A stretch of 52,273 nucleotides of DNA from positions 1 through 52,273 of the IMG/VR virus record IMGVR_UViG_3300045950_000170. One strand, given 5' to 3'. Each line of letters opens with the position of its first letter. Positions within the stretch are counted from its first letter, which is position 1. Source of the DNA: a virus. This document shows, one piece after another, positions 1 to 52,273 of this stretch. Under the pieces are notes generated by a model that ran no database searches, was not told the DNA's origin, and saw nothing but the letters and a program-made list of their open reading frames with translations. The position numbers were made by a program, and so were the translations under genes.

Positions 1-303
1 CACCGGTCGGATAGGGATGCCCAAGCACGCCAATACCGCCCGGGTGACGCCGAGGCTGTCGCCCAGGCTGAACACGCTGGACACCCCTTGCCCCGGCCGG
101 GCGGCCACCTGTTCCAGCACGGCCAGCCTTACCCGGTCACGATAGGGCTCCAGCAGCCGCGCCAACCCGGCCGGGTCCAACTGGCGGCCGACCTTCGCGC
201 CCTTGCCCTTGGCCACGCTGGGCAGGTCTTCCAGCCGCACCAGCCCGCCGTCGGCGTCCAGGATAGCGACCGCCCCGGACAATCCGGGGTCGATGCCTTG
301 CAT
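1..303 (-). CDS. RuvC-like Holliday junction resolvase (partial, C-terminus off the left end)
   Basis: The visible 101 residues begin with MQGIDPGLSGAVAILD, the first strand and metal-binding Asp of the RuvC/RNase H fold. They continue with an LEQVAARPGQGVSSVFSLG stretch holding the second acidic residue (Glu) and the loop seen in phage-type RuvC proteins. The family resolves four-way junctions, and phage versions help debranch DNA before packaging. The gene runs past the left edge. The start at 303 is the only one in the RuvC frame that I can see, and it lacks a Shine-Dalgarno sequence. An ATG at 319 has a good AAGGTGG box but lies in another frame. The true start may therefore differ, or a small frameshift may exist. 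Family is clear; start is not. Confidence 0.75.
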   Translation of the reverse strand, partial: MQGIDPGLSGAVAILDADGGLVRLEDLPSVAKGKGAKVGRQLDPAGLARLLEPYRDRVRLAVLEQVAARPGQGVSSVFSLGDSLGVTRAVLACLGIPIRPV

Positions 304-315
304 ATAAAGGAGTCG

Positions 316-393
316 TCATGGACGCCACCTTGGGATGCTGGCCATGGCGTACAGCACCAGCATGGCTGCGATCACGATGATGTCGGCGCTCAT
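316..393 (-). CDS. 25-residue single-span membrane peptide
   Basis: A short frame encodes MSADIIVIAAMLVLYAMASI plus a basic tail (PRWRP). It is almost entirely one hydrophobic helix with a positive C-terminal end. Its ATG overlaps the TGA of the KilA-N gene (ATGA, 390-393), and its own TGA overlaps a following ATG at 319, so it sits in a translationally coupled chain. Such tiny membrane peptides are common in phage early operons but have no family I can name. The coupling and hydrophobicity support it as real; no homology was checked. Confidence 0.35.
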   Translation of the reverse strand: MSADIIVIAAMLVLYAMASIPRWRP

Positions 394-1007
394 GCGGCAG
401 CCTCCAGCTTTTGGGCGCACGCTGCCCGCTGTTCGCTGGCGAAACGCTCTAGCTCCTTCTTCCGGTCCTCGTAGCTCGCGCCGCAGCCGAGCAAAACCGA
501 ATCGAGGTTTTCCAGTTTTGCGAGCAAATCCAGATCACCGGGGTTGAGTCCTTCCCGGTCGAGCTTTCCGAATTCGCCGGTCAGCGCCCAATTGATGAGC
601 CGCGCTTCGTTGCTGAAGTGGTGCGGAGCGCAGGTTTTTCCCAAGCGCTGGCGCGTCATCTGGAGAATCTGGTTCATCACCTTGTAGCTGGCCGTCGCTT
701 CGTGCCGCAGGCGCTTCCAATCGTAGTGCGGGTGTGATCCGGCCAGGATTTCCCGAATCTGGCGGTCACACCAGATCGAAAACCGGATGTCGAGCCAACG
801 GGCGAAGTGAATGGCAAGGTCAGGGTGGAACCAAGTGCCGCCATTTTTTCCGCGCTTGGCCTTCACAAAATCCCCGACTTCTCGGGTATTTTCGGTTTCT
901 CGCAATGCCGCGATGTAGTCTTTGCACTCTTCAAGGCTGTCCATTTCCTCAGCCAATTCCAACATGTAATAGGCGCGCCCCAGTGGCCGGAAGATAGGGT
1001 TGCTCAT
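390..1007 (-). CDS. KilA-N domain protein with antirepressor-type C-terminal module
   Basis: The 205-residue protein has an N-terminal KilA-N DNA-binding domain (about residues 15-90), recognisable from KRGKNGGTWFHPDLAIHFAR followed by a WLDIRFSIWCD stretch. The C-terminal part, from about residue 125 (HFSNEARLINWALTGEFGKL) to the end (YEDRKKELERFASEQRA), matches the C-terminus of the neighbouring antirepressor in order and spacing. KilA-N proteins are phage or plasmid DNA-binding regulators. Its ATG overlaps the stop of the upstream antirepressor gene by 4 bp, so the two are co-expressed. It may act as an alternative antirepressor or as a partner of the antirepressor through the shared module. 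Exact role is inferred. Confidence 0.85.
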   Translation of the reverse strand: MSNPIFRPLGRAYYMLELAEEMDSLEECKDYIAALRETENTREVGDFVKAKRGKNGGTWFHPDLAIHFARWLDIRFSIWCDRQIREILAGSHPHYDWKRLRHEATASYKVMNQILQMTRQRLGKTCAPHHFSNEARLINWALTGEFGKLDREGLNPGDLDLLAKLENLDSVLLGCGASYEDRKKELERFASEQRAACAQKLEAAA

Positions 1008-1705
1008 GCAGCGGTCTCCATCACCAAGGCCTGAGCGGCTCGCCAGTCCTGCACGTGCTGCTTCAGCATTTTCTTGCGGTCTTGGTAATCCGCGCCGCGC
1101 ACGAGCAGCACCGTATTGCGCCGTCGCAGATCGGCCAGCAAGCGAAGCTGTTGCACCGTCAACGCGGACTCATCCAGCGGCCCGAACTCGTCCGTCAACG
1201 CCCAATTGACCAAACGGTGTTCATTGCTGAACTCGTAAGGCTTGGCGTCTTTGCCGGCCAGGCGCAACACATCGGCCTTCATGTCGGTCATCAGCCGTCC
1301 GGCCGCTCGTTTGCTGTCGATCGCCATGACGCGCATGTTGGTGTCAGCTACGCCCTTGCTGAACGCTTGGTGCAAGACGCGGTAGGCTTCGCGCTGGTAG
1401 GCAATGACCTTTTCCCGGACACTGGCCTTGACCTTGTTCGGGTTGATCTTGAACAGCCAGCCCTGTAAGCGTTCCTCGGGAAGACACACCATTGTCTGAG
1501 CCCCGCCCGCTGAAGGTATCCCCCTTATGTTATATACCTCTGGGCCAAGCACCGGGTCAGCTTTGAGCTTCTGTAACTGGCGGGTCCAATCAAGACCAAG
1601 CCCCTCGACTATGGGCTTCATCGCGACATACGCCCGGCCGTTTACGATCGCGCCTTCCAGCGTCGCCCCTTGAAACTCGACTCGAATAGGTAGTTTCTGA
1701 CTCAT
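1004..1705 (-). CDS. Phage antirepressor (P22_AR_N-type N-terminus)
   Basis: This 233-residue protein starts with the P22 antirepressor N-terminal domain: RVEFQGATLEGAIVNGRAYV, then MKPIVEGLGLDWTRQLQKL, and later TMVCLPEERLQGWLFKINP with a YQREAYRVLHQAF helix. The C-terminal half (about residues 155-233) carries the FSNEHRLVNWALTDEFGPLD and DYQDRKKMLKQHV segments shared with the KilA-N protein downstream. Antirepressors of this type inactivate lysogeny repressors and promote induction. The gene starts only 10 bp from the divergent DUF6362 gene, so the control region must overlap coding sequence. The repressor it would target is not in the window. Confidence 0.85.
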   Translation of the reverse strand: MSQKLPIRVEFQGATLEGAIVNGRAYVAMKPIVEGLGLDWTRQLQKLKADPVLGPEVYNIRGIPSAGGAQTMVCLPEERLQGWLFKINPNKVKASVREKVIAYQREAYRVLHQAFSKGVADTNMRVMAIDSKRAAGRLMTDMKADVLRLAGKDAKPYEFSNEHRLVNWALTDEFGPLDESALTVQQLRLLADLRRRNTVLLVRGADYQDRKKMLKQHVQDWRAAQALVMETAA

Positions 1706-1715
1706 ACATCACCTT

Positions 1716-1985
1716 ATGTCTCACGGCACCCCGGTCTACCGCTTTCCTCCCGACCCTGCTGCCATCGACCGGATGCTGGAGACGATGCGTTGGGTGCAAT
1801 GGCTGGAGGAGGAACAGCGCCACCTCGTCTGGATGCGGGCACAACGCTACCCATGGAAGGAGGTCTGCTGCCGCTTTGGCTGCGACCGCACGACCGCCTG
1901 GCGCCGTTGGCAGAAGGCCTTGGAGATCGTCGTCGAGCAACTGCGAACAGAAAAATGTCGTGGGGCAGCGGTCAACGGCCACTGA
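1716..1985 (+). CDS. DUF6362 family small phage protein (HTH-like)
   Basis: The 89-residue protein (MSHGTPVYRFPPDPAAIDRM...) matches my memory of the DUF6362 pattern: an N-terminal WVQWLEEEQRHLVWMRAQR segment followed by a compact helix-turn-helix-like piece, YPWKEVCCRFGCDRTTAWRR. The second part resembles a sigma-region-4 or recombinase-type HTH, so DNA binding is plausible. It diverges from the antirepressor gene with a 10-bp gap and precedes the methyltransferase pair. No clear Shine-Dalgarno is visible. Its molecular function is not established. The family name is a recollection from the pattern, not a search result. Confidence 0.6.
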   Translation: MSHGTPVYRFPPDPAAIDRMLETMRWVQWLEEEQRHLVWMRAQRYPWKEVCCRFGCDRTTAWRRWQKALEIVVEQLRTEKCRGAAVNGH

Positions 1986-2123
1986 CGTTGCGTGTAGTTG
2001 CGAACAATCGCGACGCCGTTCGGAATCCTGCGTAACGATGCGGGTTTCAGCCACTTTTTGGCGCGCAACATCCTGAGGTTTTTTCGCTAGTATTACGGGT
2101 AATCTTGCGAGCATTGAGTGCGT

Positions 2124-2151
2124 GAAGGCCACGGAGCGATCTGTGGCCTTC
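2124..2151 (+). terminator. Stem-loop, possible terminator or attenuator
   Basis: GAAGGCCAC (2124-2132) pairs perfectly with GTGGCCTTC (2143-2151) across a 10-nt loop. The following bases (GTCGTTTCC) give only a weak T-rich tail, so intrinsic termination is uncertain. It sits downstream of the DUF6362 gene and upstream of the palindrome. Confidence 0.4.
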
Positions 2152-2251
2152 GTCGTTTCCGGCCCGCGATGGCCACGCCCCGTTGCCACGGGTCCTTCCT
2201 GGCCAGAAAGCAATGCGGGGGGCGCGAGCGCGGCGCTTTTTTAGCGTCAGA

Positions 2252-2286
2252 CTGCAAACCTAGGTTTGCAGGGTTTGCAGTTTGCA
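2252..2286. promoter_or_regulatory. 20-bp palindrome plus tandem GGTTTGCAG half-sites
   Basis: Positions 2252-2271 form a perfect 20-bp palindrome (CTGCAAACCT/AGGTTTGCAG). Its right half-site GGTTTGCAG (2263-2271) is repeated immediately at 2272-2280, followed by a shorter TTTGCA at 2281-2286. This looks like a dimer operator with extra half-sites for cooperative binding. It lies about 80-110 bp upstream of the likely start of the first methyltransferase. The binding protein is unknown; the KilA-N, antirepressor-system or ParB-domain proteins nearby are candidates. Confidence 0.5.
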
Positions 2287-2362
2287 CCCGCCCATCCCGC
2301 ACACATCACGAACCCGCCCACGGTTTCCCGTCGGCGGGTTTCCTTTTTTCGAGGAACTGATT

Positions 2363-3772
2363 CTGAACACGCTCAACGTCGAGTACCGCAAGGTCGAGGC
2401 GCTGATCCCCTATGCCCGCAATCCGCGCACGCACACCGATGAGCAGGTGGCCAAGATCGCCGCCAGCATCGTGGAGTACGGCTGGACGACCCCGGTCCTG
2501 GTGGATGGTGACAATGGCATCATCGCCGGCCACGGCCGCATGGCCGCCGCGCGCAAGCTGGGACTCGATAAAGTCCCGGTGATCGAACTTGCTCATCTGA
2601 CACCGTCACAGAAACGCGCCTACGTCATCTCCGACAATCGGCTGGCGCTCGACGCGGGCTGGAACGAGGAACTGCTGGCGCTGGAATTGGCCGAGCTGTC
2701 CGACGCTGGGTACGACCTTGCACTGACCGGCTTCGATGACACTGAGATCGAGGCATTGCTCGCAGACGACGGCGTCACAGGTGATGTCGACCAGGACGAT
2801 GACGCCAATGCACCGGACGCGGCCGACGACGTGCCGGAAGCACCCGTGGTGCCAGTGTCCCGCACCGGCGATGTCTGGGCTATCGGCCCGCACCGATTCA
2901 TCTGCGGTGACGCTACTGATCCAACCGTGGTCGCCGCTCTGATGCAGAGTGACTTGGCACGGCTGTGCTTCACCTCGCCGCCCTACGGCAATCAGCGCGA
3001 CTACACCTCCGACGGCATCGCCGATTGGGATGGCCTGATGCGCGGCGTGTTCACCAAGGTGCCAATGGCGGACGACGGACAGGTGCTGGTCAACCTCGGG
3101 CTGATCCACCGTGACAACGAAGTCATCCCGTATTGGGACGCGTGGCTCGGCTGGATGCGTACACAAGGTTGGCGGCGCTTCGCGTGGTACGTCTGGGATC
3201 AGGGGCCGGGGATGCCCGGCGACTGGGCGGGCCGCTTCGCGCCGAGCTTCGAGTTCGTTTTCCACTTCAACCGCCAGAGCCGCAAGCCGAACAAGATCGT
3301 TCCCTGCAAGCACGCCGGCCAGGAATCACATCTGCGTGCCGATGGCTCATCCACGGCAATGCGCGGCAAAGATGGCGAAGTCGGCGGCTGGACGCACAAG
3401 GGCCAACCGACACAGGACACCCGGATTCCTGACTCGGTGATCCGGGTGATGCGCCACAAGGGCAAGATCGGGCAGGACATCGATCACCCAGCCGTATTCC
3501 CGGTGGCGCTGCCAGAGTTCGTGATCGAGGCCTACACCGAGGGCGGTGACATCGTGTTCGAACCCTTCGGCGGCAGCGGGACCACGATGCTGGCTGCACA
3601 GCGCACCGGTCGTGTGTGTCGCAGCGTCGAGATCGCGCCGGAGTATGTGGACGTCGCCATCAAGCGCTTCCAGCAGAACCACCCCGGTGTGCCCGTCACG
3701 CTGTTGGCCACTGGCCAGTCCTTCGACGAGGTGGTCAACGAACGTCTGGCCACCATGGGGGCCGCGCAATGA
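2363..3772 (+). CDS. ParB-like nuclease domain / DNA methyltransferase fusion 1 (TSPPY type)
   Basis: About 469 residues. Residues 1-100 form a ParB/Srx-like domain (VEALIPYARNPRTHTDEQVA, then IIAGHGRMAAARKLG). An acidic linker follows at about 135-160. The rest is a beta-class methyltransferase with motif IV TSPPYG (about 204-209) before motif I FGGSGTT (about 402-408). SPPY is typical of m4C and some m6A enzymes. The protein probably modifies phage DNA against host restriction. The likely start is CTG 2363, 7 nt after GAGGA, because family similarity begins exactly there. A TTG at 2282 in the same frame would add 27 unconserved residues and lies in the repeat region. Its TGA overlaps the next start. 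Confidence 0.85.
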   Translation: MNTLNVEYRKVEALIPYARNPRTHTDEQVAKIAASIVEYGWTTPVLVDGDNGIIAGHGRMAAARKLGLDKVPVIELAHLTPSQKRAYVISDNRLALDAGWNEELLALELAELSDAGYDLALTGFDDTEIEALLADDGVTGDVDQDDDANAPDAADDVPEAPVVPVSRTGDVWAIGPHRFICGDATDPTVVAALMQSDLARLCFTSPPYGNQRDYTSDGIADWDGLMRGVFTKVPMADDGQVLVNLGLIHRDNEVIPYWDAWLGWMRTQGWRRFAWYVWDQGPGMPGDWAGRFAPSFEFVFHFNRQSRKPNKIVPCKHAGQESHLRADGSSTAMRGKDGEVGGWTHKGQPTQDTRIPDSVIRVMRHKGKIGQDIDHPAVFPVALPEFVIEAYTEGGDIVFEPFGGSGTTMLAAQRTGRVCRSVEIAPEYVDVAIKRFQQNHPGVPVTLLATGQSFDEVVNERLATMGAAQ

Positions 3773-5025
3773 CCGCCTCCTGGTTTGCCGACAAGATCGA
3801 GCAATGGCCGACAGCCAAGCTGCTGCCCTATGCCCGCAACGCGCGCACCCACTCAGACGATCAGGTTGCGCAGATCGCTGCGTCGATTGTCGAATTCGGC
3901 TTCACCAACCCGATCCTGGCAGGCAGCGATGGCGTCATCGTCGCCGGGCACGGGCGGCTCGCCGCTGCACAGAAACTCGGATTGGACGTGGTGCCGGTGG
4001 TCGTGCTCGATCACCTGACGCCGACCCAGCGCCGGGCCCTGGTGATCGCGGACAACCGCATCGCCGAGAACGCAGGCTGGGACGACGCGATGCTGCGCAT
4101 CGAGATCGCAGCCCTGCAGGACGATGACTTCGACCTGTCGCTCACCGGCTTCGATGCCGACGCGTTGGCCGAGTTTATGGCTGGCGACGAGCCGGATGCT
4201 GAGGGCGAAACCGACGACGATGCTGTGCCCGAGGTCAGTGAGACGCCAATCTCACGCCCGGGCGACGTTTGGCTGCTCGGTGGCCATCGCCTGCTGTGCG
4301 GTGACTCCACCGTGGCCGAAAGCTACGACCGAGTTCTCGATGGCGATCCGGTGGACATGGTCTTCACCGACCCACCGTACAACGTGAACTACGCCAACAG
4401 CGCCAAGGACAAGATGCGTGGCAAGGATCGCGCGATCCTGAACGACAACCTCGGTGACGGCTTCTACGACTTCCTGCTGGCGGCTTTGACGCCAACCATT
4501 GCGCACTGCCGGGGCGGGATCTACGTGGCGATGTCCTCCAGCGAACTGGATGTACTGCAGGCTGCCTTCCGTGCTGCCGGTGGCAAGTGGTCGACGTTCA
4601 TCATCTGGGCCAAGAACACCTTCACGCTGGGCCGCGCCGACTACCAGCGCCAATACGAGCCGATCCTCTACGGATGGCCCGAAGGCTCGCAACGTCACTG
4701 GTGTGGCGACCGGGATCAGGGCGATGTCTGGCACATCAAGAAGCCGCAGAAGAACGACCTGCACCCGACCATGAAGCCTGTGGAGCTGGTCGAGCGCGCG
4801 ATCCGCAATTCGAGTCGTCCCGGAAATGTGGTGCTCGATCCGTTCGGCGGTTCCGGCACGACGCTGATCGCCGCCGAGAAGTCCGGGCGCCTGGCGCGGC
4901 TAATCGAACTCGATCCGAAGTACGTGGACGTGATCGTGCGCCGGTGGGAGGACTGGACTGGAAAACTGGCCACTCGTGCAGCGGATGGCATAGCATTCAG
5001 AGAGATCAGTAACCCTGATGAATAG
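3769..5025 (+). CDS. ParB-like nuclease domain / DNA methyltransferase fusion 2 (DPPY type)
   Basis: The 418-residue protein has the same layout as its neighbour. The ParB-like domain spans about residues 15-105 (KLLPYARNARTHSDDQVAQ, IVAGHGRLAAAQKLG), followed by an acidic linker and a methyltransferase with motif IV DPPYNVNY at about 201-208. Motif I FGGSGTT is at about 359-365. DPPY suggests adenine-N6 methylation, in contrast to TSPPY in the first copy. The start is ATG 3769, overlapping the upstream stop (ATGA). No restriction nuclease is adjacent, so it is best read as a phage orphan methyltransferase protecting or marking DNA. It is a diverged tandem duplicate of the preceding gene. Confidence 0.88.
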   Translation: MTASWFADKIEQWPTAKLLPYARNARTHSDDQVAQIAASIVEFGFTNPILAGSDGVIVAGHGRLAAAQKLGLDVVPVVVLDHLTPTQRRALVIADNRIAENAGWDDAMLRIEIAALQDDDFDLSLTGFDADALAEFMAGDEPDAEGETDDDAVPEVSETPISRPGDVWLLGGHRLLCGDSTVAESYDRVLDGDPVDMVFTDPPYNVNYANSAKDKMRGKDRAILNDNLGDGFYDFLLAALTPTIAHCRGGIYVAMSSSELDVLQAAFRAAGGKWSTFIIWAKNTFTLGRADYQRQYEPILYGWPEGSQRHWCGDRDQGDVWHIKKPQKNDLHPTMKPVELVERAIRNSSRPGNVVLDPFGGSGTTLIAAEKSGRLARLIELDPKYVDVIVRRWEDWTGKLATRAADGIAFREISNPDE

Positions 5026-5028
5026 CCG

Positions 5029-5265
5029 ATGCCACGCCAACCCGTCGCCATGCCGGGAATCGTCCCGAACGATTTTGCTTCCCTCACACCCCGGACGGCA
5101 AAGTTATTGCTCGGGCAGGGTTTGACGACCGCGCAGCAGATCATCGAGCACTATCCAGAAGACTTGTTGGCCATTCGGGGGTTCGGGTTCAAGTCCTTGC
5201 GTGAAGTTGAGCGCTGTTTTTTGCCAGGACACCATTACGACCCACGCGAACCCGCTCACCGATAA
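5029..5265 (+). CDS. Free-standing RNA polymerase alpha-CTD-like protein
   Basis: The 78-residue protein is nearly all one alpha-CTD-like helix-hairpin-helix fold: LTPRTAKLLLGQGLTTAQQI, then DLLAIRGFGFKSLREVE. Aligned by eye to RpoA, R22 matches Arg265, K55 Lys298, S56 Ser299 and E59 Glu302. Asn268 and Cys269 are replaced by Lys and Leu. Alpha-CTD binds UP elements and activators, so a stand-alone copy could bind DNA or titrate activators. The gene starts 3 nt after the second methyltransferase gene, so it is probably co-transcribed. An internal ATG at 5050 is an alternative start. Confidence 0.7.
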   Translation: MPRQPVAMPGIVPNDFASLTPRTAKLLLGQGLTTAQQIIEHYPEDLLAIRGFGFKSLREVERCFLPGHHYDPREPAHR

Positions 5266-5284
5266 CTGTAACGCGCGTCAGGCG

Positions 5285-5653
5285 TCAGGCTGCGAATTCT
5301 TCCTCGGTAATTTCGCTGTGGATCACAAAGCCCGTCAGGTAAGGCAGACCGCGCGGGATGCCGCACTGCTTGCTGGTCTGGCGGCCAATCGTCCAGTCCA
5401 TCCAGCGCCCAGTGACGGCGTTGATCGCATCCTGCAGGGGGATGCCTTGGAACAAGCCGTTCTGCACGTCGTCGGCAAAGTGGCGACCGTGGCGGCTGTC
5501 GAGGAAGATCCGCACCGAGTCGAGGGGTTGGTGCGTGGCGTCGGAGATGGCGGTCATTGCCAGCGGCCAAGCGGCTGCGGCGTGTTCGTTCATCGTGCCC
5601 CAAAAACCCCAGGCATCGTTTCGGGTGGCGGGGATCTGTGTGCTGGTGGTCAT
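5285..5653 (-). CDS. Uncharacterised accessory protein (122 aa)
   Basis: I recognise the type from mobile elements (ATRNDAWGFWGTMNEHAAAA, HGRHFADDVQNGLFQG, GRQTSKQCGIPRGLPYLTGF) but know no function for it. No membrane span or catalytic motif is evident. The start at 5653 is chosen because GGAG lies 6 nt upstream; ATG 5665 is an in-frame alternative. The gene is convergent with the alpha-CTD-like gene. The leader holds repeat copy 1, ending about 39 nt before the start codon. Confidence 0.6.
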   Translation of the reverse strand: MTTSTQIPATRNDAWGFWGTMNEHAAAAWPLAMTAISDATHQPLDSVRIFLDSRHGRHFADDVQNGLFQGIPLQDAINAVTGRWMDWTIGRQTSKQCGIPRGLPYLTGFVIHSEITEEEFAA

Positions 5654-5692
5654 CTCGGGCTCCATCGGGTAGATCGTTGCGACACCCGTAGT

Positions 5693-5720
5693 AACGCGCT
5701 GTGTGATTGAGAAGCCAAGC
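5693..5720 (-). repeat. Bipartite leader/promoter element, copy 1
   Basis: Read on the minus strand it is GCTTGGCTT-N10-CAGCGCGTT, ending 39 nt upstream of the 5653 start. TTGGCT and GTTACT sit 17 bp apart, like a sigma70 -35/-10 pair with a weak -10. The sequence after the element (ACGGGTGTCGCAACGATC on the minus strand) is also shared with copy 2. On the plus strand GAAGCCA (5711-5717) and TGGCTTC (5727-5733), followed by a T run, make a terminator-like hairpin. Confidence 0.75.
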
Positions 5721-5741
5721 TGTTCCTGGCTTCTTTTTCGA

Positions 5742-5960
5742 TCATTCGACGTAGTAGAGATCGGCCTCGGCCAAGTCCTCGGTGTAGCCCGCCTTGTGCA
5801 GCACAATCACCTTGCCGTCGCGCCAACCCTGAACAATGCCGGTGCGGCGCACCTGCTCGATGCGCGTGCTGTGATGGCCTGTGCTGATGTTGCGGTCGAT
5901 GTAATAGGCGACGCGGTCACATCTCTTGAGGGTGTGGTGGATGCTCTCGATGGTGCTCAT
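5742..5960 (-). CDS. Uncharacterised accessory protein (72 aa)
   Basis: The small protein (MSTIESIHHTLKRCDRVAYY..., TGIVQGWRDGKVIVLHKAGY, ending DLYYVE) is rich in beta-prone residues and has no known motif. It may be a small SH3-like or adaptor fold, but that is only a guess. The start at 5960 has GGAG 6 nt upstream. The gene lies in the same minus-strand array as its neighbours, and repeat copy 2 ends 36 nt before its start, suggesting independent expression from its own signal. Confidence 0.55.
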   Translation of the reverse strand: MSTIESIHHTLKRCDRVAYYIDRNISTGHHSTRIEQVRRTGIVQGWRDGKVIVLHKAGYTEDLAEADLYYVE

Positions 5961-5996
5961 GGTGTTCTCCGGATTGATCGTTGCGACACCCGTATG

Positions 5997-6024
5997 AACG
6001 CGCTGCGGGCGAGAGAAGCCAAGC
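5997..6024 (-). repeat. Bipartite leader/promoter element, copy 2
   Basis: GCTTGGCTT-N10-CAGCGCGTT on the minus strand, 36 nt before the start at 5960. TTGGCT and GTTCAT are 17 bp apart. The 19 bp just downstream on the minus strand (plus strand 5976-5994) are identical to those below copy 1 (5672-5690). Confidence 0.75.
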
Positions 6025-6052
6025 TATTCCTGGCCACTCTCGCCATCATTCT

Positions 6053-6571
6053 TCAGGCGATGCGGTACACCCGCTCGCCACCCTGCGGCTTGTCCGAGAC
6101 GATGGTCAGGCCGAGCTTTTTCTTGAAGGCTCCGGCAAAGGTGCCGCGCACCGTGTGCGCCTGCCAGCCGGTGGCCGTGCAGATCTGGGCAATCGTGGCG
6201 CCCTCGGGGCGTTGCAGCATCCGGATGACTTCCGCCTGCTTGCTGTTCTCGCGGGTGCGCGGCTTGGTCTGCTCGGTGGCGTCCTTGGCCCACTCAGCCT
6301 CGGCCGCCGACACAGCGGCCTCGATCTCGGGGTCTGCCACTAGGGACGAAGGCGCGGGACGAGCCCGCCCCATCGCGTCGTAGCCCTCGGCAGCGACGAA
6401 CCAGTCGGTGCCGTCGGTGGTAATCAGTGCGCGGTTGAAAAGCCCGTCGAGCACCTTCTTGCGTGCGCCGCCTTTGATGTTGTCGGGGAACCAGTCGATC
6501 TTGCCGCTGGTGTGTTCGAGGGCGTAGGCCAGGATCGCGTGCTGGGCCGGGGTGAGTTGGGTGCTGATCAT
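6053..6571 (-). CDS. DUF3489 domain protein
   Basis: The 172-residue protein has an N-terminal winged-helix-like part (LTPAQHAILAYALEHTSGKI, KKVLDGLFNRALITTDGTDW), a linker, and a C-terminal DUF3489 domain from about residue 107 (RENSKQAEVIRMLQRPEGAT, then TGWQAHTVRGTFAGAFKKKL). DUF3489 proteins are common on integrative elements and prophages and look like DNA-binding proteins with two winged-helix units, but their targets are unknown. Shine-Dalgarno AAGGAG lies 6 nt before the start at 6571. Repeat copy 3 ends 39 nt upstream. Confidence 0.85.
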   Translation of the reverse strand: MISTQLTPAQHAILAYALEHTSGKIDWFPDNIKGGARKKVLDGLFNRALITTDGTDWFVAAEGYDAMGRARPAPSSLVADPEIEAAVSAAEAEWAKDATEQTKPRTRENSKQAEVIRMLQRPEGATIAQICTATGWQAHTVRGTFAGAFKKKLGLTIVSDKPQGGERVYRIA

Positions 6572-6610
6572 GTGCTGCTCCTTGGCAGTGGTTGATGGGG
6601 TGACGTGATG

Positions 6611-6638
6611 AACGCGCTGTTCGCGATTGAAGCCAAGC
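6611..6638 (-). repeat. Bipartite leader/promoter element, copy 3
   Basis: GCTTGGCTT-N10-CAGCGCGTT on the minus strand, 39 nt before the start at 6571. TTGGCT and GTTCAT are 17 bp apart. A short inverted repeat (GAAGC...GCTTC) overlaps its upstream part. Confidence 0.75.
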
Positions 6639-6654
6639 GTTCTCCGCTTCTTCC

Positions 6655-6843
6655 TCAGTCCGGCTTCGCGGCCTGCCGACCCGCTTCGTAAGCGGCCATC
6701 AGGGCGCTCTTGACGGCCCAGACACTGACATCGTGGAAGTCCAGTCGGTCGCTGTTGCGGGTCTCCAAGGACTCAATGAACAGGTGGTCCAGCGCAATTT
6801 GCTGAAGCAGGTTTTCCATGGCTTTGTCGGCTGGTTTGGTCAT
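6655..6843 (-). CDS. DUF6900 domain protein (62 aa)
   Basis: The small protein contains the DUF6900 signature FIESLETRNSDRLDFHDVSV followed by WAVKSALMAAYEAGRQAA. The family is found on proteobacterial mobile elements next to DUF3489 and similar genes, and has no assigned function. Shine-Dalgarno AAGGAG precedes the start at 6843, and repeat copy 4 ends 38 nt upstream. It is the last gene of the minus-strand accessory array and diverges from the terminase genes. Confidence 0.75.
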   Translation of the reverse strand: MTKPADKAMENLLQQIALDHLFIESLETRNSDRLDFHDVSVWAVKSALMAAYEAGRQAAKPD

Positions 6844-6881
6844 GTGCGTCTCCTTGTGACGTCGTGGATGGTGATGGCATG

Positions 6882-6909
6882 AACGCGCTGTTCCAGAGGG
6901 AAGCCAAGC
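6882..6909 (-). repeat. Bipartite leader/promoter element, copy 4
   Basis: GCTTGGCTT-N10-CAGCGCGTT on the minus strand, 38 nt before the start at 6843. TTGGCT and GTTCAT are 17 bp apart. CCTCTGG occurs twice around the element as a direct repeat instead of the flanking hairpin of other copies. It lies in the divergent region with the terminase genes. Confidence 0.75.
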
Positions 6910-6961
6910 TCAATCCAGAGGAATGACGATCAAATGATTGAAGGGGCCACCGGTTCTCACC

Positions 6962-7498
6962 ATGGGCATTTCGATACGCGCTTACGCCCGGCACCGTGGC
7001 GTGACCGACACTGCTGTTCACAAGGCAATTCGCGCCGGGCGCATCACGCCGGAGGCTGACGGAACCATCGATGCCGACCGGGCTGATCGCGAATGGGCGC
7101 GCAACTCCGATGTGCCCAAGGCAGGTACCCGCGCCAAGGCGGCCAAAGCGGTCGTACCGGACGCCAGCACACCGTCGAACGATGGGCCGGCCGCCTTGCC
7201 CACTGGTGGCACGTCGTTGCTCCAGGCCCGCACGGTCAACGAAGTGGTCAAGGCGCAAACCAACAAGGTGCGACTGGCCCGTCTGAAAGGCGAGCTGGTC
7301 GATCGCCCAAAGGCCATCGCGCATGTGTTCAAGCTGGCGCGCTCCGAGCGCGATGCTTGGCTCAACTGGCCCGCGCGCATTTCGGCGCAGATGGCTGCCA
7401 GGCTCGATGTCGATCCGCACGCCATGCACGTGGCACTGGAGGCCGCAGTGCGCGAGCACCTGCAAGAGCTGGGCGAACTACGCCCTCGAGTGGACTGA
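6962..7498 (+). CDS. Phage terminase small subunit
   Basis: The 178-residue protein begins with a winged-HTH segment (ISIRAYARHRGVTDTAVHKA) typical of Nu1-like small terminases. It continues with a flexible Ala-rich linker and a helical C-terminal oligomerisation region (KVRLARLKGELVDRPKAIAH, ERDAWLNWPARISAQMAARL). It recognises the packaging site and recruits the large subunit. ATG 6962 is preferred over TTG 6938 because homology starts there. Its TGA overlaps the large-subunit ATG (TGATG), the usual coupled arrangement. Confidence 0.8.
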   Translation: MGISIRAYARHRGVTDTAVHKAIRAGRITPEADGTIDADRADREWARNSDVPKAGTRAKAAKAVVPDASTPSNDGPAALPTGGTSLLQARTVNEVVKAQTNKVRLARLKGELVDRPKAIAHVFKLARSERDAWLNWPARISAQMAARLDVDPHAMHVALEAAVREHLQELGELRPRVD

Positions 7499-9459
7499 TG
7501 CTGGACGTGGACTACGAAGGCGCGGCGGAAATCGAGCGCGCCTGGCGCGAAGGACTGACGCCGGACCCATTGCTGACCGTGTCCGAATGGTCGGATCGGC
7601 ACCGGATGCTTTCCAGCAAGGCGTCCGCCGAGCCGGGACGCTGGCGCACCAGTCGCACGCCGTACCTGAAGGCGATCATGGACTGCCTGTCGCCGACCTC
7701 GCCGGTCGAGCGCGTGGTGTTCATGAAGGCCGCCCAACTCGGCGCGACCGAGATGGGCTCGAACTGGATCGGCTACGTGATCCACCACGCGCCAGGCCCA
7801 ATGATGGCAGTCTGGCCGACTGTGGAAATGGCCAAGCGCAACTCCAAGCAGCGGATCGACCCGCTTATCGAGGAGTCTGGTGTTCTGGCCGAGTTGATTG
7901 CCCCGGCCAGGAGCCGGGACTCGGGCAACACCATTCTCGCGAAGGAGTTCCGGGGCGGCGTCCTGGTGATGACGGGCGCCAACAGCGCAGTCGGACTGCG
8001 GTCGATGCCAGTGCGCTACCTGTTCCTCGACGAGGTGGACGGCTATCCGCTGGACGTTGAGGGTGAAGGCGACGCGATTTCACTGGCCGAAGCCCGTACC
8101 AGAACCTTCGCGCGCCGCAAGATTTTCATCGTCTCGACACCAACAATCTCGGGCGCGAGCGCCATCGAACGGGAATATGAGGCATCCGATCAGCGCCGCT
8201 ACTTTGTGCCCTGCCCACACTGCTCGCATCGGCAGTGGCTGCGCTTCGAACAACTGCGGTGGGAGAAAGGCCAGCCGGAGAGCGCCGCCTATGTCTGCGA
8301 ATCCTGCGATGCGCCAATTTCCGAGCACCACAAGACCTGGATGCTGGAACACGGCGAGTGGCGCGCATTGGCGCCAGAGAATGGCGCCAAGACCGCAGGT
8401 TTCCACTTGTCGTCGCTCTACAGCCCGGTCGGCTGGCGCAGTTGGCGCGAGATCGCCGTCGCCTGGGAACTGGCCGTGAGCAAGGAGTCGGGTTCTGCGG
8501 CGGCCATCAAGACGTTCAAGAACACGGAACTGGGTGAGACCTGGGTCGAGGAAGGCGAAGCACCAGATTGGCAACGCCTCGTCGAGCGACGCGAGGACTA
8601 CCCGGTCGGATCGATTCCTCCCGGTGGGCTCCTGCTGGTGGGCGGCGGTGACGTTCAGAAGGACCGCATCGAAGCCTCCATCTGGGCCTTCGGGCGCGGC
8701 AAGGAATCATGGCTGGTCGAGCATCGCGTGTTGATGGGTGATACGGCCCGCGACGCTGTCTGGAAACAACTGGCGGATCTGGTTGCGGAAAACTGGACGC
8801 ACGCGTCCGGCGCGGCACTGCCGCTGGCACGGTTCGCCCTGGACACCGGGTTTGCCACCCAAGAGGCCTATACCTTCGTGCGATCCAGTCGTGACCCGCG
8901 CGTCATGGCTGTCAAAGGTGTCGCGCGCGGCGCGGCGCTGATCGGTACGCCCACCGCCGTGGATATCTCCAAGGGTGGCAAGAAACTGCGCCGAGGCATC
9001 AAGGTGTTCTCGGTCGCCGTCGGCATTGCCAAGCTCGAGCTCTACAACAACCTGCGCAAATCGGCGGATGTGGCCGAGGACGGTATCACCGCGATCTATC
9101 CGGCCGGATTCATCCATCTGCCGCATGTGGACGCGGAGTTCATCCAGCAGCTCTGTGCGGAACAACTCATCACCCGACGCGACCGGAATGGCTTCCCCAT
9201 CCGGGAGTGGCAAAAGATGCGCGAGCGCAACGAGGCACTGGACTGTTACGTCTATGCACGCGCCGCTGCTTCGGCGGCGGGACTGGATCGCTTCGACGAG
9301 CGCCATTGGCGTGAACTGGAGCGACAGCTGGGGATGGACGATCCGCCCGATCCCACCACCACAACATCGACTGACGAGGCCACCCAACGCGGTGGCCTCG
9401 CTGTTTCTGGGCCAGGTCGCCGCGCACGCCAGTTGGTGCGCAGTCGTTGGCTCTCCTGA
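7498..9459 (+). CDS. Phage terminase large subunit (GpA family)
   Basis: The 653-residue protein has a GpA-type ATPase with a degenerate Walker A, KAAQLGATEM (about 77-86), and Walker B LFLDEVDGYP (about 175-184). A putative zinc-binding insert follows (CPHCSHRQW, then CESCDAP). The C-terminal nuclease domain starts with GGGDVQKDRIEASIWAFG and ends near LDCYVYARAA. It cuts concatemeric DNA at cos and powers packaging at the portal. The first ATG after the small subunit (7498) is used, and length matches lambda gpA-type proteins. The gene starts the plus-strand head module and fixes the phage as lambda-like in packaging. Confidence 0.93.
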   Translation: MLDVDYEGAAEIERAWREGLTPDPLLTVSEWSDRHRMLSSKASAEPGRWRTSRTPYLKAIMDCLSPTSPVERVVFMKAAQLGATEMGSNWIGYVIHHAPGPMMAVWPTVEMAKRNSKQRIDPLIEESGVLAELIAPARSRDSGNTILAKEFRGGVLVMTGANSAVGLRSMPVRYLFLDEVDGYPLDVEGEGDAISLAEARTRTFARRKIFIVSTPTISGASAIEREYEASDQRRYFVPCPHCSHRQWLRFEQLRWEKGQPESAAYVCESCDAPISEHHKTWMLEHGEWRALAPENGAKTAGFHLSSLYSPVGWRSWREIAVAWELAVSKESGSAAAIKTFKNTELGETWVEEGEAPDWQRLVERREDYPVGSIPPGGLLLVGGGDVQKDRIEASIWAFGRGKESWLVEHRVLMGDTARDAVWKQLADLVAENWTHASGAALPLARFALDTGFATQEAYTFVRSSRDPRVMAVKGVARGAALIGTPTAVDISKGGKKLRRGIKVFSVAVGIAKLELYNNLRKSADVAEDGITAIYPAGFIHLPHVDAEFIQQLCAEQLITRRDRNGFPIREWQKMRERNEALDCYVYARAAASAAGLDRFDERHWRELERQLGMDDPPDPTTTTSTDEATQRGGLAVSGPGRRARQLVRSRWLS

Positions 9460-9476
9460 ACGAAGAAGGACATCCC

Positions 9477-9968
9477 ATGAGTTTGCAGACCCGTATCGAG
9501 AGCCTGGTGATTCGCATCGCCCAGGAGTTCAACACGCTCAACGGCAAGACCGGCACGCTGGCGAACCTGACAACCACCGACAAGTCGAGTCTGGTGGCGG
9601 CCATCAACGAGCTACAGTCCGCCGTTCTCAGCGGTACCGGCATCGACGACGCCAACGTGGCACTGACCACCACCTATTCGTCGTCGAAGATCGTCACGCT
9701 GCTGGATACCCTCAAGGCTGAGATCCTCGGTGGCGCCGATGCTGCCTATGACACCTTGGTCGAGATTCAGCAGTTACTCCAGGACGGGACCAGCGGCCTC
9801 GATGCGCTGCTTGCCGCCGTCAACAACCGCGTGCGCTTCGATGCTGCGCAGACACTGACGGTGATCGAGCAGCAGCAGGCACGATCGAACATCGGTGCCA
9901 TTGCCTTGACGGCAATCGGAGATGCCGACACTGACTTCGTCGCGGTGTTCGAAGGAGCACTGGTCTGA
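9477..9968 (+). CDS. Fibre-like virion protein with coiled N-terminus
   Basis: The 163-residue protein starts MSLQTRIESLVIRIAQEFNT and continues with a LTTTDKSSLVAAINELQSAV repeat-like segment and helical stretches ending ARSNIGAIALTAIGDADTDF. These are features of short tail-fibre, tail-needle or neck-fibre shafts. The start at 9477 follows a good AAGAAGGA box. The first 18 residues resemble those of the next protein (MSLxxRIxSLxxRI), suggesting a shared docking helix. The position between terminase and gpW is unusual for a fibre gene, so a head or neck decoration role is possible. Function is inferred. Confidence 0.55.
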   Translation: MSLQTRIESLVIRIAQEFNTLNGKTGTLANLTTTDKSSLVAAINELQSAVLSGTGIDDANVALTTTYSSSKIVTLLDTLKAEILGGADAAYDTLVEIQQLLQDGTSGLDALLAAVNNRVRFDAAQTLTVIEQQQARSNIGAIALTAIGDADTDFVAVFEGALV

Positions 9969-10360
9969 TGTCGCTTTCCGACCGAATCGCATCCCTCGCC
10001 GCGCGCATCGGCATCGAGGTGAAAAGCAAGATCGATGGCTCGCATCCGGGTCTCGCCCGCGCGTGGGTGAGCTTCGGCTACGTCAATGGCCAGATGGTCA
10101 TGCACAGCTCTCGCAACGTGGTGAGTGTGGAACGCCTGGCGACTGGTCGCTATCGCGTCCATTTCACCCAGCCGATGCCGGACACGAACTACGCCTGGAT
10201 TGCACTGGCCCGCAGTAGCACCAACAACGGCACGCAGCGCATCGCCATCGCGCGTGCCAGCGCCGACCAGAAGACCGCCGAGTACGTTGATGTCGCCTGC
10301 GCCACGATGGCGACGTCGTTTGCCGACTCCGACGAGATCAACCTGGTGGTGTATCGCTGA
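9968..10360 (+). CDS. Fibre-tip-like protein with collar/fibre C-terminal domain
   Basis: The 130-residue protein carries a domain seen at the ends of phage fibres: ARAWVSFGYVNGQMVMHSSR, NVVSVERLATGRYRVHFTQP, then MPDTNYAWIALA. Known versions read roughly AWVNF...NVSS...GxYTVxFTxxMPxxNYA and sit at receptor-binding tips. Its N-terminus (MSLSDRIASLAARIG) resembles that of the preceding protein. TGATG overlaps link it to the genes on both sides. It is probably a small receptor-binding or decoration protein; the location in the head module is odd. Confidence 0.65.
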   Translation: MSLSDRIASLAARIGIEVKSKIDGSHPGLARAWVSFGYVNGQMVMHSSRNVVSVERLATGRYRVHFTQPMPDTNYAWIALARSSTNNGTQRIAIARASADQKTAEYVDVACATMATSFADSDEINLVVYR

Positions 10361-10581
10361 TGGCCTATACCCAGTCCCAACTCGATGCGCTCGAAGCCGC
10401 ACTGGCCAAGGGCGAGCGCCGCGTGAGTTTCGGCGACAAGACCATCGAGTACCGCACCGTCGAGGAGCTGGCTGCCGCCATTCGTGAGGTCAAGCGCGGC
10501 CTGTTCGATGACGCCGTCGCCACCGGCCTGTGGCCCGGTGCGCCGCGCCAGATCCGCATCACGACCCGGAAGGCCACCTGA
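10360..10581 (+). CDS. gpW-like head-tail joining protein
   Basis: The 73-residue protein matches the small gpW family in size (lambda gpW is 68 residues) and pattern: YTQSQLDALEAALAKGERRV, a beta hairpin around FGDKTIEYRTVEEL, then a helix AAAIREVKRGL. gpW plugs and stabilises the DNA-filled head below the portal before tail joining. Start and stop overlap the neighbouring genes (TGATG), and it lies directly before the portal gene as in lambda. Confidence 0.85.
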   Translation: MAYTQSQLDALEAALAKGERRVSFGDKTIEYRTVEELAAAIREVKRGLFDDAVATGLWPGAPRQIRITTRKAT

Positions 10582-12065
10582 TGAGCTGGTTCGGAAAACT
10601 TCGACGCGGCCTGTTCGGCGGTACGTCACCAACCTATGACGGTATTGGTGGCGGTCGACGTGCGATCGCCTGGCAGGTCGGAAATCCTGGTGCCGTTGCC
10701 GCGCTGGCCTTCACCCAGAACGAACTCCGAGCCAAGAGCCGTGATCTGGTGCGACGCAACGCTTGGGCGGCCGCCGGCGTGGAAGCCTTCGTCGCCAACG
10801 CGATCGGCACTGGCATCAAGCCTCAGTCGATGCTCGCGGACAACGCGCTGCGGGAAGCCATTCACGCCCTCTGGTGGGACTGGTGCAGCGATGCCGACGC
10901 AGCCGGCTTGACCGACTTCTACGGCCTGCAAGCACTCGCCTGCCGGGCAATGTTGGAAGGCGGGGAGGCACTGGTGCGACTGCGCTATCGCCGACCCGAA
11001 GATGGTCTGGCAGTCGGCCTGCAACTTCAGGTGCTGGAACCCGAGCACCTGCCCACGACGATGAATCTTGAGCTCCCGTCCGGCAACATGGTGCGGGCTG
11101 GCATCGAGTTTGATCGTCTCGGGCGACGCACGGCCTACCACCTGTATCGCTCGCATCCCGGCGACGGGACGCTGGCGCCGATGTCGGGCACCGGCGGCAT
11201 GGATACCGTGCGCGTGCCAGCTTCCGAGATCATCCACCTGTTCCGTCCGCTTCGCCCAGGCCAGATCCGTGGAGAGCCCTGGTTGGCGCGGGCACTGGTC
11301 AAGCTCAATGAGCTGGACCAGTACGACGACGCCGAACTGGTGCGCAAGAAGACGGCGGCGATGTTCGCGGGCTTCATCACCCGCCTGGCGCCCGAGGACA
11401 ACCTCATGGGCGAAGGGCTGGCGGACGCCAACGGCGTGTCCCTGGCAGGACTGGAACCCGGGACCTTGCAGCTGCTCGAGCCTGGTGAGGACGTGAAGTT
11501 CAGCCAACCGGCAGACGTCGGGGCCAGCTACGCCGAATTCCTGCGCATGCAGTTCCGGGCAGTTGCGGCGGCGATGGGCATCACTTACGAGATGCTCACC
11601 GGCGATCTGACGCAGGTGAACTACTCGTCGATCCGCGCCGGATTGCTGGAGTTTCGCCGCCGCTGTGAAGCGATCCAGCATGGCGTGATCGTCCACCAGC
11701 TCTGCCGCCAGATCTGGCGCGCATGGATGGAACAGGCTGCGCTCGAAGGTGCACTCGATCTCCCGGGCTTCGTCGGACGCAAACGGGAATACCTAGCCGC
11801 CAAATGGATTCCGCAGGGCTGGCAGTGGGTCGATCCGAAGAAGGAGTTCGACGCGATGCTCACCGCAATCCGTGCCGGGCTGCTTTCGCGCTCCGAAGCC
11901 ATTTCCGCCTTCGGCTACGACGCCGAAGACATCGACCGCGAGATCGCGGCCGACAACCAACGAGCCGACGAACTCGGTCTGGTTTTCGATTCCGACCCGC
12001 GCCACGACAAAGCCCCCATCGCGACGCCCACCCCGGCTGCGGCGCAAGAACCCCAGGACAACTGA
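10581..12065 (+). CDS. Portal protein (lambda gpB family)
   Basis: The 494-residue protein contains gpB-family hallmarks: RDLVRRNAWAAAGVEAFVAN near the N-terminus, FYGLQALACRAMLEGGEALV, a HLFRPLRPGQIRGEPWLARA stretch, and LTQVNYSSIRAGLLEFRRR in the C-terminal half. Portal dodecamers form the DNA entry channel at one capsid vertex and dock terminase and connector proteins. The start is ATG 10581, overlapping the gpW stop. The protease gene follows after 1 nt, giving the lambda order W-B-C-D-E. Confidence 0.92.
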   Translation: MSWFGKLRRGLFGGTSPTYDGIGGGRRAIAWQVGNPGAVAALAFTQNELRAKSRDLVRRNAWAAAGVEAFVANAIGTGIKPQSMLADNALREAIHALWWDWCSDADAAGLTDFYGLQALACRAMLEGGEALVRLRYRRPEDGLAVGLQLQVLEPEHLPTTMNLELPSGNMVRAGIEFDRLGRRTAYHLYRSHPGDGTLAPMSGTGGMDTVRVPASEIIHLFRPLRPGQIRGEPWLARALVKLNELDQYDDAELVRKKTAAMFAGFITRLAPEDNLMGEGLADANGVSLAGLEPGTLQLLEPGEDVKFSQPADVGASYAEFLRMQFRAVAAAMGITYEMLTGDLTQVNYSSIRAGLLEFRRRCEAIQHGVIVHQLCRQIWRAWMEQAALEGALDLPGFVGRKREYLAAKWIPQGWQWVDPKKEFDAMLTAIRAGLLSRSEAISAFGYDAEDIDREIAADNQRADELGLVFDSDPRHDKAPIATPTPAAAQEPQDN

Positions 12066-12066
12066 T

Positions 12067-13386
12067 ATGCAGCTCGCACACCTGGCGTCCCGTCTCTACG
12101 GGACGCCGCTCCTCATTGCGCGATCGAAACTGGACGTGATCCTGTCCGTCCTAGGTCCACGCATCGGATTGCCGGACATCGATGCCGCCGTCCCGCTTCC
12201 CGCCCCAAAGACCAGCGCTTCGGCTGGGCAGCTCGGTATCGCGATCATCCCGGTGCACGGCACGCTGGTGCGACGGGCCATGGGGCTAGAGGCGGCCTCT
12301 GGCCTGACCTCCTATGGCGAGATCGCTGCACGGCTCGACGCGGCGCTTGCGGACCCACAGGTCAACGGCATCCTGCTCGACCTCGACTCCCCCGGCGGTG
12401 AGGCCGGTGGCGTGTTCGAGCTGGCCGAACGGATTCGCGCCGCCAACGACATCAAGCCGGTCTGGGCGCACGCCAACGACTCGGCGTACTCGGCGGCTTA
12501 CGCCATCGCGGCCGCTGCATCGCGCCTGACCCTGTCCCAAACCGCTGGAGTCGGGTCCATCGGCGTCATTGCCCTGCACGTCGACCAGTCCGTCAAGGAT
12601 GCCAAGGACGGGGTTGCCTACACGGCGATCTATGCCGGCCACCACAAGAACGACTTTTCTCCCCATGCGCCCCTGTCGCCGCAAGCTGCCACCACCCTGC
12701 AGTCGGAGGTTGATCGGCTGTACGGGATCTTCGTCGACCAAGTCGCGCGGATGCGCGGTCTGGACAGCGATGCCGTGCGGGAGACCGAAGCAGGCTTGAT
12801 CTTCGGGGATGCGGCGGTTGCGACAGGATTGGCCGACGCCGTGATGAGTTTCGAACAGGCCCTGGTCGAGTTCACCAACGCGCTGGATGCGCAGCGCCGA
12901 CTGGCAATACCCAGCGCCAATACCGCGAAGCGCCGCCCACAAGCTCGCGCCTCGCCCGTGACACTGAACGCCAGCCATCAGATTTCCAGCCATCAACCCT
13001 CTCATTTGGAGCAAACCATGACCGACCAAGAACAGCAGCCCCCGATGGACGACCCCGATCCGGAGCTCACGCCAGACCCGGCAGATACACCGGCGCAAGA
13101 ACCCGCAGCGCCGCCCTTGGCCGCTTCGATCACCGGTGCCACCACCAATGGCCGTATCGAGGCACAAGCCATTGCCGAGATCTGCCTGATCGCAGGCACG
13201 CCGCAGCGCACGGCGGAGTTCCTTGCCTCCGGGATGAGCGAGGCCCAAGTCCGCCGCGCACTGCTCGAGGCTCGCGCCGAACAGCCGGAGATTGCCTCGC
13301 GCATCACCGCCGATGCGGGAACCACCGTGCGACCGGAGAGCAGCCCGGTCGTTGCCGCCGTCAAGAAACTCGCCACGAAGGAGTAA
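12067..13386 (+). CDS. Prohead S49-family protease (gpC-like) with scaffold C-terminus
   Basis: The 439-residue length equals that of lambda gpC. The S49 core runs from about residue 55 to 260, with LLDLDSPGGEAGGVFE, then NDSAYSAAYAIAAAASR. By family pattern Ser142 in AYSAAY is the nucleophile, and Lys194 in GHHKNDFSP is the likely partner, forming a Ser-Lys dyad. The C-terminal 122 residues are acidic and Pro-rich, then helical, and match a scaffold domain that can also be made separately from ATG 13018. The protein matures the prohead. The start follows the portal stop by 1 nt. Confidence 0.9.
   Translation: MQLAHLASRLYGTPLLIARSKLDVILSVLGPRIGLPDIDAAVPLPAPKTSASAGQLGIAIIPVHGTLVRRAMGLEAASGLTSYGEIAARLDAALADPQVNGILLDLDSPGGEAGGVFELAERIRAANDIKPVWAHANDSAYSAAYAIAAAASRLTLSQTAGVGSIGVIALHVDQSVKDAKDGVAYTAIYAGHHKNDFSPHAPLSPQAATTLQSEVDRLYGIFVDQVARMRGLDSDAVRETEAGLIFGDAAVATGLADAVMSFEQALVEFTNALDAQRRLAIPSANTAKRRPQARASPVTLNASHQISSHQPSHLEQTMTDQEQQPPMDDPDPELTPDPADTPAQEPAAPPLAASITGATTNGRIEAQAIAEICLIAGTPQRTAEFLASGMSEAQVRRALLEARAEQPEIASRITADAGTTVRPESSPVVAAVKKLATKE
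13018..13386 (+). CDS. Nested scaffold protein (Nu3-like), in-frame start inside the protease gene
   Basis: Inside the protease gene and in the same frame, ATG 13018 is preceded by TTGGAG with a 6-nt gap to the start, an excellent ribosome-binding site that a coding region would not otherwise need. The 122-residue product has an acidic Pro-rich head (DPDPELTPDPADTPAQEP) and helical segments (AQAIAEICLIAGTPQRTAEF, EAQVRRALLEARAEQP). In lambda the scaffold Nu3 is made exactly this way from the 3' part of C. Scaffold directs prohead assembly and is removed by the protease. Confidence 0.7.
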   Translation: MTDQEQQPPMDDPDPELTPDPADTPAQEPAAPPLAASITGATTNGRIEAQAIAEICLIAGTPQRTAEFLASGMSEAQVRRALLEARAEQPEIASRITADAGTTVRPESSPVVAAVKKLATKE

Positions 13387-13389
13387 GCC

Positions 13390-13767
13390 ATGCCTGCCAT
13401 TTCGGAAACCAACAACCTCGGTGATCTCCTCAAGTACGAGGCGCCGAATCTTTATTCACGCGACCTGGCCACGGTCGCTGCCGGCCAGAACCTGGTGCTC
13501 GGCACCATCGTCGGCCGCGACAGCACGACCGGCAAGCTGAAAGCACTCGACCCGGCTGCTACCGACGGCACCGAGAACGCAGTTGGCGTGCTCGCCGCCG
13601 ATGTGGACGCGACCCTGATCGACCGCGAGGACGCGCTGCTGATCACCCGCCACGCCATCGTCGCCACTCACGCGCTGGTGTGGCCTGTCGCCATCACCCC
13701 CACCGAGACGACCGCCGCGATCGCTCAACTCGAAGCGCGTGGCGTCCTCGTCCGAATCGCTGCCTGA
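13390..13767 (+). CDS. Head decoration protein (gpD-like)
   Basis: The 125-residue protein resembles lambda gpD in size and beta-rich pattern: LLKYEAPNLYSRDLATVAAG, NLVLGTIVGRDSTTGKLKAL, AVGVLAADVDATLIDREDAL. gpD trimers clamp the expanded capsid. It lies immediately before the major capsid gene, 3 nt after the protease/scaffold stop, as in lambda. Confidence 0.88.
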   Translation: MPAISETNNLGDLLKYEAPNLYSRDLATVAAGQNLVLGTIVGRDSTTGKLKALDPAATDGTENAVGVLAADVDATLIDREDALLITRHAIVATHALVWPVAITPTETTAAIAQLEARGVLVRIAA

Positions 13768-13782
13768 TCTAGGAGACACACC

Positions 13783-14784
13783 ATGCAGAACCCCTTTACC
13801 AATCCCGCGTTCTCGATGGCAGCGCTCACGGCGGCCATCAACATTCTTCCCAACCGCTACGGCCGCATCGAGGAACTTGGCCTGATGCCGGCCAAGCCGG
13901 TGCGCCAGCGGCAGGTCATCGTCGAGGAGATGAACGGCGTGCTGAACCTGCTGCCCACACTGCCGCCAGGCGCGCCGGGTACGGTCGGTGTACGTGGCAA
14001 GCGCACCCTGCGCTCGTTCGTGATCCCGCACATCCCGCATGACGATGTCGTCCTGCCCGAGGAAGTCCAGGGCATCCGCGCCTTTGGCTCGGAGACCGAA
14101 ACGGAAGCCGTCGCGGGCGTCATCGCACGCCACCTTGAGACCATGCGCAACAAGCATGCGATCACGCTGGAGCACCTGCGCATGGGTGCGCTCAAGGGCG
14201 TCATCCTCGATGCCGACGGCTCTGTGCTGTACGACCTGTTCGACGAGTTCGACATCACGCCGCAGACCATCGCCTTTGACCTCGGCAACGCCGGCACCAA
14301 TGTGAAGTCGAAATGCCTCGCAACCCTGGCCGCGATCGAGGACAACCTCAAGGGCGAGTTCATGAGCGGTGTGCACTGCCTGTGCTCGCCCGAGTTCTTC
14401 GCCGCGCTGACCGGCCATGCCAAGGTCGAGAAGGCCTTCGAGAACTGGCAGCAGGGCGCCATCCTGATCAACGACGTGCGCCGTGGCTTTACCTACGCCG
14501 GCATCACCTTCGAGGAATATCGCGGACAGGCGACCGATCCGTCTGGGACCACCCGTCGCTTCATCGCGGCTGGCGAGGCGCATGCCTTCCCGCTGGGCAC
14601 GGTGGATACCTTTGGCACTTACTTCGCGCCGGCGGACTTCAACGAGACGGTGAACACCATTGGGCAGACGCTCTATGCCAAGCAGGAGCCGCGCAAGTTC
14701 GATCGGGGCACTGATCTGCATACCCAGTCCAACCCGCTGCCCATGTGCCACCGCCCCGGTGTGCTCGTAAAGCTGACCATGTGA
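13783..14784 (+). CDS. Major capsid protein (lambda gpE family)
   Basis: The 333-residue protein (lambda gpE is 341) follows the gpE pattern: NPFTNPAFSMAALTAAINIL, then RTLRSFVIPHIPHDDVVLPE, EHLRMGALKGVILDADGSVL, and KVEKAFENWQQGAILINDVR near the C-terminal domain. It forms the HK97-fold shell. Shine-Dalgarno AGGAGA lies before the start at 13783. Its stop overlaps the next gene (TGATG). Confidence 0.93.
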   Translation: MQNPFTNPAFSMAALTAAINILPNRYGRIEELGLMPAKPVRQRQVIVEEMNGVLNLLPTLPPGAPGTVGVRGKRTLRSFVIPHIPHDDVVLPEEVQGIRAFGSETETEAVAGVIARHLETMRNKHAITLEHLRMGALKGVILDADGSVLYDLFDEFDITPQTIAFDLGNAGTNVKSKCLATLAAIEDNLKGEFMSGVHCLCSPEFFAALTGHAKVEKAFENWQQGAILINDVRRGFTYAGITFEEYRGQATDPSGTTRRFIAAGEAHAFPLGTVDTFGTYFAPADFNETVNTIGQTLYAKQEPRKFDRGTDLHTQSNPLPMCHRPGVLVKLTM

Positions 14785-15068
14785 TGGTGCGCATCGAGGA
14801 TTTCTACGACGCCGCTGCACGATCCGGCTTGCTGGTGGATGCGGAGATCGATGGTCAAACCATCGCTGTCGACTTCCGCTCGCCAGACGAAACCGTCCTC
14901 GATGGGCTGGCCCTGTCCACCGACTACACGATGCGTTTTCCAGCCTCGGCGTTGCCGAGCCTGGCAGCAGGCGACACGGTCGCCATCGGTGGCAGCGATT
15001 ACCGCGTCCGCGATATCCGCAGCATCGGCGACGGCAGCGAAAAGCGCGCTTCACTTTCTCGACTCTGA
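14784..15068 (+). CDS. Head-tail joining protein (gpFII-like)
   Basis: The 94-residue protein is small and beta-rich, with IAVDFRSPDETVLDGLALST and GDTVAIGGSDYRVRDIRSIG, the pattern of lambda gpFII-type head-tail joining proteins that provide the tail-docking surface beneath gpW. The start at ATG 14784 overlaps the capsid stop. Position right after the capsid gene supports this. Sequence similarity in this family is weak, so the call rests on size, pattern and order. Confidence 0.7.
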   Translation: MVRIEDFYDAAARSGLLVDAEIDGQTIAVDFRSPDETVLDGLALSTDYTMRFPASALPSLAAGDTVAIGGSDYRVRDIRSIGDGSEKRASLSRL

Positions 15069-15080
15069 GGACTCCCGTTC

Positions 15081-15506
15081 ATGAACTCCATCCGCGAGCG
15101 CATCTTGCGGGAGGTCGTCGCACGTCTGATTTCTGCGGTGGCGCCTGTCCCGGTTTTACGGTTTTCGACCGTGCCGGTGACGCGAGAGGCCAGCCCCGCA
15201 CTGCTGGTATTTGCCGAAGGCGACAGCATCACCGCGCATGCCAACAACCTCGTCGACCGATTGCTGATAGTCCGTTTGGTAGCCGTGGCCCGTGGGGACG
15301 ATGCCTTCGACCAAGCCGATCTGGCGGTGGTCGCTGCCCACACAGCGCTGATGAGCGACACCAATCTCGGTGGCCTTGCTTTGGCCGTCCGCGAAGTCGA
15401 TTGCGAGTGGGACCCGGAGGACGCTGACGCCGGAGCCGTGGCGTTGCCATCCCGCTACGAGATCCGCTACCGCACCCACGCACTTGACCTGACCCGAACT
15501 GGATAA
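15081..15506 (+). CDS. Tail completion/terminator protein (gpZ/gpU-position)
   Basis: The 141-residue protein (MNSIRERILREVVARLISAV..., VPVTREASPALLVFAEGDSI, LIVRLVAVARGDDAFDQADL, ending IRYRTHALDLTRTG) has the alpha-beta layout and genomic position of tail terminator proteins between the head-tail connector and the tail tube. The closing RYRTHALDL strand is typical of minor tail proteins of this group. It would cap the tail tube and allow head joining. Family assignment is by position and pattern only. Confidence 0.6.
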   Translation: MNSIRERILREVVARLISAVAPVPVLRFSTVPVTREASPALLVFAEGDSITAHANNLVDRLLIVRLVAVARGDDAFDQADLAVVAAHTALMSDTNLGGLALAVREVDCEWDPEDADAGAVALPSRYEIRYRTHALDLTRTG

Positions 15507-15513
15507 CCCAACG

Positions 15514-15693
15514 ATGAACATCGAACTACTGAAACCCCATACCCATGCCGGCACCAGCTTGGCGCCTGGTGATGTGCTGGACATCGACGAAGCCACGGCA
15601 CGTTGGCTGATCGACGCTGGCGTCGCCAAAGCCGCTGACGGACTCCAAGAGTCGACCGGCAAATCGCAACCCATCACACGCAAGGGAGACTGA
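15514..15693 (+). CDS. DUF7210-like small phage protein (59 aa)
   Basis: The short frame encodes MNIELLKPHTHAGTSLAPGD, then VLDIDEATARWLIDAGVAKA and a charged tail. This matches a family of small phage proteins found just before the tail tube gene, with an LKPHTHAG start and an ATAxWLIxxGVA motif. I recall it as DUF7210. It fills the gap between the tail completion and tail tube genes exactly (7 nt before, 2 nt after). Function unknown; possibly a connector or tube-assembly accessory. Confidence 0.7.
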   Translation: MNIELLKPHTHAGTSLAPGDVLDIDEATARWLIDAGVAKAADGLQESTGKSQPITRKGD

Positions 15694-15695
15694 CC

Positions 15696-16448
15696 ATGCC
15701 TTACTTTTCTGGACAAGGGCGCGTCTACATCGGCGCCCGCGACGGCAACGGCAACCCGCAAGGACTGAACTACGTGGGCAACGTGCCCGAACTGAAAGTG
15801 TCGCTTTCGGTGGAGACGCTGGAGCATCAGGAGTCGACTTCGGGTCAGCGCCTGACCGACCTGCAGCTGATCAAGACCAAGAAGGGCGAGTTCGCCTGCA
15901 CGCTGGAAGAGCTGATCGCGGTCAACCTGGGTTTGGCGTTGTACGGCACGACCACCGACCAGGTCAGCGGCACGGTGACTGCCGAAGTGCTGCCGAACCC
16001 CGTCACCTTGGGCAGTCTCTACCTGCTGGCCAAGCAGAACGTCTCGACCGTGGTGGTCAAGGATTCCACCGCCACCCCCAAGACGCTTCCGGCAGGCCAG
16101 TACACCCTCAACGCCAAGCACGGTTCGCTGGCGCTCAACGACAAGACCACCGGCGGCCCCTACGTGGAGCCGTTCAAGGTCGACTACGCCTACGGCGCAG
16201 CACAGAGCACGGCGATGTTCACCCAGCCACTGCCCGAGCGCTGGGTGCGCTTCGAAGGACTGAACACGGCGGATGGCAACCGCGAGGTCGTGATCGATCT
16301 CTACCGCGTAGCGATCAATCCGGCCAAGGAACTCTCCGTCATCACCGACGAGCTGCTCAAGTTCGAGCTGTCGGGACAGGTACTGGCCGATACGCTGAAA
16401 CCCGCGACCGGTGACCTAGGGCAGTTCGGCCGAATCGTGCTGTTGTGA
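15696..16448 (+). CDS. Major tail tube protein (gpV-like)
   Basis: The 250-residue protein (lambda gpV is 246) reads as a tube protein: MPYFSGQGRVYIGARDGNGN, LNYVGNVPELKVSLSVETLE, then a beta-rich body and FEGLNTADGNREVVIDLYRV with LLKFELSGQVLADTL at the end. Tube hexamers stack around the tape measure. Shine-Dalgarno GGGAGA precedes the start. It lies directly before the G/GT chaperone genes, the canonical order. Confidence 0.85.
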   Translation: MPYFSGQGRVYIGARDGNGNPQGLNYVGNVPELKVSLSVETLEHQESTSGQRLTDLQLIKTKKGEFACTLEELIAVNLGLALYGTTTDQVSGTVTAEVLPNPVTLGSLYLLAKQNVSTVVVKDSTATPKTLPAGQYTLNAKHGSLALNDKTTGGPYVEPFKVDYAYGAAQSTAMFTQPLPERWVRFEGLNTADGNREVVIDLYRVAINPAKELSVITDELLKFELSGQVLADTLKPATGDLGQFGRIVLL

Positions 16449-16456
16449 GGTGAGTG

Positions 16457-16855
16457 ATGAGCGACTTCGATGCATTTCCTCCCACTCCGCAATCCCTGGC
16501 GATCGCGGGTATCCCGCTGGAGATCACACCGATCCGCGTCGGCGAGATCCCGGCGCTGCTTGCTGCGGTTCGACCCTTCGCGCACCGTTTGGTCGACGGC
16601 GAGCCGGATTGGCTCGAACTGCTGACCGACCACGGCGAAGCGCTGATCAAAGCAATCGCCGTGGCCTCCCGCCAGCCCCAGGACTGGGTGGCGGCCTTGA
16701 CGATGGACGATGCCATACACCTGGCCACCACCCTGTTCGAGGTGAATGCGGATTTTTTCGTGCAGCGGGTGGTGCCGACGATCCAGCACGCCGCCGCCCG
16801 GATCAACGCGCAAATGAGCGGTCCCTTGGCTGGGCTCACGCCATCCACCGGTTGA
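16457..16855 (+). CDS. Tail assembly chaperone (gpG-like)
   Basis: The 132-residue protein (SLAIAGIPLEITPIRVGEIP, LLAAVRPFAHRLVDGEPDWL, AIAVASRQPQDWVAALTMDD, LATTLFEVNADFFVQRVVPT) has the layout of G-type chaperones between tail tube and tape measure. It coats and stabilises the tape measure during tube assembly. ATG 16457 is chosen because GAGG lies 6 nt upstream. A second overlapping frame continues to 17043 and is probably reached by frameshifting, as in lambda G/GT. Confidence 0.75.
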   Translation: MSDFDAFPPTPQSLAIAGIPLEITPIRVGEIPALLAAVRPFAHRLVDGEPDWLELLTDHGEALIKAIAVASRQPQDWVAALTMDDAIHLATTLFEVNADFFVQRVVPTIQHAAARINAQMSGPLAGLTPSTG

Positions 16856-17043
16856 TCCATGCCGGACACCGACTGCCGGATGTCTTGGACTACACGCTCG
16901 CGCAGATGACCGCGTTTCTCGATGCCGAAACACAACGAGATCGCGAGCACGCGAGCCTGCTTCTTGGCCTGACCGCTGTGGCCTGCCAGGGCGACAAGCG
17001 ATCCATCGAACGATTGCAGCGGGAGTTGGCCCATGCGGATTGA
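16457..17043 (+). CDS. Frameshifted tail assembly chaperone (gpGT-like, -1 fusion)
   Basis: A -1 shift from the G-like frame opens a frame ending at 17043 whose downstream part looks genuine: LGWAHAIHRLIHAGHRLPDV, then LDYTLAQMTAFLDAETQRDR and RSIERLQRELAHAD. The best slippery heptamer is T TTT TTC at 16753-16759, in register with the G frame. A shift there gives a 195-residue fusion. In lambda a small fraction of ribosomes makes GT, whose T part binds the tape measure or tube protein. The slip site is inferred; a site closer to the G stop is also possible but I see no canonical heptamer there. Confidence 0.6.
16753..16759 (+). promoter_or_regulatory. Candidate -1 frameshift slippery site T TTT TTC
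   Basis: The heptamer fits the X XXY YYZ rule in the reading frame of the G-like gene (codons GAT TTT TTC). Slipping one base back allows Phe-tRNA re-pairing in both sites. It connects to the frame ending at 17043. Confidence 0.45.
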
Positions 17044-17674
17044 TCTGACGACTGCCGGGCTGTTCGATGCCCGGCAATTCAATGCCTGGTCCACCGAGCG
17101 TCGCGATGCCATTCGCGCGGCGCTGAAGCGCGGTATGCAATCGGGCGGTCGTGAAGTACGCGACGCCGCGCGCACACAGATGCGCGGCGCCTTCAACGTC
17201 AAGCGCAACAGCTTCATCTCCTCGATGCAGGCCAAGGTGCTGGACAAGAAGACCGATCGTCTGCCGGCCTTGCTGGTGGGCAGCAAGATTCCCTGGCTCG
17301 GGTTGCATGAAAAAGGCGGTACGGTCTCCGGCAATTTGCTGATTCCACTGCTTCCGGGGCGAATCGGACCGAAGCGGTTCAAGGCCGTCATCGATGGCCT
17401 GCTGCGATCAGGCAACGCCTTTTTCGTCGAGAAGAACGGCAAGGTCATCTTGATGGCCGAGAACATCCGTGAAAACGCGTCCCAACTTAACCGCTTCAAG
17501 CGGGCCGAGCGTGGGCGCACCGGAGCCAAACAGATCAAACGCGGCCAGGAGATCCCGATCGCCGTACTGGTCAAGTCCGTTTCGCTCAAGCGGCGACTGG
17601 ACCTGACCGGTGCCGTGCAGCGTTCTCTGCCGCGTTTGGCAAGCGCAATCCAAAAAGAACTGACGAAATCCTGA
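17033..17674 (+). CDS. DUF6441 family phage tail protein
   Basis: The 213-residue protein precedes the tape measure gene and overlaps the T-like frame by 11 bp. It is basic and helical: WSTERRDAIRAALKRGMQSG, GREVRDAARTQMRGAFNVKR, then a PALLVGSKIPWLGLHEKGGT loop and EIPIAVLVKSVSLKRRLDLT. I recognise this as DUF6441, a minor tail family found at this position in lambda-like proteobacterial phages. The exact role is unknown. The stop overlaps the tape measure ATG. Confidence 0.7.
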   Translation: MRIDLTTAGLFDARQFNAWSTERRDAIRAALKRGMQSGGREVRDAARTQMRGAFNVKRNSFISSMQAKVLDKKTDRLPALLVGSKIPWLGLHEKGGTVSGNLLIPLLPGRIGPKRFKAVIDGLLRSGNAFFVEKNGKVILMAENIRENASQLNRFKRAERGRTGAKQIKRGQEIPIAVLVKSVSLKRRLDLTGAVQRSLPRLASAIQKELTKS

Positions 17675-20361
17675 TGGCCAACAACCGCGCCCAACTCCTG
17701 ATCACTGCCGTCGACCAGAGCCGTGGCGCCTTCGATTCCATCAAGCGCAATCTGGGTGACCTGGGCAACGCAGCTCGATCCATCAAAGGACTGCTTGGCT
17801 CACTCGGCGTAGCTGTATCTGCTGCCGGCTTTGGTGCCATGATCAAGTCGAGCATCGACTCGGCTGACGCGCTGGATGAGATGTCGCAGCGGGTCGGCAT
17901 CTCGGTCGAGACGCTGTCGACACTCAAGCCAGCGGCCGAATTGACGGGGGTCTCGGCGGAGATCTTCGAGAAGGGCCTGCGCAAACTCTCGACGACGATG
18001 CTCGAGGCCGCGACCGGCTCGGAGGATGCCAAACAGCGCTTCGCGGCATTGGGAGTTACGTTCCAGAACCAGGACGGCGCGCTGCGTGCGACCGACGAAG
18101 TGCTGCTTGATCTGGCCGACCGCTTCAAGGCCATGCCCGATGGTGCGGAGAAAACCGCACTGGCCATCGACACCTTCGGCAAATCCGGGGCTGACCTGAT
18201 CCTGTTCCTGAACCAGGGGCGAGAGGGTGTCGACGCACTGCGCACCGAGATGCAGGCCTTCGGGCTGGAGGTGAGCACGGAAACCGCCGCGCAGGCGGCC
18301 ACATTCAAGGACTCGCTCGACAAACTGCATTTCGCCAGTGGCATGGTCGGCAATCAGATCATCGCCTCCGTGTTGCCAGCCTTGAACGACATGGCCGGTG
18401 GCATGGTCGAGTCGGCCAAGCAAGGCGGCACGCTGCGCGCCATCCTGGACGGCGTGGTCCTGGTCCTGAAAACTCTGGCGCTGGGTGCCGCCACCGTCGG
18501 CAAGGCCTTCGTGGCGCTGGGCGAAGCCATTGGGGCCGGCATGGCGGCCGCCGTCGAGGCGCTGTCGGGCAACGTGTCCGGCGCGAAAGCCATCATCACG
18601 GAACTCAAGGGCAGCCTGGTTCAGCGCCTGGACGAATTGGCGAGCTTCCGCGACAGCCTGTTCGACCCGAAGCCGATCGAAGTGCGTGCGCCGGCAATCG
18701 TTGCCGATCCCACTCTGATCGATCGTCTGCGCACTCCAGGAAGGGCCTCCGGAGACAATGGGGCTGCCCGGTTGGCGCTAGCCAAGGCACTGGCCGATGC
18801 CGAACTGAAGCTGCTCAAGGATGGCCTGGATCGGCAATCACGCGACCTCGACGAGGCGCTCGACGGGCGCCTGATCTCGTTGGCGGACTACTACGCCGCC
18901 AAGAGCGGATTGGAAACCAGCGAGATCGATGCCGAGATCGCCCGCACGCAGACTTTGCTGGCGGAGCAACAGCGCATCGCCACATCGGGATCTGACGAAG
19001 GCGCGCGACTCAAGGCCAAAGCCGAGGTAGCGAAGATCGAGGCCGATCTCATCGTGCTCAACAACAAACGAGCCGATGTCGAAGTCGCGAACGCACGCAA
19101 GGCCGCCGATGCCGAGCGCGAATTGGCCGATGCGCTGACCCAGGCCCGCGAGGAACTGGCGCAGATCACCGGGCAATCCAGTGCCGCCGACCGTCGAGCC
19201 GCAATCGAGCGCGGTTACCGCGATCTGAAGGCCCGACTGTTGGCCGAGAGCGATGCCGACGGCGTTTCGCTGATCGATCGGCTGATCGATGTGAAAGCGG
19301 CGCAAGCCAACCTGGCGGCGCTGGAAGTCGAGTGGCGGCTGGTGACCGAGCGGCTGCGCAATGCGCAAGAGGCCATTCAGACGCAGCAGCAAGCGGGGCT
19401 GTTGACTGAGGCCCAGGCCCGTCAGCAGATCGTCGCCCTGCAGCAGCAATCGGCCACCGAAATGGAGCGGCTCCTGCCGACCATGCAACAGGCGGCGCAA
19501 GCCATCGGGCCCGACGCGGTCGTGCGGGTGCAGGCGTGGCGCAACGAGCTGGAACGCACCAAGCTGGTCGTCGATCAAATGGCGCCGCTGTGGAACCGCA
19601 TCGGCGAGAGCTTTGGAGGCGCGCTCAACGGGATGATCACCGGTGCGCAGACTTGGCGCAGCGCTCTCGCCACTATCTTCCAGCAGGTGGCGGATGCCTT
19701 CTTGCAGCAGATCGTCATACAGCCTTTCCAGCAGTGGATCGCCATGCAGGCGCGGATGCTGGCGATCAAGCTGGGCTTCGTGCAGCAGGAACAGGCCGTG
19801 GACGCGGCGGCCAGCGCCACGACCGTCGCACAGAAATCGGCGGAAACCACCGCCGTGGTCTCGATGGACGCCGCCAAAGCAGGCGCAGGTGCGGCGGCTT
19901 CACAAGCCTCCATCCCCTATGTGGGGCCAGCGCTTGCGATAGCGGCGATGGTCGCCATGGTCGCGGCGGTGATGGGGCTGCTCGGCAACACAAAGAAGTT
20001 CGTCTCGGGTGGGTTGGTGACCGGCCCTGGCACTTCGACCTCGGATTCGATCCCGGCGCGTCTGTCCGCCGGTGAATTCGTCATGAATGCCGCTGCGGTG
20101 AAACGGGTCGGCGTGGACTTCCTGCACTCCATCAACGGTCTGTCGTCCGGGCCGAGAGTTTCCGGCCACACCCTGGCCTTTTCCGCCGGTGGTCTGGTGC
20201 CGGAAGCACCGTCCCAGCAGGTACAAGGGCAAGCGGTGCGCATCGTCAACGTCATCGACCCGGCGATGGCCGCCGATTACCTCAACTCGTCTTCGGGCGA
20301 AAAAACCATCCTCAACATCCTGCAGCGCAACGCGGGCGCGGTGCGGCAGGTGCTGGGCTGA
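17674..20361 (+). CDS. Tail length tape measure protein
   Basis: The 895-residue protein starts LITAVDQSRGAFDSIKRNLG with a GLLGSLGVAVSAAGFGAMIK segment typical of tape measure N-termini. A long helical and coiled middle (about 365-620) follows, then hydrophobic stretches near 745-770 (GPALAIAAMVAMVAAVMGLL) that could enter the host membrane at DNA ejection. It ends with a SGGLVTGPGTSTSDSIPARL motif and LSAGEFVMNAAAVKRVGV, common to tape measure C-termini. At about 0.15 nm per residue it would set a tail near 130 nm (estimate from helix rise). Confidence 0.92.
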   Translation: MANNRAQLLITAVDQSRGAFDSIKRNLGDLGNAARSIKGLLGSLGVAVSAAGFGAMIKSSIDSADALDEMSQRVGISVETLSTLKPAAELTGVSAEIFEKGLRKLSTTMLEAATGSEDAKQRFAALGVTFQNQDGALRATDEVLLDLADRFKAMPDGAEKTALAIDTFGKSGADLILFLNQGREGVDALRTEMQAFGLEVSTETAAQAATFKDSLDKLHFASGMVGNQIIASVLPALNDMAGGMVESAKQGGTLRAILDGVVLVLKTLALGAATVGKAFVALGEAIGAGMAAAVEALSGNVSGAKAIITELKGSLVQRLDELASFRDSLFDPKPIEVRAPAIVADPTLIDRLRTPGRASGDNGAARLALAKALADAELKLLKDGLDRQSRDLDEALDGRLISLADYYAAKSGLETSEIDAEIARTQTLLAEQQRIATSGSDEGARLKAKAEVAKIEADLIVLNNKRADVEVANARKAADAERELADALTQAREELAQITGQSSAADRRAAIERGYRDLKARLLAESDADGVSLIDRLIDVKAAQANLAALEVEWRLVTERLRNAQEAIQTQQQAGLLTEAQARQQIVALQQQSATEMERLLPTMQQAAQAIGPDAVVRVQAWRNELERTKLVVDQMAPLWNRIGESFGGALNGMITGAQTWRSALATIFQQVADAFLQQIVIQPFQQWIAMQARMLAIKLGFVQQEQAVDAAASATTVAQKSAETTAVVSMDAAKAGAGAAASQASIPYVGPALAIAAMVAMVAAVMGLLGNTKKFVSGGLVTGPGTSTSDSIPARLSAGEFVMNAAAVKRVGVDFLHSINGLSSGPRVSGHTLAFSAGGLVPEAPSQQVQGQAVRIVNVIDPAMAADYLNSSSGEKTILNILQRNAGAVRQVLG

Positions 20362-20391
20362 CAGAAACCCGATCCAGCAAGGACCACACAC

Positions 20392-21222
20392 ATGACTGCC
20401 TACGTCGGCTTCGTCGACAACACGATGATGCTCGCCCACCAGCAGATGCTCGAAACGTTTCGCGACGTCTGCCTGGCCGAGGGTTGGACCATCCTCCGTT
20501 ACGACACCGCCATCACGAACCGCGAACTGCTGATGATGGCGCCCGGCCTGTCCGGTACCGAACAGATCTTCTGTGGGGTCTACTGCTACCAGGACAGCAA
20601 CGCGGATTACTACAACCTGGCGGTCGCGACCATGAAAGGCTATGTCGCGGCCAACTCGTTTCTAACCCAGCCGGGCATCTCGCCGGTACTTGGTGTGCCC
20701 GCGCACAACCAGCGCATCGACTACTGGCTCTCCGTCAACGGACAGCGGCTGAATGTGGCGATGAAGGTCGGCACACCCGTGTACGAATCGTTCGGCATCG
20801 GCAAGTTCTTCCCCTATGCGTCACCGGGCCAATACCCCCAGCCGCTATTTGCGGCCGGCATGCTGACCAGCGCATCGGCCACGCGCTACTCCGAGACCAC
20901 CCACACCATGCCGTGGAAAGGCAATCGCAACAACCTGCGCATGCATTTCAACGACGGCACCTGGAAGGCGCCACTCGCCACCCCTTGGGGCCAATCGACG
21001 ATGGCCAATGCCTGCCGTCCAGCGGAGACCACTTACGCACTCTATCCGGTGATGCTCTACGACTCCGGAAACATCTACGGCGCGCTGGACGGGATCTACC
21101 ACATCACCGGCTTCGACAACGTCGTCGAGAACACCCTCGTCATCGACGGCAAGAACTACGTCGTCATCCAGGACGTCGGCCGCACGTCGTTTGGCGACTA
21201 CATTGCGCTGGAGCTCTCCTGA
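20392..21222 (+). CDS. Phage tail virion protein 1 of a tandem pair
   Basis: The 276-residue protein follows the tape measure gene. It opens MTAYVGFVDNTMMLAHQQML and contains CLAEGWTILRYDTAITNREL, IFCGVYCYQDSNADYYNLAV and GYVAANSFLTQPG, then YALYPVMLYDSGNIYGALDG. I know the EGWxxLRYD...YYNL type from phage tail modules, where it is annotated only as virion or tail protein. The next gene encodes a protein of similar organisation (N-terminal xxNGWTWD, late beta-rich part), so the two may form a distal tail complex. Function unknown. Confidence 0.6.
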   Translation: MTAYVGFVDNTMMLAHQQMLETFRDVCLAEGWTILRYDTAITNRELLMMAPGLSGTEQIFCGVYCYQDSNADYYNLAVATMKGYVAANSFLTQPGISPVLGVPAHNQRIDYWLSVNGQRLNVAMKVGTPVYESFGIGKFFPYASPGQYPQPLFAAGMLTSASATRYSETTHTMPWKGNRNNLRMHFNDGTWKAPLATPWGQSTMANACRPAETTYALYPVMLYDSGNIYGALDGIYHITGFDNVVENTLVIDGKNYVVIQDVGRTSFGDYIALELS

Positions 21223-22154
21223 TGCCTTACGTCACCGGACTGGCTAACAGCGCCAACGATCTGCTCAATGCCGTGGTCACTGCCGGAACCGACAACGGCT
21301 GGACCTGGGACGCCAGCAACAGCATGCTCTACAAGGGCGACATCTACGGTCGCCTGACGGTCAGCGGCTTGAACCTTCTGGTGCAGGCCGCCCTTGGCTA
21401 CTCCGGTGCCACGCTGAACACGCCAGCCGCCAAACTGGTCGGCATCACCAACCGGCTGGGGCAAGCGGGCAACACGCTGCTGAGCTACCCGGTGACCTAC
21501 CACATCTTCGTGCACACGGCCCCGGACGACATCATCGTCGTCGTCAACTACCAGGTGATGTGGTGGCAATGGCTTGCGATCGGCCAGGCACGCAGCTTTG
21601 GCGTGCTCGGCAATGCCATCTGGCATTGGGGCACCGCGACTTCCGATATTAGCACCAGCGCCGGTGTGGCGATCGACTCGAATGGCAGCACCGGCAGTGG
21701 TGGCGGCAACACATCCGGCGCGCCGTTCTGGCAATCCAATGACACCACTGGTGTCCAGAACAGCTCGATCTACCTGAACTTCAACGGCCACGGCTGGTGG
21801 AACAACCCCGTGGGCGTCTCCACGGCGAATCCGAATAACGCGCGTGCCACCATTGCCGTCCCGACGCTGCTGCTGACCCAGCCGAACAACTGGAACGGAG
21901 AGGCCGTGCTGACGCGCATCCACATCATGGCGGCGCAGCCCTCCAGCTTCTGGTCGCACGTCGCGGAGCTTCCGCATCTGCGGATGACACGCAACGACAA
22001 CATCGACGACGGCCAGATCCTGACGCTCGGCTCGGAGCGCTGGTTCATCGCACCGGTGTATCGCAAGAACACCGCGAGCCGCGCCGCGTCGCCCTACAAC
22101 GGCGCGACCCACTCCGGGACGATCGCGATGGCCGTCCGCTACGACGGCCCCTGA
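21222..22154 (+). CDS. Phage tail virion protein 2 of a tandem pair
   Basis: The 310-residue protein starts at ATG 21222, overlapping the upstream stop. It contains TGLANSANDLLNAVVTAGTD, then NGWTWDASNSMLYKGDIYGR, APDDIIVVVNYQVMWWQWLA, and a Gly/Ser-rich stretch (STGSGGGNTSGAPFW) before a C-terminal part ending SGTIAMAVRYDGP. The fold is probably beta-rich. It pairs with the preceding gene in position and style, and likely sits at the tail tip. No established family function. Confidence 0.6.
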   Translation: MPYVTGLANSANDLLNAVVTAGTDNGWTWDASNSMLYKGDIYGRLTVSGLNLLVQAALGYSGATLNTPAAKLVGITNRLGQAGNTLLSYPVTYHIFVHTAPDDIIVVVNYQVMWWQWLAIGQARSFGVLGNAIWHWGTATSDISTSAGVAIDSNGSTGSGGGNTSGAPFWQSNDTTGVQNSSIYLNFNGHGWWNNPVGVSTANPNNARATIAVPTLLLTQPNNWNGEAVLTRIHIMAAQPSSFWSHVAELPHLRMTRNDNIDDGQILTLGSERWFIAPVYRKNTASRAASPYNGATHSGTIAMAVRYDGP

Positions 22155-22187
22155 TCCTCCACCTTCACCTCAATCGAGAGCTTTGAC

Positions 22188-23879
22188 ATGCCCGTCCTGA
22201 CAGGCATGGTGCTCGATCGCGCCCAGGCTGGCTCACTGAACCCGCTCCTGAGCATCGATGGGTATCAGGTTGCCGCCATCTATCCGTACACCGCCAGCGA
22301 TACGCCACGAGCTGAGAGAGGCGCACGGAGCTACACCGCCGACATCTCGGTGCCTGCGCAGCGGGCGCTGACCGGCATGCAGGTGCCGAGCTACTTCGAG
22401 GACTTCTACTTCCGTGTGCATCTGCTGCCCGGGCGCATCAACCTCGGCAGCCTGGCATCCGAACAGAGCCGCACGATCGAGGTCTGGAATGCGCGGCTGA
22501 CACCGAACAACTTGGCCTCGATCACCGCCACAGGTGCGGAAGGCATGACGCTGACTGGTCCAGCGCCGGCGCCGACCGTGTTTGCTGCCAATGAATCGCG
22601 GCTCTATACGCTCGCGGTCACGCCGAATGGGCCGCCTACCGTGAACGCGACCTTCGTTTTCGCGTTTGCCCTCGACAGTTCCACCTTGCAGGCGACCGGG
22701 CGTCGCATCGTCGGTTGGATCTTTGCGCCGAACTGGGTACAGCCGGTTGTCGAACGGCTGGAATGGCTCACCGATGTGATGGAGTCTCATGCTGGGTTTG
22801 AGCAGCGCGTGCGCTTGCGCGCCGGGGCCAGGCGCAGCTTCGAGTACAGCGCCCTGGTTGGCTCGGACACCGAGCGTGTAAAGATGGAGAACCTGTTGCT
22901 GTCCTGGCAGGCGCGGGTGTTCGGCTTGCCGCTTTGGACCGATGTCGCGCTTGCGGCAAACCCCATTCCTGCTGGCGCGACGTCCATTGCCGTGACGACA
23001 GCCAATCGAGACTTTGCCGTCGGCGGCTTGGTGGGACTGGTTCTGGCAACGGAATCCGAGTTCGCCGAGATCACGGCGGTCCTGCCCGCGTCGCTGACCA
23101 TCAAGAGCCCGCTGGATTCGACCTGGCCGGTTGGCACCAAGATCCTGCCAGTCCAGCCTGCAAGGGTGCAGAACGAACTCGGCCTGACCTACCTGAGCGA
23201 TGCCATCGGTCGGGCCACGGTCCGCTTCCAGCTCGAGGACGAGTGGTTGCTGCCCGCTGCCACCGAGACACTGGATTACCGGGGCTACCCCGTCCTGCTC
23301 ACCGCGACCAACTGGACCGAGGACGTCGATACAGACTACGCCCGCAAGCTCAACGAGCTGGATTTCCTGACGGGCCGACGCGCCATCGATGACCTGTCGG
23401 GGATTGGCACCGTGCGCCGGACGCATCGCTGGCTGATCAGCGGACGCGCCGCGATCGCGGCGTTCCGGTCCTGGTTGGCCGCTCGCGCAGGCAGACTGAC
23501 GGCGTTCTGGATGCCCAGTTTCCAGTCGGACCTGAAGGTAGTAAGCCCCATCGGCGCCTTCGACTCGGCCATCACCGTGGAGAACCGCGCCTACGCCGCC
23601 AACGTGCCGGCCACCGTTGGGCGGCGCGACATCATGATTGCCACCACGTCCGGCAGCCGCTACTACCGGCGCATCACGGGCGCCACAGCTCTTACACCCA
23701 GCACTGAAAGCATCGCCATCGACAGCGTGGTGGGCGCGGCACTGCTGCCAGAGCAGATCCGGCATGTGTCGTTCATGAAGCTGGTGCGCCTGGACAGCGA
23801 TGCCATCGAACTGGCTCACCACACTGACGATATGGCGGAGGTGTCCATCTCCGTCAGAAGCGTTCGGGATGACACATGA
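22188..23879 (+). CDS. Distal tail-type protein (563 aa)
   Basis: The protein contains LERLEWLTDVMESHAGFEQR and VRLRAGARRSFEYSALVGSD, a pattern like DUF2460 or distal tail proteins that bind the tube end. A repeat-like beta section follows (AGATSIAVTTANRDFAVGGL), then TAFWMPSFQSDLKVVSPIGA and LPEQIRHVSFMKLVRLDSDA. It lies directly upstream of the iron-sulfur-type hub protein and overlaps its start by 4 bp. It probably forms the ring linking tube and tip. The name is by pattern and order. Confidence 0.65.
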   Translation: MPVLTGMVLDRAQAGSLNPLLSIDGYQVAAIYPYTASDTPRAERGARSYTADISVPAQRALTGMQVPSYFEDFYFRVHLLPGRINLGSLASEQSRTIEVWNARLTPNNLASITATGAEGMTLTGPAPAPTVFAANESRLYTLAVTPNGPPTVNATFVFAFALDSSTLQATGRRIVGWIFAPNWVQPVVERLEWLTDVMESHAGFEQRVRLRAGARRSFEYSALVGSDTERVKMENLLLSWQARVFGLPLWTDVALAANPIPAGATSIAVTTANRDFAVGGLVGLVLATESEFAEITAVLPASLTIKSPLDSTWPVGTKILPVQPARVQNELGLTYLSDAIGRATVRFQLEDEWLLPAATETLDYRGYPVLLTATNWTEDVDTDYARKLNELDFLTGRRAIDDLSGIGTVRRTHRWLISGRAAIAAFRSWLAARAGRLTAFWMPSFQSDLKVVSPIGAFDSAITVENRAYAANVPATVGRRDIMIATTSGSRYYRRITGATALTPSTESIAIDSVVGAALLPEQIRHVSFMKLVRLDSDAIELAHHTDDMAEVSISVRSVRDDT

Positions 23880-24685
23880 CCTACGCCAGCCGAGAAGCAT
23901 CTATAGACGCCAGCAGTCCAGTGGAGTTGTACGAGTTTCGCCGCGGCGGTGAAACCTGGCGTTACACCAGCGCCGCGCAGGATGCGACTTATGCGACCTA
24001 CAGCTACAGCGCAGTGCCGATCAGTCGCGGCAGCATCGAACAGACCACTGAGATCGGCAAGGCGGGACTACGCATCACCTTTGCGCGCGATGTCGAGGTT
24101 GCCCAGGGCTTCATTTCGACACCGCCGTCAGAGATCACCTTGCTCACGCTGTACCGGCAACATCGCGGTGATGGCGAAACTGTCGCGGTATGGATGGGTC
24201 GTGTGCTCAACGCGGAATGGCGCGAATCGGTCGTCGAGCTCAACTGCGAGCCGGTTTACACCAGCCTGCAGCGCATCGGCCTGCGGCGGCTGTATCAACG
24301 CAACTGCCCGCATGTGCTCTACGGAACGGCGTGCGGGGCTAGCGCGGTAGTGTTCCGGGTCGCAGGGACTGTCACCTCGATTGCCGGCACATTACTGAGT
24401 GTTCCGGCCGCAGCAGGGTATGCCGTCGGGCACTTCGCGGGCGGCTACGCGACCTGGGCGGCCAACGGCATCACCGAAAAACGCATGATCGTCGGCCACA
24501 ACGCCGATGCCATCACCTTGTCGGCCGTGCCACCGGGACTCGCCATTGGCGATGCCATCTATCTGTACCCCGGCTGTGATCGAACTTTGAGCACCTGCCA
24601 CGCTAAGTTCGGCAACAGCGCCAACTTCGGCGGATTCCCGTTCATTCCGACCAAGAATCCCTTCGGTGGCAGCCCGATTTACTGA
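23876..24685 (+). CDS. Tail tip hub protein (gpL-like, phage BR0599 family)
   Basis: The 269-residue protein has the DUF2163/BR0599 pattern: PVELYEFRRGGETWRYTSAA, a middle WMGRVLNAEWRESVVELNCE, and a cysteine set CPHVLYGTACG...GCDRTLSTCHAKFGNSANFG with FPFIPTKNPF. The four or more cysteines match those that bind an iron-sulfur cluster in lambda gpL-type C-terminal domains. It connects the distal ring to the J-like protein. The start overlaps the upstream stop (ATGA). Confidence 0.82.
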   Translation: MTYASREASIDASSPVELYEFRRGGETWRYTSAAQDATYATYSYSAVPISRGSIEQTTEIGKAGLRITFARDVEVAQGFISTPPSEITLLTLYRQHRGDGETVAVWMGRVLNAEWRESVVELNCEPVYTSLQRIGLRRLYQRNCPHVLYGTACGASAVVFRVAGTVTSIAGTLLSVPAAAGYAVGHFAGGYATWAANGITEKRMIVGHNADAITLSAVPPGLAIGDAIYLYPGCDRTLSTCHAKFGNSANFGGFPFIPTKNPFGGSPIY

Positions 24686-24708
24686 GACCAAGTAGCTGAG
24701 GGATTCCT

Positions 24709-24939
24709 ATGTGGGCCGCTATCGCCGTTCTGATCGTCAGCGTACTGATTCAGTACGCGTTGCAACCCAAAACACCACAGCCCCAGGCCGCAGAACTCAA
24801 AGACTTCGATGCGCCGACCGCCGATGAAGGCCGCCCCGTGCCGGTCGTGTTCGGCAGTGTGCTGGTGAAGAGCGCCAACGTGGTGTGGTACGGCGATCTG
24901 CGCACCACGCCGATCAAATCCAAAGGTGGAAAGAAATGA
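24709..24939 (+). CDS. Small tail-tip protein with N-terminal hydrophobic helix
   Basis: The 76-residue protein has a hydrophobic N-terminus (MWAAIAVLIVSVLIQYALQP) followed by APTADEGRPVPVVFGSVLV and NVVWYGDLRTTPIK. This PTADEGRPVPVVFG...VVWYGDL pattern is common in phage tip modules upstream of J-like genes. It lies where lambda K/I stand, but no peptidase domain is present. It may be a membrane-interacting tip component. Its TGA overlaps the next ATG. Confidence 0.65.
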   Translation: MWAAIAVLIVSVLIQYALQPKTPQPQAAELKDFDAPTADEGRPVPVVFGSVLVKSANVVWYGDLRTTPIKSKGGKK

Positions 24940-25154
24940 CCGACATTCTGGTGACCCATTGCGACATGCGTCGCCTGGGCTATTGCAATCGTGGCGCGCG
25001 GGAGTGGTTCGCGCGCCACCAGCTCGACTGGAGCCTGTTCATCGACCAAGGGCTGCCAGCGCCCATGTTGCTGGCAACCGGGGACAGCATGGCCGAGGAC
25101 GTAGTCGCCGCCGCCCGAGAACGCATCGCCTCCGAGGTGCACGATGGGCGGTAG
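24936..25154 (+). CDS. Small tail-module protein (72 aa)
   Basis: The protein (ILVTHCDMRRLGYCNRGARE, HQLDWSLFIDQGLPAPMLLA, TGDSMAEDVVAAARERIASE) is a compact helical protein. I recall the same type before J-like genes in beta- and gammaproteobacterial prophages, always without assigned function. Start ATG 24936 overlaps the previous stop, has GGTGG upstream, and the gene overlaps the next start by 11 bp, so translation is coupled through the tip module. Confidence 0.6.
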   Translation: MTDILVTHCDMRRLGYCNRGAREWFARHQLDWSLFIDQGLPAPMLLATGDSMAEDVVAAARERIASEVHDGR

Positions 25155-27330
25155 CAGCAAATCGCAGACGGTCGGCTACCGCTACTACCTGGGGATGCAC
25201 CTCGCCATCTGCCACGGACCGGTCGATGCCATCACCGAGATCCAGGTCGGCGAGCGCCAGGCCTGGAGCGGCAACCTCACAGCCAGCGGACGGATCACGG
25301 TCAACATGCCGGAGCTGTTCGGTGGCGAGAAGCGCGAAGGCGGTGTCTCCGGTGCCATCGATGCCGCGTTTGGCCAGGCGGCGCAGACACCGAATGACTA
25401 CCTCGTCTCGAAGATCGGCTCGCCACAGCCTGCCTATCGCGGGATTCTGAGCCTGATTCTGCGGCAGGTGTACATAGCCGCGAACAACCCCTACATGAAG
25501 CCATGGGCGGTGCGCGTGAAGCGCTGCTTCCGCGACTGGTACTCCGCAAAGGCGGAGATCAACGGCGCGGCCAACCCGGCGCACATCGTCTATGAGTGCC
25601 TGACGAATGCCGCCTGGGGCATGGGCTATCCGACGGCCAGCATCGACGACGCCTCGTTTCGTGCGGCGGCTGATGTGCTCTACACCGAAGGGTTCGGCCT
25701 GAACATGATCTGGCTGCAGCAGAGCAAGATCGAGCAGTTCATCAAGGAGATCATGGATCACATCGGCGGCGTGCTCACGACCTCGCCGTCGACCGGGCGC
25801 TTCGTCCTGAAGCTGGTGCGCGCCGACTACACCGTCTCGACGCTCCGCGTCCTGAACCCGGATAACGTCATCGAGCTGGAGAGTTTTCAGCGGGCTGCGT
25901 GGGGTGAGACGACCAACGAGATCGTGCTCATCTACACCAAGCCAGACACCTTCAAAGAGACCAGCATCGCGGTCCAGGATCTGGCCAACATCCAGGCGCA
26001 GGGCGCCGTGGTATCGCAGACACGGCGCTACCCCGGCATCACCTCGGACAACCTTGCTGCCCGGGTCGCCATGCGCGATCTGGCCGTCGTCTCCACGCCG
26101 CTTGCCAAGGTCCGCTTGAAGGTGAACCGAGCAGCCTGGAATCTCTATCCGGGTGATGTGTTCAAGCTGGAGTGGCCAGCGCTCGGGATCGCCGGTCTGG
26201 TGATGCGGATTGCAGGCGTCGATGGTGGCTCACTCACCAACGGCGCCATCAGCATCGACGCGATCGAGGATGTGTTCGGACTGCCCTCGGCGGCCTACAC
26301 CGCCTCGCAGCCCACGGGATGGACCGATCCGGTTCCCGCGCCGACGGCGACCACGCCTCGGCGTCTGGTCGAGGCCCCGTACTGGGACGTTGCCCGTGCA
26401 CTGTCCGCAGCAGAGCTAGCCTACCTCGATGCCACCGACTGCTTCCTGCAGACTCTGGGCGGGCGCCCAGTACCGGGCGCCATGAACTACGACTTGTATA
26501 GCAAGACAAGTTCGGCATCGACTTACAACCAGCGCGGCCAAGGTGAGTTCTGCCCCACGGCGGTGTTGGCTTCCAGCCTCGCGCAAGAGGTCACCAGCAC
26601 GGCCACCTACAGCGGCGAACTCGACATCGATCTGGTCGCCACCGGGACCTATGCCTACATCAACGACGAAGTCGTCCTGGTCACCGCGATCAACACGACC
26701 ACTCAAAGCCTGACGCTGACCCGTGGCGTTATGGATTCCGTGCCGGTCAGCCACGCGGTAGGCAGCCGGATCTGGTTTGCCGATGGCGCGCAGGGTGTCG
26801 ATCCGACCGAATACGCCGCTGGGGAAACGGTCAATGCTCGTCTGCTCACCGTGACCGGAAAAGGCACGCTGGCACTGGCATCGGCTCCCACCGACTCCCT
26901 CGCGATGAACCGCCGCCAGAATCGCCCGTACCCGCCCGGCAACGTCAAGATCAACAACGTGGCCTACCCGGCGGTCGCCAAGGGTGACTTGGTCATCTCC
27001 TGGGCGCACAGGGACCGGCTGAGCCAGACGGTGAGCCTGGTGTCCCAGACCAACGGCAACATCGGCCCGGAGGCTGGCGTGACCTACACGCTGCGCATCT
27101 ACGGGGAAGCGGGCAGCCTGCGGCGTACCTACAGCGGCCAGACCGGCACCAGCCAGACCTACACATTGGCCGACGACACCGCCGATTCCGGTCTTGGCCG
27201 ACCCAATGCTGCGCTGCGCATCGAGCTCGAGTCGAATCGCTCCAGCGTGATTAGCCTGCAGAAGCACTCGATCACCTTCGAACGCGCGGGCTATGGACTT
27301 TCCTACGACAAGTACTACGGAGGCATCTGA
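25144..27330 (+). CDS. Tail tip attachment / host specificity protein (J-like)
   Basis: The 728-residue protein reads as the central fibre/hub protein: SQTVGYRYYLGMHLAICHGP, VDAITEIQVGERQAW, a FIKEIMDHIGGVLTTSPSTG segment, then ESFQRAAWGETTNEIVLIYT and RTLQ-like beta repeats. Its C-terminal third holds fibronectin-like beta domains (YPPGNVKINNVAYPAVAKGD, SWAHRDRLSQTVSLVSQTNG). This order is typical of TipJ/gpJ proteins that carry receptor binding. It is shorter than lambda gpJ (1132 residues). Confidence 0.82.
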   Translation: MGGSSKSQTVGYRYYLGMHLAICHGPVDAITEIQVGERQAWSGNLTASGRITVNMPELFGGEKREGGVSGAIDAAFGQAAQTPNDYLVSKIGSPQPAYRGILSLILRQVYIAANNPYMKPWAVRVKRCFRDWYSAKAEINGAANPAHIVYECLTNAAWGMGYPTASIDDASFRAAADVLYTEGFGLNMIWLQQSKIEQFIKEIMDHIGGVLTTSPSTGRFVLKLVRADYTVSTLRVLNPDNVIELESFQRAAWGETTNEIVLIYTKPDTFKETSIAVQDLANIQAQGAVVSQTRRYPGITSDNLAARVAMRDLAVVSTPLAKVRLKVNRAAWNLYPGDVFKLEWPALGIAGLVMRIAGVDGGSLTNGAISIDAIEDVFGLPSAAYTASQPTGWTDPVPAPTATTPRRLVEAPYWDVARALSAAELAYLDATDCFLQTLGGRPVPGAMNYDLYSKTSSASTYNQRGQGEFCPTAVLASSLAQEVTSTATYSGELDIDLVATGTYAYINDEVVLVTAINTTTQSLTLTRGVMDSVPVSHAVGSRIWFADGAQGVDPTEYAAGETVNARLLTVTGKGTLALASAPTDSLAMNRRQNRPYPPGNVKINNVAYPAVAKGDLVISWAHRDRLSQTVSLVSQTNGNIGPEAGVTYTLRIYGEAGSLRRTYSGQTGTSQTYTLADDTADSGLGRPNAALRIELESNRSSVISLQKHSITFERAGYGLSYDKYYGGI

Positions 27331-27683
27331 TGCCCGCAATCACTGATCCGAACCTGGGACTCAACTACGGCTGGACGCTCGGCGAAAGCGGCTGGGGCGC
27401 CGGCATGGACGCCAACCTGAAGCGGCTGGGCGCCGTGGTCAGCCTCTCGGTAAAGGACCGCGATCTGGCCACACCACCTGCCAGCCCGGTGAATGGCGAC
27501 CGTTACCTCATTCCCGTTGGTGCCACCGGCGTCTGGAGCGGCAAAACAGACCAGATAGCGGCGAGGATTGCCGGCGCATGGGAGTACCACGCCCCCAAGA
27601 TCGGCTGGCTGTGCTTCATCGAGGACGAAGCAGTGCTCTCGGCCTACAAGGCCACTGGTTGGAGCCCCGGCATCGCCATCTGA
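27330..27683 (+). CDS. DUF2793 domain phage tail protein
   Basis: The 117-residue protein matches DUF2793: ESGWGAGMDANLKRLGAVVS, LATPPASPVNGDRYLIPVGA, TGVWSGKTDQIAARIAGAWE, IGWLCFIEDEAVLSAYKATG. The domain is seen at the ends of phage tip or fibre proteins and is thought to be a carbohydrate- or fibre-associated module. The start overlaps the J-like stop (TGATG). A strong terminator follows, so it closes the tail transcript. Confidence 0.85.
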   Translation: MPAITDPNLGLNYGWTLGESGWGAGMDANLKRLGAVVSLSVKDRDLATPPASPVNGDRYLIPVGATGVWSGKTDQIAARIAGAWEYHAPKIGWLCFIEDEAVLSAYKATGWSPGIAI

Positions 27684-27703
27684 ACCCTTTCCATCGAATC
27701 CCA

Positions 27704-27736
27704 GAAACCCGCCCTCGTGGCGGGTTTCGCATTTTT
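27704..27736 (+). terminator. Rho-independent terminator after the tail module
   Basis: GAAACCCGCC (27704-27713) pairs perfectly with GGCGGGTTTC (27719-27728) around a 5-nt loop, followed by GCATTTTT. It separates tail from lysis genes. Confidence 0.85.
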
Positions 27737-27747
27737 GGAGCCTGCCC

Positions 27748-28047
27748 ATGACCGACCCACAACAACCTGTCCTGGTCGACAACATGCTCCTCCTGCGCAA
27801 GGAGGACTTCGACGACCTGCTGGAACGCGCCGCTGAACGCGGTGCCAAGCGAGCCCTGGCCGATGTTGGCCTGGATGGCGACGACGCCGCTCACGACATC
27901 CGCGAACTGCGCGGACTCCTCGATGCCTTCAACACCGCCAAGCACACCGCATGGCAGACCGTCATCAAGATGGTCACCACCGGATTCCTGCTGGCACTGG
28001 TGGCGGGCGCGCTCATCAAGCTCAAGGTGTTCGGAGGTGGCCAATGA
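27748..28047 (+). CDS. DUF6127-like membrane protein (lysis module)
   Basis: The 99-residue protein has a cytoplasmic-type N-terminus (VDNMLLLRKEDFDDLLERAA, GAKRALADVGLDGDDAAHDI, RELRGLLDAFNTAKHTAWQT) and one C-terminal membrane span (MVTTGFLLALVAGALIKLKV). I recall this as DUF6127, usually found before holin or endolysin genes. It could be a holin, antiholin or accessory membrane protein. ATG 27748 follows TTTTTGGAG closely and is the first start after the terminator. Confidence 0.7.
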   Translation: MTDPQQPVLVDNMLLLRKEDFDDLLERAAERGAKRALADVGLDGDDAAHDIRELRGLLDAFNTAKHTAWQTVIKMVTTGFLLALVAGALIKLKVFGGGQ

Positions 28048-28520
28048 TCGAGACACTGCTTGGCGGTCTGCTCGGCGGTGCCTTCCGCCTGGCGCCCGAA
28101 CTCCTCAAGTGGCTCGACCGCAAGGGCGAACGCGGCCACGAACTGGCGATGCAGGACAAGGCGCTCGAATTCGAGAAGCTGCGCGGAGCTCAACGCATGG
28201 ACGAAATCGGTGCCGGTGCCGATGCGGCGTGGAACGTGGGTGCGATAGAAACGCTGCGCGATGCCGTTCGCACCCAGGGCGAGAAAACTGGAGTCCGCTG
28301 GGCCGATGCCCTATCGAGCAGCGTGCGTCCGTTGATCACCTACTGGTTCATGACGCTGTACTGCGCCGCCAAGACGGCTGCCTTCGTGGCTGCCATCGAA
28401 GGCGGCGCCGAATGGGGCGTCGCCATCGTCCATGCTTGGACCGATGCCGACCAAGCGTTGTGGGCCGGGGTGCTGAACTTCTGGTTCCTCGGGCGTGTGT
28501 TTGATCGGGTACGGCCATGA
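28044..28520 (+). CDS. Holin-like membrane protein (3TM-holin type)
   Basis: The 158-residue protein contains an amphipathic N-terminus (LLGGLLGGAFRLAPELLKWL), a charged middle, then VRPLITYWFMTLYCAAKTAA and QALWAGVLNFWFLGRVFDRV as membrane-type segments. GAIETLRDAVRTQGEKTGVR before SSSVRPLITYW is the pattern I associate with the 3TM holin family. It would form the inner-membrane lesion that releases the lysozyme. ATGA overlaps join it to both neighbours. Confidence 0.7.
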   Translation: MIETLLGGLLGGAFRLAPELLKWLDRKGERGHELAMQDKALEFEKLRGAQRMDEIGAGADAAWNVGAIETLRDAVRTQGEKTGVRWADALSSSVRPLITYWFMTLYCAAKTAAFVAAIEGGAEWGVAIVHAWTDADQALWAGVLNFWFLGRVFDRVRP

Positions 28521-28984
28521 TCGATGTGCCCAAAGCGGCCATCGAGCTGGCCAAGCGCTTCGAGGGGTTCGAACGCAAGGTCAAGCGCGGAATCGAGACT
28601 AGCGCCGTTCCGTACATCTGCCCCGCAGGTTTCTGGACGATTGGCTACGGTCACCTCTGCGACCCTAAGCACCCGCCGATCACAGAGGCGGAAGCCGAGG
28701 TCTATTTGGCGCGTGATCTCCAATCGGCACTTACCGCCACGCTGCGCTACTGCCCTGTTCTGGCCACCGAGCCCGAGGGGCGGCTCGCTGCCATCGTGGA
28801 TTTTACGTTCAACCTCGGCGCTGGGCGGATACAGACGTCGACGCTGCGACGGCGCATCAACCAGCGGGACTGGGCTGCCGCCGCGACAGAGCTGCGCCGA
28901 TGGGTCTATGGAGGCGGGAAAGTGCTGCCAGGACTCGTCACGCGGCGTGAGGCTGAGGTCGCTTTGCTACTTCGCAACGCCTGA
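28517..28984 (+). CDS. Endolysin, GH24 phage lysozyme
   Basis: The 155-residue protein is a T4/lambdoid-type lysozyme that cleaves the MurNAc-GlcNAc bond. The catalytic Glu16 lies in RFEGFE, and Thr41 in FWTIGYGHLC. The position of T4 Asp20 is Cys35 (YICPAGFW), a variant common in phage lysozymes. The domain ends with LVTRREAEVALLL. No signal peptide is evident, so release depends on a holin. No Rz/Rz1 spanin pair is visible downstream. Confidence 0.93.
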   Translation: MIDVPKAAIELAKRFEGFERKVKRGIETSAVPYICPAGFWTIGYGHLCDPKHPPITEAEAEVYLARDLQSALTATLRYCPVLATEPEGRLAAIVDFTFNLGAGRIQTSTLRRRINQRDWAAAATELRRWVYGGGKVLPGLVTRREAEVALLLRNA

Positions 28985-29004
28985 TTGCAGAAGCTCGAGG
29001 CAGA

Positions 29005-29032
29005 GCTTGGCTTTCCAGCCGAACAGCGCGTT
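29005..29032 (+). repeat. Bipartite leader/promoter element, copy 5
   Basis: GCTTGGCTT-N10-CAGCGCGTT on the plus strand, 32 nt before ATG 29065, about 22 kb from copies 1-4 and inverted with them as its gene is. TTGGCT (29007-29012) and GTTCAT (29030-29035) are 17 bp apart. AAGCTC (28991-28996) and GAGCTT (29003-29008) form a hairpin overlapping its upstream half. Confidence 0.75.
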
Positions 29033-29064
29033 CATGTCATCCACGCCAACAAGGAGCATTAATC

Positions 29065-29355
29065 ATGAGTAACCGATTCAAACGCGCCGTCATTGACGAC
29101 GTGACGCCGCGCAACATCGACGCCAGCCAGCAGGACTACCTTCTTGATCTATTCGAATCGGCCATGAAGTCGGTAGCCACGACGCTGGTGCGCGAGGCCA
29201 AGCTCGACACGTCAGATTTTGCTACGGCAAAAACACGGGGCTGCGAAGGCTTTGCGCTAGTCTTGAGCCGGGTTCGTACCGACTCACGCACCGAGTGGCT
29301 TGGTACGTTTCAGCGTGGCGAACAACACCTCGATGTCATTGGTCATCTTGAGTAA
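29065..29355 (+). CDS. Uncharacterised accessory (moron-like) protein (96 aa)
   Basis: I do not recognise the family. The sequence reads MSNRFKRAVIDDVTPRNIDA, then SQQDYLLDLFESAMKSVATT, LVREAKLDTSDFATAKTRGC and ends LGTFQRGEQHLDVIGHLE; it is a soluble, helical protein with an even charge mix. A strong AAGGAG box is 8 nt before ATG 29065. It lies behind the lysozyme, has its own copy of the bipartite element, and is convergent with the defence operon (6 nt gap), all typical of a moron at the prophage end. Confidence 0.6.
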   Translation: MSNRFKRAVIDDVTPRNIDASQQDYLLDLFESAMKSVATTLVREAKLDTSDFATAKTRGCEGFALVLSRVRTDSRTEWLGTFQRGEQHLDVIGHLE

Positions 29356-29361
29356 AGACCA

Positions 29362-30309
29362 TCAATCTGTGGTTTCTGGCACATCCCAATCAGCCAGCCG
29401 AGCTTCGCCCGTCTGATAGAACTGCTTCACCAGCTTCACGTACTCCAGAAAATCCCTGTTCTCCGTGGCCAGTCGATTGGCCATATCCCAATCGATCTCG
29501 TCCCTTTCACGGGCCGGAATCAAGACCTGACTTTCTGCCGGATTGTCGGCATCCAGTTTGATCAAACCGATGCCATGTGCCGCAAACAACATGCGCAGTT
29601 CTTTGAGCGTGTCCTGCCCCTCGATCTCCGCCGCAACCAAATAGCCGAAGTTCGCCCACGACGAGTTCGAGACGGCCTGGAAAAAGCATTCGCGCACGTT
29701 CGACCGGTTGATCAGCAACTTGGCCTCGAATGACCACAGCTTTGTGCGCTTGTCTGAATACTGGTTCACGCAGTCCCGCACCTCCTGATGCCATTCCGCG
29801 CCCAAGTCCTCCATCCCGACCACGTCCGGGTATAGCCAACGGTTGCCGTTTGGCCCACGCTTGTTCGATGAGCGCTTCTCGTCAATGCGCTTTGAGTAAA
29901 CTCCAAACTCCTCCCACAGATACAGCGAAAGCAGCGGGTAGAGCGCGTGTTCTCCCTGCGACTTTCCACTTGCGTCTGCAGCAGGAGTGGCAATCACGCT
30001 CTCGACCGCAGCCACTTCAGCGACATCAGACATTGTCGAGTAGTAATACTTGCGTGGCCGCCCCTCGGTCGTCTTTAGCTCCGGGTTACGTTTCTGCAAG
30101 CGAGGTCGCTGAGAACTGATCTCCGCAACCAGTTGTTGAACCAAGTCGGCATCGGTCTTGATGTAATCGCCCCGGCTATTGGATCGTTTCTCTTGGCATT
30201 CGGCAGGATAAGTTTCAAAAATCCACTCAGCGATCTGTCGAGCGGAGAATTTCTGTTCTGGATGCGTGGCCAGGTAGTCCACAACCACTTTGCCGAGGTT
30301 AAGTGCCAT
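29362..30309 (-). CDS. HrgA-like (COG2958) restriction-associated protein
   Basis: The 315-residue protein has an N-terminal winged-helix-like domain (LGKVVVDYLATHPEQKFSAR, QIAEWIFETYPAECQ). Its C-terminal domain contains LYPDVVGMEDLG, then KLWSFEAKLLINRSNVRECF and FQAVSNSSWANFGYLVAAEI, a PD-(D/E)xK-like layout (D...EAK). HrgA-type proteins occur beside restriction genes and are suspected nucleases or restriction partners. It is the last gene of the minus-strand operon, 26 nt after mcrC. Function in this system is unknown. Confidence 0.78.
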   Translation of the reverse strand: MALNLGKVVVDYLATHPEQKFSARQIAEWIFETYPAECQEKRSNSRGDYIKTDADLVQQLVAEISSQRPRLQKRNPELKTTEGRPRKYYYSTMSDVAEVAAVESVIATPAADASGKSQGEHALYPLLSLYLWEEFGVYSKRIDEKRSSNKRGPNGNRWLYPDVVGMEDLGAEWHQEVRDCVNQYSDKRTKLWSFEAKLLINRSNVRECFFQAVSNSSWANFGYLVAAEIEGQDTLKELRMLFAAHGIGLIKLDADNPAESQVLIPARERDEIDWDMANRLATENRDFLEYVKLVKQFYQTGEARLADWDVPETTD

Positions 30310-30335
30310 CTATGTTTCCCCAATCTTCTTTGGTC

Positions 30336-31673
30336 TCAAGCCGGGACAGCGTCCAAGTTGTCGGCCCGGGCTTTGTTTGAATTGTCCTGAATGAAAGTGA
30401 CGTCGAATGCTGGCGAAGCTGGCAACATGAGTTGGCGCTTTGTGAGGCAAAACGGCAGCACCCAAAGCCGCATCCCATTCGCCTTCGGAAATTCGAAGAC
30501 AGGCAGCGGTTCTGCAAAGGCGTCCGTCTTGGGGTAGATCAATATGATGTCCCCGTTGCCGTCCAGGTAGTGATGACCATAGGCGTACAGCTGATAGAAA
30601 TCTGCCTGGCTGAGTTGGTATTTCTCTCGCCCGTTCTTTTTCGCTGAATCCAGTAGCTTCCACTTCGTGTCCAAGACCAAGCGTGTGTTTTGCTTCTGCT
30701 TGACCAATAAGTCGGGCTTCAAGCGGAACCATCGTTGATCGTCGTGCGCAACGAGGTGCTGACTGCTTGCCTGTGCCTTCAAGACGAAGTCATCGCGTAA
30801 CTGCCTCGCCAAGTGCTTCTCGACATACGCCTCAAACACGGCCTCCATCGGAAATAGCAGCGAAGGGGCGTGATGCTTTCCCATCCCAGAGATGGGGCTA
30901 AGGCCCTGCAGAATTAGCTTCGTCCAGTCCAGTGCAGACTCGTAGTAGCCCATGCCTCGGTCCAGCCTGATCCGTTGAATGTCCATGGCGACATCAACTG
31001 ACAGTGGAACTTCCGCGAAGACAAAACCGAGTTCGCGTGCGACACGCTGGCTCTCCTGTGACCGGCACAGGGTCAGCACATGGCGAAGTGCGCTGTGAAT
31101 CAATCTGTTCTCTGCGCGGTCCTGCGAAAACTCGTCATGCTCGGTGACGAATCGATCTCTCCTGACCAGATTCTGGGAGATCTGTCGAGCTACCAACAAC
31201 CGGCCACGAAGTGCAAAAAGGTTATCCTGTCGCGCGACATAGTCACTGCGCAGTCCGCGCTTGACCAGCGAACCGACGGCCATCAGGAACTGCTGGATGA
31301 ACACCTCCAGGAGAGGCATGCGTTCCGCGACCAAGTCCGCGTTGGCTGTTCTGATGTGTCGAAACTCGGCCAGGCACTTCAACATCTCGATCAGGAGCGC
31401 ACGCGCCTGCTCAGGCGAAGTATCCCTTCCGGTCTTTGGCAGTACCTCGATCTGATATCCGCAAGGGGCGCGAATAACGCCGACATAGCTGGTGACCTGT
31501 ATGGCCCGCTGGCCATTCAATTGAGTCGGCTTGAGCCAGCCAGGGGCATCTTCATCACTTCTAAGGGACTGCGTTTCCAGCCATGCGAAGACACGCTTTG
31601 GCACAGCAAGCCCGACCGCTCCGGCCTTTGCTTCGACGACCTTGTCGAACTCAAAGATCGTGAGGGAATTCAT
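30336..31673 (-). CDS. mcrC: McrC-like 5-methylcytosine restriction subunit
   Basis: The 445-residue protein contains the McrC N-terminal partner-binding region (GVIRAPCGYQIEVLPKTGRD) and the C-terminal PD-(D/E)xK nuclease: RLKPDLLVK with Asp321, then LVLDTKWKLL with Asp335 and Lys337. McrC binds the McrB ring, stimulates its GTPase and cuts DNA with modified cytosines. Its ATG overlaps the mcrB stop (ATGA), the usual mcrBC arrangement. All catalytic residues are present. Confidence 0.92.
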   Translation of the reverse strand: MNSLTIFEFDKVVEAKAGAVGLAVPKRVFAWLETQSLRSDEDAPGWLKPTQLNGQRAIQVTSYVGVIRAPCGYQIEVLPKTGRDTSPEQARALLIEMLKCLAEFRHIRTANADLVAERMPLLEVFIQQFLMAVGSLVKRGLRSDYVARQDNLFALRGRLLVARQISQNLVRRDRFVTEHDEFSQDRAENRLIHSALRHVLTLCRSQESQRVARELGFVFAEVPLSVDVAMDIQRIRLDRGMGYYESALDWTKLILQGLSPISGMGKHHAPSLLFPMEAVFEAYVEKHLARQLRDDFVLKAQASSQHLVAHDDQRWFRLKPDLLVKQKQNTRLVLDTKWKLLDSAKKNGREKYQLSQADFYQLYAYGHHYLDGNGDIILIYPKTDAFAEPLPVFEFPKANGMRLWVLPFCLTKRQLMLPASPAFDVTFIQDNSNKARADNLDAVPA

Positions 31674-33664
31674 CCGGCGGTCACGTCTGGTTTGGCTGCA
31701 TAAATGCCAACATACGCGTCAGGCTCCTCAAGAGCAGCAGCGTTCAGCTGGTAGCGAGAACGAATCGCGTACTGATCCAGCTCGTGCTCACGACCGAAGA
31801 GTGCCAGCAGATCCTCCTCGCGGCCGATTTCATGGACGAACTGATGCTCCTGCTTCGGCTTCTGGTTATCGCCCAGGACCAGTCGAATCTTCTGCCAGTC
31901 CTCGAAAAAGTATTCCTCCAGCAGCGGAATGATCTTGTTCCGGAACACTGTCTTCAGCTCGCTGAAGCGATCTTCATCTTTCAGGTCTTTGATGCGCGTG
32001 AAGTAGGCATGCCCCACCGTGTGGTCGCGGTCGTACAGGGCCTCGATCCGCTTGTTGAGCATGATCAGTAACTGCTCGATGTTGATGTCCACGCCGTTGT
32101 GGGAGACGATGGTGCCCGTCAGAACCGAGGGCTTGGGCATTGATTCAACGAACTCGAATCGACGGCGAAGCGCGGTGTCGACCAGTGCCAATGATCGGTC
32201 TGCCGTGTTCATCGTCCCGATCACATCAATGTTCGAAGGCACGCTGAAACTCTCTGCAGAGTACGGCAGCGTTACGGAGACGGGATACTTCGCTCCTTCG
32301 CGCTTGTCCACTTCCACGAGTGTGATGAGCTCGCCGAAGATCTTGCTGATGTTCCCGCGATTGATCTCATCGATCACCATCGCGTATTGCCGCGACGGGT
32401 TCTTACGCGCCAGGTCACACAACCTCAAGAAAGCCCCTGGCTTGATCTCATAACGTACCTCACCATCCGATGCGGCGGCTGCCTCAGTGTCTGCTGCACG
32501 CTTCTTGCCACGCTTGGTGATCACAGGGCGCAGACCCTCGACAAATTCCTCGTACCCGTAGGACTGATGGAAGGTGACAAACTCGTAGCGCTCGCCATAT
32601 TCGGCATCGGTGTACTCTTTCTCGAGCAAGGCCTGCAAATCAAATGTCTTGCCGGTTCCAGGCGGGCCGTAGTAGATGACGTTCTTTGGCGGCTTGTCGC
32701 TTTTGGGCTCGTCTTCAATGTCGTAGTCATCGGGCCAGTAGCCATTGCGCCCGGCACGCGGCCCGAGCTTCGCCGGCCAACTGCCTTCATCTTTGTCAGC
32801 AGCCTCGAAGAGCTGAACCAGCTCGCTGGTGAGATCGGTAGACTCCAGCTCATCCAGCCCGGCAAAGGCAGACCAGCTGACCCGGATGCCATCCTTGCGC
32901 AAGAACAGCCATCCGACGGGGCCACCTTTGACCGCTCCCTTTTCCTTTCGTCCGAAGCGCAGCTGGCTGTTTGTGGCCCGGGTGAACCACCAGTCCAACC
33001 CCATCTCGTTTACTGCACGGGCAAGTCGCCCGAATAGCTCTGTCGTCGTGGCGGTCCACAGTGGTTGGCGTTCGACGAAATCCTCGTGCCCTTGGAAGTG
33101 CGCCAGCAGGCTTGCGTTGTCAGCATCAGCAGATAGCCCCAACTGATCAGCCAGATCGTCGTAGCTGATTTTGAAGTTCTTGATGGCCTCCGCGCTCCAG
33201 TCGACCAGCGCAGTAAAATCCAGCGCAAGGCCGTCGTTGGCAGACTTGATGGCCACAATGGGCGAAGACTTCAACGGTCCTCGAATCTGCTCGTACTTCT
33301 TGCGCAATACCGGGTCATCGACCTTGATATCTACGAGGTCGATCTTGACCACAAAACCAAGGTCGGCGTCGATGCCTACGGTGTAGGCCAGCCCTTCAGG
33401 CGCGCTATTTGATGGGTAAATCCGGGCCCAGTTGTAGGGAATGAACTTCTTCTGCCATTGATCAGTGGGCTTGCGAACGGTCTTGGTCCACCCACCCGTG
33501 AAAAGTTGCTGTTGCAGCGCCTCAGCCCACTGCTTGGTGACGTCGTAGGCCTGCCCCAGCTCCTCGTAGACGCGCTGCTGCTCCGGGTTGGTCTTGTCAT
33601 AGACCGTTCCCTTCCACTTGTTCAGCAGCTTGAAATGGTCATTGTTGAAATAGTTCTGTGCCAT
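31670..33664 (-). CDS. mcrB: McrB-like AAA+ GTPase restriction subunit
   Basis: The 664-residue protein has an N-terminal target-recognition region of unfamiliar type (about 1-320) and a McrB AAA+ motor: Walker A GPPGTGKT (333-340), Walker B MVIDEINRGN (about 429-438), GTMNTADR (483-490, the McrB signature) and ALRRRFEF. McrB rings translocate DNA by GTP hydrolysis and recruit McrC. The N-terminal part contains a DUF3578-like stretch (IYPSNSAPEGLAYTVGIDAD) that may set modification specificity. Complete and in operon with mcrC. Confidence 0.9.
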   Translation of the reverse strand: MAQNYFNNDHFKLLNKWKGTVYDKTNPEQQRVYEELGQAYDVTKQWAEALQQQLFTGGWTKTVRKPTDQWQKKFIPYNWARIYPSNSAPEGLAYTVGIDADLGFVVKIDLVDIKVDDPVLRKKYEQIRGPLKSSPIVAIKSANDGLALDFTALVDWSAEAIKNFKISYDDLADQLGLSADADNASLLAHFQGHEDFVERQPLWTATTTELFGRLARAVNEMGLDWWFTRATNSQLRFGRKEKGAVKGGPVGWLFLRKDGIRVSWSAFAGLDELESTDLTSELVQLFEAADKDEGSWPAKLGPRAGRNGYWPDDYDIEDEPKSDKPPKNVIYYGPPGTGKTFDLQALLEKEYTDAEYGERYEFVTFHQSYGYEEFVEGLRPVITKRGKKRAADTEAAAASDGEVRYEIKPGAFLRLCDLARKNPSRQYAMVIDEINRGNISKIFGELITLVEVDKREGAKYPVSVTLPYSAESFSVPSNIDVIGTMNTADRSLALVDTALRRRFEFVESMPKPSVLTGTIVSHNGVDINIEQLLIMLNKRIEALYDRDHTVGHAYFTRIKDLKDEDRFSELKTVFRNKIIPLLEEYFFEDWQKIRLVLGDNQKPKQEHQFVHEIGREEDLLALFGREHELDQYAIRSRYQLNAAALEEPDAYVGIYAAKPDVTAG

Positions 33665-33668
33665 CGTC

Positions 33669-34364
33669 TCAAATCCCTTCTACGTCCATGCCGTGTTCTG
33701 CCAACCAGATCTTTCGCCGCTCGAAATCAGGAAGTGCGCGTTCGACCCGCTGCCAGAACTCTGGCGTGTGATGCGGTTGATGCAGGTGCGCCAGTTCATG
33801 TACGACCACGTACTCGGCGATGCGCGGCGGCAACAGGATGGTCTTCCAGTGAAAGTACAGCCAGTCGCCTTTGCCGCATGATCCCCAGCGGTAACCCAGA
33901 TCCTGCACCTTCACGCCAACAGGCCGGACCTCCATGCGTGCCACATAGTCCTGCACCTTGTCCCACAGCCAAAGCTTGGCCCGGCCGCTGTACCACTGAA
34001 CCAAATGGTGCCGGGCGTTTTCGACCAGGTCGCGGCGCAACAGGAAGCGGCCATTCAGCAGTTTCAAAGCCACATCCTGTTCATCCACCAGTCGCAATCG
34101 GTAGCTACGACCCAGGTATAGAAAACCCTCGCCATCGACGTAACTCTTGGTCGGTACTGCCTTTTGCAGCCGATCTTTCTCCGCCAGCTTGGTGTAGATC
34201 CAGAAGCGCTTTTCCAGGACGAACTCGCGCAGACGTTCTTCTTCCACATCGGGCGGTGCCGACAGCACCAAATCGCCGCTGCGATCCACGGTGATCTGCA
34301 GCGTTCTGCGCCGACTGCTGGGTTTCAGCTCGAAGGAGAGATCGTCTACGGTCAGCACGCTCAT
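33669..34364 (-). CDS. YgjP-like M48-type metallopeptidase
   Basis: The 231-residue protein carries the zinc protease motif HELAHLHQPHHTPEFW (HExxH near residue 191, with a following His) and the family signature GYRWGSCGKGDWLYFHWKTI. It is a YgjP/DUF45-type metallopeptidase. Such genes recur within type I restriction operons directly after hsdR, where they are suspected to process or remove HsdR, but this is not proven. It overlaps the hsdR stop by 4 bp and sits 4 nt before mcrB, tying the two restriction systems together. Confidence 0.88.
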   Translation of the reverse strand: MSVLTVDDLSFELKPSSRRRTLQITVDRSGDLVLSAPPDVEEERLREFVLEKRFWIYTKLAEKDRLQKAVPTKSYVDGEGFLYLGRSYRLRLVDEQDVALKLLNGRFLLRRDLVENARHHLVQWYSGRAKLWLWDKVQDYVARMEVRPVGVKVQDLGYRWGSCGKGDWLYFHWKTILLPPRIAEYVVVHELAHLHQPHHTPEFWQRVERALPDFERRKIWLAEHGMDVEGI

Positions 34365-37300
34365 GCCTTGATCAACCTCTCATGGTTGGCGCGGGCCAAT
34401 TCCAGCAAGCGATCCTTCAGGGCTGAGACATCACCGGGCGCAACTAGCCTCGAAGTGCGCAGCGTTCTGAAGATGCGCGCCCCCAAAGCGTCCTGAGCTG
34501 GCCGCTTGTGTGGTTCCCAGAAGGTGTCGGTCAGTTCGCCGGCAATCATGTCGACTAGCTCTACGGTCAGGTCGCGAATCTTGAGCAATTGCTCATCCGT
34601 CGGTGGCTCGCTCCCCAGTACGGCCTCCAGCAGCATTCGCAGGAACGGTAGGTAATGCTCGGGCATGTCAGCGGGTGCCGCATCGTCACTGATGCTCCCG
34701 GCACGCATTTCGTTGATGATCTTCTGCAATGCGGCAATCAGCTCATCCCACTGATCCGCCAGCGTTTTCAAAATCTCACTCAGCCGCTCACTGAGCTTGC
34801 GGAACAGCACCGGGTCCTCATCCAGATGTTTGCGGATGTGAGAGCGAATGGCGTGCTCCATCTCCGACGCCTTGGCGCGGTCATTGGCCTGGCGCGACAG
34901 ATGCGTGTCGAACTCCGCGTCGGTCAGTGCAATCGGCGGGATCTTCGGATCGATGCCCAAGGAAATCACATGGTCATCGATCAGCTTGCGGACCTTGGCG
35001 CCGACATCCTTGCCGAGAACCGGCGTGTCCTTGTAGCGGTTGCGGGCTCGGGCGTAGATGTACGAGAGGGTCTTGGCGTCCTTGGAGAAGGGCAAGCCTT
35101 CCGGGCGCGGCAAAACCATGTCCAGCGAACCCAGGAACTGCTTGAGTTTCACGGTGAACTCTGCACGCAGTCGTTCGTCCGCCAGCACTTCAACGCAGGT
35201 CTCCACGTCATCCAGTGACTCGATGTCGCGGCTGCGGAACAGGTCCACCACACGCAGGTGCCGATCGCGCAGCGCCGGCACTTCGTCTTTCAGGCTCTGC
35301 AATGCCCCCTGAATGTCCTCGTCAGCGTAGGCGGCCAGAGCTTCCTTCAGGTGTTGGGCGACGCCGTAGTAATCCACCACGATGCCGCAGCGCTTGCCGA
35401 AGCCGGTGCGGTTCACGCGAGCAATGGCCTGCAGCAGCTCCGCCTCGCGGATCGGCCGATCGAGATACATCACGCCTTCAATCGGCGCATCGAAGCCGGT
35501 CAACAGCATCGACTTCACGACCAGGAAAGCCAGCGCGTCGGTCTTCTCCGGCTTGGTGTGGAACAGCGGTTTCTTGAAGCGCTTGATCCGTGTCTCGTTG
35601 GCCGCCGCGTCGGTCCACTGCTTCCAGGCCGGATCGTCGTTGTTGCCACCGGAGATCACCGCCGCGAACTCGATCTTCTTCAGCGTGTCGCGATAGCGCC
35701 AGGCTTGCACAATGGCCTGCACCTTGGGCGGGCGCTGACACAGCGTTTCGTCGTCCAGCGCCTTGTCTTCGGGTGGTAGCGCTTCGGCCTCGGCCAGCAA
35801 ATCGGCCCTGGCCGTTTCAAACGCGGCTACGTAACGCACAGCGGCCAAGCGGCTGTAGGCCACCACTTGAGCCTTGTAGCCATTGGGCAGAATGTTGGTC
35901 ACGTAGTGGCGCAACATGTCACGTGCCTTGTCCGCGATCAGCAGCGGGGCGTCGAAGATCTGGCCCTTGGTGGCGTACTTCTGCTTGATCGCCTCCAGAT
36001 CTTCCGCGCTGCGCTCGCGGAACAAGTCCTCGAACAGATCATCCAGACTGGCACCGTCTTTGACCGCACCCTGCGCGGTGCGCCCCTCGTACAGCACGGG
36101 TACTGTCGCACCGTCTTCCTCGGCCTCTTTGATCGTGTAGCGGTCGATGAATTCGCCGAATATCTCGTGGGTGCGCTTCTTGTCACCCATGATGATCGGC
36201 GTGCCGGTGAATCCGATACGCGCGCAGTTGGGTAGCCCCGCCAGCAGATTGGCGTGCAGATCGCCTGCCTGGGTGCGGTGCGCTTCATCCACAAGCACGA
36301 GGATGGTCTCGTCCTCGTTCAACACTTCAAACGTTTTCGCCGCAGGCTTGGCCACATAGGTTGAAGCCGCTGGCTCCTTCACGCCCATTTGCCCGTCGTG
36401 CCAGCCTTCCGGAATATCCTCCTCGGTCAGGCCCGGCTCACCGGCGGCATCTGGGTCCCGGTACTTCTGGATCGTGGCGAACAGCAGCCCCGGCCCTTTG
36501 CGGCGCACCAACTTCTGCACAGCTACGGTAGAAGTCGCTACCTCAACCACTTCGCCGGTCAGCGTTGCCGTGGCGCTGAGCTGGTCCTGCAAGTCTTTGC
36601 GATCGGTCACCACCACCACTTTGAAACGGCGCAGGGCGGCATTCGTGCGCAGCTTGCGCACCAGGAACACCATGGTCAGCGATTTACCAGAACCCTGGGT
36701 GTGCCAGATCACGCCACCGCGCCGGTCGTACTCGCCATCCTGCAGACGCGTCTTGCCGCTCTGCAGGCGCTCGATCGCCTTGTTCACGGCGCGGAACTGC
36801 TGATAGCGACAAGCCACCTTGATGGTCTGACCACCTGCCGGCATGAACAGGGTGAAGTGGCGCACGATGTCCAGCAGGTTTGCTTGGGTGAGCATGCCCG
36901 CTACCAAGCGTTGCTGCTCGGAAAGATGCTCAACGCCAAGGCTGGCCGCGACGTCTGCCTCTCGCGCCGGGGCTACCGTCTTCCAGCTTGCGAAGTGCTC
37001 GAACAAGCCGCCGATGGTGCCCACGCGCGCCTCGTCAAAGCTGGTCGCGATCAACAGCTGATTGGTGAAGAAGAGCGGCTCGTTGCCCTCAAAGTCTTCC
37101 ACCTCGTAGTTGGCGTGCCGCTGGTTGCTGTAGCGGCGCAACTGGTCAATCGCCTCGGCCAGTGGTTCCGGGACGGACGGGCTCTTGCACTCCACCACCA
37201 CTAGCGGAATGCCGTTCACCAGCAATACCAAGTCCGGCACGATGAAGGCCTTACCGCTGTTGTAGCCGGGCGGGCAATCCACGCGGTACTGGTTAACGAC

Positions 37301-37699
37301 CGTGAAGCTGTTGTTCTCGGGAGTGTCCCAGTCGATGAAGCGGATGGTGTGGCCACGTCCGCCGTCCCAGCCGGGCAGGCCATCAACGGTGATGCCGAGC
37401 AACAGCAATTCTGTCGCCGCCTGATTGGCCTCGATGAGCTTGGGCCGCGCAATGCGCGTGATCGCGGCGACGGCCTCTGACAGGCGTTCGTCATCCAGCC
37501 AGGGCGCGAGCACCCCATCGACTTCACGCAGGTTGATGTCGGCCAGTTTTTTGCGCAGCACGCCTTCCTGGATCACTTCGGTGAAGCTGCTACGCCCGGT
37601 GACCACGGGGTCGTCAATGCTTCCTTCGATATGCGTCCAGCCCAGACCTTCCAGTTGCGTGACGAACGGCTTTTCTACGTCTTCGAGTTCCCATCCCAT
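34361..37699 (-). CDS. hsdR: Type I restriction enzyme, endonuclease/motor subunit
   Basis: The 1112-residue subunit has an N-terminal PD-(D/E)xK nuclease (IVPDLVLLV with Asp156, LVVVECKSP with Glu170 and Lys172), an SF2 motor with Walker A HTQGSGKS (333-340) and DEAH (471-474), and a long helical C-terminus that docks on HsdM/S. It translocates DNA with ATP and cuts at a distance from the unmethylated target. Length is typical. It lies 15 nt after hsdS and overlaps the metallopeptidase start. All visible key motifs are intact. Confidence 0.95.
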   Translation of the reverse strand: MGWELEDVEKPFVTQLEGLGWTHIEGSIDDPVVTGRSSFTEVIQEGVLRKKLADINLREVDGVLAPWLDDERLSEAVAAITRIARPKLIEANQAATELLLLGITVDGLPGWDGGRGHTIRFIDWDTPENNSFTVVNQYRVDCPPGYNSGKAFIVPDLVLLVNGIPLVVVECKSPSVPEPLAEAIDQLRRYSNQRHANYEVEDFEGNEPLFFTNQLLIATSFDEARVGTIGGLFEHFASWKTVAPAREADVAASLGVEHLSEQQRLVAGMLTQANLLDIVRHFTLFMPAGGQTIKVACRYQQFRAVNKAIERLQSGKTRLQDGEYDRRGGVIWHTQGSGKSLTMVFLVRKLRTNAALRRFKVVVVTDRKDLQDQLSATATLTGEVVEVATSTVAVQKLVRRKGPGLLFATIQKYRDPDAAGEPGLTEEDIPEGWHDGQMGVKEPAASTYVAKPAAKTFEVLNEDETILVLVDEAHRTQAGDLHANLLAGLPNCARIGFTGTPIIMGDKKRTHEIFGEFIDRYTIKEAEEDGATVPVLYEGRTAQGAVKDGASLDDLFEDLFRERSAEDLEAIKQKYATKGQIFDAPLLIADKARDMLRHYVTNILPNGYKAQVVAYSRLAAVRYVAAFETARADLLAEAEALPPEDKALDDETLCQRPPKVQAIVQAWRYRDTLKKIEFAAVISGGNNDDPAWKQWTDAAANETRIKRFKKPLFHTKPEKTDALAFLVVKSMLLTGFDAPIEGVMYLDRPIREAELLQAIARVNRTGFGKRCGIVVDYYGVAQHLKEALAAYADEDIQGALQSLKDEVPALRDRHLRVVDLFRSRDIESLDDVETCVEVLADERLRAEFTVKLKQFLGSLDMVLPRPEGLPFSKDAKTLSYIYARARNRYKDTPVLGKDVGAKVRKLIDDHVISLGIDPKIPPIALTDAEFDTHLSRQANDRAKASEMEHAIRSHIRKHLDEDPVLFRKLSERLSEILKTLADQWDELIAALQKIINEMRAGSISDDAAPADMPEHYLPFLRMLLEAVLGSEPPTDEQLLKIRDLTVELVDMIAGELTDTFWEPHKRPAQDALGARIFRTLRTSRLVAPGDVSALKDRLLELARANHERLIKA

Positions 37700-37714
37700 A
37701 TTCCGGCCCTTTTC

Positions 37715-38903
37715 TTATTGCGCCAGCAACGGCGTGACCCGGACGCGGCCGGTGAGGAGGTCGTCCATGAGGCCCGTTTTTTGAGCCATCAACTTTGCAA
37801 GTTGCGCTTCTTCATTTGTAAGGCGCGCATCAATTGCTTGAATCCGAAATCCAATTGCTTCCATCTCCTCCGCTTTTTGCGGTGTCGGCTGCTCCAATCC
37901 GAGAATCTGGTCGCGTCCGATACCTGGGATATTTCCTCCGGTCGCCATGCGATTGAACTGCCCCTGCAAACTTTGAAAAACGGCGACCCAATAAGATCTC
38001 GTCTTTTCCGCTACTCGAATCGCCATTAATTGTCGGCTGATACATGCCCGTACCCCAGCAACTGCAACCTTGCCACACCCAGATCCTTTAACAGTAATTA
38101 GCAAGTCCCCGACCTCACACATAACTTGGGGACGAGTCGTGTATGAAGTAACGACAGTTGTCGCTCCTATGAAATCAGTGGGCCCTGTAAAGTAAGGCAC
38201 GCCTTTTCCGGCTGCGTTACATAGGTCTGTGGCGATGTGCTGGCCTGAGATAAGAACAATTGAGGCTCCGAGTGGCTTAACATCCCACGCCTTCGGAATC
38301 CACCCCAGCGGCGAATCTTGATACAGTTCCGGCGCTTGCTCATAGCTAGGCCGCAACTCACCATTGGCATCCACACCCCGGGTCAGCAGGTCATGCAACA
38401 AGCCCTGCTTGACCTGTTTCAGCTTCTCGACTATGGCCTCGGTCTGATGAATGGCTGTGTCGAGGGTGTCGAGGACTTCTGCAATCTTGCGCTGTTGGGA
38501 ATCACCAGGACAAAAAGCGCTGATGTTCTCCAGAATTTCTTTGTCAACGTGTGGAATTCCGGTGCCATTTGTTTGATTCTTTAGAATTCTCTCTGCGTGC
38601 TTTAACAAATGGAAAAAAAATGCCGGATAGAAATGTTCGTCAGGGGTAATTCGCGCCATCGTTGACGCCACAATTCCTTCTTTGGCCTTGAAGAACTCTC
38701 CGGCATTCGATCCGTCCCAAAGCAGAATCGTCGCGCCATCGCTAACCCGGACAGCATCACTGCTTGCCTTGGCTGAAATTCCAACAGTTCTGTTTCTTAA
38801 GTATTCAGGGCTTAGGTATATTTCCGCCCCCTTGCCGTGAAACGGAATTAACAGGGGAGGCTTACCTTTCTGGATTGAAATATGTTCGCCAAGCTGCAGA
38901 AAT

Positions 38904-38911
<8 letters not shown>
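37715..38911 (-). CDS. hsdS: Type I restriction enzyme, specificity subunit
   Basis: The 398-residue subunit has two target recognition domains separated by a coiled conserved spacer ([40 protein letters not shown]) and a C-terminal spacer ([35 protein letters not shown]). The repeated LLTGRV/LLTRGV ends mark the two conserved regions. HsdS sets the bipartite DNA target. By eye its recognition domains are visibly more A/T-rich than the flanking genes, as expected for swapped domains. It overlaps the hsdM stop by 8 bp. Confidence 0.93.
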
Positions 38912-41645
<2,734 letters not shown>

Positions 41646-41703
41646 CGAGTCATTCCTAATCTGATTCGGTCATTCGATTTGTATTGGTATTTGTTGTCAT
41701 CGC

Positions 41704-43109
<1,406 letters not shown>

Positions 43110-43113
<4 letters not shown>

Positions 43114-45188
43114 TCGTCGTGCCCCGTCTCTGAAAGGGCCATGGGCCAAACTACGCCACTACCGCTTTTGCGCAGCAGCCATGCAGACACCGTCAGCGTC
43201 CACCGCGAGTCGACCATGTCATCCACCAGGAGGACTGGTCCGGGAGGAATGGGCTGGCCGTTGAGTGCGAGCGAACCATCAATGTTTCGCGCCTGTTGTG
43301 TACTGTTTGCCATCGTTTTCTGTTCGGGCCTTGCGTCTGTTTTTGCGATGACCATATGAAACGGCAGACCCAGCGCGGCAGCCAAGCGTTGCGCAAAATT
43401 CGGCACCAATTCGGGATGCCGAAGCGAAGGAACGCAGGTCACCCAGGTCGGGCTCGGTTGCGGATTCCACTCCTGAATCATCTTCACGCACGCAGCAACG
43501 AGGTCATCGGAGAAGTGGCCGTCGTGGTACTTACCCTGTCGAACCAAGCCGCCCCAACCGGCATCGCCCCAGACGCATAGCGCCTTGCCGGATTCGGCCT
43601 GATGGGCAGGTGCGATGAATCCCTTGACGCCATACTGGGGCATTCCACCATCGGGCCATTTTTTGCGTGGCTCGATGGGCAAGCTCGTTCGACGAAGAAA
43701 TTCGACGGCGGCTTTTACCAGCTCGGTATCCACGGTTGCAGGCAATGGCGGTAAGGCAGGTTCTGTGACGACACTTGGATCGCCGTCGAGCGCACCAATC
43801 AAAAAGCCCATGTGCTCACCAAACGGCAGGCTGACGTAGTCCTGCATCTGCTGGTGCTCGTCTCGCCGTAGCGCGGTGAGGCGTTCTGCTCGATCCCAGA
43901 ACGCTTCACTCAGCGTTGCCGCCGTGAGCTGCCACTTGCTGCCTTGCTTGGCGATGGGTGCCGGCGCTTCGAGGGAAAGCAGTGCAATCGTCTTGTCGAC
44001 ACGTCCTTTGCTCAGATTGACTCGACTGAGCAGCTCGGGAACAGATAGCCCGTTGGGCTCGTCTTCAAGCGCTCCCAGGACGTCGGCAACTTCTTGTCGG
44101 GTTGGGAAGGCACTCCGGATAAACCAGTCAGTGATGTCAGACTCTTCCTGACCACTGAGGAGTACTCCATAGGCGGAGTCCAGTGCGCGTCCCGCGCGAC
44201 CAACCTGCTGGTAGTAGGCGACGACCGATCCCGGCATTTGGTAGTGGATGACAAACGCCAGATCCGGCTTGTCGTAACCCATGCCTAGCGCTGTTGTGGC
44301 AACCAGCGCTTTGACTTGGTTGTTGAGCAGCGCCTGCTCAAGCTGTTCTCGGCGATCGCCGGTTTCACCAGTGTAGGCTTCCACATTGAAGCCTTGGGTC
44401 TTCAGCCATTGCGCCACTTGATTGGCATCACGAACCGTCAGCGTGTAGATGATGCCGTGGCCCTGCAGCGTGGCCAGTTGCTCTGCCAGCCAGGCAAGGC
44501 GCTCGGCCTGGCTGGGCAGGCGGATCGTTTGCAGGGAAAGCGAGGTCCGATTTAAGTCGCCACGCGAGACGTCCAGCTTCGGACCGAGCACGGCAGCAAG
44601 GTCCTCCATCACGCGGTTATTCGCTGTTGCCGTGGTGGCGAGCAGGCGCAGGTTTGGCGGCAGCGTTTTGACGATCCGCTCCAACAGGCGATAGTGAGGG
44701 CGGAAGTCGTGGCCCCAGTCGGAAATGCAATGTGCCTCGTCGATGACCAACATCGAAATTTGTGCAGCGATGCCGGCCAGAACCTGCGTCCGAAAGCGCT
44801 CGTTCGCCAGGCGCTCCGGCGAGATCAAGAGAATGTCGATCTCCCCCTTGGCCAGCTTGCCCTCGACTGCTGTCCAGTCGTCCATGTTGTCGGAGTTGAT
44901 GGTGGCTGCGCGAACCCCCATCCGCTCTGCCGCTGCGATCTGGTTTCGCATCAGTGCCAGCAGCGGCGAGATCAGTAACGCAGGGCCGGCTCCAGCTTCC
45001 CGCAGCAACTTGGTCGCGATGAAGTAGACAAAGCTCTTACCCCACCCGGTCTTCTGCACGACCAGCAAGCGGCCTTTGCCTTCGACGATGTGACGAATGG
45101 CATCTTCTTGGCCGTCGCGGAAAGTGGCATCGGCGCGTCCGGAACCGATCCGGAGCAATTCCAACGCGCGTTTTGGATCGTAGGCCAT
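43110..45188 (-). CDS. RecQ-family helicase fused to a ComF-like phosphoribosyltransferase domain
   Basis: The 692-residue protein begins with a RecQ-type SF2 helicase: Q motif FRDGQEDA, Walker A TGWGKS (47-52), DEAH with the RecQ loop [18 protein letters not shown] (about 149-166), and [20 protein letters not shown] in lobe 2. Its C-terminal about 130 residues are a ComF/PRTase-like domain with PRPP loop [13 protein letters not shown] (652-664). The RecQ zinc-cysteine set is not evident. Helicase and PRTase together with DprA suggest a DNA-processing conflict module. The start is 1 nt after the WYL gene. Confidence 0.85.
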
Positions 45189-45189
45189 G

Positions 45190-46095
45190 TTATTGCTCTC
45201 CCTTGTTTTGGTCGGGCGAGCGGTACCCCGGCGCCAACACAGCGTTCTTGACGCCGTACAGCGCCAGGTGATCTTTCAGCCAGAGCCTGAATTCATAACC
45301 GCGCAGACTGTGGTCCGGCGAGCAGTCCACACTCCACTGCCGCAAGATGTATCCGGCGGTGGCAGCACGCAGCTTCATCCGCAGAGACCCGCGAACCATG
45401 CCGTAATCCATCTCCGTAATTTCAGGGCGGGGCTGGTCCGGGTGCGGCACCATCTCCAGCTCCACGATCCGGGTCCATTGGATGTCCTGATCACTGCGCT
45501 CATGGGGCTGCACATCTGCATCCCTCATAAGGACCGGGCGCTTGATCCGGGTGATGACGAAATCCCGGAACTCCTGCGACTTCCGGTCGAAGGCGCGAAC
45601 GTGCCAACGGAGGCCGTTGTCGATCAGCGCGAACGGGACGATCTCCCGCTCGGTGCGGCCACTGGAGATGGAGTGGTACTCGATGCCGAGCGGACACTCC
45701 TGGTGGATCGCACGGGTCACGCTCGCCAACACATCCAGATCCGGATGCGTGAGCCGTGACGGGCTCTCGCTGGCCACCCACGCCTTGAGCCGCATCGGCT
45801 CACCATCGCCAAAGCCCTGGGTCAGCCACGACAGCACCCGCTCCGGGGGGAAGTCGAATACGGGCCGGAAGTCCGGCCCCAGGACGTAGGACTTGCCCTT
45901 GGGGTCGTAGTCGATGTTGCCCGGGGCCAACTCTTTGTACAGCGCCAGATCCCTGGATGCGGCGGCGGACTGGATGCCAAACCGCGTGACCAAGTCCTGG
46001 CGGCGTATCTCCCCGATGAAGCGCACGCGCAACTCCACGAACGCGAGCCGGTCGCGTTGTGGCTGGGTTAGATCTGCAAGCTGTTCGTTCGACAT
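45190..46095 (-). CDS. WYL-domain transcriptional regulator (BrxR/CapW-like)
   Basis: The 301-residue protein has an N-terminal winged helix (FVELRVRFIGEIRRQDLVTR, FGIQSAAASRDLALYKELAP) and a FDPKGKSY-like wing, then a WYL domain (about 125-200) with IEYHSISSGRTEREIVPFAL and LRWHVRAFDRKSQEFRDFVI, and a C-terminal WCX-like region. BrxR and CapW proteins of this build repress phage-defence operons and may sense nucleic acid or ligand. It is the first gene of the ten-gene minus operon and divergent from the CBASS pair. It probably represses one or both. Confidence 0.88.
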   Translation of the reverse strand: MSNEQLADLTQPQRDRLAFVELRVRFIGEIRRQDLVTRFGIQSAAASRDLALYKELAPGNIDYDPKGKSYVLGPDFRPVFDFPPERVLSWLTQGFGDGEPMRLKAWVASESPSRLTHPDLDVLASVTRAIHQECPLGIEYHSISSGRTEREIVPFALIDNGLRWHVRAFDRKSQEFRDFVITRIKRPVLMRDADVQPHERSDQDIQWTRIVELEMVPHPDQPRPEITEMDYGMVRGSLRMKLRAATAGYILRQWSVDCSPDHSLRGYEFRLWLKDHLALYGVKNAVLAPGYRSPDQNKGEQ

Positions 46096-46125
46096 CCTGG
46101 CTGGCTCGTTCGGGTTAGCGAATGC

Positions 46126-46153
46126 TTGTACGGGTTATTGCGGAAAGTATATG
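46126..46153 (+). promoter_or_regulatory. Possible divergent promoter for the CBASS genes
   Basis: On the plus strand TTGTAC (46126-46131) and TATATG (46148-46153) are 16 bp apart and overlap the WYL promoter's -10. The matches are only moderate. It would leave a leader of about 220 nt before the phospholipase gene. An inverted repeat TTGTG-N5-CACAA at 46206-46220 lies in that leader. Confidence 0.35.
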
Positions 46154-46174
46154 GTCTGTCCTAGAATCTGTCCA
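46146..46174 (-). promoter_or_regulatory. Sigma70-type promoter of the WYL/defence operon with repeated GGACAGA
   Basis: On the minus strand the -35 is TGGACA (46169-46174) and the -10 is TATACT (46146-46151), 17 bp apart, five of six matches in each box. The TSS would lie near 46139, about 44 nt before the WYL start. GGACAGA occurs twice with a 12-bp period (46167-46173 and 46155-46161), inside the promoter, as expected for an autoregulatory operator. This is the best sigma70-type match I found on the minus strand near this operon. Confidence 0.65.
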
Positions 46175-46254
46175 TGACTCTATTTTGATTTGTGTGTGCG
46201 TCGTATTGTGATAACCACAAGCGGCGCAGCGATAAAAGGATCGGTACGGGCGCC

Positions 46255-46377
46255 ATGCAAAATTTCGCAGAGCTTCACCTAAAGCCAGAGACGCTGGCGC
46301 GACACGATTTCAGCCTCGGGATTGCGCTGATGATCGCCGGCATTGCATGTGTTCATCAGTTTTTGGGAGGGCGTTGA
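46255..46377 (+). CDS. Possible 40-residue membrane peptide before the phospholipase gene
   Basis: The frame gives MQNFAELHLKPETLARHDFS followed by one hydrophobic span (LGIALMIAGIACVHQFL) and GGR. It ends 2 nt before the phospholipase start, so translation could be coupled. The ribosome-binding site is weak (AAAGGA 14 nt upstream). It may be a leader peptide, a small membrane partner of the phospholipase, or chance. No family known. Confidence 0.25.
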   Translation: MQNFAELHLKPETLARHDFSLGIALMIAGIACVHQFLGGR

Positions 46378-46379
46378 AA

Positions 46380-47327
46380 ATGGTGGAATCGAAGGAGGAC
46401 TCGACGTCACCTGCCTTGCTGCGCGTCCTGACGCTAGACGGCGGCGGTGCCAAGGGCTTTTACACACTGGGGGTACTCAAGGAAATCGAGGCTATGGTCG
46501 GGTGCCCACTGCACCAGAAATTCGATCTGGTGTTTGGGACCAGCACAGGCGCGATCATCGCGTCACTGATTGCGCTCGGCCACGACGTCGATTCCATCCT
46601 GCAGCTTTACCGCAAGCACGTGCCTACCGTGATGTCACAGAAGACCGCTCCGGCCAGGTCGCAGGCATTGAAAAATCTGGCGAGCGAGGTCTTCGGCGAT
46701 ACAACGTTCAGTGATGTGAAGACGGGTGTCGGTATCGTCACGGCCAAGTGGCTGACCGAGCGCCCGATGATCTTCAAGGGCAGCGTTGCCCAAGCGCATG
46801 GACGTGTCGGCACGTTCGTCCCAGGCTTTGGTGTAAGCATCGCAGACGCCGTCAAAGCATCGTGCTCGGCTTACCCGTTCTTTGAGCGGACGATCGTAAG
46901 AACATCAATGGGTGAGGACATCGAGCTGATCGATGGCGGGTACTGCGCAAATAACCCGACGCTGTACGCGATCGCCGACGCAGTCCAGGCACTGCAAAGT
47001 GACCGCAAGGACATCCGGCTGGTGAGCGTTGGCGTGGGTGTCTACCCCGACCCGAAGCCGAGCTTCCTGATGAGGCTGGCGAAGAAATATCTCGTTAGCG
47101 TGCAGTTGCTGCAGAAGACATTGGAAATCAACACGCAGTCGATGGACCAACTGCGGCAGATCCTTTTCCATGACATACCGACCATTCGGATCAGTGACTC
47201 CTACGTCACCCCTGAAATGGCGACCGATCTTCTGGAGCACGACCTCAATAAACTGGACATCTTGTTCCAGCGAGGGCGGGAGTCGTTCGCGTCACGGGAG
47301 CAGCAGCTTCGCGAGTATTTGATATAG
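46380..47327 (+). CDS. Patatin-like phospholipase, CBASS effector (CapV-like)
   Basis: The 315-residue protein is a patatin lipase with oxyanion motif GGGAKG (21-26), nucleophile elbow GTSTG (Ser55) and catalytic Asp185 in DGG. In CBASS, CapV phospholipases are activated by cyclic dinucleotides from the adjacent CD-NTase and degrade the inner membrane, killing the infected cell. ATG 46380 is chosen for its GGGAGG box 9 nt upstream; ATG 46347 would add 11 residues. The CD-NTase gene follows after 12 nt, so the two form an operon. Confidence 0.9.
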   Translation: MVESKEDSTSPALLRVLTLDGGGAKGFYTLGVLKEIEAMVGCPLHQKFDLVFGTSTGAIIASLIALGHDVDSILQLYRKHVPTVMSQKTAPARSQALKNLASEVFGDTTFSDVKTGVGIVTAKWLTERPMIFKGSVAQAHGRVGTFVPGFGVSIADAVKASCSAYPFFERTIVRTSMGEDIELIDGGYCANNPTLYAIADAVQALQSDRKDIRLVSVGVGVYPDPKPSFLMRLAKKYLVSVQLLQKTLEINTQSMDQLRQILFHDIPTIRISDSYVTPEMATDLLEHDLNKLDILFQRGRESFASREQQLREYLI

Positions 47328-47339
47328 CCAGGGGGGAAG

Positions 47340-48233
47340 ATGCCTATTCCAGAATCACAGCTCGAAACGTGGTCCCATCAGGGATCAATCACCCAGTCGA
47401 GCAACACCTATAACGCGATCAAAACCGTCTTGGAGGCGAGCACCACGCCCTACGCCGGCAAGAATTTCAAGGTGTTCCTTCAAGGCTCATACGGCAACGA
47501 CACGAATATCTATGCCGAGAGCGACGTGGACATCGTCATTCGGCTCGATGACTGCTTCCATAGCGATCTCGAATCGCTGTCCGATGACGAAAAGTCGGCC
47601 TACAAGCAGGCATTCAGCGACGCGACCTACACGCACACCGACTTCAAACGGGACGTGCTGTCGGTGCTTGAAGACCAATACGGATCAGCGGTGAAAACTG
47701 GCGACAAGGCAATTGCCATCGATGCGAGCGGATCACGGCGCAAGTCGGATGTGATTGTCGCGACGCAATTCCGGCGGTACTTCAAGTTCCGGTCAGCGAG
47801 CGACTCCGAGTACGTCGAAGGCATCTGTTTCTTCAACGCTGCCGGCGAACGAATTGCGAACTACCCGAAGCAGCATTCGGCAAATTTGACGGCGAAGCAT
47901 CAGGCCTCGTCGAAGTGGCTCAAACCCATGGTTCGTGTGTTGAAGAATATTCGCAGTCGGATGGTTGACGAAGGCTTGATCAAGGCAGGCGTCGCGCCGT
48001 CGTACTACATCGAGGGCCTGCTGTACAACGTACCGAATGAGAAATTCACCCACAGCCTCGAGGACTGCATGGTCAACATCCTCAACTGGTATCGGCGGGA
48101 TGCGGCCAAGACTGACTTGGTTTGCGCCAACGAACAGTATTACTTGCTTCGTGATGGCTACCACACCTGCTGGTCTCAGACGGACTGTGATGCACTGGTC
48201 GAGGCAGCGGTTGATCTCTGGAATCAGTGGTAA
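47340..48233 (+). CDS. CD-NTase, cyclic (oligo)nucleotide synthase of CBASS
   Basis: The 297-residue protein has the polymerase-beta-like core: [20 protein letters not shown], with Gly49-Ser50, metal-binding Asp62 and Asp64, and a third Asp137 in RRKSDVIVA. The C-terminal helical part contains [20 protein letters not shown] and [13 protein letters not shown]. These enzymes sense infection and make cyclic nucleotides that activate the effector. The clade and product cannot be fixed by eye. No Cap2/Cap3 or Cap7/Cap6 genes are seen, so this fits a minimal type I CBASS. Shine-Dalgarno GGGGGGAAG lies before the start. Confidence 0.88.
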
Positions 48234-48245
48234 AGAGAGGAAGGC

Positions 48246-48993
48246 ATGGCAAAACCCGTCGAGATCGGACCCCGCAGCTTCCGGACCCAGAAAAGCGCAC
48301 TGGACCACTACAAGGCCCTTCTACACCGGTACCAGGACGGGGATCGCATCTCTGAACCAGTGGACCACGCCGACCTCGTAGCGCTCATCGAACGATATGA
48401 CCCGATTCTTGACGAGGTTGGTGAGCCGGCGAAGGGTTGCGGCCAGATCGATCACTTTGAGCGGCGCCTGAACACCGGGACGGGCTGGAGCAACTCCGGC
48501 TTCTGGGTGGTGCGCCAGGACGGGTCCGCCACGGACTTTTCGTACATCTGGGCCGTCAAAGGCCTGCCAGGGGACCGGTCGAAGGACTTCTACGGCGCAT
48601 GCCGGGAGGCTGTCGCACTCGATCTCGTGCTGGCGAAGAAGCAGGCCTTCGCAGAGTATGGTGACTCTCACGGGCTGGTTGCGTGCGAACTTACTGGCGT
48701 GATTGGTCAGCATCGACGACGCTCATCTGGATCACGCTTGGCTTAACTTCTCGCACATCGTCAGTGGCTTTCGGGCGGCCAGGGGCTGGTCAGGTGACAT
48801 CCCAGACGGGATTGTGTCCGCTCCAGCTGACGGGCAGACGACGCCCACATTCGTCGACAAGGCAGTCGCGGATGCCTTCCGGGACTACCACCACAACCAG
48901 GCGATGCTGCGAATCCTCTCCAAGTCGGCCAACCTCCAGACCGCCAGCCAAGCTCGAAGACCTAAGATTGCACGCCCGGTGCGGCTGCTTTGA
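48246..48993 (+). pseudogene. DUF3223/DCL-family protein gene with a one-base frameshift
   Basis: From ATG 48246 (GAGGAAGG box) the frame encodes a DUF3223 (DCL-like) domain: RSFRTQKSALDHYKALLHRY, GCGQIDHFERRLNTGTGWSN, SGFWVVRQDGSATDFSYIWA. At about 48702 (GGCGTGATTGGTCAGC) the frame goes out of register after ELTGV. Removing one A continues as LVSIDDAHLDHAWLNFSHIV to a stop at 48993, giving about 248 residues. The family is described from plants and bacteria without a clear molecular function. It starts 12 nt after the CD-NTase gene and seems to be in its operon. The unshifted product would end at 48746 with a basic tail. Confidence 0.75.
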
Positions 48994-49201
48994 TCAATTG
49001 CGAACGCGGGTTCAATTCCGAAGATGGGAATCGAACTGGCGGCTGGCTTCAGGCCCATCGCTGATGCCAACTGCAGGTGTGAACTGGTAGGATTGCCAGC
49101 AACAAGGGCCGGATTCCGCACCTTTCCGCAGGAGTTCGAAGCGGTTGTAATGCGCTGAGTTACTGAGGTTTGGCGCAGGGTTCCACCCCACCACCAATAA
49201 C

Positions 49202-49233
49202 AAAACCCCAACCGTTCTCGGTTGGGGTTTTTT
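49202..49233 (+). terminator. Strong rho-independent terminator
   Basis: AAAACCCCAACC (49202-49213) pairs perfectly with GGTTGGGGTTTT (49220-49231) around a 6-nt loop, extended by a T run. With A's before it and T's after, it can act in both directions. It closes the CBASS/DUF3223 transcript. Confidence 0.88.
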
Positions 49234-49443
49234 CTTGCCTGATCGCGCCGGTTCCCGCGTGTTGGCGGGGGTTCCTGCGAAAGCCTGCGGACTTCGCCAG
49301 CCGCCCGAATTGGCCGTTCCCGGCCCCATTCCACTCTCTCCTGGCCATTCCTCGCTCCGGCCTCGCTCCCTGGAACTGGCCCGAAGTCCGCAAAGGCCAC
49401 AAGTCAGCGCCATATAGATCAAAGGGTTACGCGCGGACTAATC

Positions 49444-49523
49444 AAGCGGTTGGATTACAGCATCGGATAGCAAAGGAAACCGCTTACGTTGTGTTTTGTC
49501 GGTAAATATTGACAACCACCGAC
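49444..49523 (+). promoter_or_regulatory. Inverted repeats in the abiE control region
   Basis: AAGCGGTT (49444-49451) is matched by AACCGCTT (49478-49485). GTCGGT (49498-49503) is matched by ACCGAC (49518-49523), spanning the AT-rich AAATATT. AbiEi antitoxins are known to repress their own promoter by binding inverted repeats, so these are operator candidates 22-100 bp before the antitoxin start. Confidence 0.5.
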
Positions 49524-49544
49524 GTAATGCAACATCATGGCGGC

Positions 49545-50144
49545 ATGGAAACTTCGCATCAGACCATTCTGGATCTCGCCGCCCAGCGCGGCCTGATACG
49601 CCCGCGCGATCTCGATGCGCTGGGTCTGCCCAGTGTCGCTCTCACGCGGCTGGTTCGGCAGGGCCTGCTCACCCGCGTGGGTCGCGGTCTGTATGCCCGC
49701 CCCGATCGCAGCGTATCCGAGCATGGCACGCTGGCCGAGGTGGCACGCAAACACCCGCAAGCCATCGTCTGCCTGCTGTCGGCACTGCGCGTGCACGACC
49801 TCACCACGCAGTCGCCATTCGAGGTCTGGCTCGCCATTCCCAACAAGGCTCGTTCGCCCAAGATGGATTACCCGCCGCTGCGCATCGTGCGCTTTTCTGG
49901 CCCCGCGCTGACCGATGGGATTGAAGAACACCAGATCGATGGCGTGACCGTGCGCGTGACCAACATTGCTCGCACCGTGGCCGACTGCTTCAAGTTCCGC
50001 AACAAGATCGGCCTCGATGTGGCGATGGAAGCGCTGCAGGAAGCCTGGCGTGCCAAGCGCGTGAGCATGGACGAACTCTGGCGCTATGCCACGCTGTGCC
50101 GCGTGGCCAATGTGATGCGCCCCTACATGGAAAGCCTGTCATGA
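49545..50144 (+). CDS. AbiEi-like antitoxin / transcriptional repressor
   Basis: The 199-residue protein has an N-terminal winged helix (TILDLAAQRGLIRPRDLDAL, ALTRLVRQGLLTRVGRGLYA) and the AbiEi C-terminal domain (HPQAIVCLLSALRVHDLTTQ, IDGVTVRVTNIARTVADCFK, AMEALQEAWRAKRVSMDELW). AbiEi represses the operon and neutralises AbiEii as a type IV system, without direct binding. METSHQ at 49545 is preferred; an upstream start at 49509 would add 12 unconserved residues. ATGA overlap with the toxin gene ensures coupling. Confidence 0.88.
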   Translation: METSHQTILDLAAQRGLIRPRDLDALGLPSVALTRLVRQGLLTRVGRGLYARPDRSVSEHGTLAEVARKHPQAIVCLLSALRVHDLTTQSPFEVWLAIPNKARSPKMDYPPLRIVRFSGPALTDGIEEHQIDGVTVRVTNIARTVADCFKFRNKIGLDVAMEALQEAWRAKRVSMDELWRYATLCRVANVMRPYMESLS

Positions 50145-51058
50145 ATGAACGAAACGTGGCGGCATCAGTACGTGCCCGTCTGCTCAACCGCGCCCGCGAG
50201 ACCAAGCAGGATTTCAACTTGGTCCTCACGCGCTATGCGATTGAGCGGCTGCTGTACCGGATCAGCATCTCGAAGCACGCGGATCAGTTTCTGCTCAAGG
50301 GTGCCTTGCTGTTTGACCTGTGGTTCGACATTCCACATCGCCCAACCAGGGATGCTGATTTTCTGGGATTCGGCTCGGCAGAGCTGCCGCACATCGAAGC
50401 CGTCTTCAGGGATATCTGCGCGATCGAAACGCACGACGGCGTGGCGTTTCAACCCGACACCGTGCACGCCGCCGAGATTCGCAAGGAGGCGAACTACGCT
50501 GGTGTGCGCGTGACGTTGCTCGGTGTGATCGATGGCGCGCGCTGCCAGATCCAGATCGATATCGGCTTCGGCGACGCCGTGACGCCTGGCCCGGAGGATG
50601 TCGAATACCCCGTCATGCTGGCGGAGTTCGCAGCACCCAAGCTGCGGGTCTATCCGCGCTACACCGTGGTGGCCGAGAAGTTCGAGGCGTTGTCGTCCCT
50701 GGGCATCGCCAACAGTCGCATGAAGGATTATTTCGATCTGTGGATATTGGCGCAGCACACCGACTTCGATGGCGACACCCTTCGCCAAGCGATTCAGGCG
50801 ACCTTCGGTCGACGTAAAACCGCTCTGACTGGGGAGGTCCCATTCGGCCTCACCGATGCGTTTGCGCAAGATGCGCAGAAACAGGCGCAGTGGCAGGCCT
50901 TCCTGAAAAAGAACCGCCTGGAAGCGCTGGCGCTGAATGACGTCATTGCTGCACTGGTCGCGTTCATGCTTCCCGTCATCAAGGCGGCCAATGCCAGCGC
51001 GGTGTTTTCAGCCCGCTGGCAGGCAGGTGGTCCGTGGTCGCCTGCAGACGCGGGTTGA
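50141..51058 (+). CDS. AbiEii-like nucleotidyltransferase toxin
   Basis: The 305-residue protein has the AbiEii/AbiGii nucleotidyltransferase pattern: FLLKGALLFDLWFDIPHRPT with a GS-like KGA element, RDADFLGFG as the acidic pair, and KDYFDLWIL later (AEKFEALSSLGIANSRMKDY). Such toxins stop growth by blocking translation through RNA nucleotide transfer. It overlaps the antitoxin gene by 4 bp and ends 3 nt from the convergent HTH gene. Domain complete. Confidence 0.9.
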   Translation: MNERNVAASVRARLLNRARETKQDFNLVLTRYAIERLLYRISISKHADQFLLKGALLFDLWFDIPHRPTRDADFLGFGSAELPHIEAVFRDICAIETHDGVAFQPDTVHAAEIRKEANYAGVRVTLLGVIDGARCQIQIDIGFGDAVTPGPEDVEYPVMLAEFAAPKLRVYPRYTVVAEKFEALSSLGIANSRMKDYFDLWILAQHTDFDGDTLRQAIQATFGRRKTALTGEVPFGLTDAFAQDAQKQAQWQAFLKKNRLEALALNDVIAALVAFMLPVIKAANASAVFSARWQAGGPWSPADAG

Positions 51059-51061
51059 TTT

Positions 51062-51499
51062 TCAACGCGGAAGGCCGACTCGCTCCCGCTGCTCCTCCCA
51101 CAGCGCCGGCGGATCAACCGCGAGGTCGAACAGCGTGATGTGGTTCGGCAGTGCGTCGTCGAGGATGGCGGCCACGATGTCGGGCGCCAGCGTGGTCAGG
51201 TTGACCATCCGGCTCACGTAGCTGTTGTCGATGCCCTCCCGCGCGGCGATTTCCTTCAGCGACTTTGCTTCGCCTGATTCCAGCATGGCCAACCAACGAT
51301 GCCCCCTGGCCAGCGCCAGTTGAATCGATGTTGGCGCCACGTCCCACGACCTGACCGGGGCGGTCTCACCGTTAGGCAGGGTGACCAACTTGCGGCCGCT
51401 GCGGCGCTTGATCTGGATCGGCACGGACAGGGTCAGCCTGCCGTCGCTGGTCTGCAGGATGTCCGGCTCGCCGGCCTTCTGGATGCGGATGTCGCTCAT
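51062..51499 (-). CDS. Small HTH protein coupled to the recombinase
   Basis: The 145-residue protein has a strand-rich N-terminus (DILQTSDGRLTLSVPIQIKR) and a central HTH of ParB/KorB type (AKSLKEIAAREGIDNSYVSR, then MVNLTTLAPDIVAAILDDAL). Its ATG overlaps the recombinase stop (ATGA), so it is translated with the recombinase. I recall similar pairs beside large serine recombinases. It could be a directionality factor or a regulator of the element, but this is inference. Confidence 0.7.
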   Translation of the reverse strand: MSDIRIQKAGEPDILQTSDGRLTLSVPIQIKRRSGRKLVTLPNGETAPVRSWDVAPTSIQLALARGHRWLAMLESGEAKSLKEIAAREGIDNSYVSRMVNLTTLAPDIVAAILDDALPNHITLFDLAVDPPALWEEQRERVGLPR

Positions 51500-52273
51500 G
51501 CCATTGCCTCCTCTTGTTGGTTGGCTGGCTCTGGGCGGAGCTCCAGCACCAGTCGCTCGATGCCGTTGGCGCGCAGTCGCACTTCGAGGTCGTTGGGTGA
51601 CACGATGACTTTCTCCACCAGCAATTTCACGATCCGTGTCTGCTCCGCCGGGAACAGCTGATCCCAAATCGCGTCGAGCCGGGTCATGGCCACGGTGATC
51701 TTGGCCTCGTCCAGCGTTGGGTCGAGCTTGATCGCTTGCGGCAACATGTCGCCGAGCAGATTCGGGGCACGCAAGATCGCGCGCAGTTGATCGAGTACTG
51801 CCGACTCCAGTTCTGCGGCGGGCAGTCGCGGCAGACCCGAGGCACCGGCGTGTTCCTTGGCATCGCGCTGGGGCACGTAGTAACGGTAGCGACGGCCATT
51901 CTTCTTGGTCGTATGCCACGGAGACAGCGCCCGGCCATCGTTGCCGAACACGATGCCCTTGAGCAGATACGCCACGGTTGCCCGGGTCGCATTTCCGCGA
52001 ACTCGACCATTGGTGGCCAGGATCGCGTGGACGCTATCCCACAGTTCGCGGCTGATGATGGGAGGGTGCTCCGCCTGGTACCACTGGTCCTTGTGCCGCA
52101 ATTCACCGAGGTAGGTCCGGTTGCTCAGGAGCTTGTAGATGTGGCCCTTGTCGATCGGCCTGCCGTCGCGAGTCTTGCCGTCTTGTGTGGTCCACGCCTT
52201 CGACGTCACGCCATCCAGTTTCAGCTCCTTGACCAGTGCGGTACTGGAGCCGAGTTCGACGAAGCGTTGGAAG
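51496..52273 (-). CDS. Large serine recombinase (partial, N-terminus off the right end)
   Basis: About 258 C-terminal residues are visible. They contain the recombinase DNA-binding part (QRFVELGSSTALVKELKLDG, HIYKLLSNRTYLGELRHKDQ, WDSVHAILATNGRVRGN). Next comes a zinc-ribbon-position segment without Cys pairs (YLLKGIVFGNDGRALSPWHT), and then a helical C-terminus (AVLDQLRAILRAPNLL, LFPAEQTRIVKLLVEKVIV). The catalytic N-terminal serine domain lies outside the window. Such enzymes integrate and excise mobile elements, so this marks an island edge. Confidence 0.88.
   Translation of the reverse strand, partial: FQRFVELGSSTALVKELKLDGVTSKAWTTQDGKTRDGRPIDKGHIYKLLSNRTYLGELRHKDQWYQAEHPPIISRELWDSVHAILATNGRVRGNATRATVAYLLKGIVFGNDGRALSPWHTTKKNGRRYRYYVPQRDAKEHAGASGLPRLPAAELESAVLDQLRAILRAPNLLGDMLPQAIKLDPTLDEAKITVAMTRLDAIWDQLFPAEQTRIVKLLVEKVIVSPNDLEVRLRANGIERLVLELRPEPANQQEEAMA

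Follow-up and report, generated by a model that had tools for sequence, protein, structure and literature searches.

The stretch of viral DNA analysed here (the window, 52,273 nucleotides) carries a bipartite 9-N10-9 element at 29005-29032 on the plus strand. It reads GCTTGGCTT tccagccgaa CAGCGCGTT and is separated by 32 nt (29033-29064) from the ATG at 29065. The full conserved core of this copy extends to the CAT at 29035, the T of which is conserved in 99% of copies in the family alignment. Four further copies, all on the minus strand, lie between 5.7 and 6.9 kb. The initial annotation described the pattern 32 nt ahead of ATG 29065 in an orientation that follows its gene; every coordinate checked holds, and all five copies point at an ATG on their own strand. 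The features are as follows.

5285-5653, minus: phrog_8020 gene, 122 aa, cluster C1 (E 3.7e-45)
5693-5720, minus: element copy before the phrog_8020 gene (pattern scan)
5742-5960, minus: 72-aa gene, cluster C14 (similarity clustering)
5997-6024, minus: element copy before the 72-aa gene (pattern scan)
6053-6571, minus: DUF3489 (PF11994) gene, 172 aa, two predicted winged-helix domains
6611-6638, minus: element copy before the DUF3489 gene (pattern scan)
6655-6843, minus: DUF6900 (PF21841) gene, 62 aa (E 1.6e-26)
6882-6909, minus: element copy before the DUF6900 gene (pattern scan)
28978-29003, plus: upstream flank, site of A-rich positions in the family; a family property, weak in copy 5 alone
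29005-29032, plus: element copy 5, GCTTGGCTT-N10-CAGCGCGTT (profile score 41.8 bits)
29007-29012, plus: proposed -35 hexamer TTGGCT (from conserved positions and 17-bp spacing)
29030-29035, plus: proposed non-canonical -10 hexamer GTTCAT, not sigma-70-like
29051-29056, plus: Shine-Dalgarno AAGGAG (from the sequence)
29065-29355, plus: gene of a 96-aa product behind copy 5, coding by codon-position test

The genes behind the five copies are small and mostly obscure. The 29065 product has no Pfam or PHROG match; its structure is predicted as an alpha/beta model, with which a PDB fold search returned no convincing match. Differences across 31 homologues concentrate by codon position (554/299/1378 at positions 1/2/3), which marks the open reading frame as a real gene. 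The 72-aa product likewise lacks a Pfam or PHROG match, and the gene at 6053-6571 is assigned to DUF3489 at 113.6 bits against a Pfam cut-off of 29.5. Upstream of copy 5, the lysozyme frame stays open past its stop and through the element (28985-29062, 25 codons, TTG start); this frame is probably not a gene, since conservation of the element is at the nucleotide level.

The fifth copy had been placed beyond the lysozyme gene at the other end of the prophage. It does lie beyond that gene, starting 20 nt past the lysozyme stop, but this is the end of the structural module and not of the prophage. Beyond the 29065 gene, up to 52 kb, lies a dense defence cargo region (29362-52209) encoding McrBC (30336-33664, minus), type I restriction HsdR/HsdS/HsdM (34361-41645, minus), a DEAD helicase (43110-45188, minus), a WYL regulator (45190-46095, minus), a CBASS-like patatin with a SMODS nucleotidyltransferase (46347-48233, plus) and an AbiEii toxin (50096-51058, plus), and closed by a serine recombinase fragment (51496-52209, minus). 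At the other side of the window, 2282-5022 holds two consecutive genes, each joining an N-terminal ParB-like domain to a C-terminal DNA methyltransferase domain, and this pair is conserved beside the array in every relative examined.

A scan of the window allowing up to 3 mismatches returned exactly five element sites, each with 0 mismatches, whereas 100 dinucleotide shuffles gave 0.10 sites on average and never more than 2. Exact-pattern scans found the element in at least 120 viral stretches and at least 118 genome stretches, and a profile search also recovers inexact copies. Among the matches listed, a locus holds up to seven copies and the hosts are Beta-, Gamma- and Alphaproteobacteria and Nitrospira; phages of Acidithiobacillia also carry it. 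Thinning the copies until they shared less than 60% upstream identity left 185, which give the consensus GCTTGGCTTC-N5-CGAACAGCGCGTTCAT; divergent phages carry variants of the form (A/G)CTTGGCTT-N10-(C/T/A)AGAGCGTTCAT or TGAAGCGTTCAT. The element is a conserved 31-base feature of a large, little-studied family of bacterial viruses. A host regulon was considered and rejected: the sites found in eight whole genomes all fall into a few tight, prophage-like clusters, and only 28 of 399 Burkholderiales genomes contain its 16-base version, mostly clustered. The reversed control pattern had no match in the eight genomes or in the Burkholderiales genomes listed, and the plasmids scanned gave short, chance-level matches only.

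In the isolate collection, the only carrier found was AcaML1 (JX507079), a phage of Acidithiobacillus caldus that shares its gene order with the window. Three of its copies form an array between the methylases and the terminase, a further one precedes a DUF2924-recombinase pair, and Dcm and McrBC occupy the position equivalent to the defence cargo of the window. The element is unannotated in AcaML1. The annotated gpNu1 gene (gp33, terminase small subunit) lies on the other strand and overlaps both the first copy and the beginning of the gene behind it; the positions concerned are 11797-12258 and 12002-12062. The gpNu1 annotation is probably wrong, as relatives of gp23, not gp33, directly precede the large terminase in other phages. 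Three relatives (G029, G030 and G033) keep the element and the early module, with homologues of AcaML1 gp9, gp10, gp13, gp14, gp17 and gp25; no recognisable homologue of the AcaML1 terminase, portal, capsid or lysozyme was found in them. Their AcaML1-like early and integration modules make for clear early/structural mosaicism. The relatives compared here are virus records or genomes, many of them incomplete.

The element is tied to gene starts. Behind 85% of 469 copies lies an ATG open reading frame with a Shine-Dalgarno sequence in the same direction, compared with 16% in the opposite direction. The element usually starts 60-67 nt and ends about 33-39 nt ahead of the ATG; the start-to-ATG distance peaks at 65-67 nt in most families and is 60-61 nt in the 29065 family. 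Clustered by similarity, the downstream proteins make up 47 clusters, of which about 25 have at least two members; the element precedes about 25 or more unrelated small-gene families. By these clusters, the same family was never found twice in one locus. Among them are DUF3489, DUF6900, phrog_8020, the 29065 family and a DUF2924 protein followed by a serine recombinase, and this last cluster makes the integrase operon part of the set.

The same link emerges when homologues are gathered by protein and the upstream DNA is then examined. Of 31 proteins homologous to the 29065 product, 29 have the element ahead of their gene, between -61 and -56, and the other two have it in degenerate form; absence of the element from this position had been named as the result that would count against a shared unit. 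It is also found upstream of 78 of 79 DUF3489 homologues and 62 of 80 DUF6900 homologues. In the Burkholderiales sample, an element-like match, in some cases a weak variant, precedes the gene at 23 of 30 DUF3489 loci. One of the seven loci without a match is cut by a contig end; the DUF3489 genes at L486, L489, L491, L500 and L501 have no detectable element upstream, and such genes could have another cognate motif. Within the 29065 family, identity to the window is 96% in the 9-mers, 75% in the coding sequence, 59% in the N10 and 38% in the upstream 60 nt. The 9-mers are far better conserved than their surroundings, which indicates that the 29065 copy has long been in place and is held by a constraint of its own, and a recent duplication is excluded. 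The analysis supports the initial annotation in treating the element as a real shared regulatory unit and not a local duplication, and its proposal that the 29065 product would belong to one regulon with the DUF3489 and DUF6900 proteins is supported computationally, the regulon itself being deduced from sequence.

The flanks of the element provide further insight. In a GC-rich background, there are A-rich patches with their centres 26, 15 and 4 nt ahead of the element start, an 11-bp spacing that is seen across the 185 thinned copies and in most gene families separately (periodogram peak 7.4; shuffle maximum 0.78). On the other side, index 36 is a pyrimidine in 98% of copies and index 37 a purine in 80%, 6-7 nt past the conserved CAT. 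Between this step and the ATG, T and G are scarce, as expected of an unstructured leader. These three independent features, all outside the element, point to a promoter. With the purine at index 37 as +1, the A-tracts would fall at -41, -52 and -63, TTGGCT (index 2-7) would be the -35 and GTTCAT would lie at -10. RNA polymerase alpha-CTD binds UP elements at about -41, -52 and -63, and A-tracts with this phasing occur near those positions in most of the unrelated families. The TTG of the -35, a 17-bp spacer and a pyrimidine-purine start 6-7 nt after the -10 also fit sigma-70. The -10 itself does not: sigma-70 requires A at its position 2, and the hexamer, GTTCAT or GTTACT, agrees only in the T at position 6. 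No ordinary sigma-70 promoter or terminator was found near the element at either site examined, and no T7-like RNA polymerase was found among the AcaML1 early proteins scanned, which are part of its gene set.

Copies within one phage vary in concert. The variant at index 22 agrees in 404 of 405 pairs of copies from one phage (maximum of 5000 shuffles, 391), and this sharing suggests that a single, probably phage-encoded protein recognises all copies. The best candidate for this role is the DUF3489 protein, which is present, practically always once, in 45 of 49 records (some of them chosen through DUF3489), compared with 38 of 49 for gp10. Among Burkholderiales genomes, DUF3489 occurs in 20 of 28 with the element and in 18 of 371 without it (P = 3e-17), and in 15 of the 16 with at least two copies; this association is partly circular, because the DUF3489 gene itself carries the element. 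Other early genes, AcaML1 gp9, gp10, gp12-gp18 and gp25, also travel with it. The modelled DUF3489 structure consists of two winged-helix domains, the relative placement of which is not predicted (pTM 0.40), and its fold matches are nearest to ArsR, MarR and DriD-type regulators, all weak and none at E <= 0.001. Two such domains, if correctly predicted, would suit an asymmetric site of two blocks. We also considered AcaML1 gp9, an AlpA-like HTH_17 protein, as specificity factor and rejected it: it is present in nearly all but blind to the element variant, being near-identical in G038, which has the canonical element, and in G029 and G030, which have the CAGAGCG variant.

Together, we consider it probable that the element forms the core of a promoter specific to these phages, which serves dispersed accessory genes and, in relatives, the integrase operon. 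A copy would stand in front of each accessory gene, and host RNA polymerase would contact the phased A-tracts through alpha-CTD, as well as the TTGGCT -35 box, with transcription of the 29065 gene starting near 29043. The conserved GC-rich AGCGCGTTCAT would stand in for the normal -10. Since this -10 does not fit sigma-70, the need for a partner is to be expected; a phage-encoded partner would read the element, and all genes bearing it would respond together. The DUF3489 protein is the candidate partner, and as its gene lies in the array behind an element of its own, it may regulate itself. Two points weigh against a promoter: the -10 lacks the A that sigma-70 requires, and the spacing to the ATG is tighter than a promoter needs and would also fit a role at the level of the leader. 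It is tempting to go further and speculate, with considerable doubt, that these temperate phages possess promoters of a class all their own, in which a two-winged-helix DUF3489 protein reads the non-canonical -10 type. This protein would govern its own gene, the integrase operon and an accessory set of single-gene cassettes that changes from phage to phage, such that acquiring an element would amount to joining the regulon.

The leading alternative, to which we give a clearly smaller chance, treats the element as an operator, where a repressor or activator would bind beside otherwise ordinary promoters, and not as the promoter core. The bipartite site of about two helical turns, with block starts 19 bp apart, favours this, as do the concerted variation and the predicted winged-helix protein in the array. 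However, no recognisable sigma-70 promoter lies within reach, the gap between some copies and the gene before them is only about 20-35 nt, and what is conserved beyond the element itself has promoter spacing: A-tracts and a pyrimidine-purine step resembling a start site. We regard as somewhat less probable still a motif in the transcribed 5' leader that acts on the mRNA, by affecting its translation or processing or by binding a protein or a small RNA. The fixed distance to the ATG and the G/T-poor leader would be accounted for in this way, but the copies share no common hairpin, and only half of them have a lower folding energy with their own upstream flank than with swapped flanks. The sole pairing within the element, GAAC/GTTC, persists in 58-96% and shows no compensation, and there is neither an Rfam match nor a conserved promoter upstream of the element. 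A subset of copies does have an upstream AAGCCAAGC arm; the swapped-flank folding test showed that it is not general, and an RNA hairpin was rejected.

It is improbable that the element serves mainly as a recombination boundary for cassette exchange, in the manner of lambdoid boundary sequences or integron sites. Array composition does differ between phages around a constant element, and no locus holds two genes of one family. Against this, the N10, flanks and spacing appear to be typical of each downstream gene family, which indicates that element and gene move together; orientation is fixed, as is the distance to the ATG, and the isolated single copies before the integrase operon and the 29065 gene are conserved too. 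Conservation as a short upstream peptide, LGF..EQRVH, can be dismissed, for although several copies have an open frame across the element, conservation at third codon positions (0.96) matches that at first and second (0.93 and 0.97).

The phage-specific promoter that we favour, or a shared switch of another kind, would make these genes one co-regulated set. The element links about 25 or more small phage protein families of unassigned function with the integrase, across Beta-, Gamma- and Alphaproteobacteria, Acidithiobacillia and Nitrospira, so that the timing and purpose of the genes bearing it become one testable question. It can also serve as a tag, with any gene that has the element 60-67 nt upstream predicted to be a member of the set, and this should help to find accessory genes, possibly for anti-defence or lysogeny, in uncultured prophages. 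Promoters whose -10 is a conserved GC-rich sequence, if they form a class, would be of interest to the transcription field.

The open-access literature on DUF3489/DUF6900, DUF2924 and the element sequence gave no description of the element, but several known systems resemble it in part. A sigma-70 promoter with an UP element is alike in the A-tracts near -41, -52 and -63, the 17-bp spacer and the pyrimidine-purine start; it is unlike in the -10, which here is GTTCAT or GTTACT within a GC-rich conserved block, and the information content of the element is far above that of a normal host promoter. T4 middle promoters, with their MotA box, and other activator-dependent phage promoters repeat a -30/-35 element at many genes for a phage activator. 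T4 middle promoters keep a good sigma-70 -10, whereas that of the element is non-canonical. In cluster K mycobacteriophages, start-associated sequence (SAS) repeats stand at many gene starts of one phage group, are absent from the host and have clade-specific variants (PMC3203893; PMC12699233). The SAS, GGGATAGGAGCCC, is a 13-bp consensus immediately upstream of start codons that partly pairs with rRNA, and the ESAS is a 17-bp imperfect inverted repeat (PMC3203893). The likeness to the element lies in a short asymmetric sequence repeated before many gene families of one phage group, associated with particular families, mostly oriented with the gene, absent from the host and variable by clade. 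The element differs from the SAS in its consensus and in starting 60-67 nt before the ATG, and from the ESAS in lacking a dyad, its only 4-bp GAAC/GTTC match not being maintained. Unlike both, it has phased A-tracts, a link to the integrase operon and a range that takes in phages of many proteobacterial classes. SAS/ESAS are the nearest described kind, the resemblance being one of kind and not of sequence.
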